DNA from: Panopea generosa
Lineage: Eukaryota > Mollusca > Bivalvia > Adapedonta > Hiatellidae
NCBI GenBank assembly: GCA_029582155.1
Contig: CM055905.1
Location: 66,111,356 to 66,175,355 of the forward strand
Direction of reading: 5' to 3'
Length of the DNA: 64,000 bases
The notes beneath the pieces were generated by a model, which was given only the letters and a program-made list of their open reading frames with translations, was not told where the DNA came from and searched no databases. Both the position numbers and the translations under genes were made by a program. This document shows, piece by piece, positions 1 through 64,000 of this stretch (position 1 is the stretch's first letter; the number at the start of each line of letters is the position of its first letter).

Positions 1-41
1 GTATTTTGTCTGATTTATGGTGCGTCATGTTCTTTGTTATA

Positions 42-476
42 GGCATATTACCACTATTGGAAAAAGGAAGTGCTTCCGTGGGGTAGTCGCATAATGGCGA
101 TTATAAATCATCCTCATTTTAATGCTCTTTTTTTATTTGAATGGCATTATTGATGTATTTTGAACACTTTGATAGCATTGTCATGTTTGAATTGTGAATT
201 TAGAAAAAAAAATGATGCTTGGAAATTGGGGTATGAATACATGATTTCGGAATCCTACTTTCACCTTGTCAACAGTGTACACACTGAACAGAAAGAAAAT
301 CTCTTATATATGACACATGACCTCTACTTTTCTCATCATATTTTGATAGTGCAGAGGTTGACAAACAGTAAAATATAGGTTTCACTTCTTTCGTTTGGGA
401 CTCTCTATGAATGACAAGCCTTCAAACTTTTATTATTTACTATAGAATAAAGAACAAAAGTCAATGGTGGGTTTAC
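42..476 (+). repeat. Dispersed repeat R1, copy 1
   Basis: About 430 bp that recurs at 7355-7735, 54112-54575 (plus) and 56058-56345, 56460-56776, 61297-61440 (minus). Shared landmarks are the words cttccgtggggtagtcgcat near one end and tcaatggtggg near the other. A 72-codon ORF inside it (160-378) recurs with the repeat and looks fortuitous. No terminal inverted repeat was seen, so the class is unknown. Confidence 0.8.
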
Positions 477-659
477 ACCTCTAAGAGAGACTTGAGTGAA
501 ATGGGGATGATTTTCCAAAATGTTAATTGTAGGTAAAATAACCTTTTTTTACACTCTCATAGTCTTAAACTGACAAACTGTTACACATACATAAAATGGG
601 TTTGAAACAATACCGTCTCTGATGAGCAGTGAAAAGCCACGATCCAGGTATATTGTCAT

Positions 660-937
660 TGAACGTACGTAGGAGCATGGGGCTGGGTGGAAGGGTGGCT
701 TTTTACTGCTATAGTGGGTATTGTTTCAAGCTCATTTTATGAATGTGTACTGAACAGTTTGCACCGAACTTTAGAAAGGCCAGACCTGTTGTTCTAATAA
801 TTGACAACCGTGATGTCCACATTTCACTAGCAGCCGTTGAGCTAGTCAGAAATGAGAATATTGTTTTGGAATCCAGTTCCCTGAAGTTAAAAAAAATGAC
901 GTTTTTGTACGTGCACCAAACAGACACGCTATCATAA
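660..937 (+). pseudogene. Decayed DDE (pogo/Tigger-like) transposase fragment
   Basis: The frame at 743-937 reads RPVVLIIDNRDVHISLAAVE, which resembles the region around the second catalytic Asp of DDE_1 transposases (family pattern: hydrophobic run, D, then H-x-S and a helix). About 60 bp upstream another frame reads GWVEGWLF, like the Trp/Phe-rich segment that precedes it in the family, so at least one frameshift separates them. No N-terminal DNA-binding domain and no third catalytic Asp are seen. It is a relic, placed from memory of the family. Confidence 0.55.
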
Positions 938-1507
938 ATGCTATAGACAAATTAGTTGCCATTAAACAGCAGAAGTATATATAACTAGGGTGCACAAAAT
1001 ACTAATATAATGGTAAGAACAAACTTGTTTAATTATCACAAAACGTATACCTCATGCGCTATACCGACATTGACGTTTGCTTTAAAGCGTTTTTTGACGT
1101 AGAGTAGGGTTAAATAATTGAATATCATAATAAATCTAGCTTGTCAATTTTTCTAAAAATCTCACAATTATTGTACAATAAATAGTATGAAAACATATAA
1201 AAATTATGCAAAATTAGCTTTGTTTGATTTTTGGTAATTTTGATTTGAAACCGTTTTTACGAAAAAATCGGGAGAAAAAATAGTTTCCGTTTTTCGCTAG
1301 TATTTTCAAAATGTGGCGTTCGTCATATTTTTTGCATCTGTAAATCCATACATCCGTCAAATGTGTACATGGTGATATATGTTTCTATTCTGTGTATTAG
1401 GAATAACTCAACTGAGGTCGAAAAAATACGCGATTTTGCTGCTATACATTGGAGTAGTATAGTAGGAGGGAAGATATACCTATTCGACATTTTTTATATT
1501 ATACATA
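938..1507. other. AT-rich stretch, no gene seen
   Basis: No recognisable coding segment or repeat. It would lie in the last intron of the plus-strand arylsulfatase copy if the upstream exons exist to the left. No counterpart of exon 7 of the minus-strand gene was found in 1-1507. Confidence 0.6.
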
Positions 1508-1679
1508 TAATTGCAGCTGGGCACCACCGTCCAACATGAATTTTCCTGTTGATATATGTACAGGCAATCATGCTTGCCATACTTATGTTACAGGCAATGG
1601 CAGCTGGGTACTACCGCCCGTCATGAATCGTACTGCATATATACAGGGAACCATACTTGCTATATTTCATATATTGCAG
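1508..1679 (+). repeat. Two extra copies of the terminal-exon 5' end with acceptors
   Basis: The start of the arylsulfatase terminal exon (coding NGSW-V-PP) is present three times at about 86-bp spacing: a partial copy at ~1508-1540, a copy after the acceptor ttatgttacag at 1594, and the real exon after atattgcag at 1680. Each copy carries an AG acceptor followed by the same ~40 bp of exon sequence, then intron-like spacer. The same arrangement occurs upstream of exon 8 of the minus-strand gene (15298-15410). Confidence 0.8.
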
Positions 1680-1939
1680 GTAATGGCAGCTGGGTACCAC
1701 CGCCCTACATGGATAGTACTGCTGACATCTATAAAAATGAAAAAAATATATGGTTGTTTAACATTACCCATGATCCAAATGAGAGACTTGACCTGTCTGC
1801 AGATAACCCCGTCACGGTTGTAAAGATGTTGGACATACTGACCCGATATCAGAAGTCGGCTGTCCCTATTAGGTACCCACCAGGTGATAAACGCTCAAAC
1901 CCTAAGAACCTTGGGGGCTACTGGGGTCCATGGGAATAA
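1680..1939 (+). CDS. Arylsulfatase B-like paralog, terminal exon (partial gene)
   Basis: Codes for the C-terminus of an arylsulfatase B-type lysosomal/secreted sulfatase. The frame opens after an acceptor (atattgcag) in phase 1 and runs 85 codons to TAA. It contains [26 protein letters not shown] and the end GGYWGPWE. These align with exon 8 of the minus-strand gene at 14984-15297 and with the human ARSB C-terminus, which ends GVWGPWM. Relative to the minus-strand paralog it lacks about 18 residues that include an 11-residue duplication. The stop codon overlaps an AATAAA at 1935-1940, a possible poly(A) signal. Active-site residues would be in upstream exons, which are not in the window. The gene is convergent with the minus-strand paralog. 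It may be the 3' end of a working gene or an orphan duplicated exon; the sequence cannot decide. Confidence 0.85.
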
Positions 1940-2603
1940 ACACATGTACACGTAACAAATTGTGTAATCATGATGCATGTAATGCATTGCTTCTTATAGA
2001 CATCCCATTTAAAATGCCATTGTATTTTAAAGATGCACCACCTGTAACTTTATGTTCAGCCAATGCAGTGACCTATCCACAGAAACTCGCTTCTCGCGAT
2101 ATTATGTAAACACCTATTGTTCTCAATCATATGACCGTGATCTCTGCGAAATTGGAGTAGCGCGCAATATAGCGACTGCTATCTTGAGTCTTGACGCTTT
2201 TCTTGTCTTTTAGAAAAGCAAGCGTCGCATATGATCAAAACTGCGGCAATCAATAGTGTAATGGCAGAATACATTGATGAACAGGCTTTGATATAGTATT
2301 TTATCATTATTTTGGTGCTGTATGTTATAACAATATGTTAATTGACTGGTAGTTTTTCTTTTATCTTTCCTTTCCAGTCACATACGCGGGTTCATATTAA
2401 TTCACTGGTTAATGATGGAAATTTTATTGAACCACAAAGAGGAAGGTCCCATTTGAAGATAATGGTTGATTAGGTCCTTGTAGTTTATTTTATTGCATGG
2501 TATGGCAGCGCTTGGAATACTGCCTCAAGCAGACACCGTCATACCGCTATACATGCTTGCTTCTGAGATCCTTCTTCACCAATAAGACCGAATATGTTAC
2601 GTG
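1940..2603. other. Non-coding flank with repeat fragments
   Basis: No gene seen. About 40 bp near 2200-2240 (ending gcgtcgcatatgatcaa) recurs at 55975-56015. A fragment at ~2495-2560 matches the 3' part of SINE family D (see 32500-32800). Confidence 0.5.
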
Positions 2604-2605
2604 TA

Positions 2606-2783
2606 CAGTCAAACCTGTCTTAAGCAACCAGTCAATGGAAGGAGCAAAAGTGACCTTTTAAGACAGGTTGTTGCTTAATACAGGTAAATTTGCTCTGAAA
2701 ACATAGACATGAGAAATAGCGAATGTGGCTGCTTAAGACAAGTGGCTGCTTAATAGAGGTGACCTCTTATACAGGTTTGACTG
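2606..2783 (+). mobile_element. MITE family 1 (TA-flanked), full-length
   Basis: 178 bp with terminal inverted repeats: starts cagtcaaacctgt and ends acaggtttgactg, flanked by TA on both sides (2604-2605, 2784-2785). This is the layout of Tc1/mariner-type MITEs. Other copies are at 34001-34177 (full), 33722-33855 (partial) and 18122-18299 (minus). Confidence 0.85.
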
Positions 2784-2789
2784 TATATG

Positions 2790-3116
2790 TAACATGCTGT
2801 GTGTTTGAATGTATTGAAATAATAATACAAGGACTTGAGACCTATAAATACTGAACGTAACAGCTTATCAACTAATTTTGTATTTCCCAATACTAAGTAG
2901 CTTTATTAAAATTTGTATACGACATTAACAGACACTTCTGTTTGACTTACAGACTAAATCATTGTTATCCTAAATATTCTTTCTTATTCAAGTCCCATTT
3001 TCAAAGAAATTGCTTTTTGAGAAAATACATGAAATGCCAGTTAGAAGGTTAGCTGTTTCGTTCAGTATATTTCAAAAGTTAGTTTCACATAATTTACGGT
3101 GCATGAGTTAGATAAA
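2790..3116. other. Non-coding; holds an isolated satellite-like word
   Basis: No gene seen. At about 3047-3070 the sequence ggttagctgtttcgttcagt followed by atat matches the core of the 59-bp satellite monomer found at 34.3-41.6 kb, apparently as a single partial unit. Confidence 0.55.
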
Positions 3117-3306
3117 CACAGTCTCCGTGATGATTGATATACGACATTGTGTCTCATTATCACCGTCTCTCACGGCTGATTCAAGTGGGAAAGTTATCAG
3201 TTACTAGCGGAGATGGGGTGTGCTCGAGTACTGGTTAATCCAAGGAAACAGTGGTTAGGTTAACTGATCGTCTGTTAGCCCTCGATGGCATAAAAATGAC
3301 GCTAAA

Positions 3307-3342
<36 letters not shown>

Positions 3343-3347
3343 TACAT
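3117..3347 (+). mobile_element. SINE family A, head-truncated
   Basis: Matches the body and tail of the tRNA-headed SINE at 57504-57800: a gattcaagtgggaaagtt-like core, a gccctcgatggcat block and a terminal run of atca units. The tRNA-like head is missing. Confidence 0.8.
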
Positions 3348-3753
3348 ATACAATACAAAAAGTTTAGAGTGAAAAATAGTCTATGGTCATGGATAGAAAA
3401 CAATTGTAAATCAAAGTAATACAATTATATAAATACATGCTGTTAAGATACAACGCATGTATATGTACCCTGGATCATTTTAGAAAATGATGAATAAATC
3501 CTTTTTAAGATAAATATATAACCACACAGATACCACAGTGATACAGTGTTCTATTACTATGAAATATATGTAACAATCCAGCCTTTACTATGAGATCTAA
3601 ATTCAGTACATCTGCCATTTAGTGTATATTTGTAATAACAATATTTTGAAATGTTTGACGACGGGTCATAACGACCTATTTCAAATTATTTTGTACTATA
3701 TTACAAAATAAAAGATGTTCTGCTCTGTTTTTGAAATGCCAGTAAACTCTATT
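3348..3753. other. AT-rich spacer, nothing seen
   Basis: No coding segment or recognised repeat between two oppositely oriented SINE A copies. Confidence 0.5.
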
Positions 3754-3990
3754 TATAATTGATTGATTGAATATTTAGTGTCATTTTTATGCCATCGAGG
3801 GCAAACATACGATCAGTTAACCTAACCTCTGTTTCCTGGGATCCTGGAATCAGCGGTGAGAGACGAAAGATAATGAGACACAATGTCGTATGTCAGCCAT
3901 CACGGAGATTGTGGTTGGGCGGGGAATCGAAATCACGACCCCTAGATTGGTAGTCAGACGCGCTAACGACTGAGCTAATCGGACCCAGCT
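3754..3990 (-). mobile_element. SINE family A, minus orientation
   Basis: Begins with the complement of the atca tail (tgattgattgaat), passes through the gccatcgaggg block and ends at a tRNA-like head with gctaacgactgagctaatcg (complement of an A-box region). It is nearly full length. Confidence 0.8.
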
Positions 3991-4183
3991 CTCTATTTAT
4001 AAAAACAAAAAATAAACAGAACGATTAATCGATCTTTAATAAATATTCACACACCTTCTTAATTTGATTGATACCGGTGTATCGTTTGATTAATTTTATG
4101 CTTTTATTTCAAAAATGACAGAATAAAATGTCCACAATATATTTTGTTTGATTTGTTTCTGCCTGCTTATATTAAATTCTTTT

Positions 4184-4382
4184 CAGTGGCGTAGCTGACC
4201 CTAAAATGATGTGCAAGCCCACCGGGTTGTAGTGGGATCGGGGAGGGGTTTGAAAAAAGAAAAAAAAAGACTTTCAGGATGCATTTCCTGCGTTCTGAGG
4301 GCATTTCCAGGAGATATAATGATGCATTCTCAAAAATATGTGCAAGCCCGGCCGTTGTGGCGTAAAGACAGCTACGCCACTG
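4184..4382. mobile_element. MITE with cagtggcgtagctg termini (hAT-like)
   Basis: About 199 bp bounded by perfect 14-bp inverted repeats (cagtggcgtagctg and its complement) with ctttt directly repeated on both sides. CAGTGGCGTAGC ends are common in hAT-type elements, but those normally make 8-bp duplications and only 5 bp match here. Confidence 0.65.
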
Positions 4383-4439
4383 CTTTTAAAAATAGAGGAA
4401 TACAAAGTAGTCCCTGTCGCGTACGATCTTTTTGGCGGT

Positions 4440-5000
4440 GATCAACACTGCAAAGTTTGATATTCAGTTTAGATATTGTTTGTGTCCTATATTATTCTGC
4501 TATTCAACCTTTTTTGTTGCCACGGCAACCACAATTTTTGTCCAATTAAAAACAAAATCAAAATGATATGCATTGTCTCCGTACTGACTATATTTACACG
4601 TTTAGTTTCACAAATGTAGTTAGATACGTTTCGTGTTACCACATAATCCAGGTTGTACACCTGTAATTTAACCAATTTGTTGCCAAAGCAACCACCATTT
4701 TTGCTCGACTGAAACAATTACATTACCTGCATTATCTCCTTATTGCCCTTTATTGACATGCAAAGTTTCACAAACCCAGCTTTAATATTTTAGTATTTTT
4801 TCCGGACGGACATACGGACGCCGCCGGACGGTTAGACGAACGGAGAGTAAACCTACAGCTCCCTCCGATGAAAGCGGTAGGGGACGTATAGCAGAAAAAT
4901 ATACTTTCAAAGGCAACACATTCAGTTACCTTTTCTGCCTTATTCGAAAAAAGGATCAGCCTTGCACAGAACATGTAAATTTTGTACCCTGTATTAGAAA
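4440..5000. repeat. Diverged ~168-bp tandem pair and GGACGG-rich segment
   Basis: Two diverged copies about 168 bp apart each contain ttgccacggcaaccac or a close variant (4513-4536 and 4679-4701). They are followed by a segment rich in ggacgga/ggacgcc words (4800-4850). It looks like part of an old dispersed element; no coding is supported. Confidence 0.45.
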
Positions 5001-5017
5001 TACTCGCGAAATGTTCT

Positions 5018-5270
5018 CCTGTAACCGAGTGGTCTAATGCGCCGGCTCAAGATCACTTACTTATTACTTACACTTACACACCGCTAAGGTCGTAAGTTCG
5101 AATCCCGCTCGTACCTAAAATTTTATGTGAGAAAGTTTGCTAGCTACTTGCGGAAGGACAGTGGTTCTACTCAAATTCATTCTGAGGTCTTCTTCTACCA
5201 AAAAACACACACTAAATATGTCATATATAACCTGAAATGTGTTGAAAATGGCGTTAAATCTCATTCCAAA
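5018..5270 (+). mobile_element. SINE family B (tRNA-headed)
   Basis: Head with gagtggtctaa and a B-box-like gttcgaatcccgct, then the family core (gagaaagtttgc, ggttctactc, tgaggtcttc) and the end atgtgttgaaaatggcgtta followed by poly(A). Other copies are at 6945, 10800, 14025(-), 14296, 15535, 18960, 20955(-), 21700(-), 33490(-), 52465 and 63070. Confidence 0.85.
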
Positions 5271-5399
5271 AAAAAAAAAAATCAGTGAAAGATGAATAAC
5301 TATGAGACAAACACCTTCACGTAGACAGTGACCGGGCGTCGGGTCATGTGTTAATCGGCCGAGTAACATCAGGGCGCCCTTAATCAGCTTCGGATGACG

Positions 5400-6275
5400 G
5401 GCATATAGCGCCGCGGTGTATATGGGCGTTTTATCTTTGTAAATATATGAATGATTGTGAAATATACTTAAAAAGTGTTGGTCTTTTTTAGTTAAATTCC
5501 TGAATTATAAAAAACTTTTTATTTTATTTTTCCGTATTGCTTGATGAAATTCTTGATTAGAAACAGATATAGATTTGTTGTTTCAACTGTGTGTTTTTTC
5601 AACAAAAAACTCTCAAAATTAATTACATTAAATCGTTTTTTTGTTTAATTGCTATCAGAAAAACGAACCGAAAACCCTAAGTATGTTTTTGTAAGGTCGT
5701 AATAAATTAATTACTAGATTATCATCCTCGCCCGTCCCTTAAACAAAACACAATTCAAATAAATAAAAAAATGCAATTCTTTACAATACTTATTTTTTCA
5801 GTAAATCTTGGTGTATTTGTATTAAATATAATTTATTCTTTTTAAATATGTATATTCTATTTTTTTAATTTTATGTTTTTCTATGACCCTAAAGACGGTT
5901 AAAATCAAGGAAAATGCACCCCCATTTAAGCTTTAAGCTTTACTATTATTGTATTACACAGGGGCCACTTTTGACGGTTCGTGAACCTCGTCTTTTGATA
6001 AAATTATATCTAATATCGTTTTGGACAATACGCCATGGTTTACATAGTTTTCTCGATTTGTGTCAGTTGTAATGCTGTACATTATATATTTTTTAATGTA
6101 AAAATGCGATTCATATAAATACATGTATCATCAAGTTAATATTTTATAGTCTTATAATTCAAACATGAATGACTTTGTACTTTTTAAATAAACGATATAA
6201 ATAACTATATTAACAGTTAATAATTTAACCGAATACATTTAAACCTAAGTAAGTAACTTCAGGCATTTGTCTAAA
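5400..6275. other. AT-rich non-coding DNA
   Basis: No gene seen. The part at ~6090-6270 is a diverged duplicate of ~6415-6740: shared words include ttcaaacatgaatg and aacgatata-type blocks in the same order. The second copy is interrupted near 6500-6650. Confidence 0.5.
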
Positions 6276-6279
6276 ATTA

Positions 6280-6400
6280 AAGCGGGCGGTAGTGTAGTGG
6301 ATAGAGTGTTGTGCGGCCCATGTCAGAGGTTGTGGGTTTGATCCCAAGCTTGCACTGAGTCCTCTAAACACTAAAACGCAGTACTGGCGATTTGTACGAG
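6280..6400 (+). mobile_element. tRNA-headed SINE fragment, family C
   Basis: ggtagtgtagtggatagagt and a B-box-like ggtttgatcccaag are arranged as in a tRNA gene, but no closed acceptor stem follows. Related minus-strand heads are at ~28020-28105 and ~29150-29260. Confidence 0.55.
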
Positions 6401-6944
6401 TTTAAATTATACTTTAAACGTTAAAATGCGATTAATATAAATATTAAGGTTTTATAGTCTCTTATAATTCAAACATGAATGTCTTTGTATTTTTTAATGA
6501 TGTTGTGAACTAATAATTGTATTCTGCTAACATTATGTAAAATCAACATATTAAATTTCACTCATTTCAATCATGTTTTGTATGTTTGTCGTGTTTTTTA
6601 ATTATGGTCCGGTGGCCTTATTTTATGAAATAAAATTTGTAAATTGTGTCTTTGTAATATAACGATATAAGATAGCAAATTAATAGTTAATAGTATAACC
6701 AGAAACATATTAACCGAGGTCAGTGACTGTAGGTATTTGTCGACAATTTTGGTGGCAAAACTCCTCCTAATGTCAAACAGATTGTTGCGATCCTGGTGTC
6801 AAAGGAGAAAAATCTTGATTATAACTGTGGATTGTAAGCTGTTTTCATTTAAATAAAAAAAAAATGAAGACATTTTTCGCTTACAGTATTTTTTGTTGTT
6901 GATAATTTTGTAAGTTTTACTCTTTTTTTTAAAGATCCTCAGAG
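6401..6944. other. Second copy of a diverged duplication, non-coding
   Basis: Pairs with 6090-6270 as noted there. No coding segment seen. Confidence 0.45.
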
Positions 6945-7185
6945 GCCAAGTGATCTAAGCCGCCTTCTCAAGATCACTGACCTCTCACCGCTAAGGTCGT
7001 AGGTTCGTGTCCCGCTCACTTAAAACACTTTGTGTGAGAAAGTTTGCCGGTTACTTGCGGAGGGACGGTGGTTTTACGCAGATTTATTCTGAGATCTTCC
7101 TGCACCAAAAAAAACTGGATATGCCATTTTACCTGAAATGTGTTGAAAAAGGCATTAAACCCCATTTAAATTTTTTTTTTTTTAA
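6945..7185 (+). mobile_element. SINE family B
   Basis: Complete head (ggccaagtgatctaag, gtaggttcgtgtcccgct) and core ending atgtgttgaaaaaggcatta with a T/A-rich tail. A 60-codon ORF across it (7007-7189) is an accident of the repeat. Confidence 0.85.
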
Positions 7186-7354
7186 GTAACAAACAAAAAA
7201 CAAAATTTCGACATGAGTTTTTTGCCACCTCTCGAAATTTCTTTGGAGCGCCACCTAATGATTAAGGCATGGTTTTATTTTTGTATCATTTATTTGATAG
7301 TTTATTAACCTACTCATTAAATCTCATATCGATTTCCTATTTTTCCTAAATTGC

Positions 7355-7735
7355 CTTATTGACATAAGGTACCACCATTGAAAACAGGAAGTGATTCCGT
7401 GGGGTAGTCGCATTAAGTAATGGCGGTTATATATAATCTTTGAAACATGCATTTTCTTATTTAGTGCTATTTTTTTTTTTGAATGGCATTATTGATGTAT
7501 TTTTTGCTAGCATTGTCATGTTTGAAATGTGAATTTAGAAACAAATAATTGATGCTTGGAAATTAGAGTATGAATACATGATTTCTGCCGTCTACTTTCA
7601 CTTTGCCAAGTGTGTACACACTGAACAGAAAAAAATCTCTTGGCCGACAATGAACCGTATTTTTTCTCATCATATTTTAGTATCGCAATGGCTGGCAAAC
7701 AATACATTATAAAATATAAGTTTCACTTCTTTAAT
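7355..7735 (+). repeat. Dispersed repeat R1, copy 2
   Basis: Aligns with 42-476 from ttccgtggggtagtcgcat onward. The last part of the family (caatggtgg end) reappears at about 8160-8275, so this copy is split by ~420 bp of unrelated sequence. Confidence 0.75.
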
Positions 7736-8739
7736 TTAGGTCTCTTCAAACGTCTCACTACACAGTTACGCCCCTTTTTTCCCACAGTAGCAAGATTCTT
7801 ACTCTTAAAAAATAGGCCTATGTACTTTGGTTATGGAATATTTTCAAAATGGTTCATAGTGGCTGTGATTTCTTGCTGCAGATGAGTAGAGCAAAAGTTG
7901 GCATAGCATATACTGCAATAAGACATCACTGGTGTTAAAAATGTGACTTTGATAGGATTTTAACATATGCATGTATTTATGAGCATTTGAGGACTTCTTT
8001 TTTCAAAAAAGCTCAGGGTGTCACTGCACCCTCTTTAAAAAACCCAGTGTGGTCGACCTACCAGTTATTGTGCATTTTTATGTGTGTATACATTCCTGCT
8101 ATGAAAAAAAAATACTATGCGGAATTCTTTTTTTACCAGTGAAATCCTAGACCTTATTTTATTTAGAACAAAGAACAAAATTCAACTGTGTAGTGAGACC
8201 TCTATGAATGACAATCATGTCTGTTTTTATTTACTATAAAATAAAATATATCAATGGTGGACTTGAACCTATAAGCAACTATAGAGTTCACCTTTCTATC
8301 AATGAATTACTTTGTGAGTATATATTTCTTTTAGTTATTCACTCATAAGCTAATAGTATTCTCCATTAGAAATGATTTTATTTAATACCCAAGGGATTGA
8401 AAGTACAGGCAGTGTAAACGAGTTTAGCTCCAGGTGGGGTAATAAAAATGGGAACACCTCATCGTAGCAAACAGTGATCGATCTACATCATTATTGTTAT
8501 TAAGTCACTGTAGCAAATAATGACATTTTCTGCGTTTGACTGAAAAGAATAAGATGAAAAGTGATTTCTCTTTGAAAGGCAAAGCTTTAAGCAACACACA
8601 TATTTCTTATAATTTACATTGACAATGTTTAATTGGATGGATTTTTTTATTTGATCTCTACTTAACTTTTATGATTGCTTATATATTTGTGAAAATTTGT
8701 TTTTTATTAGCTTAAAATGGCATAGTCTCTCATAATTAT
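7736..8739. other. Non-coding, with the displaced end of R1
   Basis: R1 tail at ~8160-8275. No gene or other recognised repeat elsewhere in this stretch. Confidence 0.45.
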
Positions 8740-9250
8740 TAACTACGAGGGGTAATTTATGATTATATATACACACAAGGACTTGTATGGAAGGATAGGA
8801 AATGTGCATCTCCTGACAAAATGTTGATAAAACAGTACACGAAGGATTCATTATTTGGCAAATTAATCATTCATAACTCACAGGCAACTGATTTCTTATC
8901 ATAAACTGTAAGTTATATGTAATTTTAGATGTTTAAACATGTTTCGATCATGCAAAATGGTCATGAATTAAAGATATAGAGGTTTGAAGGAAAATTGATC
9001 GCAATTTGTCGTTATTTTAGCTGCAGTATATACATTTTGTAATCACAGGTACTTCAACAATGTTAAACACAAATTTCTGGGAATTATATTGTTTTAGAGA
9101 CAATTTCATTCTGCAGTGTATGAATTTTGATTTGTGTTTCTGAGATGAATAGAAGTGAAGATAATTAAAAACGAGATATTGCGAGATTGTGCGTGAATAT
9201 GCGAACGTTCACAAAATCTCAATCAGTTGCCTTTCCTTTTCTATATAATG
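8740..9250 (+). repeat. Dispersed repeat R2, copy 1
   Basis: About 500 bp matching, in reverse orientation, 26815-27200 (landmarks: tttggcaaattaatcattca, cagcagtata-type block, gtttaaacatgttt). It also matches 26245-26345 and 46275-46505. The family is unknown and no coding is seen. Confidence 0.75.
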
Positions 9251-9559
9251 CCTTGTAAAAATGTAAGACTTAAATAAACGATTCATTTTCGTCTTCAATA
9301 GAGTTCACTTTGGCGACACGAAATAGTCGTGTTGTTTTAGTGGGAGAGTCATTCAGTCATCTTTGGTCAGGCATGTTTTTATGGCCAAGTTTATTGAGAT
9401 TCTTTTCTTAATCAGTAATAAATTTTATAGATCGATGGTCTCCATTCAAAATGTTAAACTTAACATTTTCAGTATTGTCGATATTTTACATTAACTTGTG
9501 TACAAAATAGGTCGTTTTGGGCACGTGAACGTGTGTAAAATGTAAAAACCATAGTCTGT
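9251..9559. other. Non-coding spacer, nothing seen
   Basis: No gene, no tandem repeat and no recognised dispersed element. Confidence 0.4.
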
Positions 9560-9760
9560 ATCTAACGAACTCGGCTCTCCCAGTTGGGTCCGTTTAATAG
9601 CAATGGTAACGATCACGCTGATTGGTCAATTGCTTCAGGGAAAGTTTGAATGACGTCATACTTTAGTAAGTATGCAATTGCTATGAATTCCCTTTTTTTT
9701 CATCGGTTGTTAATAGGCCTGATTCAGGACATATCAAGTTTTGGGATAGACTAGTATAAA
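9560..9760 (+). repeat. Dispersed repeat R3, copy 1
   Basis: Shares ttgggtccgtt, cacgctgattgg, ttgcttcagggaaagtttga and gggatagacta-type blocks, in that order, with 28615-28815; a shorter part is at 15435-15530. It contains a palindromic tgacgtca at ~9652, which is within the repeat rather than near a gene. Confidence 0.7.
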
Positions 9761-9904
9761 AAGCCGGTAGAATGGTGTTTACCGTAGCTTTCAAGAATGT
9801 TTCAGTTATATCGCAGTTTTGTTGTTGTTCTTCTTTTATGGTGTTTAGCATTGCTTTCAGAATTGTTCAGTTATATCGCAACATTGTCTATTTGAGACAG
9901 TATT

Positions 9905-10142
9905 CTAAGTGCCGTCACATTGGAGATTCATGCCGCAGACACGTGGTATGATACCCCATCTATTCACCTTAAACTGACCCCAGGCAGATCAGACTTATAA
10001 ATATCCTCTAAATGCTGAGCACCAAGTGAGAAAGCTTTTAGTGTCCTTTTCAATTCTTTGGTATGATCTGGCCGGGAATCGAACCTACAATCTTTCGCAT
10101 GCAATGTGGAAGCTCTACCACTAAACCACCACTGCTGTCCGA
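9905..10142 (-). mobile_element. SINE family D, minus orientation
   Basis: On the minus strand it has a tRNA-like head (gtggtttagtggtagagctt, ggttcgattcccgg) followed by the family body. Compare 17530-17815 and 32500-32800 on the plus strand. Confidence 0.7.
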
Positions 10143-10366
10143 TAAAACGACGAACATACAACATTTTATGCTTAAATATCGAAGTAATATAGAAAATTAA
10201 TGCATTTTTCATACTGAAAAAGCAAATTAAAATTCTCTAGCAGTTTTTACTCAGCTGTAAAAAACCCACGGACTTGTACTCTATATAATTCCTTGAAAAA
10301 ACAAATACAATGTAATGTTGGAATACTTTTATTTACAAGTCTGTGATTACCAAACTATTTGAGATA

Positions 10367-10545
10367 CAGTAGAACTTCAATGGCTCGAACTCGATAGGAC
10401 TGGGCAAAATAGTTCGAGTTAAGGGTTGTTCGAGCCAAGTATAGTATTGTTCATCATATTATACATGTACATGTATATTCATCGGAATAAGAGTTCGTTC
10501 GGGACCAGATAAGTGTTCAAGCTATATATAGCTATATTTTGTTTC
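10367..10545 (+). mobile_element. MITE family 2, one end decayed
   Basis: Starts cagtagaacttcaatggctc and shares the interior (gttcgagtta, gttcgttcgggaccagata) with the complete copy at 12667-12844. The right terminus has decayed. Confidence 0.7.
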
Positions 10546-11389
10546 TTAAGGTAAATAATGACAAAATATGTATAATTAATTTATACTTTATACAACGTAA
10601 GCAATCCTACGTCTTTTACCATTAAAACATTTATATAACATATCCAAACACAATTTAACATTTATAGTTTTCAATTCCCCGGCATATGTCAAAAGATGCA
10701 CTGTGGCTTAACTCCATATATGCCGCAGAGTCTGGTTATGAACTAAGATCAGCTGTCAATCACAAATAGAGGAACATTTGAATTTTACAACAGTTTTCAT
10801 ATGAGAAAGTTTGCCAGTTACTTCCGTACGGTGGTTCTACTAAAACTAGATATGCCTTATATAACCTGAAATGTGTTGAAAATGGCGTTAAACCCCATTC
10901 AATAACAAAAAAACAACAACACTAAAAACATAGAGTGGTATGGTACCAAAGCATCTACAATACCTTGACAAACTAATCAATATGGGAACAAATAAATAAA
11001 TACAAACACTTGAACTGGTAGTCAATATAATGTATTTAACAATAGTAATCTCCGAATGTAAATCTCAAATGCATATTAAACTATAAATGATTTCCATGAA
11101 ATAAACAAAGACAGTAAGTAATACCGGTACTATAGTTTTAAATACAAAAAAAATTACACTTGACCGCTTATAAGACATCACAGGAATGACAAGCGATACC
11201 AAGGCTGCATTCAGCACCGTCAAGGAATTTTTTCCTTGGCACCATTAAACGGCAAACACAATGAATGCCTGGTTCCCTAAAATTATCCCGTACTACATGT
11301 TAATATGAGGTTGAACCGGTGTCCTGGAAAATATGTTTGCTCTATAATGTTAGCAAACATTTAACCAAATAGAATGTAGCCCTGTATGC
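10546..11389. other. Non-coding, with a truncated SINE B
   Basis: SINE B 3' part at about 10800-10900 (gagaaagtttgccagttact to aatggcgttaaaccccatt). The rest shows nothing recognisable. Confidence 0.5.
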
Positions 11390-11575
11390 ATGACACCTGA
11401 TTGATAAATATAACAGACACCTGATTGATCAATATAACAGATACCTGATTGATCAATATAACAGATAGCTGATTGATCAATATAACAGATACCTGATTGA
11501 TCTACATAACAGATAGCTGATTGATCAATATAACAGATACCTGATTGATCAATATAACAGATACCTGATTTCCTA
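11390..11575. repeat. 24-bp minisatellite, about 8 copies
   Basis: Unit acagatacctgattgatcaa plus tata, nearly identical between copies. Because 24 is a multiple of 3, the minus strand gives an open frame of repeated 8-residue units; this is a by-product, not evidence for a protein. Confidence 0.9.
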
Positions 11576-12666
11576 ACATGAGATTCCCTTCCCAGATCCA
11601 TACATCGTGCACATAGTTAACTATCCATCGACATATAGTCAGGAGATGCAAGTTTCCTATCCTTCTATTCATGTGTTATGAAGCAATACCTGCCATTTAC
11701 ATAAAAGTGGAAATATTGCATCAGTTTCACTCCATCAGTTTATCTTGAAATAATATTGAAAAGGTTACAACAATACAAAAGAAGCTTTCTCTCTCTCTAA
11801 TTCCTTGAACAAAAATAATATTTATCATAAAATTTACCACTGTTATACAAGTGCATCAAAACTTGAAACATAACTTTATGGGTCTTTCACCTCCATCAAT
11901 TTTTAGAAACATATAAAAGAGAACAAAGTTTATAAATGCAATACAGAACATTATCAAGTTACGTGTTTGCCAATTTTTATGATATAAGGGAGACAACTCG
12001 TACATTGATAAATTAATAAATCTGAAACATTGTTACTTCCCTTGGCCTTTTTTTTTAAAAATAAAAAAAAATAAAACAAAATATACATATTTTTTTATTT
12101 AAAGCGCCCAAGTCGGACTATAAAATAACACAGTCTGGTATTGCTTCTGTCCTGTAATTAACAGCTTTTTTTGTACCCCCCTGCCTGGGAATGAAAGCAT
12201 ATACGTATAGTATTAGAATGGACATTAGGTAAACTTTATCAGAGACATATAAACAGAGATAAGAAACTGCAGGCACTTGTCTGAATTTCGCATAGCACAT
12301 TTGGCAGTTTATTAATTTTCTTCAATCAAAAAATAAACCAGAAATTGTTAAATTAAGCAATTGTAAAATGACTTTCCATAATAAATAACTGCTTAATGTG
12401 TTCATCATCAATATACTTTTTTTATGTAAAAGAAAATTTGAGTTTTATATGAGTATCAAAATCTCAATAGTTAGTCCGAATACGTGTGGTGGTGCGTGAG
12501 CATGTATGTATGTGCATGTGTGTATGTGAAAATATGTGCATGTTAGTTACTCAACTTGTTATGTGTTTAAATATTTACATGTTATTACAAAATTGTAATT
12601 TGATGAGAAACTATGTATAGTTAAAATCAATAAAATATTCTTCTTCTTAAACTACAAATATATTTA
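11576..12666. other. AT-rich non-coding DNA
   Basis: No gene or recognised repeat. It contains short poly(A)/poly(T) and a small tgtg-rich patch at ~12485-12535. Confidence 0.45.
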
Positions 12667-12844
12667 CAGTAGAACTTTGCTGGCTCCAACCTGACGAAAC
12701 TGGACAAACTAGTTCGAGATTAGGGTTGCTCGAGCCAAGTATTGTTCAACATCATACCATACATCTACATGTATATTCATCGAAATAGGAATTCGTTCGG
12801 GACCAGATATGTGGTTCGAGCCAACGGTGAACAAAGTTCTACAG
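12667..12844. mobile_element. MITE family 2, complete (TA-flanked)
   Basis: 178 bp. Ends cagtagaactttg and caaagttctacag form an imperfect inverted repeat, with TA on both flanks (12665-12666, 12845-12846). It is Tc1/mariner-like in layout and a relative of the copy at 10367. Confidence 0.8.
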
Positions 12845-14024
12845 TACTTAATGCCTAGTTTAGGTATTGAGTTTTTTAACACATATAAGTGTAATGATTT
12901 GTATGAAAACACATTAAATATTATATGAAGAGAAGGTTAAAAAAATACAACCTACAACTATGGCTTTTTCCTGTAAATTGGGAAGAGGCCAAATCAGAAA
13001 TTGGGAAAAACCGTGAGATTGAAATTAGGAAAATTTATAAAGCTTAAGCAAAATGGTAAAGAAAGTGTAACACTGTTATCATATTCTAACCATTAATTAT
13101 CAGATATTAAAATAATACTTTATATTCAGTGGGTTTTTTATCCTAAACATGACAAAACCTAAAAAAAAAAAAAAATCCAAAAAAAAAAAAAAAAAAATCA
13201 CATATCCAGTGATTTTTACCTCCTCATGTAAGATTTTTTCCATTTTTCCATTCTGGGTCTTTTTGAGTGGTTAACAAAATTTTTGAATTGTGAAATAGCT
13301 GAATATCTGTAAAAACTCCCTGACAACCTTCATTTGCTAAAGGAAGTGTATCAGGAAAAAAATGCTATAAAATGTGTTAAATAATGAAATAATTACCAAA
13401 ATGGTTAAAAAGCATCTCATTAACATTAATAAATAATATCTGAATGGTTTGGTATGCTAATCCACGACATATGTGGCAAACTTAATATTTAAACTTGAAA
13501 CGAAATCCCCATTCTAAAAATAGACAGCACTTAAATACTGTTTGAAGACCTTCACATCACCATTTGGACTCTTTCTAAGATGATTTTTTTTTTACTACAT
13601 GTAAACCAAGTTAGAAAACTATTTTCAATATATTATTTTAGCATGTTTAAATAGATAGCCTTTTGGCAATACAGGGTCAGAGAGTATATATAGGCATGAC
13701 ATATTGAAAAAAAAAAAGTTTTTAGCCAACTTTAAAAGTTTATCCGGATAAATTCACTTTAAAGAACTGACTGATGACTTGAAGTTGGTCAGGAAAATAT
13801 ATACATGTAAATGTTAAACAAAGTAAGTATTACAGGTATAACAAATATAAAGTATCTAATTACAATTCACAACTAAATACATACTAGTAATTTGATCAGT
13901 GGGATGAAATTGCAATGGAATTTCAGATCTGAAAATAAAAATCACACACACTACATGACGACCTTCACCCCATCATTCTTACTCTATTTCAGCTTTATCA
14001 ATATTACGGATCAAATGGATTTTT
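12845..14024. other. AT-rich non-coding DNA
   Basis: No gene seen. A-rich runs at ~13160-13200. Confidence 0.45.
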
Positions 14025-14270
14025 GGGTGGGGTTTAACGCCATTTTCAACACATTTCAGGTTATAAATGGCATATCCTGTTTAACTGTTGGAGGAAGACC
14101 TCAGACTGAGTAGAACCACCATCCTTCCGCAAGTAACTGGAAACTTTCTCACATAATGTTTTTGGAACAAGCAGGACTTGAACTTATGACCTTAGCGGTG
14201 AGAGGAAAGAGATCTTGAGACGGCGCCTTAGATCATTTGGCCACAGAGAATCCCTGGTTCAAATGAAAAA
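14025..14270 (-). mobile_element. SINE family B, minus orientation
   Basis: Core and head in reverse: ggtttaacgccattttcaac at the left, the complement of the B-box head (acttatgaccttagcggtga) at the right. It sits head-to-head with the next copy. Confidence 0.8.
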
Positions 14271-14295
14271 ATATATTCTAAAAAAATAATAGTGG

Positions 14296-14515
14296 GTCCT
14301 CCATGGCCAAGTGGTCTAAAGGGCTATTTCAAGATAATTTACCTCTCATCGCTATGTTTGAAGATTTGCGTGTTGACAGCTCTAAGTTTTATATGAGAAA
14401 GTTTGCAAGTTACTTGCAGATCCATTCTGGGGTCTTTCTCCACCAATAAAACTGGATATGCCATTTATAACAGTCCTGAAATGTGTTGAAAATGGCGTTA
14501 AACTCCATTTTTGAA
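14296..14515 (+). mobile_element. SINE family B
   Basis: Head ccatggccaagtggtctaa, degraded B box, core and the end gtgttgaaaatggcgttaaa. It is 25 bp from an inverted copy, so the two could form a hairpin. Confidence 0.75.
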
Positions 14516-14983
14516 ATATACGAAAACCATTTGCCAGAAATCAATAAACAATAATTTATAATAGCATTTTAAATGGAATGTCTTACTCTATGAGAATCAA
14601 TGGGCTATCACATCTGCATATACTGTTCCATTGTCAGATACCCGCGGGTGTCAATTCCGATACTCTCCATTCATCACCCCTGTGGGAAATTACGGTAGCT
14701 CTGCGTCGTTTTATTATACAGCTAATGTTAACAACTTATCAAAACAGCGTTTGCATGAAACAAGCATTATGATTGGATAACATTCCCTTCATGAAATTGT
14801 AAAGAAACCAATCATATGGTTGCATTGTGGCTAGGCAGAAACGATGCAACGCTAGCATAATATCTCACGGGTGATAAATGGAGAGTATTAGAACGGTTTG
14901 CGTGTGGGTATTTGACGATGACACCGTTTTACACATGAGTACAAAAATAATATTATGCCAGCATCTGTTACATGTTTCTTTGT
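14516..14983. other. 3' flank of the arylsulfatase gene
   Basis: Likely holds the 3' UTR of the minus-strand gene. An AATAAA on the minus strand at 14710-14715, about 270 bp past the stop, is the nearest candidate poly(A) signal seen; this is a weak inference. Confidence 0.35.
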
Positions 14984-15297
14984 TTACTCCCAAGGGCCCC
15001 AGTAGCCCCCGAGGTACTTAGGGTTTGAGCGTTTATCATTTGTCGGGTACCTGCAGGGGACAGCCGTCTTCTGATACTCCGTCAATCTATCCAGCATCTT
15101 CACTACCATGGCCGGATTGTCTGCGGACAGGTCATGTCTCTCATTTGGGTCATTTTTAATGTTGAATAACCATACATTCTGTTGGTCATTATATCTTGCC
15201 TGGTTCCCTGCATGTATGTCATCATATCTTCCCGGATTCCGTGTAAAGATGACAGCAGTACGATTCATGGTGGGCGGCGGTACCCAGCTGCCATTAC
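14984..15297 (-). CDS. ARSB: Arylsulfatase exon 8 (terminal)
   Basis: Residues 404-507 and [16 protein letters not shown] begins it; [17 protein letters not shown] and GGYWGPWE end it. Residues 423-441 hold an 11-residue direct duplication (RNPGRYDD / GNQARYND), absent from the plus-strand paralog. A decoy copy of the exon start lies 89 bp upstream. Confidence 0.93.
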
Positions 15298-17069
15298 CTG
15301 TAACATATAGAATATAACAAACATGGTTTCCTGTGCATAGATCAGTAGTACGATTCATGGTGGGCGGTGGTACCAGCTACCATTACCTGTAGCATAATAT
15401 AAAATATAGCAATTATTTAGTCTGTTGAATTGACAAGCTCTCCCGATTGAGTCTGTTAAATAATAGCACATTTGAGCACATTGATTGGTCAGTTGCTTCA
15501 GGGAAAGTTTGAATGACATCATAATTTAGTTAGGTTGTAGGTTCGAGTTACGCTCCACCGAAAACATTATGTGAGAATGTTTGCCAGTTACTTGCAGAAG
15601 GACGGTGGTTCTGTTCAGATTCAGTCTGAAGTCTGTCTCCACCATTAAAATTGGATATGCCACTTAAAACATGAAATGTGTTGAAATTGGGTGTTAAATC
15701 CCATTAAAAATATCTCTGCGATAGATAACCATATCACCAATAAAATGCTTGACATGCATGCACGTATATCTCCGGTAATGATTTTCCCGTCTTTAACTCT
15801 CAACCTGCAATCAATACCTACCTGGATCTCCCGTAATGATTTTCCAGTCTCCGACCCTCAGTGCTGCCCGGATGGCTGTGTTGAATGTATGATTGTACTG
15901 TGGTTTGCCGGAGCGTTGATACAGGGGGTCAATATTGTGGAGAAGCTCCGCCCGTTTGCTCGGTGCACCAGTACTGAAACATTGCGAGTTTAGTCTTTAA
16001 AGAGATATATAGCAATCTTAATAAAAAGTTCATTTAACCCTTTACTTCATACAAACACCTTTGGACACCTCTAATATAGAATGCTTTTGAATTATTGGGT
16101 GAATAATCTTTATATTAACTGACAGAGTGGAAAACAGTGCAGGAAGTGTTCAGATTGCTCATTACGAGCAATCTGAACTCTTCATGCACTGTTTTCAAAG
16201 GCTTTCTGTGATTGGTGCGGGAAAACGCGTATCTATGGAATAAAGGGTTAATACTAGGCTGTTCTTTAAAATAACTACGCAAAATCAAAATTTGGCAAAA
16301 AAAAAAATTACCTTTCTACCTACCCAAATGAAAAATACTGCAAATAAATATTTGTTTAAGGATGGCCTTATGTTCAAAATATTTCCTTCAGTGACATCGC
16401 TGCATTTATGTGTTGAAAATGATGGTAAACCCCATTTCTTCCATGCATATAAATGAGAAAATGTATCTTTCAATAACATGTAGGTATAAAATACTCTTTT
16501 AATTAAACATTTACTTCATATAGACGCCTTTGGACACCTTTAATATGGACGCCATTGGATACCTCTAATATAGACGCCTTTGGATACCTCTAATATAGAC
16601 GCCTTTGGACACCTCTAATATATAGACGCCTTTGGACACCTCTAATATAGACGCCTTTGGACACCTCTAATATATATGCCTTTGGACACCTCTAATATAG
16701 ACGGCTTTGGACACCTCTAATATATATGCGTTTGGACACCTCTAATATATATGCGTTTGGACACCTCTAATATAGCCGCCTTTGGACACCTCTAATATAG
16801 ACGCCTTTGGACACCTCTAATATAGATGCCTTTGGACACCTCTAATATAGACGTCTTTAGACACCTCTCATATAGAAGGCTTTTGAATGATTGGGTGAAT
16901 TATGTTTATATTAACTGACAGAGTAGAAAACAGTGCAGGAAGTGTTCAGATTGCTCGTTACAAGCAATATGAACTCTTCCTGCACTGTTTTCAAAGGCCT
17001 TCTGTGATTGGTGTGGGAAAACGCGTATCTATGGAGTAAATGGTTAACACAATTTAACTTTGATGGAAC

Positions 17070-17125
<56 letters not shown>

Positions 17126-19184
17126 GATTGCATATAATTCAGTGCTCCAGATAAGCACTATTTGGGGATATTTAAGCATTGAAATTTCTAAATAAAGCAT
17201 TGAAATTTAAATTAAGGGGTTAAATAAGCAATGGTTATTCTCAATTTCAGTGTTAATTAGTTTGTTTTTAATGGCAATTTGATAAGAACAATAATTTTTA
17301 CCCTTAACATTTTGAAAATAAGCATTGCCTACTAATTTAAGGGGTAAAATATCCATTTGAAAAAAAGTTTATCTAAAGCATTGTTATAATCATATATAAT
17401 ATATATATATATATGAGGAATTACATATAATCTTATGTATATAATTTGTATGGGCTATTACATATAATCAGATGTATTTATTACAAAGTAAACTGCAACT
17501 TTCCTATTTTAGAAACGAAATTTCAATAGAAGAACCACAGCGGTGGTCTAGTGGTACAGCATCTGTCTTGCATGCAGAAGTTTTGATCCCAGGCTGGTAA
17601 TGGAAACTTCCTAGCTTGGTACTCAGCATTTAAAGGATAGTTCTAGGTCCAAGCCGGCCCGTTGTCAGTATAATGTGACTTGATGGGATATCTTACCATG
17701 TGTTTGATCCATCATACTTCAATGTAACAGCATTTAGAATACCATCATAAGCGATATGACAAAAAAATTGTTGAAAGCGACACTGAACAACAACAACAAC
17801 ATCAATATAAAAATAAATATTTTAAAGCAGATATGAACAAGTCAATCAATCTCACCTGATAGAATTCCACTGGTCGTATCCATCTAAATCTTTTGTTCCA
17901 TTCAAATTACCCCCAGCTATGCCAACAAGAGTTGGGAACCAGTCTGTCACATGCATGAGTCCATGAGACTCAGATCCTTTAGCTTTGAGAAGCTTGCTAT
18001 GAACAAACCCGACACCGTGCATGCCTCCCTCCCACAGAGAGGCCTTCCAGCCTCGTAAAGGCCAGTTATTACCGCCTTCGTGAACCTGGCCACCATTATC
18101 TGACGAATAGAAAGTATCGTACAGTCACACCTGTGTAAGCGGTCATTTCTATTAAGCAACCACTTGTCTAAAGCAGCCACATTTTCTATTTCCCATTTAT
18201 ATGCTTAAAGAGCAAATTAACCTGTATTAAGCAACAACCTCTGTTAAAAGGCCACTTTTGCTAATTCCCTTGACTGGCTGCTAAAGACAGGTTTCACTGT
18301 TTATGTTATTTTATGAGAAAATAGAATGTTGCTTATATATTAAGCTTCTTCTGGACTCACACAACTATTATCTCCCTTGAATACTCTTGACCGGAGATGA
18401 AGATGGTAGAAATAAAAGTTAAGTTTTCTTATTCTTCTTTTTTCAGGGCTTTGTATTGCAGTGATTTATTTTTTTCCTACCTTGTGATAAATGGCCAGCA
18501 TTTTAGAAATCACCACTGAAATTTTATGTTGATACCAGCTTTCTGGGCAATTCTGTGTCATTTTAGAAGTGTTGGTTCGAAGTGCATCTTGGGCAAATAG
18601 TTGGCAAAACCATTAAATTTAAAAAAACAACCTGGTGAAGGTATGAATTTTTGCTTTACAATTGCAGATATTGAACCAGTTAATAATTTGAGTACATGCT
18701 ACAGATGTTATTTTTTCACTGTGTTTTGAACATAATGTTACAATGGAGATTTATGGAAAATGTAATAGTGGTATGAGACGTTCTGATAGGGATAAAAGAA
18801 TATATGTAATTTTACTCCATTGCCAAACATCAACACCAGGTTCACCGCAACACTGATCTATTGAAATGTAAACATAAAAGGAAATAGCGAAGTGTTGACT
18901 CATTAACCTGCTTTTTTAAGGGAAGTACATGTATACAGTGACTTATAGAGAGAAGAAAAGGGTTCTCCATGGCCAAGTGGGCTACGGTCACTTACCTCTC
19001 ACCACTAAGGTCGTAGGTTCGAGTCATGCTCACTCTAAAAACTTTATGTGAGAAAGTTTGACTGTTACTTGTGGAAGTACGGTGGTTCTTCTCAGATTCA
19101 CTCCGAGGTCTTCCTCTTCGAAACAGGAGAGAGAGAGAATGAGAGAGCGCGAGAGAGAGAGAGCGCGCGAGAGAGAGACAGAGG

Positions 19185-19224
<40 letters not shown>

Positions 19225-22200
19225 GAGAGAGAGAGAGAGACAGGGAGGGAGGGAGGGAGGGAGGGAGGGAGAGAGAGAGAGCATTTTTGAAAATGAAAAC
19301 TACTTCATAGCAAAAGGCACTCAAAGTTTTATGGAGTTATCTTGGAACATTTTATTGAGTTCTGCTTCTTATTTGTCAATATCACAAGAAGCACACAGTT
19401 TCAAACATCTAATGACATGGACATGGTAAAAAAAGTACAGTAAAGTGGTTATTTATTATAATGTTACTGTCACCCCTAGTGAAAGCGCCAGCCACACTGG
19501 TCTTATGAGACTCCTTTATGTTGTGCACAGTTACTTCCTAAAAGCTATCCTTGCCAGGCGTCAGACTGTTAGACGATCGGTACCCATCCATTTTACTAGC
19601 TACTGGTTTTTGAGGCAGACACCTTAACCACTAGGCCACAGAAGATGATATTAAGTATTTAGAGGAAAAAATCTCTTTGTGCATACTTTGAACAAATGCC
19701 TCGCATTCGGCCATGAAGATGAAAGACATGAAAATGAGAAGATCTTATGACAATGATCCATAACTTTAAGATTAGGCAATTGTTTCTTGATTAAATTAAA
19801 GATTAATTGTCTGATTATCATCACTGCCAGTTTAATTTTAAAAAAAAAATCCTTTCAAACCACAAAAAATTTAAAATAAAAAATAAAATCCTTTCCACCT
19901 CCCACATTTTAAGAAATATTTGGATGATAATCTAGCAATTAATTTACAATGGCCTTATTGTGGTTAAGACAAAAAATAATATTTCTAGAGTACCTGTTGA
20001 GAAAACGAGTACGGTATTGTCCCAGAGTCCACGTCTCTTCATTGCTGCGGTGATATTACCAACAGCTTCATCCATGCACGTTACCATACCTACAACACAT
20101 TTGTAAATATTACAGCCATCGAGGGCTAACAAACAATCAGTTCACCTAACCACTCTTTCCTGGGATCCCAAAAGGTTATCCAGTACTCAAACATCTCCAC
20201 AAGTAACTGATTACTTTCCCACTTGAATCAGCGGTGAGACACAAATCATAATGAGACGCGATTTCATTGATCAATCATCACAGAGACTGCAGTCTGGCGG
20301 GGATTCGAACTCACGATCCCTGGATTGAAGGTCAGATGCACTACCAACTTAGTTAACCTGGGGTCATATTCACTAACCGTTCTTGAGAATATTCTGAGAC
20401 TTCAGCTTGAAAATCCAAATTTCAACCTTAGATATCTAGTTTCCCATGATAGATAGAATAAATTTGAGAGTTTATTTGGCTATATATTAGGTGTCTCAAT
20501 ATGTTTGCAAATTTTGACCTCAAACAATAGTTTTTAAGTGTCTTTTTCAAAATTCATTCTTGAGTTAAAGTCTAAGAATATTCTTAAGAATGGTTGGTGA
20601 ATACCAACCCTGGACTGACTCGGTGGGCTAGAAAACTTACTGCAGTTTACGTTTATTTCATAAAGATCACGAGACCAGTGTATATAATTCTTTACAAAGA
20701 GCTAACCTACTTAATGTAAAAAACAGATTTAAAAGCAAACACGAATTTTCAGATTTTTTTTTTTAAAAGAGGAAAAAAGTGTTGTAAATTGCTAGGACAC
20801 CAGCAGTTACCATACCAGCATACGTTCTCCGCTGTTTATCTTTGATATCCTTGTATGGCTCCGTATATTTGTCCGGCACTTGTAGTGGTGAATGAACAGC
20901 TTGGAATGGAAGGTACACAAACAAAGGCTGAAAAATATAATCATAAACAAAAATTAGAATGGGGTTTAATGTAATTTTCAACACATTTCAAGTTATATAT
21001 GGCGTATCCAGTTTCATTGGTGGAGGAAGACCTCAGAATAAATCTGAGCAGAATCACCGACCTTCCACAAGTAACTGGCAAGATTAATTGATTAAAAATG
21101 CCAGCTCCAATTCCCAACACTATAGTTATCAGGAGATAACAAACTATTTCAAACCTATTTACTGTTAGATGTAAACCACACAAAATCATACAACCTAGAA
21201 TGACCAAATGTACCCTTAGGCCATTATAAATTAATTGCTAGATTATCATCCAAATTTTTCTAAAAACGGGGAGGGTGGGATGATTTCATTTTTATCTTTT
21301 ATTTTAAATTTTTGATGTTTTTTTTTTTTTATGAAAATAAAAGGGTCTGGGCAGCATGAAATTTTTTTTTCAATTTGTTTTTTTTTTCTCCCTCAGTTGG
21401 AAAAAAAGACATGATTTTTAAATTAGGAGGCCATGGATTTATAAGGGTAAAAAACTCTGTGATCTGTTACATGTTCTAATAAGATGAACCCTCCACGACT
21501 TTATTACATACTTTTAAATGAACTGATCTGAATTTTTATGATATAGGGCCTATTACAGCATATTACAGAACTTTTCTGTAATAATGTTTAACATTTTTGA
21601 ATCTAACACCAATTCGCAAACAACCACGATTGACGACAGGCAGAAAGCCGGTAAAATTACATTTGCTTCAAGGACTATTTTAATTGTTGCTAGTACCACC
21701 GTTTTTCTGCAAACTGGCAACTTTCTCACATAAAGTTTTTGGAGCAAGTGGGATTCAAATTTACGACCTTAGCAGTGAGATATAAGTGATCTTGAGATGG
21801 TGCCTACCCGGTAAGACCACTCAACCACGGATGACCCTTAACCTTAGATGTTAACTGCACCAATTCCTACTTGCCTTTTCTGGTTGGTGTTTATCTATGA
21901 TGTCAATCACACGGTTGGAAAATAAATGGGTGGAGTATGAGCCATTGGCGTTAGTGACCGGTTCCAAGTTATCACGGAGATCATAACCACACGCCTTCCC
22001 ACTACATCTATAGTGTGTGTAGTAATTCTCACTGCCCGTCAGGTAACCTTGAGAACAAGAGTATAACAATTTTGTTCATGTATTTACTGACATATACCAT
22101 ATTTGACCTGATGCTAGTGGGACTATTGGTCCGTCCACTGGCCACGTTTGTCCAAGAAAATACAATAAAGAGTTTACTATGATAAAGTCAGCTTGTCTAA

Positions 22201-24351
22201 GGAAAATTACGGCACTGAAACCAATATCGAATGCTGGTTGGATAATCTACTTGACTGACAGTCCATGTTAGATTAATTAAACTCACACTATATTACAAAC
22301 AAGAAATAATTTTCTTAAAGGCTAGTACCCAACACTTTCTTGATATTTAAGTGAAATTGCATTCTGATGAATGTAGGCTCGTTAGGAATTTCAAGTACCG
22401 GTATATGATAAATCAGCAAAAGACCATATATTGATCAGAATATAAATTAACTAGAAATGTGTCCCCTACTTGTGGGTAGATTATACAAATCTCTTACCAT
22501 AGAATGAGCCAAATCCTCTACTTGTGGGTAGATTATACAAGTCTTACCATAGAATGAGTCAAATCCTCTACTTGTGGGTAGATTATACAAGTCTTACCAT
22601 AGAATGAGTCAAATCCTCTACTTGTGGGTTGATTATACAAGTCTTACCATAGAATGAGCCAAATCCTCTATTTGTGGGTACATTATAGTCTTACCATAGA
22701 ACGAGTCAAATCCTTTACTTGTGGGTAGAATATAGTCTTACCATAGAACGAGTCAAATCCTCTACTTGTGGGTAGATTATTGTCTTACTATAGAACGAGT
22801 CAAATCCTCTATTTGTGGGAACATTATAGTCTTACCATAGAATGAGTCAAATCCTCTACTTGTGGGTACATTATAGTCTTACCATAGAATGAGTCAAATC
22901 CTCTACTTGTGGGTAAATAGTCTTTTTTGTAGAACCCAACATGCCATTTACCAACAGCGTGGGTGGAGTAACCTGCCTCTTTCATCTTATCTGCTATAGT
23001 AGGACTGTCCAGAGGGAGACCATTCGGTTGTGGAGGCCAAATGATTCCATGCTGAAGACCGGTGTGAATCTATAAAACACAAGATACACAACTTCTTTAA
23101 TTACAGTTAACAAGTAAATAGCTACGTAAATATTAATTTTTATACAAGTATGGAGTTTTCAGCTGCTGAATACGAAAAACGCAAAAAAAAACAAAAAACA
23201 TACCTACTCCCCCCACCAAGTTTGGTCCAAAAATTTAAAATAAAGAACATGGAAGTAACACCATTATTTGTTTATCTGGTAGTCGTGTATATAAATTTTA
23301 TTATTATCATTTTTTTATTTTTTTCTTGTTTAAAAAAAAATATATCTATATTATATAGGGTCTATTATTTTTTTATATTTTTTTTTATGAAAATAAAAAC
23401 GGGTCGGGACGGCATGAAAATTAGGGCGTGTGTATGGATGATATTCTAGCAATGAATTTACTATAGCCTAACATAGTTATCCCCACTTGTTCCTTCAAAT
23501 CCCTTAGATGGTCTGAACTTCAGACTCTGAAGACACATTGTGCAGATGTATTGGTGTAGACTGTATAGTACTTGGTTTATTTTATGTAGTAAAAATTCAT
23601 CTTAGAAGAGTTTGAATGCTAATGTTAAGGTTGCCAAGCAGTATTGAATTGGCTTCCATTTTTAGAATGGGAATTTTGTTTCAAGTTTACCATTCCGATT
23701 TAAATATCAATTTGTCAAGTTTTAGTGGATTTGAATTCAAATTTGATTAATTAATGATTATGAGATGCTTTTGATTGATTTTACAAATTATTTTATTTTT
23801 TAAGACATTTATTCCACCCCTCCCCAGATATCCTTCTTCTAAATCATATTAGACTAGTCCAAATTACTATTGCTGTTCCATATGAGTGGAACATTCAAAT
23901 ATTAATTAAAACTAATATAGTAGTGATTGGATGATCAACTATTAACAACACTGCAGCACTGCAGTTAGTATTTGAAAATACTTTCTTTATTATGTAAAAT
24001 CAATTTAAACATATTCTTTAATTTATCACCCACAGATGCAATATTTAATTAATTCATTCATAATTTGAATTTTATGCTTAATTCCACAAATACACACTTA
24101 AATTATGTTATTAAAGAAAATTGGAACAAATTCAACACAACAACTTAGACAGGATATTAAATAAATGTTAATAAAACAAATAAAGGGAGGAAATAATATC
24201 TTTAAAAAAGAAAAGATTTTCTATTAATTAACAACTGTTTAAAATTTTAATATTGTTATGTGGTGCACATTAGATTACAATCAGTAAATTATGAATAAGT
24301 AATTTGTCAATTTATTCATTAATTGCAGCTATATTATCAATATTTTTAGGA

Positions 24352-24443
<92 letters not shown>

Positions 24444-26616
24444 CAAGTTTCTCATATTTCTGTTGTCATTGTTTGAATCTTCTGTTCCATTTGAACAAGA
24501 ACATAAAAACATTTATATTAAATGACAGTAATTCTGCAGCTCTGCAGATGTATCAACCCATATGATTTGCCAAACGTATCTATTTAAATTATTTCATTTA
24601 TTAAACAGGTATGCAATATTTAATTAATTAATTAATTCATAATTTGAAATTCAGGCTTAATACCACAAATAAACACCTTCAAATATATTTTTAAAGAAAA
24701 CTGGAACAATTTCAACACAACAACCTAGACAGGATATTAAATAAGGATAAAATAAAACAAATAAAGGGAGGTAATATCAAAGGAAAAAAAAGGTTATTTT
24801 TCAATTTCTGTATTCACTGAACATTCTCAGCTTCAAAAAAACAAATGTTTAAAATTTTGATGTCATTATGTGCACCTTACATTACAATCAGTAAATTATG
24901 AATAAGTAATTTGTCAAAGTATTTGTTAATTGCAGCTATTTTATCAATATTTAGGAGAGAAAGAGAGAGAGAAAGAGAGAATGAGAGACAGTAATTCTGC
25001 AGCTCTGTAGATGTAACAAACCATATGATATGCCAAACATATGTTTTTAAATTATTTAATTTATTAAACAGAGATGCAATATTTAATTAATTCATAATTT
25101 GAATGTCATGCTTAATTCCACAGATAAACAACTTAAAATATATTGTTCAAGATTATTGGAACAAATTCAAAACAACCTGTACAGGTTATCAAACAATAAA
25201 TAAAGGTATAAAGGGAGTTAATAATATATAATAAAAAAAGAAGATTTTCAATTCCTGAAATTACTTATAACAGTTAATTTAATTGCTTTGTTTTTTTTAA
25301 ACATATTTAAGGGATGATATTTTTCACTGGTCCAATTCTCTGGAAATGTTTCAAAAATTATTGTAATAAATGTTAAGACTATGTTAGACAGGCCTCTACA
25401 GCACTGCAGATAGCCTCATATCCAATACCAGCTGGAATTACGATTTATAAAAAATATATAGATGTTTTATTTCCAGTAATTAATATTTAAATATAGGCAA
25501 TTTTTCTTTAATTCAATTTTCCTAATATGAATTATTATTATAAAATATTCAATTACTGCAAACAATCAAAACAAATACTGAAGAAACAACAAAATAACCA
25601 ATAATTAATGATTGGCTCACAATAAAGGGAGGTAATAATATACTTTATACAAAAATTACTGTAATGAAAAGGGTAATAATACAACTTTTGAACAATCAAA
25701 TGTTTTTTCATCAGATAATTCTATATTTGTTTTCTTTCTTCTGTTACTTCTAGGAATAATTTTCTGATTATTATAGAAAGTTTTGTTTCTGAGGGAGATT
25801 TAAAATAGAAGTTCAGTGAGATGTGCTTGAATAAGGCAGTAGGAGTGTGTTTGACCCCCTCATACCCCCACCCCAAAGCCCTTGGAGCAAGCATGCTAAC
25901 CACTGGACAACTGCAACACCAGTTCATACCTATATCAAGCTATCCAACACCCTCTTACAGTATTTTGTACAGACACAAAGTGCACAGGCTTAAGTCATTT
26001 AAATCACTGACTAACACATAAGTTCAGTTAGATATTTCACATGCACTGGGTATGACTGTACACAGGACGACTACTGTAAATCCCTTGCGAAGGATTCGCA
26101 TGCATTCACAGTACCATGTCCAGCTAAGGCACTGTAGGTGTGAGTTAAAGAAGTCCTGGACGAAACACCACTGGGATTCGATCCAGGGACCTCTCGTTGC
26201 AAGAGAGAAAAACAAATTCATTTAAATTTTTGAGAAAAATTGATGCACAACAAAATCTCACAAAATCTCATTTTCAGTTTTCTCCACTTCCATTCATCAC
26301 AGGAATACAAGTTAAATTTATTGCTTCGTAAAATGAAATTACCTACTAATTTTTTAAACATGACAAATACCTGATACCTCCCGGACAGCAACTGACTGCG
26401 TGTTGGTGTACAGATGGGTTGCACATAGTAGTTCTCAAGTCTAACACCAGATTTTGCCAACATGTCCAAGTTTGGCGTCTTAATTTCAGATCCATGATAA
26501 CCAATGTCATGGAAACCGTAGTCATCAGCAACAATCAGTATGATATTCGGCTGCTTTCCATCACAGATATAAAGCACACATATCAAGATGACCACTTCTA
26601 TTATCAGCTGCTTCAT
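14984..26616 (-). CDS. ARSB: Arylsulfatase B-type sulfatase, complete 8-exon gene
   Basis: ARSB-type enzymes remove the 4-sulfate from N-acetylgalactosamine units of dermatan/chondroitin sulfate, usually in lysosomes. Eight exons (26371-26616, 22883-23069, 21875-22047, 20816-20927, 19994-20089, 17856-18099, 15822-15973, 14984-15297) join in frame into 1524 bp, 507 residues plus stop (human ARSB: 533). Residues ~1-18 are a signal peptide ([17 protein letters not shown]). Sulfatase residues seen: metal ligands D31-D32, formylglycine motif C69-T-P-T-R73, K123 and H125 (GKWH), H214, D272-N273 (STDNGG) and K290. C-terminal ends WGPWE. N-glycosylation sequons include N179 and N251. The start is the ATG directly before the signal peptide; an upstream in-frame ATG at 26692 would add 26 residues. 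Intron 3 is GC-AG; the others are GT-AG. Substrate is inferred from family; ARSI/ARSJ-type activity is not excluded. Confidence 0.93.
15298..15415 (-). pseudogene. Decoy copy of the exon 8 start with its own acceptor
   Basis: An acceptor tgctacag is followed at 15386 by gtaatggtagctgg, a copy of the exon 8 start with one base missing. If spliced here the frame reaches TGA about 12 codons in, so it cannot replace exon 8. It matches the repeated exon starts at 1508-1679. Confidence 0.8.
15435..15710 (+). mobile_element. R3 fragment and SINE B fragment in intron 7
   Basis: R3 words (cattgattggtcagttgctt, gggaaagtttgaatga) at ~15470-15520, then a SINE B from the gttcgagttacgct B box to gtgttgaaattggg. 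Both are in the 524-bp intron 7. Confidence 0.7.
15822..15973 (-). CDS. ARSB: Arylsulfatase exon 7
   Basis: Residues 353-404, [17 protein letters not shown] to [10 protein letters not shown], matching human [10 protein letters not shown] and NWKLLTGYPG. Acceptor atgtttcag, donor atccag|gtaggt, phase 2 to 1. Confidence 0.92.
16038..16247 (+). mobile_element. MITE family 3 (TTAA-flanked, piggyBac-like), copy 1
   Basis: 210 bp between TTAA sites (16034-16037, 16248-16251). Ends ccctttacttcat and ataaaggg are inverted. TTAA plus CCCTTT ends is the piggyBac pattern. The interior has a near-perfect hairpin at ~16135-16195 (gtgcaggaagtgttcagatt arm around attacga). It lies in intron 6. Confidence 0.8.
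16507..17043 (+). mobile_element. MITE family 3, copy 2, expanded by a minisatellite
   Basis: Between TTAA at 16503-16506 and 17044-17047. It carries the same hairpin and right end (acgcgtatctatggagtaaa) as copy 1, but its left part is expanded to 537 bp by ~25-bp repeats. Confidence 0.78.
16520..16880. repeat. ~25-bp minisatellite inside MITE 3
   Basis: Unit tatagacgcctttggacacc plus tctaa, about 14 copies with small variants. Copy 1 of the MITE (16038) has one unit; the inverted copy at 28122-28491 has about 8. Confidence 0.9.
17071..17123. repeat. CA microsatellite
   Basis: About 26 CA units in intron 6, just past the TTAA site of MITE 3 copy 2. Confidence 0.95.
17124..17529. other. AT-rich part of intron 6
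   Basis: Short (TA)n at ~17395-17414 and repeated aagcattgaaattt words; no gene. Confidence 0.5.
17530..17815 (+). mobile_element. SINE family D in intron 6
   Basis: Head gcggtggtctagtggtacag with a degraded B box (gttttgatcccaggct), body gggtagttctaggtc-like and 3' end gttgaaagcgacactgaaca followed by caa repeats. Copies at 9905(-) and 32500(+). Confidence 0.8.
17856..18099 (-). CDS. ARSB: Arylsulfatase exon 6
   Basis: Residues 272-353, [17 protein letters not shown] to WNSIS, with the metal ligands D272-N273 and active-site K290 ([11 protein letters not shown]). Acceptor ttcgtcag, donor atcag|gtgaga, phase 1 to 2. A MITE lies only 20 bp upstream of the acceptor. Confidence 0.93.
18122..18299 (-). 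mobile_element. MITE family 1 next to exon 6 acceptor
   Basis: 178 bp, inverted relative to 2606-2783, with cagtcacacctgt and acaggtttcactg ends. TA is clear on one side (18120-18121). It ends 20 bp upstream of the exon 6 acceptor in gene orientation. Confidence 0.8.
18300..18955. other. Intron 5 interior, nothing seen
   Basis: No coding or recognised repeat. Confidence 0.45.
18958..19115 (+). mobile_element. SINE family B, 3'-truncated at a GA tract
   Basis: Head ctccatggccaagtgggcta, B box gtaggttcgagtcatgct and core as far as gaggtcttcctcttc, where GA repeats begin. Confidence 0.75.
19125..19282. repeat. GA/GGGA microsatellite
   Basis: GA units with interspersed gggagg runs. It creates open frames on both strands of Ser/Leu or Arg/Glu repeats, which are artefacts. 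Confidence 0.95.
19283..19993. other. Intron 5, donor-proximal, nothing seen
   Basis: A tRNA-like B-box tail (ctaggccaca region, ~19600-19640) may be a SINE remnant. No coding beyond exon 5. Confidence 0.4.
19994..20089 (-). CDS. ARSB: Arylsulfatase exon 5
   Basis: Residues 240-272, [16 protein letters not shown] to VLVFSTD (last codon split). Acceptor gttgtag, donor caacag|gtactc, phase 1 on both sides. The human counterpart is MVSLMDEAVGNVTAAL to FSTD. Confidence 0.92.
20105..20370 (-). mobile_element. SINE family A in intron 4
   Basis: Minus orientation: gccatcgagggctaacaaac block, tttcctgggatccc, complement of the B box (gattcgaactcacgatccct) and an A-box-like end. The atca tail is short. 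Confidence 0.8.
20385..20612. mobile_element. MITE with long imperfect inverted ends, intron 4
   Basis: About 228 bp. Left end tcatattcactaaccgttct and right end agaatggttggtgaatacca pair over ~45 bp at roughly three in four positions. No target duplication could be fixed with certainty. Confidence 0.65.
20816..20927 (-). CDS. ARSB: Arylsulfatase exon 4
   Basis: Residues 203-240, [18 protein letters not shown] to TYAG, including the active-site H214. Acceptor tttttcag. Donor gctg|gtatgg in phase 1 was chosen over gtatg|gtaact because only the first joins in frame to exon 5. Confidence 0.9.
20955..21085 (-). mobile_element. SINE family B 3' half, intron 3
   Basis: ggggtttaatgtaattttca to cttccacaagtaactggcaa in reverse; it stops at the middle of the element. 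The 5' half of a SINE B is at 21700-21835. Confidence 0.7.
21086..21695. other. Intron 3 interior, AT-rich
   Basis: Poly(T) runs at ~21310-21395. The segment aattgctagattatcatcc (~21228) with an 'aaaacggg...gatg' context recurs loosely at ~23395-23455 and ~5705-5730. No gene seen. Confidence 0.45.
21700..21838 (-). mobile_element. SINE family B 5' half, intron 3
   Basis: Core from accgtttttctgcaaactgg through actttctcacataaagtttt and the complement of the head (gaccttagcagtgagatata), ending at ccacggatgaccc. With 20955-21085 it may be one SINE split by a ~600-bp insertion. Confidence 0.65.
21875..22047 (-). CDS. ARSB: Arylsulfatase exon 3 (GC donor)
   Basis: Residues 145-202, [15 protein letters not shown] to DKHQPEK, matching the human LLGSEDYYSHERC segment. 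Acceptor ctcaag. It ends gaaaag|gcaagtagg: joining here to exon 4 keeps the frame and the conserved EKPLF(V/L)YL sequence, and no GT nearby does. Confidence 0.9.
22048..22461. other. Intron 2, acceptor-proximal, nothing seen
   Basis: No coding or recognised repeat. Confidence 0.4.
22462..22915 (-). repeat. Nine tandem copies of the exon 2 3' end and donor
   Basis: Units of 47 bp (donor-proximal) or 50 bp (distal), each with ~33 bp of exon 2 (cccacaagtagaggatttga onward, ending ctatg) and the donor gtaagac. The donor GT complements are at 22881, 22834, 22787, 22740, 22693, 22646, 22596, 22546 and 22496. The first is the one used in the gene model. All nine retain GTAAGAC. Confidence 0.93.
22883..23069 (-). 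CDS. ARSB: Arylsulfatase exon 2
   Basis: Residues 83-145, from [15 protein letters not shown] to SRGFDSFYG, with the active-site GKWH at 122-125. Acceptor ttttatag, donor ctatg|gtaagac, phase 0 to 1. The 3' end and its donor are the first of nine tandem copies (22462-22915). Confidence 0.93.
23070..24035. other. Intron 1, 5' (low-coordinate) part
   Basis: AT-rich. No gene; a 99-codon open frame at 23150-23449 is low complexity and unsupported. Confidence 0.5.
24036..25700. repeat. Degenerate ~460-610-bp tandem repeats in intron 1
   Basis: Three to four diverged copies share, in order: gcaatatttaattaattcat (24038, 24612, 25077), ggaacaa-ttcaacacaaca, ggatattaaataa, ataaagggagg and aattatgaataagtaatttg (24288, 24895). 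GA microsatellites sit at equivalent places in two copies (24348-24440, 24953-24985). Confidence 0.75.
24348..24442. repeat. GA microsatellite
   Basis: Mostly GA with a few AAAG steps; the short open frames across it are artefacts. Confidence 0.95.
26050..26345. repeat. tRNA-like SINE remnant and R2 fragment beside exon 1
   Basis: At ~26165-26205 the complement of a B box (gggattcgatccagggacct) suggests a SINE head on the minus strand. From 26245 to 26345 sequence matches repeat R2 (aaatctc, ttccattcatcacaggaata), stopping 25 bp from exon 1. Confidence 0.6.
26371..26616 (-). CDS. ARSB: Arylsulfatase exon 1: signal peptide, formylglycine site
   Basis: 82 codons from ATG at 26614-26616 to the donor cag|gtattt, phase 0. 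It contains [20 protein letters not shown] and the modification motif [14 protein letters not shown]. The Cys at residue 69 is the predicted formylglycine. Confidence 0.93.
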
Positions 26617-26814
26617 TGTGAACTGCAAGGAATTATATAGAGAAGGAAATTCTTGGAATGACATGCCGTGTAAGAATCCCATGTAAGCATGCATTGTTTG
26701 GCGTATAATTAATTATTTTATTCTGTATCGAAATATAGAAAACACATCATTTCTAATCTGCATATATTATGATGTTTTAAATCTGAGTCGAAATATAGGT
26801 CTGGCAATATCTTG

Positions 26815-27200
26815 TTTTCAATTATCTTAACTTCCATTCACCTCAGGAACACAAATCAAAATTCTTACATTGCAGAATGAAAGTCTCATCAAAACAAAAC
26901 TATTTTCAATAATTTGTATTTAATTGGTGAAGTGAATCTGATTACAAAATTTGTATACTGCAGCTAAAAAATCAACAAATTACGAGAAATTTCCTTCAAA
27001 CCTCAACATCTTTAATTCAAGATCGTTTTGCATGATTAAAACATGTTTAAACATCTAAAATTGCATACAACTTACAGTTTATGTCAAGAAATCAGTTGCC
27101 TGTGAATTATGAATGATTATTTTGCCAAATAATGAATCCTTTGTGTGCTGTTTTATCAACATTTAGTCAGGAGATGTAAGTTTTCCTATCCTTCTATTCA
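26815..27200 (-). repeat. Dispersed repeat R2, copy upstream of exon 1
   Basis: Reverse of 8740-9190: cttccattcacctcaggaac, ttgcatgattaaaacatgtt, atgaatgattattttgccaa. It lies ~200 bp upstream of the arylsulfatase start in gene orientation and continues the R2 piece found on the other side of exon 1. Confidence 0.75.
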
Positions 27201-28117
27201 AATCCTTGTTCTGGATCATCCATCCCAGAAATGGGTTAAAAAAGCCCAAGTCTATCAGATAAAATTACAATGTTTTATGATCACGTTTGTCTATATTTGC
27301 TTATATCACATGCCTATATATATATATGACAATACTCGAAGCATGTGACAACTGACCCTGACATCGATTGCAGGAAACAGCTGATCTCGTGCTGTGTTGT
27401 ATATGGTTTTTTAATTCGCGAAATCATATGACTGAACAAATTTGATATATTAATTTCTTCAAACTATCTAGTGTCACGTATGACAACCGTGTGATTTTAA
27501 TATAACATAAACGTGCATGCTTATTTTGAGAGAAATATGAGCAAACTTTCCCAAACATTAGACACCTACTGCAATTATTCTTGGTTGACAAGCTTTTTGT
27601 TTTTTTCTTAGACAAGGGAAGCTACTCTTGAATACCCAACTTACTTCCGTGTTCTGGGGACAGGTCTATTTTGCGGGTTAACCGCAGATTTTTGCGGTGC
27701 TCAAGCAATCGATATTAACACAGGGGCGGAACCAGAAATCACTTTAGAGAGGCGGATTTAAGGGGCGCAACACAAAATCTAATCGGATACACATGTTTTA
27801 GTATAGAGATTTGTGGATAAAATATGGGAGTTTAGGGGGTGAGTGTGTGGATGGTGGGGAACTTATACTTATTCTTCTTCTTCCGGTAAAGTGCATCACC
27901 ATATAAATGATATCCTCGCACTGCGAGTTAAAAAGAATACACCTCTCTATCAAAATGCTTAGTACTCATGTAAATGTGAAATGCTCTCGGGTGTTTCCTG
28001 AGTATAACCAGTATTGCCTGAGGTCATCTCGTCGGACTTTGGATAAGGATCGAACCCGAGACCTCTGACTTGAGCGGCCAGCACTCTGTCCACTGTACCA
28101 TCGCATATGTTATTGTT
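27201..28117. other. Non-coding; SINE C head on the minus strand near 28020-28105
   Basis: The complement of tRNA-like boxes (ggatcgaacccgagacctct, ctgtccactgtaccatcgc) is at ~28040-28105. No gene elsewhere. Confidence 0.5.
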
Positions 28118-28121
28118 TTAA

Positions 28122-28491
28122 CCATTTACTCCATAGATACACGTTTTCCCGCACCAATCACAGAAGGCCTTTGAAATCAGTGCAAGAAAAGTTCACATTG
28201 CTCGTAACGAGCAATCTGAACTCTTCCTGCACTGTTTTCCGCTCTGTCAGTTAATATAAACATAATTCATCCAATAATTCAAAAGCCTTCTATATTAGAG
28301 ATGTCCGAAGGCGTCTATATTAGAGGTGTCCAAAGGCGTCTATATTAGAGGTGTCCAAAGGCATCTATATTAGAGGTGTCCAAAGGCGTCTATATTAGAT
28401 TAGAGGTGTCCAATGGCGGCTATATTAGAGGTGTCCAAAGGCATCTGTATTAGATTAGAGGTGTCCAAAGGCGTTTATATGAAGTGAAGGG
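28122..28491 (-). mobile_element. MITE family 3 (TTAA-flanked), copy 3
   Basis: Inverted relative to 16507-17043: starts ccatttactccatagataca, holds the hairpin (gttcacattgctcgtaacga) and about 8 of the ~25-bp units (ggtgtccaaaggcgtctata), ends gtgaagg. TTAA at 28118-28121 and 28492-28495. Confidence 0.8.
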
Positions 28492-28614
28492 TTAAGTGGT
28501 ATGTTTGCATTATATCATCTGTCAGCCTGATAGATGCTCCTATTGCGCATTTCCTAGCATGTCGCAGTGTCGTTATTTTTGTAACATTCCGGTTAGTCTG
28601 TAGAACCCTAACCC

Positions 28615-28815
28615 TAACCTCTCCCGATTGGGTCCGTTAAATAGCATTTGTTACAAGCACGCTGATTGGGCAGTTGCTTCAGGGAAAATTTGAAGAAAAA
28701 AAAATGTCACAAGTAAGCATTCAATTGCTATGAATTGTGGGACAGGCATATAATTCCCAGTTTTGTTTTTCATTGGTGGTTAATAGACCTGATATCAGTT
28801 CTGGGATAGACTAAC
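28615..28815 (+). repeat. Dispersed repeat R3, copy 2
   Basis: Matches 9560-9760 (cccgattgggtccgtt, agcacgctgattgggcagtt, gggatagacta). Confidence 0.7.
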
Positions 28816-28994
28816 ATTCCAGTAGAAATATCCGATATTCATATAAAACACAAGCACAATTGAGCTGTTCAGATGGAGAGAACTGCGAGTAATGCCCTGA
28901 AGTTTTCAATGGAATAAATAATTAAGTTTATACCAATTTATTTCAGCTCCATTGTAAAGAAAGCTTAAAGCTTATTCGAATCAATCAGGCTTAA

Positions 28995-29155
28995 GTTCGG
29001 TTCCTGGATAGAACCAGTACTAAGTGTTATTTCCTGGATAGAACCAATACTGAGTGTTATTTCCTAGGTAGAACCAGTACTGAGTGTTGTTTCCGGGGTA
29101 GAACCAGTACTAAGTGTCGTTTCCTGGGTAGAACCAGTACTGAGTGTTGTTTTTA
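28995..29155. repeat. 30-bp minisatellite, 5 copies
   Basis: Unit of gtagaaccagtactgagtgt plus ~10 bp. The same word occurs once in reverse in SINE family E (cttagtactggttctaccca, 33080), so it probably grew from a SINE E piece. A SINE C-like head follows on the minus strand (29150-29260). Confidence 0.8.
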
Positions 29156-29259
29156 GAGGCATCGGGTCGAACTGGGGATCAAACAAATCCTCAACCCCTG
29201 GCTTGTGAGTCGACACTCTATCAACTACACTACCATTCCGCATTACAACTAATGTAATC

Positions 29260-30670
29260 GGTGTGTGTGTGCGGATGAACACCATACCAGTGCAGGGACG
29301 TAGCCAAAGTTTGAATTAACAGGAGGCACAATCCCAACTTTGCTAGGGGTGTCCGGGGCCATGCTTCTGGCATACATTCATGCGTTTTTCTGATATTACA
29401 GAGACGTTTTAAGCCGTTTAAAGCTATAACATAAACTGCATTTTATAGAATTACCCATTTTTACACTATTATCTTGAATACACATTGGTAGCTTTTTAGA
29501 CCCGACATAACCGAACTGACAAATCAACTCTTAGTAAAACACTGTAAGACAAGTATTTGCTGGGTATTATGGTACAATATCATATATGTCATAATATTTG
29601 CAAGAACATTTTATACTTTGGGGATAACTTTATTCTTATTACAAAAAACGCTAATAAACATGTAAACCTCCACAAATTCTATAGGAGGCATGCGCCTCCG
29701 CGTGTGCCTCAATGTGGCTACCGCCTTCCAGTGTCTTAATACCATGTCACTGACCATACGGATCCGCTAGCGTAGTTACATCAATTGAACACACACACAC
29801 ACGTATATATTTCTCTTTATTATTATTGGTACATACACATGTGACACATGCTGTGGTGCATTGTGACGCCCGTAAAACAGATTCCATGCAGTCATAAAAA
29901 ACAATAATATACGCGAGCGGTAGCTAACGTAGCTACCAAGTTAATAGGTCAGGGCCTGCACATAATTTTCAGAGGCAATTTTTTAACAATGTTCCATTTT
30001 ATGTAAATTATATCAATGAAATGTATAAATTATGTCTCAAATATACGCCAAAAATAGCACACGAGCAATTCTACACATTCTAGATATTTTAGGCGGGCAT
30101 GCTCTGGACCCTCTATTTTGGACTTAACTTTTAGGCTAGTTACGCCCCTAGCGCAATCGTGAAACATCGGGTATTTCCGTATCCTCCGTAGAATACACTA
30201 TTGCGTAGCATAAAGGCCGAGGTGATCAGATTGGCCCCTAGCGCTGAGCAATGTCACGTGTTCCCCAAGATGACGTCACCAGCTCCAATCTGGTCTTGAT
30301 TATTTATGACGCTTTCTTTTCTGAAAGAAAGTTCTTCTTATTCAAGTGGTTTGCTAAATCCAAGAGATACTCCCGTCTCTTGGATAAAATCGCCAATGGT
30401 AGCACTATTTCCGGTACGAAATAATCCAGGGCGACGTTTAGCCTATATGTTTGTTAAAATATGTGAACTATAATTGCTATTTAGAAATGTAAATCTTTAC
30501 TCAAAATATTTACGTGGAGTTTATCAACATTTATTTTAAAGAAATGTGAAATATGAGACAATTTATGAGCGTATTTCTATTAAAGTAGTCCATGTCTTTT
30601 AACCCCCGCGCTATAATAACTAATTAGTGATGTGTCTAAGCACACAGATCAATCAGACCTAGTGACGTCA
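29260..30670. other. Non-coding DNA
   Basis: No gene seen. Noted: a 10-bp-stem hairpin at ~30358-30388 (atccaagaga / tctcttggat), tgacgtca palindromes near 30272 and 30663, and an 18-bp G run at ~30674-30691. Confidence 0.45.
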
Positions 30671-30894
30671 TCTGGGGGGGGGGGGGGGGGACACATTGCA
30701 TAAGTGCACAAGTCTCGTGACAAGTTTGTCACATGTTGTTCAAAGATTAATTGCTGCATGCAATTTTTTTCTTTTACACTTGTAGTTATTTTTATGTTTG
30801 ATTTGTTTTAGAAATATAGTTATTATGAATGTAGATCTATTTTTAACCTCTTGAAACAATGAATTTAAGTGTTTGCTACTATAGTACCAGAAAA

Positions 30895-31565
30895 CCCCAT
30901 TAAATTGTCTAAACGACCTCCGACCTTTTTATCATTTACCATTGATTATACAGTCCCTTATATTGTTTAAACGACCTCCGACCTTTTTTTATCATTTTAC
31001 CATTGATAATGCAGTCCTTTATATTGTCTAAACGACCTCCGACCTTTTTATTATTTAACCATTGAATATGCAGTTCCACAAATTGTCTAAACGACCTCCG
31101 ACCTTTTTATCATTTAACCATTGATTATGCAGTCCTTTATATTGTCTAAACGACCTCCGACTTTTTTTATCATTTTACCATTGAATTTGCAGTCCCTTAT
31201 ATTGTCTAAACGACCTCCGACCTTTTTATCATTTTACCATTGAATTTGCAGTCCCTTTTATTGTCTAAAAGACTTCCGACCATATCATTTTACCATCAAT
31301 TATGCAGTCCCTTATATTGTCTAAACGACCTCCGACCTTTTTATCATTTACCATTGATTATGCTGTCCCTTATATTGTCTAAACGACCTCCGACCTCTTT
31401 ATCATTTAACCATTGATTATGCAGTCCCTTATATTGTCTAAACGACCTCCGACCTTTTTATCATTTAACCATTGAATATGCAGTCCCTTATATTGTCTAA
31501 ACGACCTCCGACCTTATCATTTTACCATTGATTATTCAGTCCTTTATATTGTCTAAAAGAACCTA
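30895..31565. repeat. ~58-62-bp minisatellite, about 11 copies
   Basis: Unit core ttgtctaaacgacctccgac, then cttttt-atcattt-accattga-tatgcagtccctta. Decayed units (tctaactcctc, tgtctaaaggggcataact) continue to about 32250, and a single one is at ~43865-43920. Confidence 0.88.
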
Positions 31566-32495
31566 TCCCCCCGATCCTATAATAGTCACGTATTATATTG
31601 TCTAACTCCTCTAATCTCCCATTAATTATGTAGTGACGTCTATTGTTCAAAGGGACCTTACTCTCGTAGTCTTATAATTATGCTGATAATTTTATGTATC
31701 GTCGCCACCGGTTTCCCATATGGGTGACGCCTCCAGAAAAGTATTAGTAATATGATATTTTTGGAGAATAGTGCAGAGATGCAGAAGACCATTTTGCAGC
31801 GTTCCTGGTTCTTTTACACCCCCGGTGTAAAGTACCGATGTAAGAGTCGTCGATTTTTCATCCGACCGATAAGTATTTTAGTTGGAAAAGCGGGTGATCG
31901 AACCTGCGATCCTTGTGTTCGCAGTCCAAGGCCTTAACCACTGGACCATTCATCTGTTCTCACCAGGTCTTATTAATTTCTATATTACTGATGTAGTCGA
32001 GTCGTTGTCCAAAGGGGACTAACTCCTCCGATTTTATAATTTCGTTAGTAGTTATTTAGTCATTTATAGTGTCTAAAGGGGCATAACTCCTCCGATCTTA
32101 TAATTTCACAAACTATTATATAGTCACTTAAAATAAATATTGTCTTGTGGGTTCTAACCCGTCTTATATTTTCATTTCCCAGTTATTATGTAGTGACTTA
32201 TTTTGTATAAATATGCCTTACTTCTCCACCAGTGATTATGTAGTCAATCATATACATGTATATTATATCGTGGTTCGGTTACATTTATATGATAGAAGTA
32301 AAATCAATTTGTATTTTAGGGAATGTTTACTTATACAATGTATTTTCAAAACTAAACTGACGACACTAGTATCATAACATGCCAAGAAAAGTACGAAGTT
32401 GCAGAGTATACCTTAGTCCAGTTAAAGGGAGTATATCAGGAAAACACGCTACAAATGTCTTAAAAAATAAAATAATTATTAAAATTTTAAATTTT
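31566..32495. other. Decayed minisatellite with a tRNA-like SINE head
   Basis: On the minus strand ~31890-31955 has tRNA-like boxes (complement of gatcgaacctgcgatccttg and aaccactggacca). The remainder is decayed repeat and unassigned DNA. Confidence 0.5.
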
Positions 32496-32499
32496 AAAT

Positions 32500-32800
32500 A
32501 CGCCTTGCATACGGAAGGTCTTGGGTTCGATCCCCGGTCGGATCATACCAAATACTTGAACCGTGAATGGTAATAGAAGCTTCCTTGCTTGGCGCTCAGT
32601 ATTTAAAGGGTAGTTTTAGGTCTGGTCGGCCCGGTTTCAGTATAATGTGACTAGGTTGGGTATCATAACATGCGTCTGCGGCATGATACTCCAGTGTGGC
32701 AGCGCTAATGAGACTGTCTCAAGTAGACACCGTCACGATATGATTGAAAAATTGCTGAAAGCGACGCTAAACACCATACAACTACAACAGCTACGCTCAT
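32500..32800 (+). mobile_element. SINE family D, near-complete
   Basis: B box ttgggttcgatccccggtcg, body tttaaagggtagttttaggt, cggcatgatactccagtgtg, end ttgctgaaagcgacgctaaa with caa-rich tail. Confidence 0.8.
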
Positions 32801-32814
32801 AAAATAGCTGGATG

Positions 32815-32935
32815 CTGAATGAACATTGCCACGTGTCACTTTAATGAACTCGACGTGTAAAGGATGGAGCACAGCCTTCCGCATGCGAGGCAGATGCTTT
32901 ACCACTGAACAACCGCTGCGGTTCTCATACACAAG
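32815..32935 (-). mobile_element. SINE D-like head, minus orientation
   Basis: The complement of a tRNA-like head (gcatgcgaggcagatgcttt, accactgaacaaccgctgcg). It is directly after the plus-oriented SINE D. Confidence 0.6.
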
Positions 32936-32995
32936 AACAAATAAAGCAACTTTAGGCTATGGAAGGGATAATTGTTAAGATTTACGTACATTATA

Positions 32996-33180
32996 GATAT
33001 TGCGTGGCCCAGTGGGAAAGCAACGGACCTATGATCGGAGGGTCGTGAGTTCGGTCCTTGAGATACGTTTTCGGCATATGCTTAGTACTGGTTCTACCCA
33101 GGAAGACTTCGAGCGTGATTTGTATAAGTTGTAACAACTTGTTTCACAATCGATGTAAAATAAATAAGTTTAATCTAAGT
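32996..33180 (+). mobile_element. SINE family E
   Basis: tRNA-like head gcgtggcccagtgggaaagc with B box gggtcgtgagttcggtcctt, then cttagtactggttctaccca, gaagacttcgagcgtgattt. A second copy is at 46630-46835. Confidence 0.75.
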
Positions 33181-33489
33181 GTAAAGGGATCATTAATAAT
33201 AACGACAGCATTACTTCACTTTGTAGAAATAATTTGTGAATTAGTCACGGAATATCTATGGATAATAGAGGACCGTTTGTTATAACCAGCTTTTTTTATT
33301 TTGTCGTCATAAACATATCATATGATTACGTGACTTCTGCTTGTTGACTTGAACTTAAATCAGATCTTGAACTATGATTACTTGATTCAATGAAAACGGA
33401 ATTTGAGAGAACAATACCGAAGCATTTGAATACCTTTTGTGCATTTTATATTATCGCAATATGCGTTCTTTACAAATTATAGTTTTTTA

Positions 33490-33670
33490 ATGGGGTTTAA
33501 CGCCATTTTCAATACATTTCAGGTTATATATGGCATATCCTGTTTTATTGTGGAAGAAAACCTCAGAATAAATCTGAGTAGAACCACCATCCTTCCGCAA
33601 GTAACTGGCAAATTTTCTTAAATAAAGGTTTTGGAGAGAGCGGTATTCGAACCTACGACCTTAGCGATGG
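33490..33670 (-). mobile_element. SINE family B, minus orientation, head-truncated
   Basis: ggggtttaacgccattttca through cctcagaataaatctgagta to the B-box complement gtattcgaacctacgacctt. Confidence 0.78.
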
Positions 33671-33721
33671 TCCAGTTTTGTAAGAAATGAAATTTCTACG
33701 TTACTTTATTGGCTATTTTCG

Positions 33722-33855
33722 GTATGGCCTTTTAAGACAGGTTGTTGCTTAATACAGGTTAATTTGTTCTGAAAGCATCGAAATGAACAAATATGGCTGC
33801 TTAAGACAAGTGGCTGCTTAATAGAGGTGACCACTTGTACAGATTTAACTGTATA
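33722..33855 (+). mobile_element. MITE family 1, partial
   Basis: ccttttaagacaggttgttg to the right part of the family; the left inverted end is missing. Confidence 0.7.
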
Positions 33856-34000
33856 TTTATACGGACAATGTATCTGTTTATCTCTGTCGTAATTCAACTG
33901 TTACAGTTGCTTTCACAAATGTTTAATTGTAATAGCTTACTTTCAATGAACACACAACATTTTGCATACTTTTTCAGTATTTCTGAACATTATATAAATA

Positions 34001-34177
34001 CAGTCAAATCTGTCTTATTCAGCCAATCAATGGAAGGAGCAAAAGTGACCTTTTAAGACAGGTTGTTGCTTAATACAGGTTAATATGCTCTGAAAGCATA
34101 GCATGAGAAGTAGAAAATGTGGCATCTTAAGACAGATGGTTGCTTAATAGAGGTGACCGCTTACACAGGTTTGACTG
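34001..34177 (+). mobile_element. MITE family 1, full-length
   Basis: 177 bp, ends cagtcaaatctgt and acaggtttgactg, TA on both flanks. It sits about 65 bp before the satellite edge. Confidence 0.85.
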
Positions 34178-34242
34178 TATATTCAAGTTTGAAACTAAAC
34201 TATCCCAGTATGTATTTCTTAATTCCCTTGTCTACATACAAA

Positions 34243-34277
34243 TACTATATTGAACTGAGCAGCTAACCAACCACCTT
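34243..34277 (-). repeat. Inverted partial satellite monomer at array edge
   Basis: The minus strand reads ggttggttagctgctcagtt with flanking aagt- and -atata-like bases, i.e. the satellite core reversed relative to the array that starts six bases later. It makes the left border palindromic. Confidence 0.75.
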
Positions 34278-34282
34278 ACATG

Positions 34283-37200
34283 AAGTTGCTCCGTTCAGTA
34301 TATATTGTAATGAAGATATTAGAAATACAAAAGTGGCGGGTTAGTTGCTCTGTTCAGTAAATATTGTGATGAAGATATTGGAAATACAAAAGTGACTGGT
34401 TAGCTGCTCCGTCCAGTATACATTGTGATGAAGATATTGGAAATACAAAAGTGGTGGGTTAGCTGCTCCGTTCAGTATATATTGTGATGAAGATATTGGA
34501 AATACAAAAGTGGCGGTTAAGCTGTTCTGTTCAGTATATATTGTGATGAAGATATTGGAAATACAAAAGTGGCGGGTTAGCTGCTCCGTTCAGTATATAT
34601 TGTGATAAAGATATTGGCAATACAAAAGTGGCTGGTTAGTTGTTCTGTTCAGTATATATTGTGATGAAGATATCGGAAATACAATAGTGGCGGGTTAGCT
34701 GCTCCATTAGGTATATATTGTAAGAATATATTGGAAATACAAAAGTGGCCGGTTAGCTGCTCCGTTCAGTATACATTGTGATGAATATATTTGAAATACA
34801 AAAGTGGCGGGTTAGTTGCTCCGTTCAGTATACATTGTGATGAAGATATTTGAAATACAAAAGTGGCGGGTTACCTTCTCCGTTCAGTATATATTGTGAT
34901 GAAGATATTGAAAATACAAAAGTAGAGGGTTAGCTGTTCCGTTCAGTATATATTGTGATGAAGATAATTGAAATACACAAGTGGCGGGTTAGCTGCTCCG
35001 TTCAGTATACATTGTGATAAAATATTGGAAATACAAAAGTGGCGGGTTAGTTGTTCCGTTCAGTATATATTGTGATGAAGATATTGGAAATACAAAAGTG
35101 GCCGGTTAGTTGCTCCGTTCAGTGTACATTGTGATGAACATATAAGAAAAACAAAAGTGACAAGTAAGTTGTTCCGTTCAGTATATGTTGTGATGAAGAT
35201 ATTGGAAATACAAAAGTGGCGGGTAAGTTGTTCCGTTCAGTATACATTGTGATGAAGATATAGGAAATACAAAAGTGGCGGGTAAGTTGTTCCGTTCAGT
35301 ATATATTGTGATGAAGATATAGGAAATACAAAAGTGGCGGGTAAGTTGTTCCGTTCAGTATATATTATGATGAAGATATTGAAAATACAAAAGTTGCGAG
35401 TTAGTTGTTCCGTTCAGTATAAATTGTGATGAAGATATTGTAAATACAAAAGTGTCGAGTTAGTTGTTCCATTCAGTATATATTGTGATGAAGATATTGG
35501 AAATACAAAAGTGACGAGTTAGCTGTTCCGTTCAGTATACATTGTGATGAAGATATTGGAAATACAAAAGTGGCTGGTTAGCTGCTCCGTTCAGTATATA
35601 TTTTGATGAAGATATTGAAAATACAAGAGTGGCGGGTAAGCTGTTCTGTTCAGTATATATTGTGATGAAGATATAGAAAACACAAAAGTGGCGGTTAGCT
35701 GTTCCGTTCAGTAGACATTGTGATGAAGATATTGGAAATACAAAAGTGGCTGGTTAGCTGCTCCGTTCAGTATATATTGTGATGAAGATATTGAAAATAC
35801 AAAAGTGGCGGGTAAGCTATTCTGTTCAGTATATAATGTGATGAAGATATTGGAAATATAAAAGTGGCGGGTTAGTTGTTCCGTTCAGTATATATTGTGA
35901 TGAAGATATTGAAAATACAAAAGTGGCGGGTAAGCTGTTGTGTTCAGTATATGTTGTGATGAAGATATTGGAAATACAAAAGTGGCGGGTAAGTTGTTCC
36001 GTTCAGTATATATTGTGATGAAGATATTGAAAACACAAAAGTGGCTGGTTAGCTGTTCAGTTCAGTATACATTGTGATGAAGATATTGAAAACACAAAAG
36101 TGGCGGGTAAGCTGTTCCGTTCAGTATACATTGTAATGAAGATATTGAAAACACAAAAGTGGCGGGTTAGCTGTTCCGTTCAGTATACATTGTGATGAAG
36201 ATATTGAAAACACAAAAGTGGCGGGTTAGCTGTTCCGTTCAGTATATATTGTAATGAAGATATTGGAAATACAAAAGTGGCTTGTTAGCTGTTTCGTTCA
36301 GTTTATATTGTGATGAAGATATTGAAAACACAAAAGTGGCGGGTTAGCTGTTCTGTTCAGTATATATTGTGATGAAGATATTGAAAATACAAAAATGGCG
36401 GGTTAGCTGTTCCGTTCAGTAAATATTGTGATGAAGATATTGAAAACACAAAAGTGGCGGGTTAGCTGTTCCGTTCAGTATACATTGTGATGAAGATATT
36501 GAAAACACAAATGTGGCGGGTTAGCTGTTCCGTTCAGTATACATTGTGATGAAGATAGTGGAAATACATAAGTGGCTGGTTAGCTGTTCCGTTCAGTATA
36601 TATTGTGATGAAGATATTGGAAATACAAAAGTGGCGAGTTAGTTGTTCCGTTCAGTATATATTGTGATGAAGATATTGAAAATACAAAAGTGGCGGGGTA
36701 GCTGTTCCATTCAGTATATATTGTGATGAAGATATTGGAAATACAAAAGTGGCGGGTTAGTTACTCTGTTCAGTATATATTGTGATGAAGATATTGGAAA
36801 TACAAAAGTGTTAGGGTAGTTGTTCCGTTCAGTTTATATTGTGATGAAGATATTGGAAATACAAAAGTGGCGAGTTAGCTGTTCCGTTCAGTATATATTG
36901 TGATGAAGATATTGTAAATACAAAAGTGGCTGGTTAGCTGTTCCGTTCAGTATACATTGTGATGAAGATATTGGAAATACAAAAGTTGCGGGTTAGCTGT
37001 TCCGTTCAGTATATATTGTGATGAAAATATTGTAAATACATTAGTGGCGGGTTAGCTGTTCCGTTCAGTATACATTGTGATGAAGATATTGGAAATACAA
37101 AAGTGGCTGGTTAGCTGCTCCGTTCAGTATATATTGTGATGAAAATATTGTAAATACAAAAGTGGTTGGTTAGCTGTTCCGTTCAGTATATATTGTGATG

Positions 37201-40200
37201 AAGATATTGTAAATACAAAAGTGGCGGGTTTACTGCTCCATTCAGTATATATTGTGATGAAGATATTGGAAATACAAAAGTGTCGACTTAGCTTCTCCGT
37301 TCAGTATACATTGTGATGAAGGTATTGGAAATACAAAAGTGGCTGGTTAGTTTCTCCGTTCAGTATATATTGTAATGAAGATATTGGAAATACAAAATTG
37401 ACTGGTTAGCTGCTCCGTTCAGTTTATATTGCGATGAAGATATTGGAAATACAAAAATGGCCAGTTGGCTGTTCCATTCAGTATATATTGTGATGAAGAT
37501 ATTGTAAATACAAAAGTGGCTGGTTAGCTGCTCCGTTCAGTATATATTGTGATGAAGGTATTGGAAATACAAAAGTTGCGGGTTAGTTGTTCCGTTCAGT
37601 ATATATTGTGATGAAGATATTGGAAATATAATAGTGGCGGGTTAGTTGTTCCGTTCAGTATATATTGTGATGAAGATATTGAAAATACAAAAGTGGCGGG
37701 TAAGCTGTTGTGTTCAGTATATGTTGTGATGAAGATATTGGAAATACAAACGTGGCGGGTTAGGTGTTCTGTTCAGTATATATTGTGATGAAGATATTGA
37801 AAACACAAAAGTGGCTGGTTAGCTGTTCAGTTCAGTATACATTGTGATGAAGATATTGAAAACACAAAAGTAGCGGGTTAGCTGTTCCGTTCAGTATACA
37901 TTGTGATGAAGATATTGAAAACACAAAAGTAGTGGGTTAGCTGTTCCGTTCAGTATACATTTTGATGACAATATTGAAAACACAAAAGTGGCGGGTTAGC
38001 TGTTCCTTTCAGTATACATTGTGATGAAGATATTGAAAACACAAAAGTAGCGGGTTAGCTGTTCCGTTCAGTATACATTGTGATGAAGATATTGAAAACA
38101 CAAAAGTGGCGGGTTAGCTGTTCCGTTCAGTATACATTGTGATGAAGATAGTGGAAATACAAAAGTGGCTGGTTAACTGTTCCGTTCAGTATATATTGTA
38201 ATGAAGATATTGGAAATACAACAGTGTCGGGTTAGCTGCTCCGTTCAGTATATATTGTGATGAAGATATTGGAAATACAAAAGTGGCAGGTTAGCTGCTC
38301 CGTTCAGTATATGTTGCGATGAAGATATTGAAAATACAAAAGTAGCGGGTTAGTTTTTCCGTTCAGTATATATTGTAATGAAGATATTGGAAATACAAAA
38401 GTGGCGGGTTAGTTTCTCTGTTCATTATATATTGTAATGAATATATTGGAAATACAAAAGTGACTGGTTAGCTGCTTCGTTCAGTATATATTGCGATGAA
38501 GATATTGAAAATACAAAAGTGGCGGGTTAGTTTCTCCGTTCAGTATATATTGTAATGAAGATATTGGAAATACAAAAGTGGCGGGTTAGTTTCTCTGTTC
38601 AGTATATATTGGAATGAAGATATTGGAAATACAAAATTGACTGGTTAGCTGCTCCTTTCAGTTTATATTGCGATGAAGATATTGGAAATACAAAAATGGC
38701 GGGTTTGCTGTTCCGTTCAGTATATATTGTGATGAAGATATTGTAAATACAAAATTGAGTGGTTAGCTGCTCTGTTCAGTATATATTGTAATGAAGATAT
38801 TGGAAATACAAAAGTGGGGGGTTAGTTGTTCTGTTCAGTATATATTGTAATGAAGATATTTGAAATACAAAAGTGACTGGTTAGCTGCTCCCTTCAGTTT
38901 ATACTGCGATGAAGATATTGAAAACACAAAAGTGGCGGGTTAGCTGTTCCGTTCAGTATACATTGTGATGAAGATATTGAAAACACAAAAGTGGCGGGTT
39001 AGCTGTTCCGTTCAGTATACATTGTGATGACGATATTGAAAACACAAAAGTGGCGGGTTAGCTGTTCCTTTCAGTATACATTGTGATGAAGATATTGAAA
39101 ACACAAAAGTAGCGGGTTAGCTGTTCCATTCAGTATACATTGTGATGAAGATATTGAAAACACAAAAGTGGCGGGTTAGCTGTTCCGTTCAGTATACATT
39201 GTGATGAAGATAGTGGAAATACAAAAGTGGCTGGTTAACTGTTCCGTTCAGTATATATTGTAATGAAGATATTGGAAATACAACAGTGGCGGGTTAGCTG
39301 CTCCGTTCAGTATATATTGCGATGAAGATATTGAAAATACAAAAGTAGCGGGTTAGTTTCTCCGTTCAGTATACATTGTGATGAAGATAGTGGAAATACA
39401 AAAGTGGCTGGTTAACTGTTCCGTTCAGTATATATTGTAATGAAGATATTGGAAATACAACAGTGGCGGGTTAGCTGCTCCGTTCAGTATATATTGCGAT
39501 GAAGATATTGAAAATACAAAAGTAGCGGGTTAGTTTCTCCGTTCAGTATATATTGTAATGAAGATATTGGAAATACAAAAGTGGCGGGTTAGTTTCTCTG
39601 TTCAGTATATATTGTAATGAAGATATTGGAAATACAAAATTGACTGGTTAGCTGCTCCTTTCAGTTTATATTGCGATGAAGATATTGGAAATACAAAAAT
39701 GGCGGGTTTGCTGTTCCGTTCAGTATATATTGTGATGAAGATATTGTAAATACAAAATTGAGTGGTTAGCTGCTCTGTTCAGTATATATTGTAATGAAGA
39801 TATTGGAAATACAAAAGTGGGGGGTTAGTTGTTCTGTTCAGTATATATTGTAATAAAGTTATTGGAAATTCAAAAGTGGCTGGTTAGTTGTTCCGTTCAG
39901 TATATATTGTAATGAATATATTGGAAACACAAAAGTGACTGGTTAGCTGCTCCGTTCAGTATATATTGAGATGAAGATATTGAAAATATAAAAGTGTCGG
40001 GTTATTTGCTCCGTTCAGTATATATTGTAATGAAGATATTTGAAATACAAAAGTGACTGGTTAGCTACTCCGTTCAGTTTATACTCCGATGAAGATATTG
40101 GAAATACAAAAGTGGCGGGTTGGCTGTTCCGTTCCGTATATATTGTGATGAAGATATTGTAAATACAAAAGTGAGTGGTTAGATGCTCTGTTCAGTATAT

Positions 40201-41607
40201 ATTGTAATCAAGATATTGGAAATACAAAAGTGGCGGGTTAGTTGTTCCGTTCAGTATATATTGTAATGAAGATATTGGAAATACAAAAGTGGCTGGTTAG
40301 CTGCTCCGCCCAGTATATATTGCGATGAAGATATTGAAAATACAAAAGTGGCCGGTTAGTTGCTCCGTTTAGTATATATTGTAATGAAGATATTGGAAAT
40401 ACAAAAGTGACTGGTTAGCTGCTCCGTTCAGTTTATATTGCGATAAGGATATTGGAAATACAAAAATGGCGGGTTGTCTGTTCCGTTCAGTATATATTGT
40501 GATGAAGATATTGTAAATACAAAAGTGAGTGGTTAGCTGCTCTGTTCAGTATATATTGTAATGAAGATAATGGAAATACAAAAATGGCGGGTTAGTTGTT
40601 CCGTTCAGTATATACATGTATTGTAATGAAGATATTGGAAATACAAAAGTAACTGGTTAGTTGCTCCGTTCAGTATATATTGCGATGAATATATTGAAAA
40701 TACAAAAGTGGTGGGTTAGTTGCTCCGTTCAGTATATATTGTAATGAAGATATTGGACATACAAAAGTGACTGGTGAGCTGCTCCGTTCAGTATATACTG
40801 CGATGAAGATATTGGAAATACAAAAGTGGCTGGTTGGCTGTTCCGTTCAGTATATATTGTGATGAAGATATTGAATATACAAAAGTAAGTGGTTAGCTGC
40901 TCTGTTCAGTTTATATTGTAATGAAGATATTGGAAATACAAAAGTGGCGGGTTAGTTGCTCCGTTCAGTATATATTGCGATGAAGATATTGGAAATACAA
41001 AAGTGACTGGTTAGCTGCTTTGTTCAGTATATATTGTGATGAAGATATTGGAAATACAAAAGTGGCGGGTTAGCTGTTCCGTTCAGTTGATATTGTGATG
41101 AAGATATTGGAAATACAAAAGTGAGTGGTTAGCTGCTCTGTTCAGTATATATTGTGATGAAGATATTGGAAATACAAAAGTGATTGGTTAGTTTCTCCGT
41201 TCAGTATGTGTTGTGTTGAAGATATTGGAAATACAAAAGTGACTGGTTAGTTTCTCCGTTCAGTATGTATTGTGATGAAGATATTGGAAATACAAAAGTG
41301 GCTGGTTAGTTTCTCCGTTCAGTATGTATTGTGATGAAGATATTGGAAATACAAAAGTGACTGGTTAGTTTTCCATTCAGTATGTATTGTGATGAAGATA
41401 TTGGAAATACAAAAGTGATTGGTTAGTTTCTCCGTTCAGTTTGTATTGTGATGAAGATATTGGAAATACAAAAGTGATTGGTTAGTTTCTCCGTTCAGTA
41501 TGTATTGTAATGAAGATATTGGAAATACAAAAGTGACTGGTTAGTTTCTCCGCTCAGTATGTATTGTGATGAAGATATTGGAAATACAAAAGTGGCTGGT
41601 TAGTTGC
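34283..41607 (+). repeat. 59-bp satellite array, about 124 monomers
   Basis: Consensus ggttagctgttccgttcagt, atatattgtgatgaagatat, tggaaatacaaaagtggcg (59 bp). Monomer spacing measured at several points is 59 (for example 34501 to 34560 to 34619). No open frame over 60 codons was seen in it. Segmental copies occur at exact multiples of 59: 38641 and 39644 are 1003 bp (17 units) apart, 35931 and 37701 are 1770 bp (30 units) apart, and a 3-unit (177 bp) block repeats at 39228 and 39405. Variants such as gaaaacacaaaag occur in blocks. Confidence 0.96.
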
Positions 41608-44160
41608 ACATGACCTATACGTCTGATATTTTAGGATAAAATATTTAACACCGATTATTTAAATGCTATCATGTAAATGAAGCTAGTTTATGAACTTTTT
41701 GTTTATAAACATTTCTTTTATTTTGCTTCTGTAATGCTTGTTTTGCGATAGAATGTGAAATGTCAATTAAATCGCGACCCGCTCTAAATGCAACAACGAA
41801 AACTGTCTTTAATCGGACAAGACACAGGACGAGGCTATCAGCACGACCGTCGTGTCGATTGTTTTCTTTATCGGCACGACGGAAACATTCTAATTCACAT
41901 AGCATATGTGTAAGGACGAACACGGAATTGAGATAATAAAGATTAGACAATACATGGAAGGAGTAAACAAACATGACATGACAATACATGCAACAAAAAA
42001 ATCAAAAGACAAGGAAGTATAACAAGACAAGACATTACAAGACAACCAAGGAGGCTGCCATATAAAGACAACAGAATAACAAGAATTGTCCTAGGCTTAA
42101 CAGGGATTTTAGTCATACATCTCTGACATACGCTTTATTAAGAGCAATAAATATTTGGTAAATTGTACAGCTGCAGTAAGGTTTTTATTTGAAACAAATT
42201 ATAGAAATACAACAACATGGCCTCTTAAACATATGCAAGCTTTTATTCAGAATATACATTTTTAATACAGCAAAATAACTAAATCACAAGCAGCATATGG
42301 ACAGTAAATATATAATTTTTGTTTCCATGGAAACAATTAGGTTGTGTGGGCAGCAGTTTTTAGTACCTGCATTACGGAATATATAAAATAAATCTGATTA
42401 ATGCATTATATAACAATGTAGAGAAAGTCTCAACTATGGAAAGTTATTCAGATGCCTGTGAAAAATCCATTAAATGAGTGACGATATTTATGTCCCCCTC
42501 AAATATTTCCAAATTACTTTACATGTAGGACCAACTTGTTCCGAGTGGAAGCTCGAACCAGCCTGAGAGAAGAAGAGAGTAGAGGTAGGAAACACTGTAT
42601 GAAGAGAAAGGAAACAGGACAAAAAAGCAACCACAATCTTTTCCCCTTGCTTCCTCTATCTCCCTCTATCTCTCTCTTTTATTCATTTTTATCAATCATT
42701 GTTTACCACGTAATGCAACCATTACGTATATTTTATAACACTCCCGTGTAATACAACATTGAACGGCTTTGATTGTTAGCCGATTCACCCGACCTTCGCG
42801 TTTTTATACAACTTCAGAATTTTATTGAAAGGCTCAGATTTTTTAAACACTTATTTCTAAAAAATAACACGTATTGTTGTAGGTTTCTTTCAGACTATGT
42901 ACAGTTGGACCATTTCCTGGACATAAAATATATAGGCGAGGCCTGCTTAAAGCATTTTACGCATATTTACAAAACTAAAATGACACCACAAGATTTATGA
43001 AAGAACATACTAATAATTTCCTAAATATGTACACATGTATATGGATATACGGTTTAAATATTGAGTAAAATCTATTTTAACATTACTGAGTGTCATTATT
43101 TCACAACGCTCATTATGTGTACAAAATGACATGTCCATTATCTAATTCAAGGTCATAGCAGTGTATTTGTCTGCTTTGAAACGCTCATTTCTGCACGCGC
43201 ATAAAAACTTAAAATCATTTTGTCTATTTTAAGGCGTCCAGGGTATAATTGGCACTTCACCAGCGTGACGGGAAACCGTTAGACGCCGCCACATTGGGTA
43301 AACTTGTCATTGCGTATTAACACTGCGCACTGGTATTACCTCAGGTAAATCTCGAACTTTATCAGCGCTTTGGGAAGTCACGGAAGTCGCCATATTGAGT
43401 TAAGGTAAGACAGTTATTTCGATTTATTATTGATTTTAATTCATTACAATTTTGACCAATTGCAGTATAAAATATATAATTTAGTGATTTAACCTTTTTC
43501 GTAATCAAGTTTGTTTATTTTATGTATTACTATTTTTAAAATATCCTTACGAACCGTTTTGAAAATATTCCAAACATAATTACAATTTTACCGGAAGAAT
43601 TTAATGACCGCCACTAAAATGGGGCGGGACTCTATAGTGAGACGTAAGTTTGAAATAATTGTCAGTTGACAATATAACCATACACAAAATGTTTAACGTG
43701 TTTATATGATTCAAAGATGCTTTCCACTTAAAATATTTCACATACATGTATGTGACGTCACTAAACTTTATTTCGCCTGAAATGAGGCACGGCCTAAAAG
43801 TTTTTTTTCCTCATTTTGATTGTAATCGGCAACTCGTTCCCGTAAACCGGGACACACATGTCTAAAATTGTCTAACTCCTTCGATCTTATTACTTCACGA
43901 GTAATTAAAGTATTAATGAGCCAGTAAGGATTTAATTAAACGAGTTTAATGTGACAGTAATTGAATCTTTTCATTGAAATAACAAGCATAATATCAGTAC
44001 GTTGATTTCACACTATACAAATATACTTCCCATATACAATATTTTACATATGTGAAGTCACCAAAATTTATTTCACCTGAAATGAGACACGACATGAAAT
44101 GGTCTTTACCCATTTTGATTAATACATTATTGTAACTTGATTATCTATGTGTACAGTTCT
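41608..44160. other. Non-coding DNA right of the satellite
   Basis: No gene recognised; the 106-codon open frame at 41669-41989 has no familiar motif. A single ~138-bp repeat unit at 43235-43300 is related to the tandem set at 54757-55090. Confidence 0.45.
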
Positions 44161-44166
44161 AGTTTT

Positions 44167-44310
44167 TAATGGACCTGGGCTGCGTTCAGTTCGGTTAAAC
44201 GTTTGCCAACGCTAGCCAACATATTTTCCTAGTCACTGACTCAACTTCAAATTAGCACACAGAACACAGGCTTTGAACGTCTTCAATGTTTAAGGGTGCT
44301 GAACGCAGTT
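44167..44310. mobile_element. Possible MITE with ctgcgttcag ends
   Basis: Left ggctgcgttcagttcggtta and right ggtgctgaacgcagttcagt are imperfect inverted repeats ~140 bp apart. A related end is near 11200 (ctgcattcagcaccg). Flanking duplication not fixed. Confidence 0.4.
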
Positions 44311-44895
44311 CAGTTCAAATCACTACGATTAAAGTATAATATAATGCAGATAGTTTCATTTCATGTATTCACTGCTAAAAACGTTAAAGTCAAGAAAGTT
44401 ATTTACAGTGCGTATACATTTTTATTTCCCCGCTAAAATAGGACTACCTGCTACCATTGTGTTACCACAATGTGGCGCTTACGCACTTACCTATGTCCCA
44501 ACGCATGAACCCTCGGATTTGATTTTGTTCAACTATTTTATTGAAAATAGTGTTTATAAACGAAACGGTGATTTTAGAATTACAAAGACTGAATAGGAAG
44601 TAGAAATTAAGGCAAAATATTAAAGTAAATGATACAGATTGCAAAAAAGATATTATTGGAAATCATTTATATTAACAAAGAGTACCTAATCTAATCATTA
44701 GCGCATTGCATCATGGGAATGAGCGATACAAAAACAGTATTCGTTTCTATAACCAAGAAGAACAAGAAAAACACACCAATACATATCCGTCTGCTTTGTA
44801 CTGAAGTATAAAGATTTATAGTTAAGTTTAAACATATTTTAAACAACTTTAAACATACAGTAGGTGATTGAGTGAGAGAAAGAACGGGACAGAAA

Positions 44896-44957
<62 letters not shown>
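44896..44957. repeat. GA microsatellite
   Basis: About 31 GA units. It interrupts or ends the LINE fragment that follows on the minus strand. Confidence 0.95.
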
Positions 44958-44959
<2 letters not shown>

Positions 44960-44960
<1 letters not shown>

Positions 44961-45291
44961 ACACAAAGATGTTTATGAGAATGAACAAATTGTAAAGAAG
45001 TATTTTCAAATATAATATTAGGTAGTCTATCAGGTTTTCTTAAATAGAAGAACAAAGCTTCAGTTTTGTATGGATAAAAATTCACCATCCATTGTTTAGA
45101 CTATTTAGATATAAATCATAGTTTATGATACCTTCAAGATCCTGGGTAGAAGTTGCAGAATAATATAAGGAACTATCGTCCGCATACAACCTAGTTAAAC
45201 TTAAGGTATTACATGTATAACACTGAATATTTAGAACATCAATAAAATTCTTATTTTTATAAAAAGCATCCAATTTTACACTATTTTCCAA
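44960..45291 (-). pseudogene. LINE reverse transcriptase fragment (YADD box)
   Basis: The minus strand reads LTRLYADDSSLYYSATST, the catalytic YADD box of non-LTR reverse transcriptases, followed after a stop and frame change by VNFYPYKTEALFF and FVHSHKHLCVTSL, matching the N-x-x-KTE and H-KHLG segments of jockey/RTE-type RTs. Upstream domains are missing; it is broken and not functional. Confidence 0.8.
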
Positions 45292-45299
45292 ATATTTAG

Positions 45300-46095
45300 A
45301 GTTTTTTACCGTTTAGTTTGTCAGATTTTTCTTATTTATTATCAGAACCCCACTAATGTAAAAAGTGCATATTTGAATAAAAACTCCAACTCTTTTATAT
45401 AGACATTTTTTTATTCATATCGAATAAAATATCAATCAGTATACACTATTTACTTGCCCAATCAATATACAATCTAATTATAATATGAATATGTTTTACT
45501 CAGAACAATTATTTTTTTTAGAGAATATTTAATTTTGGGAACTCGTCGATATTTTAATGATGATTTTTACTTGGGTTTTAAAGTATCAACATACCAAAAA
45601 AGGTCATAGCTACATATTTATTTATTGGTGGTAAAATTACTTTATGTAATAAATATCTACAAAGCATGAGAAGGTTATAGAAAAACACAAAAAAAGTTTA
45701 CCATGTAAAACTTACAAAATGTGACAATATATTACCCCATCCAAAAAATAAATAAGCCTATTTTACGCCTAAATTATAAAAAATGTGTGCACATGTAGCA
45801 TTTTAGGCCACAAATTTATTCACATGAATGATTATATATATATAAATTTATCAACTAATCCTAAAACCTTGACAAAAACAAAATCAACATATTTTACCAA
45901 GTGAAACTTAATAACAGTGACACTTCATAACCCTATCTCCCAACAATTTAAGCTGATTTGACACAAAACATATTTTTAAAGGCCAAAAAAATTGTGTTTT
46001 ACCTACAAATCTATTCACTTGACTGATACATTATCGACAAATCATTTAAACCTTAAAAAAGCCAAAATATTTTACCATGTGTGTGTGATATAAAT
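45300..46095. repeat. AT-rich, degenerate ~200-bp tandem copies
   Basis: Three diverged units between ~45600 and 46090 share ttaccatgt(g/aaaa), ccc-atc-ccaa, taggcc/aaggcc-aaaa and attcac-tga words in the same order. No coding. Confidence 0.5.
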
Positions 46096-46099
46096 GTGA

Positions 46100-46240
46100 A
46101 TGTTGATGTTTACTGCAGCTGATGATTATAATGTGTGAGCTGTTAATGTATGGTGTTGTTTACTGCTGCTGCTGATGATGATGTATGTGACATTAATGAG
46201 AATGGTGATGTTGCTGCTGCTGCTGCTGATGATGAGGAGT
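46100..46240. repeat. TGATGN/TGC-rich microsatellite
   Basis: Runs of gctgctgctgatgatga and tgatgttgctgctgctgct. No tract of coding character. Confidence 0.75.
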
Positions 46241-46274
46241 GTGACATTAGTATGAATTATATAGAGAATGAGAT

Positions 46275-46505
46275 TTTGTGATCGCTTACGTATTCGCGCA
46301 AAATCTCGAAATATCTCGTTTTCAGTTATCTTAACTTCCATTCATATCAGGAATACAAATCAAAATTCTTACATTGCAGAATAAAATTGTTATCAAAACA
46401 ATACCATTCCCATAAATTTGTGTTTAAAATTGTTGAAGTACTTGTGATTAAATAAATTGTATACAGCAACTAAAATAACGACAAATTACGATAAATTCTA
46501 ACCTC
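46275..46505 (-). repeat. Dispersed repeat R2, copy
   Basis: Same orientation and word order as 26815-27000 (cttccattcatatcaggaat, acaaattacga). Confidence 0.7.
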
Positions 46506-46629
46506 ATTACCGGGCGTTATGGAATATCCGGCCCCATGTAAATCCAGCCCCGTTATTAATCCGGCCCCTGGATGAAACGTCCTTGGAAAATCTGGCACCA
46601 CATTAATTTTAAAAATAATATAATTTATT

Positions 46630-46835
46630 TTGTGGAGCGCGTGGTCCAGTGGCAGAGCACCGAACCCATGATCGGAGGGTCGTGGATTCGAGCCACGGCT
46701 ATGTGTGGTGTCCTTGAGCAAGACAATTTTTCCGCATATGCTTAGTACTGGTTCTACCTAGGAAGACTTCGAGCCTTATTTGTCTAAGTTGTAAGAACTT
46801 GTTTCAAAATAGAAGTAAAATAGATAAGTTTAAAA
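46630..46835 (+). mobile_element. SINE family E
   Basis: Head gcgtggtccagtggcagagc, B box cgtggattcgagccacggct, then tatgcttagtactggttcta and gaagacttcgagcc. Confidence 0.8.
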
Positions 46836-47785
46836 TATATCTATACATGTATTCTTCAGGAAACTGTAACACGATAGACTAATTAGCAGTTAATTTTAGT
46901 GATTAGTAACGTCATAAAGGATTTTGCATTCATTCAACACAATTGTATTGTAATTGTATATAATGCCCCCACTGTATCCTGTTAATATCTATTGAGTGTG
47001 TCATCTTGAAGGATTGGTTTATAAAAGGCATGTTTTTATACAAACCTTTAAATGAGTCAATATTTTTGAAAGATATTTTGTAAATGGTTGAAGTGTATTG
47101 TATTTGAATATCTGAGGCAAAATTGTCAATCGTATTTTAATTTCGTCTTTCTGTCATTATGATAGTTTAAGTTGCCTTCTAAAATATCGCATTATCACTA
47201 GCGTTAACAATTATATATTAAGTTTCGGTTATATTTCCATATCGCCCATATCGTGTAGTAACATGATAGCTCTCTGTTCAAAATTCAGTAGACAGTCAGT
47301 TCAAAGTTCAGCAGACAGTCACGTGATTTGTGTATGTAAATGCTTGCAATTCAAATTGCTATGGGATACAACTAAACCTTACTGCGCATATTTTTGAAGG
47401 GTGTGTATGATCATACGTTAATGAATACGTGTTGTACGTTGAAAAACTAATTCAAAATTGTAATATTGTGATGTAAATAACTAGCTATTTGATAAGATGA
47501 GATGATAATGGACACAATGAACAGAATATATTTGAGACGAGTATTTCAAAGGTGTACAATTTAGAGATTGTATCTATACTTCGTATTGAAATTTTGTATG
47601 CAATATCTCATGTTGAAAATGTAGCTTTATGTTAGTATGATGCGTGTTTTTGTCAAAGGCAGATATATTACAGTATTCATTATAAGTAGATTAATACAAC
47701 TATTCTTTATTTACGGTTTATTTACACATGCATACTTAAAAAAGTATTGGTCTGCCATCATATATAGTATGTTGAACATGATGCA
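46836..47785. other. Non-coding DNA, nothing seen
   Basis: No coding or clear repeat apart from a short duplicated cagtagacagtcagttcaaa/gttcagcagacagtc pair near 47285-47325. Confidence 0.4.
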
Positions 47786-47789
47786 TTTT

Positions 47790-48260
47790 TAGCTCGTCTT
47801 TTTGAAAAAAAACCCGAAGAGCTATTGTCATGACCCTGGCGTCGTCGTTGTCTTCGTCGGCGTCGTCATCGTCGTTGTCGTCCGCTGATTAAAGTTTTAT
47901 GTTTAGCTCAGCCTTTTCTCTGTTTCTGAACAAACAACTCATGTTACGGAGACTAAACTTCATAAACACATTCATATCATGTTATACAAACAATGTATAT
48001 AGCTAACTTACCTAAATTTACATACTTTGGGCTCTCAAACCTTCGGTTTAAGTTTTTTGTTTAGCTCGGGTTTGGTTAAAGTTTTATGTTAAGCTCAGCC
48101 TTTTTTCTGTTTCTGCACTTCTCATGTTTTGGTGACTAAACTTCATAAACACATTTATATTATGTTGTAGAAACAGTGTATATATCTAACTTACAAAAAT
48201 TTTCGTATTTTGGGCTCTAAACCCTTAAATTTTTTTGTTTAGCTCGGGTTTTAATTTTTT
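47790..48260. repeat. GTCGTC-rich segment and two ~180-bp tandem copies
   Basis: A gtcgtcgttgtcttcgtcgg-type run (47840-47885) is followed by two copies (from ~47885 and ~48075) sharing aaagttttatgt, agctcagcctttt, cataaacacatt and tttgggctct. Confidence 0.65.
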
Positions 48261-48429
48261 TTTCTTAATCAAATTTTTCAGTTATACATTGTGTACTATT
48301 AATTCTGTAAGCTGATCACCATCAACTAAAAAAAGTTTACATCACTGACCTTGACCTATTTAATTGACTTTCCTGCCCGAGCCCAACCAAGAACCCCCCC
48401 ACCCTTCTGCCCATTTTTTTCTTTTTTTT

Positions 48430-49330
48430 TAAGTTTGTTTGTTTTGTATTAAATCAAAAACTCTGCCCAATTTCAATTTTGTAACTGACCCAAAGACCCT
48501 CAACCCTACCCCTACCCATCCCCAACACCCCATCCCCGCCAATTTTTTATTTTATTTTTTTAGTTTTTGCTTTGTATTAAATCAAATACTCTGCCCCATT
48601 TCAACTGTGTTACCAACCCAAAGACCCTCCCCCTCCCCCTCCCCCTCCTACCCCCCCACCCCCATCTCTGCCCAATTTTTTTTTTTATTAAATTTTGTTT
48701 TGTATTAAATCAAATACTCTGTCCTATTTCAACTTTGTTACCTACTTTGTCACCCCTACCCCCCCCCTCCCCCCACACACACACCCACTCATCCATCCCC
48801 GCCCATTTTTTTTCTTCTTTTTGTTTTCAATTTGTTGGTTTTGTATTTAATGAAATACTTTGTCCCATTTCAATTTTGTATCCAATCCAAAGATCATCAC
48901 CCCTACCCCTACCCCCTTCCCTTGCCCGCCCTCATACCCCATCCCCGCCCATTTGTTTTAAATTTTGTTTTGTATTAAATCAAATAATCTGCCCCATTTC
49001 AACTTTGTTACCTACCCAACTACTCTCACCTCTACCCCCGCTGCCCCCCCATCCCCATCCCCGTCCATTTTTTTATTTTTTTATTTTTATTTTTTGTTTT
49101 ATATTTAATCAAAAACTCTGCCCTATTTCAACTTTGTAACCGACCCAAAGACCCCCCACCCCCATTCCCACCTTTTTTTTTTAAATTTTTGTTTAAAATT
49201 AAATACTTTGCCTCATTTCAACTTTGTAATTGACCCCAAGGACACCCCCCCCACCCAAATTGTTTTCTAAAAATTTTTGGTTCTGTATTGAAGTAGATAC
49301 ACTGTCCCTTTTTAACACTCTCCGTCCAAT
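48430..49330. repeat. C-rich ~130-bp imperfect tandem repeat, 7-8 copies
   Basis: Each unit has ttttgtattaaatcaaatac, ctgcccattt-caactttgtta and a variable ccctacccc/ccccatcccc stretch. Plus-strand open frames of 89 and 190 codons across it are Pro/Ser/Phe-rich by-products. Confidence 0.8.
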
Positions 49331-50924
49331 TTGTTTTATTGTATTAAACTAAACAGTCCTGTTTATTAAACTTTTGCACGTACACCACTCACATTCACAC
49401 CCAAATTTTAAAATTAAATTAAATACATCCAGTTTAAAGTACTGGCTAGCTAGCCTTAGCCAGACATAGACGAAGTGTATATTCTGCCCTAATATTCCTA
49501 CTTACTTAATATTCCTCACTTATAAAATCCCCAGAAAATTATGCTTGATTTTAAAAGCATTTAGTCTACATATATCTGTGCACTTATAAAATCCTCAGAA
49601 AACTATGCTTGATTTTAAAAGCATTTAGCCTACATGTATCTGTGCAATCAAAAGTTTAATTTTGATTGGCTATTTAAATTATTGATCCAAACAGTTATAA
49701 GTCACAAATATTTGCCCCAGGCCAGTGCAGCTGCAGAGAGCCATAAATCACAATCTTGTGCTAATGAAGGACAATATAACATAAGATTATGTAATAACTT
49801 CCTGTGCTTATTAAGGACAGGATACCAACTAACCCTGTAGTTACCAAAAACATATATTAAGTAACCCTTGTTACCAAAAGCATGTATTGGGTTGCAAATG
49901 GACAAAATGCCTGTAAGAGAAATTGATAATCAGTTAGTTACCAAAAGTTACCAAAGATATATAGCATGTAACCACAGTTAACCACAGTTACGAAATACAT
50001 ATAGTGGGTTACAAATGGACATACTTGTGCAGAGGTTCACATTTTGGGCCATATATGTATCACACTGGCCCAAACTCGGGATGTTTTTATCTTTTAAACT
50101 ATAAATACGAAGTTTTAAATTGGAATGTCATTCGATCCTCAACGGCACATGTTCATGGTCACACAGTTAAAAAATACCCAGTAGCCTGAGTTATGAATTG
50201 AAACCGGAAGAAGAAGAATGTATTTCGCTCATTTCATTAAAATTGCAGTAGCGAGACATTTGTTTGATATTTAATTTTTTGCTTTCTTGCCTAGTTAAAT
50301 GAAAATTAAGTTACATAAGAACATTTTTTTTAAATACTTACCGGTACTTAGTTTTGTATTCACAACAAAACACGGCATTCCTGTTTATTTTTCTTTGTGG
50401 GTTTTACCGTATGGCACAATGTTAATTTCACCACAATCAACATTTTGACAGGCCACATACAAATATCATCCCCACCCCCAACCCCTTCTGCATCTCTCCA
50501 ACAAGATTGTCGTATGTAAGTGGAACTGGACCTTATCCACACCATTTGCAGAACCTCGACTTTGACAGTAACTCGTCAAATTCCACTACTCGTCTGGCAA
50601 CTTTCAAACCAGAGCGTTTAACATTTTTTCCAAGTTTAATATTATTTAAAAGCGGACATGTTGGATCATCACACGAAACACCTGTACATATGTGATGACT
50701 AGGGTAGTTGTGTTCGATTGATACTGTATTTGAGATACGTTTTTCATTTCTAACGGTAGCTTTCGCACCTTCTCATGAAACCGACCGCGGAAATCGCGTT
50801 TTGCCGCCTATTTGTTTACCTTTTACGAACGACAACTCTACCGGAAAATCGGGAATTAAAGGTTATCCGCATGGTTTACGAAGTTTGTCGAAGTTCTACG
50901 GAAATTAACGAGTTGTTATACATG
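49331..50924. other. Non-coding DNA with short duplications
   Basis: A ~62-bp direct duplication at 49517-49576 and 49579-49637 (tatgcttgattttaaaagca core) and repeated gttacaaatggaca-type words at 49870-50025. No gene recognised. Confidence 0.5.
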
Positions 50925-51240
50925 TAATGCCTTAATAGTGATTCAGCGATATCGTTAACATATATTAGAAATAATAGAGGTCCAAGGCCAGTTCCTTTGG
51001 GGAACACCTGTACTTATATACTAAAGAGTGGATTCTGATGATTGTATAACAACACGTTGAAATCAGTGTCTCAGATAACTTAATAACTAATTTAGTAGTG
51101 TATCATTTATGCCAATTTCGAATATGCCAAAGTTTGAATAAGAGCCCCTGATGCCAGACACGATCAAAAGTCTTCGATATGTCACATATTACCATGCAAG
51201 AAAATTGTTTGCTATCAAAGGTTTTGCAGATATGTTGATA
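50925..51240 (-). pseudogene. LINE reverse transcriptase fragment (FDRVWH region)
   Basis: The minus strand reads CDISKTFDRVWHQGLLFKL, the conserved DISKAFDRVWH catalytic segment of non-LTR RTs. Farther on, GVPQ and LGPLLFLIYVNDIA occur in shifted frames, so a single-base frameshift and stops interrupt it. It is a separate insertion from the 44960-45291 fragment, which carries the next RT segment. Confidence 0.82.
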
Positions 51241-51289
51241 GATGTCTATTTACTGGAATGTTGTGAATGGTTTGGTAGAAATCCTGATT

Positions 51290-51880
51290 GATTTGGTTTC
51301 GGCGATTTTCAAAAAGAGCAAAGTCTTGTTGAAAAGATCGTTCATGCTCATTGAAAAATTTGGTTTCAACCATTTTCAAAGCAAAGTTCAACGTCTGATT
51401 CAAGCGATCGTTAATTCTCAAGGCAAAATTGGTTTCAACGATTTTCAAAGCAAAGTGAAACGTCTGATTCAAGCGATCGTTAATTCTTAAGGCAAAATTG
51501 GTTTCAACGATTTTTAAAGCAAAGTGCAACGTCTGATTCAAGCGATCGTTAATTCTCAAGGCAAAATTGGTTTCAACGATTTTCAAAGAAAAGTGCAACG
51601 CTTCGTTCAAGTGATCGTTAATGCTCGTGCAAATTTGGTTTCAAAGATTTTCAAATCAAAGTGCAACGTCTCGTTCAAGCGATCGTTAATGCTCGTGCAA
51701 ATTTGGTTTCAACGATTTCCAAATCAAAGTGCAACGTCTGTTCAAGCGATTGTTAATGCTCGTGCAAATTTGGTTTTAACGATTTTCAAAGCAAAGTGCG
51801 ACGTCTTGTTCAAGCGATCGTTAATGCTCGTGCAAATTTGGTTTTAGCGATTTTCAAATCAAAGTGCTACATCTGATATA
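51290..51880. repeat. 69-bp minisatellite, about 8 copies
   Basis: Unit ttggtttcaacgattttcaa, agcaaagtgcaacgtctgat, tcaagcgatcgttaattctc, aaggcaaaa; spacing 69 bp (51429 to 51498). It abuts the upstream end of the LINE fragment. As 69 is a multiple of 3, both strands stay open for up to 131 codons (23-residue units on the minus strand); no evidence for expression. Confidence 0.88.
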
Positions 51881-52460
51881 AACGCTCTCAATCATGTAAA
51901 GGCATGTAACACTTGGTTTAAAGTCTGAGTTATGCAATCTCTGGTTCAAGTGACCCATAATGCGTAGTCGAAGTCTGGTGTAAGCGATCGCCAAAGATGC
52001 TAGTCTTGCTGATCAGCCAGGTTCCGTGATGTCAAAACTGGTCTGCATGATCTATTTAAGACATCTCCTCTTATACCACCTTTTGTGACAAGGAGAGCTT
52101 ATAAAAACACTTCATACCACCCTATAACCTTATTGCTCTAATGGGACGATATTTGGTTTTCACCGATATGAAACCTTATCGGCAAATTTTCAATATATGA
52201 GGGACAAAAATCTATTTTTTAGAGTTGGAAGCGGGTGTAAACAATTTTAATGCGACGTAATAGCTGTTATAGGAAAAACATGCATTTCTTTATATATCGA
52301 ACATATAATACTTAGAGCGGAACTTGTTTAAGTTGCCAGAACTTGTTTTGTAATGAATGTTAAATAAGTAAAAAATGTTTAAAGTACGATACATGAAATT
52401 CATATGAAAATACAAACGGATAAATTGGTATATACATAGTATGCAGATTAATACAGTATA
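51881..52460. other. Non-coding DNA, nothing seen
   Basis: Decayed edge of the 69-bp array to ~51990, then unassigned sequence. Confidence 0.4.
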
Positions 52461-52464
52461 TCAC

Positions 52465-52680
52465 ATTCCTCCGTGATCCAATGGTCTATGGAGCCGTTTA
52501 ACGTACTTACCAGTTGTTGCTAAAGTCTTCGAGCACAGCTCGGTCAAAAACAAACTTTGTTTGAGAAAGTTTGCCATTTACTTGAGGAAGAACGGTTGTT
52601 ATGATAAGATTCATTCTGAGATCTTCATCTACCCGTAATGTGTCGAAAATCACATTGAAAAAGTGGTCCGAAAAAATGTA
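52465..52680 (+). mobile_element. SINE family B, diverged
   Basis: Head ctccgtgatccaatggtcta, core gagaaagtttgccatttact, gattcattctgagatcttca and a shortened end. Confidence 0.7.
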
Positions 52681-52859
52681 AACATAAAAGTGTTAGATAT
52701 ATATTAGGAAATATAGTCAAGGTACGACATAACTGTTTTGATGGCCTCTGGTTCATTCGTTTCTACAAACAACTAACTTCAGGTGATTTTACTTTTGTTA
52801 TTGTGCAGACCGGCTTTGCATAAACACTTTTGATAAGCTTGTCATGATTTGAATGTGTG

Positions 52860-53155
52860 TCATTCGTGTGCATATGTATTGTATTGGTTCAATCTTTAAC
52901 ATCAAATCTATATTATGATTTAGGTATAATGTTACCAAAACAACCCATTACATACGCCATAGGAAGTATATTTAAAGAAAATATGAAATACTATACCTTG
53001 CGGTTTTCTTACTGAGGGGTGTATTGTATTGGTTCAACCTTTATCACCAAATCTAGATAATGACTTGATATAACATTATACCCATTAGGGTTATACTGAA
53101 AGAAAACATAAAATACTATATCTGGTAAATAACCGTTCAACATATTTAGTTTTCT

Positions 53156-53204
<49 letters not shown>

Positions 53205-53205
53205 A
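52860..53205. repeat. Diverged ~150-bp duplication and GA microsatellite
   Basis: gtattgtattggttcaa(t/c)ct-type blocks at 52875 and 53020 head two copies; a GA tract of ~24 units follows at 53155-53202. Confidence 0.65.
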
Positions 53206-54111
53206 CAAAGATTATTTAACTATTACTCATCGTCGTCTTATATATCATATCATATGAAAATAAAGCTTGTAGTTGCAATCATATTGAACATAAATAGTTA
53301 ATGCAAATACTTTATAAAAGTTCATATTACTAGATTATTCATTAAACATAAATGTCGATTGCTAAAAGCGTTTGATAAAATGTTATGTGTATATATTTTA
53401 ATGCAGTAAATGGAAAATAACGTACCGTGGAAAACAGTTATTGCCTCTTATATTTCACTTCTATAGCAGTCCCAATATGGAGTTCTTTTAAATGATTAAT
53501 ACATTAGATTACGATAATTATTACGACTTCTTTGAAGTTATACCACTACATACACTAATAGTAAAATAGATTACTGCTATGGATAATAGATGCCGGCGGT
53601 GCTATTATGATAATTCCAATTGCCACAGATAACTTATTTCTAATGGAAGCTGATTCAAAACAAATATATATAGATAGAATACAGCCATGTGAAAAAAAGA
53701 TTGTCCGTTATACGTAGCTTCAAGTTATCTTAGATGATTCAGGGCAATTATTATTTGATTTAACCAGTTAAACTATTCAATAGTATGGTTATGTAAATAG
53801 TTTGATGAAGATCTATGTAGGAATGGGTGATATAGTGCACACATGACTCGCATATTATCTCTTAAGAGATCCCAGTTTGCCTTTCAGTATATGTACACCT
53901 GATTGGTTTGATCTTCATCAATCTTGCTTTGAGATTAGCCCCAACACTAATAATTTCATGGTTGCTAAGACCAGATAAGTTGGATACTTTCTCAACCAGC
54001 GGTTCATTAGTGGTAAGGAATAGATAAAGGACGTTGTTAAAGCGAGTAGATTCTTATCTTGCAAAAGGGTAAATTCATTAATTATTTGCACAGCTGTAAT
54101 TTCGCAAGCGC
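53206..54111. other. Non-coding DNA, nothing seen
   Basis: AT-rich, no gene or recognised repeat. Confidence 0.4.
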
Positions 54112-54575
54112 AAAAATCTTCATTGCAAAAGGGAAGTGCTTCCGTGGGGTAGTCGCATAATGGCGGTTTTAAATAATCCTCAACAATTCTTCTTCTTTAA
54201 AAATGCATTTTCCTTATTTTAATGCTCATTTTTTTATTTGAATGGCATTATTGATGTATTTTGAACATTTTGATAGCATTGTCATGTTTGAATTGTGAAT
54301 TTAGAAAAAAAAATGATGCTTGGAAATTGGGGTATGAATTCATGATTTCAGAAGTCTACTTTCACTTTGTCACCAGTGTACACACTGAACAGAAAAAAAA
54401 CTCTTATATGACACATGACCGCTACTTTTCTCATCATATTTTGATAGTGCAGAGGTTGACAAACAGTAAAATGTAGGTTTCACTTCTTTCATTTGGGACT
54501 CTCTATGAATGACAAGCCTTCAATATTGTATTATTTACTATAGAATAAAGAACAAAAATCAATGGTGGGGTTACA
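54112..54575 (+). repeat. Dispersed repeat R1, copy 3
   Basis: Very close to copy 1 (42-476) over its length, including the fortuitous ORF at 54261-54476; one of the better-preserved copies. Confidence 0.85.
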
Positions 54576-54756
54576 CTTTGATTAAATATTGACCATGTTC
54601 CTTTACCAATCAAAGACAATGACAGGGATTAATGAGGCGTAGCACATTGCACCGTCGAAAAGATCGATAAAAACAGTTGTCGTTTTTATAACCACGGAGG
54701 ATACTTGCGTGATAAAACTGCACATTTTGCCTATTTTAAGACCATAAATAAGTTGT

Positions 54757-55090
54757 CCAGGGTAGAACTGGCACCTTTTCAGCACACTGGGAAACCATTA
54801 AAAGCTGACATAGTGAAAAAAACTTGACAAGCCCATAGCAACACTGCATATTATGTCTATTTTAAGTAAATACCTCAGGTGTGATTAATATAATATCAAG
54901 AGTATAACTGGCAATTTACCAGCACATTTTTGGAAACAATTTAAAGCTGCCATAGTTGATAAATTTTATAAGCCAATAGCAACACGGTTCATTATGTCTA
55001 TTTCCAGTTATTACGTCAGAAGTTATGAATATGTCCAGGGTATAACTGGCACTTTACTAGCGCGCTGACAAACATCGAACAGACGCCATA
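54757..55090 (+). repeat. ~138-bp tandem repeat, 3 copies
   Basis: Units starting near 54757, 54894 and 55032 share agggtataactggcacttta, cagcacactgggaaaccat and gccatag. A lone copy is at 43235. Confidence 0.75.
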
Positions 55091-56057
55091 ATGGATAAAG
55101 GTAAGAAATATGTTGTTTCCATTCGTATTTTATTTGATTCATTAAGCTTCGTTTAAAATTTAATTAAGGACTGAAACTCCCAACGAGATATAGAAATTCT
55201 TGTGAAAGCGCATTGTCTTATGGAATCTCGTAAGTGTAGGCAAGGGTTGTACATTTTGAATGGGACATTTACATTATTTTTCCGTTCTTGTTCTTCTTCC
55301 AGTTCTTTGAATTCCAGCAATTATAAATATAATTTTTTTAGTGTCACCTCCGATTAGACGCAGGAGCCAAAGTGTGGGCCTGCTTTAATTGTCTGGATAT
55401 ATGGATAAAAACATAACACATAATATGCCCATAAAAAACAACATTATAATAAACGTTGAAATAAACAAAAGCCAGAAAACATGGAATTTAACATAAATTA
55501 AAACATTATAATGAAAATAAACAAATACATTACTTTTTATCTAATTACTATACAAATAAACAAACCCAGTATAATCTACATAAATTTAACATAAAACAAA
55601 ACTGGTACAATGGAAATAAACAAACCCATGAAAATAATGAAAAATTCAGTATAATGAATATTAAAATAATGAACAGGAAAATATATAAATCCTGTATAAT
55701 GAACTTAAAATAAAATTTTAAAACGATTAATCACTGCTCCTCCTCTAGCTCGATTAAGCGGCGAAAATCAAATAACGTTTCGGACTACCTCGGGGATTTC
55801 AAAAGACTGTCGGTTGGATGTTTATTTCTATATTCATTATTTTTATATTATTAGATATTTTATATGACAAAGATCTTGTACAAGATAACTGCCATAATTT
55901 CCATCCGAATCGATATTTTTTAAAATGTTATTATAACATAACTTTTGCAGAGGTGTGTTTGTTTCAGCCAATCAGGTCTTTGTCTTTTAGAAAAGCAAGC
56001 GTCGCATATGATCAAGACTAACTTCCAGATCCAAACGTTAACCTGCATACAGGTTTA
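55091..56057. other. AT-rich, weak tandem repeats
   Basis: Between 55430 and 55700 short A-rich units (ataatgaaaataaacaaa-like) recur imperfectly. The ~40-bp word shared with 2200-2240 is at 55975-56015. No gene. Confidence 0.45.
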
Positions 56058-56345
56058 ACCCCACCATTGATTTTTGTTCTTTATTCTATAGTAAATATTA
56101 AAAGTTTGAAGGCTTGTCATGCATAGAGAGACCTAAGTGAAAGAAGTTCATTAACTGTTTGTCAACATCTGCACTACCAAAATATGATGAGAAAAGTAGG
56201 GGTGATGTGTCATATAAGAGATTCTGCTCAGTGTGTACACTGGTGACAAAGTGAAAGTAGACTTCTGAAATAATGTATTCATATCCCAATTTTAAAGCAT
56301 CATTTTTTTTTCTAAATTCACAATGCTTTTAAAATGTTCAAAATA
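56058..56345 (-). repeat. Dispersed repeat R1, copy 4 (partial)
   Basis: Reverse of 54290-54575, from the caccattgatttttgttctt end to the middle of the family. Confidence 0.8.
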
Positions 56346-56459
56346 CAGAGAAATAATGAAAACAATTAATTTTGATAATTTCATTTCCAATATGCCTGGT
56401 TGATAATTGTGCTCGATAATGATGTGATATGTGTTATGTTTAATTGGTTAAGTTGGAAG

Positions 56460-56776
56460 CCCTTTGTTGAGTTTGTTCTTCATTCCATAGTTAATATAAA
56501 AAAAAAGTGCAAGCTTGTCATTAATTCAAGGACCCAAATGAAAAATTTGAAACTGTTGCTTACATTTTATTATTTTGTCAACCTCTGCATTAACAAAATA
56601 TGAGAAAAGTAGGTGTTGTGTAGGCACATATTTTTCTGTTTAGTGTGTACACTATTGACATAGTGAAAGTAAACATCTATAAATGAAATTATGTATTCAT
56701 GTCCCATTTTCCAAGCATTTTTCTTCTAAATTCACAAATCAAACGAGACAGTGTTTTCAAAATGTTAAAAATACAT
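56460..56776 (-). repeat. Dispersed repeat R1, copy 5, right part (split)
   Basis: Reverse of the R1 middle and left part, ending atgttaaaaatacat where the TIR element begins. Its continuation is at 61297-61440. Confidence 0.82.
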
Positions 56777-57249
56777 CGTTCGCTCGACGCAAACCCCAGT
56801 AACTGACATTTTTTCCCAAAATGACTTTTTTCAATAATTTAGTATATAAAGGTAAGTTACACCTCCTATCAAAGTATGGTGGTTGAAATGTTTTTTTAAT
56901 GTTTTAATTAAAAAAATAGCAAAATCCAGTAACTGCATTCATGATTTTTCTCAACGCAAAACTCCAGTAACTGCACTTACTGAGTTTTTGCACTAAGTTT
57001 TTAAAGTGCAATACAAAAAATCAATAATGCAAAAAAAACCCAGTATTATCTAAGATTTTATAACTTTCTTGCACTATAACTTTTTATTGACACTCCCTCC
57101 CCATTGATAAGAAAAAATATATCTGGATCTGGATGACATCAGCATGTTTTTGAATTCTATAGATATAAATGTATTAGATTTTTCTACTTCTGAAATACAA
57201 TGTGAAAGTGATGATGTTGATGATGATGTTGTTAGTGATAACATTGATT

Positions 57250-59400
57250 GTAATTCTGTTGCTAGAGAGGATGGCAGTGAGATTGGCGATAGAGGCGATG
57301 GTAGCGAGATTAATTATTATAGTGGTAGTGTTGGTAAGTTTGGTGATTGAGGTGATGGAAGTGAAATAAGTGATAGAGACGATGATAGTGAGATTATTTA
57401 TTATAGTGGTAGTGTTGGTGAGTCTGGTGATAGAGAGGATGTCAGGGAGATTAGTGATAGAGGTGATGATAGTGAGATGAATTATTATAGTGGTAGTGTG
57501 CTGGGCCCGATTAGCTCAGCCGGTTACTCGTCTGACTATCAATCCAGGGGTCGTGAGTTCGAATCCCCGCCCGGCAACAGTCTTCGTGATGATTGATATA
57601 CGATATTGATATATATATATTGTGTCTCATTATCATTCTTCTCTCACCACTGATTCAATGGGAAAGTTATCAGTTACTTGCTGAGATGGAGTGTGCTCGA
57701 GGACTGGTTAATCCCAGGAAACAGTGGTTAGGTTAACTGATCGTCTGTTAGCCCTCGATGGCATAAAAATGACGCTAAATATTCAATCAATCAATCAATA
57801 TAGTGGTAGTGGTGGTAAGTCTGGTGATAGAGAGGATGGCAGTGAGATTAGTGATAGAGGCAATGGAAGTGAGATGAATTATTATTGTGGTAGTGTTGGT
57901 AAGTCTGGTGATAAAGGGGATGGTAGTGAGATTGGTGATAGAGGCGATGATAATGAGATAAATTATTATAGTGGTAGTGGTGACACGTCTGGTGATACAG
58001 GGGATGGTTGTGAGATTGGGGATTGAGGTGATTGTAGTGAGATTAATTATTATAGTGGTAGTGGTGGTAAGTCTGGTGAAAGAGTGGATAGTAGCGAGAT
58101 GAAAAGTGATAGTGGTGGTAAGTCTGGTGATAGAGGCCGTTACTATGAGATGAAAAATGGTAGTGTTGGTAAGTCTGGTGATAGAGGGGATGGCAGTGAG
58201 ATTAGTGATAGAGGAATTGATAGTGAGATGAATTATTATAGTGGTAGTGTTGGTTAGTCTTGTGATAGAGGGGATGGTATTGACATTGGTGATAGAGGCG
58301 ATGGTAGGGAGATGAATTATTATAGTGATAGGGGTGACAAGTCTGGTGATACAGGGGATGGTAGTGAGATTGGGGATTGAGGCGATGATAGCGAGATGAA
58401 TTATTATAGTGGTAGTGGTGACAAGTCTGGTGATACAGGGGATGGTAGTGAGATTGGTGAGAGGTGATGGTAGTGAGATGAATTATTATAGAGGTAGTGG
58501 TGGTAAGTCTGGTGAAAGAGTCGAGAGTGGATGGTAATGAGATGAATAGTGAAAGTGGTGGCAAATCTGGTGATAGAGGCAATTACAATGAGATGAAAAA
58601 TGGTAGTGTTGGTAAGTCTGGTGATAGAGGCAATGGAAGTGAGATGAATAGTGGTAGTGTTGGTAAGTCTGGTGATATAGGCAATGGTAGTGAGATGAAT
58701 AGTGGTAGTGGTGGTAAGTCTGGTGATAGAGGCGATGGTAGTGAGATGAATAGTGGTAGTATTGGTAAGTCTGGTGATAGAGGCAGTGGTAGTGAGATGA
58801 ATAGTGGTAGTGGTGGTAAGTCTGGTAACAGGGGCGATGGTAGTGAGATGAATAGTGGTAGTGGTGGTAAGTCTGGTAACAGGGGCGATGGTAGTCAGAT
58901 GAATAGTGGTAGTGGTGGTAAGTCTGGTAATAGGGGCGATGGTAGTGAGATTAATAGTGGTAGTGGTGGTAAGTCTGGTAATAGGGGTGATGGTAGTGAG
59001 ATGAACAGTGGTGGTGTTGGTAAGTCTGGTGATAGAGGCAATGGTAGTGAAATGAATAGTGGAAGTGATGGCAAGTCTTGTGATAGAGGCGATGGTAGTG
59101 AGATGAATAGTGGTAGCATTGGTAAATCTGGTGATAGAGGCGATGGTAGTAAGATGAATAGTGGTAGTGGTGGTAAGTTTGGTGATAGAAGAGATTGTAG
59201 TAAGATTAGTGATAGAGGCAATGTTAGTGAAATGCATAATGGTAGTGGTGGTAAGTGTGGTCAAAGAGGGGATGGAACTAAGATTGGTGATAGAGGCGAT
59301 GGAAGTGTGATGAATAGTGGTGGTAAGTGTGGTGAAAGAGGGGATGGTGCTGAGATTGGTGATAGAGGCGATGGTAGTGATATAAATAGTGGTAGTGGTG
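57250..59400 (+). repeat. 84-bp/51-bp coding minisatellite
   Basis: The 84-bp unit (two gatagaggcgatggtagtga blocks plus a tattatagtggtagtg block) dominates to ~58500; the 51-bp unit lacks one block and dominates after. Tandem order and 3-bp-multiple lengths are visible throughout. Confidence 0.9.
57504..57800 (+). mobile_element. SINE family A, full-length, nested in the array
   Basis: tRNA-like head ggcccgattagctcagccgg, B box gtgagttcgaatccccgccc, body and a (atca)n tail. tatagtggtagtg flanks both sides, although this word is also part of the host array, so the duplication is not proof on its own. Confidence 0.88.
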
Positions 59401-59669
59401 GCAAGTCAGGTAAAAGTGTTAGTGTTAGAAGGAATTCTACTGAGATGAATAGTGAAATAAATGGTAATTGTGATAAGAGTTGTAATATAGAAATGAGTGC
59501 GAATACAGTTGATGATGATGATGACAGACCATTGATTTACTATACACGACCCTTTAGGAATTTAATCCCTCACACCTCTGAACCCAATAGCCCCTCTAAT
59601 CAATGTCAAATGGGAAATGTCTTAAATGTAGGAAATCAAAGTAGGGTGAGAAAACGAAAAAAAAAATAG

Positions 59670-59934
59670 GAATCTAACTGGAAAAGAAATATTATAAAAA
59701 AATAAAACAAACAGAGGTCCTAGCTATACAAGTCATTCTTGGGTGAACAAATATGCTAAATCAGTTAAGAAAGGTTGTGGATTGTTTTGTAAAAAGAAAT
59801 GTCAACTACATATTACAGAAACCCAAAAAGAAACTTTATTCAGTGATTTCTGGGACCTTGATCATATTGATCGCCAAAGAGACTATATGTCTCGAACATT
59901 TCTAGAACAACCAAGAGTTAGAAAATCTAAATAA
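59670..59934 (+). pseudogene. Cys-rich N-terminal module, frameshifted from the repeat ORF
   Basis: Just after the repeat ORF stop, short frames read NWKRNI, then RGPSYTSHSW, then KGCGLFCKKKCQLHITETQ and FSDFWDLDHIDRQRDYMS, ending TAA. Order and spacing (WKRN, G-x-x-Y, C-x3-C-x2-KC with K/C variants, FW-L, QR-Y) resemble the N-terminal region of large uncharacterised transposon-borne proteins of invertebrates as I recall them. Stops and frameshifts lie in A-rich runs at 59660-59710. No downstream domain follows, so the gene is truncated. Similarity is from memory and needs a profile search. Confidence 0.5.
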
Positions 59935-60960
59935 GACCAATAGTAAAATGAAGGTTTCAAAGAAATACTGTTTGTTTATTAATAGTAATAAAGCAGCCAA
60001 CTTGTCTGTTAATGTATTATTAATTTTTAGCATAACTGGCAAATATAGTTATAGTTACTATTAATGTTGAATGACTTCTATTGTAATTTAATTAATGAAA
60101 AACGACACGTTATTTATAATATGATGACTCAAAGCAACACATTTTTAGATAAAACACTGCTAAAAGATGAAAATTGTGGCTTTTTTTTTTAAATTACTAA
60201 AGATTATAATTGATAGATACTGCTCAAATAATGTTAAGAATTTTATTTTAATTACGATATGAAATAGTGTTTATAAAAGGAATACCTGAAGAACTGCAGA
60301 GTTTCAGCAAATTTTATTGTATTACTCAAATTGTTGCTTCTTAAGACATGCATGAGCCACAGTGTTCCTATTCTTGCCATCACTCATATGGCTCCCTGAA
60401 ACCATACAAGGGTTGATAATTTAACCACAATAGTGTACATGACAAAAAATGATAAAATGAACATGACACCCATTCGGAGGATTCCTACCCCTCTGCAGAG
60501 ATCGGCAGTGATTCTATTCTTAGCCGAAACCACACAGGCTAGTTATAAAAGAGAAATATGAATCAAACTGTTTATGGTTTTAAAACAGTTTATAATTCCA
60601 CAGAGCTTTCTGAAGCTTAATAAATATCAGTGTAAGAAAAGAAATGTTTCATTTTAATATTATTTGATTTTTTAATTTAAAAACTAATAAAAAAACAAAA
60701 ACAATTTTATAAGAAGCAGTTACTGTAAGTTATAGTAAGTCTTTTGTTATGTGCATGTTTACTATGTATATTTGTATTATGGGCCAGAGGCCAGAATAAC
60801 TTTTGAATAAAAAAGTGTTTGAATAAATATTGTCTACTGTAAAAGTCAAATAAACTCTTTTTATCCATTAAACTAATGTTATTATACTAGTTGTACTGTT
60901 TAGTAGATCTTTGGCTATTTTAATTGTACAATATACCTTTTAGAGTTAATACTGATTTTT
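59935..60960. other. Interior of the TIR element, AT-rich
   Basis: No coding region recognised; this is where a transposase body would be expected if the element were complete. Confidence 0.5.
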
Positions 60961-61296
60961 TGCATGAATAAATTTAAGAGCAAAAAACCAATAAACGCAC
61001 TAATTGGAGTTTTGCACAAATATATTTCAGCGCAAAAAATCAGTAATTGCTGTTACTGGAGTTTTGCGTCGATTTTTTCAACGCAAATTTCCAACTTAAT
61101 TTTTCAGATCACTTTTAATACTTTGCTTATATTTTTTTTTATACAAGATACAAATGTGAAGGACTGTTTTTAATGAATATGCTTAATTATAAGATTAAAC
61201 TTCAGTCTTTTTAACTAGTAATTGATATAATCAGTTTTTTGTCTCTCCTGAAAAGTAAGAAAAATGCAGTTACTGGGGTTTTGCGCTGAGCCAACG

Positions 61297-61440
61297 ACAT
61301 CAACAATGCCATTCAAATAAAAAATGAGCATTAAAATAAGGGAAATGCATTTTTAAAGAAGAAACAATGATTATTTACAACCGCCATTTTGCGACTACCC
61401 CACGAAGCACTTCCTTTTTCCAATGGTGATACTATGCTCT
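61297..61440 (-). repeat. Dispersed repeat R1, copy 5, left part (split)
   Basis: Resumes at caacaatgccattcaaat and runs to gcgactaccccacgaagcac, the family's other end, completing the copy broken at 56776. Confidence 0.85.
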
Positions 61441-61565
61441 CTCTTCTTATGTGAGCTGAATTTGAATCCTACGGTATAATGTTAACGTAACAACAATGCC
61501 TACTGAATATTATCTTTTATTACTTAAATTGAATCAAAAACATTTCTCCGTTTCTGTTTTTCTCG

Positions 61566-61855
61566 CCGGGCCCGATTAGCTCAGTCGTTAGCGCGTCAAT
61601 CTAGGGGTCGTGAGTTCGAATCCTAGCTCGGCCACAATCAATGTGATGTTTGATAAACGGCATTGAGTATCATTATCATTCGTCTCTCACCTCTGATTCA
61701 AGTAGGAAAGTTATAAGTTACTTGCGGAGATGTGTGCTCGAGTACTGGTTAACCTTCCAGGATCCCAGGAAACAGTGGCTAGGTTAACTGACCGTCTGTT
61801 AGTACTCGGTGGCATAATAATGACGCTAAAAATTCATGCATTCAATCAATAAATT
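61566..61855 (+). mobile_element. SINE family A, full-length
   Basis: Head gggcccgattagctcagtcg, B box gtgagttcgaatcctagctc, body with gaaacagtggctaggttaac, tail ttcaatcaat. Confidence 0.88.
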
Positions 61856-61940
61856 GATCTGTTTTCACATCATTATTTATTTCTAATTACTATGTTTGTT
61901 TTATATGATAACTACATTATTCTATTTTTCTCATCCACAG

Positions 61941-62151
61941 GTTATAAACAAAATCCAAACTAGACATGTGGTGTTAATACATTGATATTCACGGCTATGT
62001 TGATGATTATATTATTAGCATGAAGAAACATTAACAGACATGTAGTGTGTGTAATATACTACATCAATATTCACGGCTATATTGATACTTATATTTAACA
62101 TGACGGAACACTAACAGACATGTAGTTTTGACAACTACAACATCGGCCATT
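61941..62151 (+). promoter_or_regulatory. Probable 5' UTR of the HEPN gene with an 83-bp duplication
   Basis: A strong acceptor-like ctcatccacag at 61930-61940 suggests that the first coding exon begins at 61941. The region then holds two ~83-bp direct copies (atattcacggctat at 61983 and 62066; taacagacatgtag ends). Several upstream ATGs are present. The exon boundary is inferred, not shown by transcript data. Confidence 0.4.
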
Positions 62152-62724
62152 ATGGCCACTGTCCAAAGAACACTGAGCAATCCACTTTACAGAAACTGGG
62201 TCAAAGGTGGCCTAGTTGTCAAGTTTACAAGGGATGGGCTCCAGTGTTTCGTTGACGGTACAGTCAAGAACTTTCAGACCAAATGTCTGAATGATATTAG
62301 GACAAGGAAAGGTTTACCACTAGATACGGTATGCCATTTGTGCACAACACAAAATGTTCTCACATGTCCAACAAATGGGATATGCAAAGATAATGAACAT
62401 GGTCTGTGCATATACCATGACCTTAACGACCCACTGAAGAAACACAGACGCTCGTGTCCAAGTGCGATATGCAAAGATCTACGGGACGAAATCACGAAGA
62501 GCCACAAATTCCGCGTACCTTCCTGGCGTAACACACATGCCCTACTCTGGTGCAGCAGCAGTTGGGAGATAGCCAAATGCTTCATGGCTGCCGATGGTTA
62601 TAGTTCAGTGTCTTCTGCTGAAAAAACAGATTTCCTAGGACTGGTCAGCGTAGTGATAAACCTAAAGTATTTCCAGACCATGGTTAAAGATGATCTGTCT
62701 AAGAAAATCAACTTATTTAGCCAG
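62152..62724 (+). CDS. HEPN-protein coding exon 1
   Basis: 191 codons, ATG with G at +4, ending agccag|gtatat. Without splicing the frame would read YCIKPLIDNV and stop at 62760, which departs from the family. Confidence 0.82.
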
Positions 62725-63636
62725 GTATATTGTATCAAACCACTCATTGACAATGTATAACTCATGTATATACGTATATGAGGTAAACTGCTGTTCTAAA
62801 GTCACTCTTAAATGCCTTCATTTGCCATTTATACTTTATGTGAATTGATATTTGATAAACAATGGTTAATTAATCTAGAGTTCTCTGTGTGAATTATAAA
62901 ATGTTGAAATATTCCCTATCCCTTATACATGTGAATATAGATATTGCCCCCCCCCCCCCCCAGCACTAAACATATATATTTTCAAGCTGGTAGAGATAAT
63001 ATTTTATGCATCTTAATTTTTAATAAACTTACATATTCAGCCTCATCGTAACGTATTAAATTCCACCAGGTCCTTCGTGGCCGAGTGATTAAAGGCGGCT
63101 TCTCAAGTTCAATTAATATTTCACCGCTGTCAGACCGTAGGTTCGAGTCCCACTTGCTCCAAAAACCTATGTGAGAAAGTGAGCCAATAGTAACTGCGTA
63201 AGGTTCTACTCAGATTTATTCTGAGGTTTTCCTCCACCAATTAAACTGGATATGCCATATATAACCTGAAATGTGTTGAAAATGGAGATACACCCCATTC
63301 AATTTTTTTCTACCATATTGATTATAAGCCGTTATATAAGTGTAACTAAGTGCAGATGTTTATACCTATTAACAGGTACTCGCTTTACATCAAATTTCCA
63401 AGTTGTACAATGTTCTTGAATATTATATGTTTACACTAATATATTTTGATATGTGTAAAACCTTTATTCATAAACAGGCAAGAAACATTCGGAATGCCAT
63501 CATGCACACGTCCTCTTACAAACTGACTGACGAGGTACTGAACGGCTACATTGATACTATGATCCAGCTACTGAACGATCCAGTATACCTGGCAAGTGAT
63601 AAGCATGCCCAGTCTTCTATCACCAAGCTAAATCAG
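62152..63636 (+). CDS. CXorf38-like / DZIP3-type HEPN protein (5' part)
   Basis: Two exons (62152-62724, 63478-63636), both phase 0, give 244 residues and the gene runs off the window. Residues 8-40 (LSNPLYRNWVKGGLVVKF, then DGLQCFVDGTVKNF) match the start of human CXorf38 (YKNWVKAG..., LQGFVGREVLSFH). A Cys/His-rich middle (C61, C64, C72, C78, C86, H89, C102, C107) and W125...WCSSSWEIAKCFM follow, as in CXorf38 (AWEVAKAFM). Exon 2 has ARNIRNAIMHTS, where R196-N-x3-H201 is the R-x4-H motif of HEPN domains. In this family HEPN segments are linked to RNA binding or cleavage; activity here is not known. ATG at 62152 was chosen because it directly precedes the conserved start; the frame is open upstream only from a TTG. 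Bivalves carry many such genes, often named DZIP3-like. Confidence 0.82.
62946..62962. repeat. Poly(C) run
   Basis: About 16 C in the intron. Confidence 0.9.
63068..63310 (+). mobile_element. SINE family B in the HEPN-gene intron
   Basis: Head tccttcgtggccgagtgatt, B box gtaggttcgagtcccacttg, core and the end atgtgttgaaaatggagata. It takes up about a third of the 753-bp intron. Confidence 0.85.
63478..63636 (+). CDS. HEPN-protein coding exon 2 (R-x4-H motif)
   Basis: 53 codons after the acceptor ttcataaacag, ending aatcag|gtaaac. It holds ARNIRNAIMHTSSYKL and an amphipathic helix (YIDTMIQLLNDPVYL), like CXorf38 CRNEIMHSSEMKV. If unspliced the frame would stop two codons later. Confidence 0.82.
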
Positions 63637-63645
63637 GTAAACTGA

Positions 63646-64000
63646 TAAACTGTCTCTCTTACGATTTTTGTTAGACCCAGTCGACCAAGCCCGGGAAATC
63701 AATGCACAGACTGTCATCCGGCTAAACTAGGTAGAATGATAAACTGACTTTATAAACATGACGTAGATAAGCTGAACTCAAGGCTGCAAGTCTTGTCCGG
63801 TTAACATAAATATCTAAACAAGTAGACGACGGATATATATAAATTTGGTATTAATATAAAGAACGAACCAACGACAATAAATGTGTCAACTTTTAAGAAA
63901 TTTATTGATTAGTTTTATGAAAAGTGGCGTTAAAAACTGAATTTTGTTTTTAAAAGTTGCGCAAAGTACTTATAAGCAGCATCAGTAGTTTGCGTATTAA
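63646..64000. other. Intron or 3' region, nothing seen
   Basis: No further exon recognised before the window ends. Confidence 0.4.

Follow-up and report, generated by a model that had tools for sequence, protein, structure and literature searches.

A non-autonomous, internally deleted transposon and a full-length relative joining a tegument-like protease to DUF7869 in the Panopea generosa genome

The window, the whole 64,000-nucleotide stretch that was analysed (G000:C12:66111356-66175355 of the 1.47-Gb host assembly), carries at 56777-61296 a 4520-bp element with terminal inverted repeats (TIRs) and a 4-bp target-site duplication (TSD; acat at 56773-56776 and 61297-61300), as the sequence-only reading had proposed. 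The two TIRs, aligned over 37 bp, differ by three substitutions and two 1-base gaps, and a second inverted repeat of 44 bp lies ~175 and 225 bp inward from the element ends. The TIR core, CGCAAAACCCCAGTAACTG (≤3 mismatches), matches the window three times, all within this element, where 0.01 matches are expected. The empty site described in that reading also holds: with a single acat between them, the flanks align across the junction to three uninterrupted R1 copies in the window, 54556-54121 (79%), 458-43 (73%) and 7636-7369 (73%), each of which has AAAATACATCAATAATGCC as its junction reading. A fourth, 56073-56347 (69%), aligns with just the left flank and ends at the junction. The features are given below, with full-length positions referring to the copy on C13 that is described later.

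56773-56776, no strand: left TSD, acat (TSD comparison of 21 copies; empty-site alignment)
56777-56813, plus: left TIR, 37 bp (TIR alignment; ends of 21 copies)
56777-57131, plus: left end, 90% identical to full-length bases 1-350 (alignment to the C13 copy)
56951-56994, plus: left subterminal inverted repeat with the CCAGTAACTG motif (inverted-repeat alignment)
57127-57131, plus: left deletion junction (full-length 350 to 1942), protease part gone (alignment; 19 of 20 shortened copies have a block that begins at 1942)
57127-57249, plus: gene remnant from residue ~270 of the protein, directly before the linker (alignment to the C13 copy)
57250-59430, plus: expanded linker minisatellite, main units of 84, 51, 27 and 78 bp (repeat analysis and alignment)
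57500-57799, plus: tRNA-like SINE within the array (matches 61565-61851 and other window copies)
59421-59992, plus: remnant reaching protein residue ~899 that covers the end of the linker and the Cys-rich part; one stop, two frame changes
59698-59931, plus: 78-aa open frame, 84% identical to C13 residues 802-876 over 59698-59922
59992-59998, plus: right deletion junction (full-length 3830 to 5320), DUF7869 part and stop codon gone (20 of 20 shortened copies)
59998-60279, plus: 3' non-coding region, 89% identical to full-length 5320-5607
60280-60542, plus: extra segment, not in the full-length copy; one other copy (L020) has extra sequence there too
60543-61296, plus: right end, 90% identical to full-length 5599-6371
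61029-61072, minus: right subterminal inverted repeat
61260-61296, minus: right TIR, 37 bp (TIR alignment)
61297-61300, no strand: right TSD, acat (TSD comparison of 21 copies; empty-site alignment)

The surrounding sequence holds several other features. An open frame with DUF4559 (62104-62757, plus, E 2.5e-13) lies directly right of the element, and besides the SINE in the transposon array there are tRNA-like SINE copies at 61565-61851, 3118-3326, 3758-3995 and 20115-20336. At 34290-41603, 123.9 copies of a 59-bp unit form a 7.3-kb tandem array that has a strong positive GC skew (0.32-0.39). A Sulfatase N-terminal stretch (PF00884) is found at 26218-26709 (minus) and a Sulfatase_C-like stretch (PF14707, under its cut-off) at 14984-15373 (minus), the latter resembled, by eye, by a C-terminal stretch at 1458-1939 (plus).

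The internal sequence of the element could be traced through the 78-aa frame. When this frame was used to search the host genome, at least 148 matches were obtained (best 150 of 184 candidates scored), and the top one outside the window falls in a 1360-aa frame on C13. A profile search with the window's own frame gave only PIG-X in Pfam, at E 0.073, below its cut-off, and no match in the PDB. The copy surrounding the 1360-aa frame (C13:8227880-8234250) is 6371 bp long with the TSD atat, and its ends agree at 30/30 and 29/30 bases with the common family end, CGTTGGCTC(A/G)GCGCAAAACCCCAGTAACTG. The window copy is collinear with it in five blocks of 75-90% identity (window-element bases 1-355 with C13 1-350; 351-689 with 1942-2319; next, as far as 3830, the linker and Cys-rich part; 5320-5607; and 5599-6371), and is without the protease part and the catalytic part. 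Such collinearity excludes a cargo of unrelated filler. The large G-rich array is the linker of a C13-type gene in expanded form; the element is therefore not without an identifiable partner. The earlier description of a cargo with no recognised transposase, in an element either non-autonomous or of a new type, is right about non-autonomy, while its cargo does contain transposase remnants (59698-59922, 84% to the C13 protein). The interval that it had pointed to, 59670-59934, holds the 78-aa frame matching C13 residues 802-876.

The C13 copy has a single uninterrupted frame, with the first methionine at residue 17, that encodes in order a protease (PF04843), a tandem-repeat linker, a Cys-rich part at about residue 828, and DUF7869 (PF25273). 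Herpes_teg_N (PF04843) spans residues 21-168 with E 1.6e-9 and 38.1 bits, against a cut-off of 25, and covers 1-164 of the 183 profile positions. The protease part retains the catalytic residues, C36 and the Asp-x-His D161-S-H163, a motif set out for VTD deubiquitinases in the available text of PMC9741609, and the PDB search with this part returned one weak match, a herpesvirus large tegument protein at E 0.04. DUF7869 is matched at E 3.8e-15, and its D-D-D residues are D1083, D1160 and D1202. The linker is acidic and Ser/Gly-rich, and the Cys-rich domain is presumed to bind DNA; the sole NCBIfam match, collagen-like and in the linker, was far under its cut-off. A search of the host genome with the catalytic part yielded at least 106 matches (best 100 of 779 candidates scored). 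Among the candidates scored, the C13 copy is the one member of the close family with an intact whole frame, and a few further broken close copies at 82-93% accompany many distant relatives. A second full-length copy, L012, is broken, its pieces being 90 and 94% identical.

The element had been called unassigned, which the host genome does not bear out, since it contains 20 further copies that we fetched as well as the full-length C13 copy. A 19-base TIR pattern (≤2 mismatches) gave 137 and 141 matches in the host genome compared with 4 and 5 for the reversed control. From 100 of the 278 matching places, which included at least 31 facing pairs, 20 pairs were fetched, with the longer ones mostly favoured. 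With the window copy this makes 21 copies on many contigs, of which 20 show an exact 4-bp TSD, mostly ANNT; the one without is L014 (left AGTT, right CTTT). The left-flank 4-mers are ATAT (8), AAAT (3), AGTT (2, one being L014), ACAT (2) and ATGT (2), with AGGT, AATT, ACCT and CATT as single cases. As a control, 67 of 420 mismatched left/right pairings have a common 4-mer, and duplications of other lengths were seen in 8 (2 bp), 2 (6 bp) and 1 (8 bp) of the 21 copies and in none for 3, 5, 7 and 9 bp. These data also bear on the reading of the locus as a block of satellite or minisatellite whose inverted ends arose by chance: ~43% of the window element is indeed tandem array, but the empty site, the TSDs of 20 of the 21 copies across many contigs, and the 278 TIR matches versus 9 in the control refute it and make it vanishingly improbable.

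The shortened copies share their internal junctions. The right junction (3826-3831 to 5320-5323) was found in all 20 of them and the left block beginning at 1942 in 19, L021 showing none; in L010, L014 and L024 the preceding left block stops at 318-340 and not at 350. These common junctions indicate one deletion derivative copied many times, and because its copies nearly always have their own TSD, a transposase supplied in trans is implied, so that the derivative was presumably amplified in trans. Several copies are 98-99.7% alike across the right 1050 bp, suggesting fairly recent movement. The window copy is probably older and nearest to L020, at 92.8%; because of the extra sequence at 60280-60542, the values for these two come out too low when they are compared with the other copies. 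Of the bases in the shortened copies (1.9-7.6 kb), 40-80% are array-like, while the array used as query covers 1.25 kb (20%) of the full-length C13 copy and 0.8 kb (14%) of L012. The main unit lengths are divisible by three, as expected if the array is of coding origin, although certain copy spacings are not, and the array is stop-free in several frames, which explains its long antisense frames. The 56777-61296 element is itself an ordinary internal-deletion derivative, and we are highly confident that it is a non-autonomous copy of a cut-and-paste DNA transposon family with the C13 copy as full-length member.

DUF7869 and the protease recur together in some of the more distant relatives. The alignment of six catalytic regions from the host genome, 26-42% identical to the first, has about 60 invariant columns, the three D positions among them. 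As a profile query against the PDB, this alignment matched no solved structure, and the RNase H-like fold of DUF7869 is thus suggested by the D-D-D pattern alone. The intact 1248-aa frame of L063 (C18) likewise has PF04843 upstream, above the cut-off at E 2.6e-6, and its linker is built of another tandem repeat, with 42-bp units. L068 has PF04843 at 2.8e-4 (21 bits, cut-off 25) and DUF7869 at 7e-9, split by one stop. L064 has a 1277-aa frame (36% identity) with a third, unrelated repeat of 66 bp and DUF7869 at 1.6e-5 (25 bits, cut-off 26), and Pfam recognises no protease in it. Between its repeats and Cys-rich part lies a stretch that is OTU-like by eye (GNCFFHA, HYD), for which Pfam and PDB searches gave no OTU match; a protease swap here is our guess. 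The genome profile scan detects DUF7869 in L065 (26% identity), in whose two long frames no protease was recognised by eye. The ends of both L064 and L065 start with CGTC, with the TSD ATAT. No complete TIR/TSD pair was found for L063 (inverted-repeat search; scan for a 4-bp TSD combined with 14-bp ends at ≤2 mismatches), for L068 (inverted-repeat search only), or for L066, whose left end is CGTC and whose right end does not match.

For seven of the 49 PF04843 matches in the genome, one of the 106 scored catalytic matches follows within 8 kb downstream on the same strand, where ~0.014 such cases are expected; no other arrangement occurs near those 106, and 42 of the 49 have no such neighbour among them. 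Eleven of the 49 Herpes_teg_N matches fall in frames of equal length, 2098 aa (e.g. C9:32728216-32728650), with no scored DUF7869 neighbour, and we suspect that these are Helentrons. A genome scan with PF25273 gave at least 135 matches (best 150 of 224 candidates scored), the strongest of which are split into exon-like pieces (e.g. C9:14204660-14207259), so DUF7869 may not always be in a transposon and may also sit in host genes. Among viral contigs and prokaryote genomes no relative was confirmed, 25 and 9 pattern matches, respectively, being left unconfirmed.

These observations are consistent with the following model. A C13-type protein of up to 1360 aa, combining a cysteine protease of viral-tegument-like deubiquitinase type at its N terminus with DUF7869 as a putative RNase H-like transposase core, would use its Cys-rich part to bind the CCAGTAACTG motifs that recur at both ends, excise the element, and insert it mostly at A-N-N-T with a 4-bp stagger, DUF7869 presumably doing the cutting and joining. 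One derivative would have lost the protease and catalytic parts, retained both ends and been amplified by transposase in trans, its linker array expanding afterwards. The protease may strip ubiquitin from the transposase or from host factors. As far as the available text of PMC9741609 goes, deubiquitinases may spare Helitron enzymes from degradation, and we suggest likewise for this transposase; alternatively, the protease could act on repair, as suggested for Ginger proteases in the accessible part of PMC2836005.

By description, the family probably belongs to the Sola superfamily (DDD, 4-bp TSD), a likeness drawn from published characteristics rather than from sequence or profile comparison. 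We lean towards its being an ordinary Sola1 or Sola2 family, perhaps already catalogued, with DUF7869 as the Pfam name for the Sola transposase core. According to the portions of PMC10741241 and PMC10294476 available to us, Sola elements are cut-and-paste transposons with DDD transposases, 4-bp TSDs, very variable TIRs and lengths of mostly 2-9 kb, and both Sola1 (mean 5445 bp) and Sola2 are present in bivalve genomes; here, 20 of 21 copies have a 4-bp TSD and D-D-D is present as a motif, not as a structure. The N-terminal tegument-like protease, the tandem-repeat linker and the ANNT preference are unlike Sola as described, and those portions mention neither a fused protease nor ANNT targets. 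An undescribed cut-and-paste superfamily, defined by DUF7869, ANNT targets and CGTY termini, would accommodate the CGTC starts and ATAT duplications of the distant L064 and L065, and no paper in the literature searched names DUF7869, although other wording or a wider literature may differ. This proposal is rather unlikely, because DDD with a 4-bp TSD is the Sola description, and L063, L066 and L068 yielded no complete ends in our searches. Equally tentative is a broader scenario, in which a DUF7869 D-D-D superfamily would carry a deubiquitinase in cis, protecting its own transposase or rewiring host repair, with proteases swapped and linkers re-invented between lineages, and shortened elements escaping with a ballooning minisatellite.

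The C13 family is a variant of a known cut-and-paste kind, set apart by its protease fusion and runaway linker minisatellite, which merit a specialist's look. The unusual part is the tegument-like protease fused to a cut-and-paste transposase. DUF7869, an uncharacterised Pfam domain, gains a likely function as transposase core, with element ends and target duplications as the anchor. That a tegument-type protease occurs in a cut-and-paste transposon and not in a Helitron bears on how an enzyme family that herpesviruses also have has moved between genomes, and on the question why ubiquitin-type proteases turn up again and again in unrelated transposons.

Two other known systems combine such parts. 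Ginger1, in the accessible part of PMC2836005, is likewise a cut-and-paste element with a 4-bp TSD and a transposase fused to an OTU or Ulp1 protease, but it has a Gypsy-type integrase, TGTNR ends, CCGG/CCGT targets and a C-terminal protease. The C13 family differs in having DUF7869, the only domain that Pfam finds in the C-terminal part, CGTT ends (termini CGTTGGCTC), ANNT or CATT targets, and an N-terminal protease of another class. Pfam gave no Helentron Rep/helicase match in the scanned pieces of the 1360-aa protein, and Helentrons are not known to have TIRs or TSDs. A literature search for tegument, deubiquitinase, transposase and transposon together returned PMC9741609 alone, and other wording or a wider literature may hold more. 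Its available text places most non-viral VTD domains in Helitrons and reports cnidarian fusions to several transposon-associated domains. Helentrons with VTD deubiquitinase domains thus share with the C13 family a tegument-like cysteine protease with Asp-x-His in a transposon protein (PMC9741609, as available), but they have Rep/helicase and AP-endonuclease parts, whereas the C13 family has a DDD domain, TIRs and TSDs.
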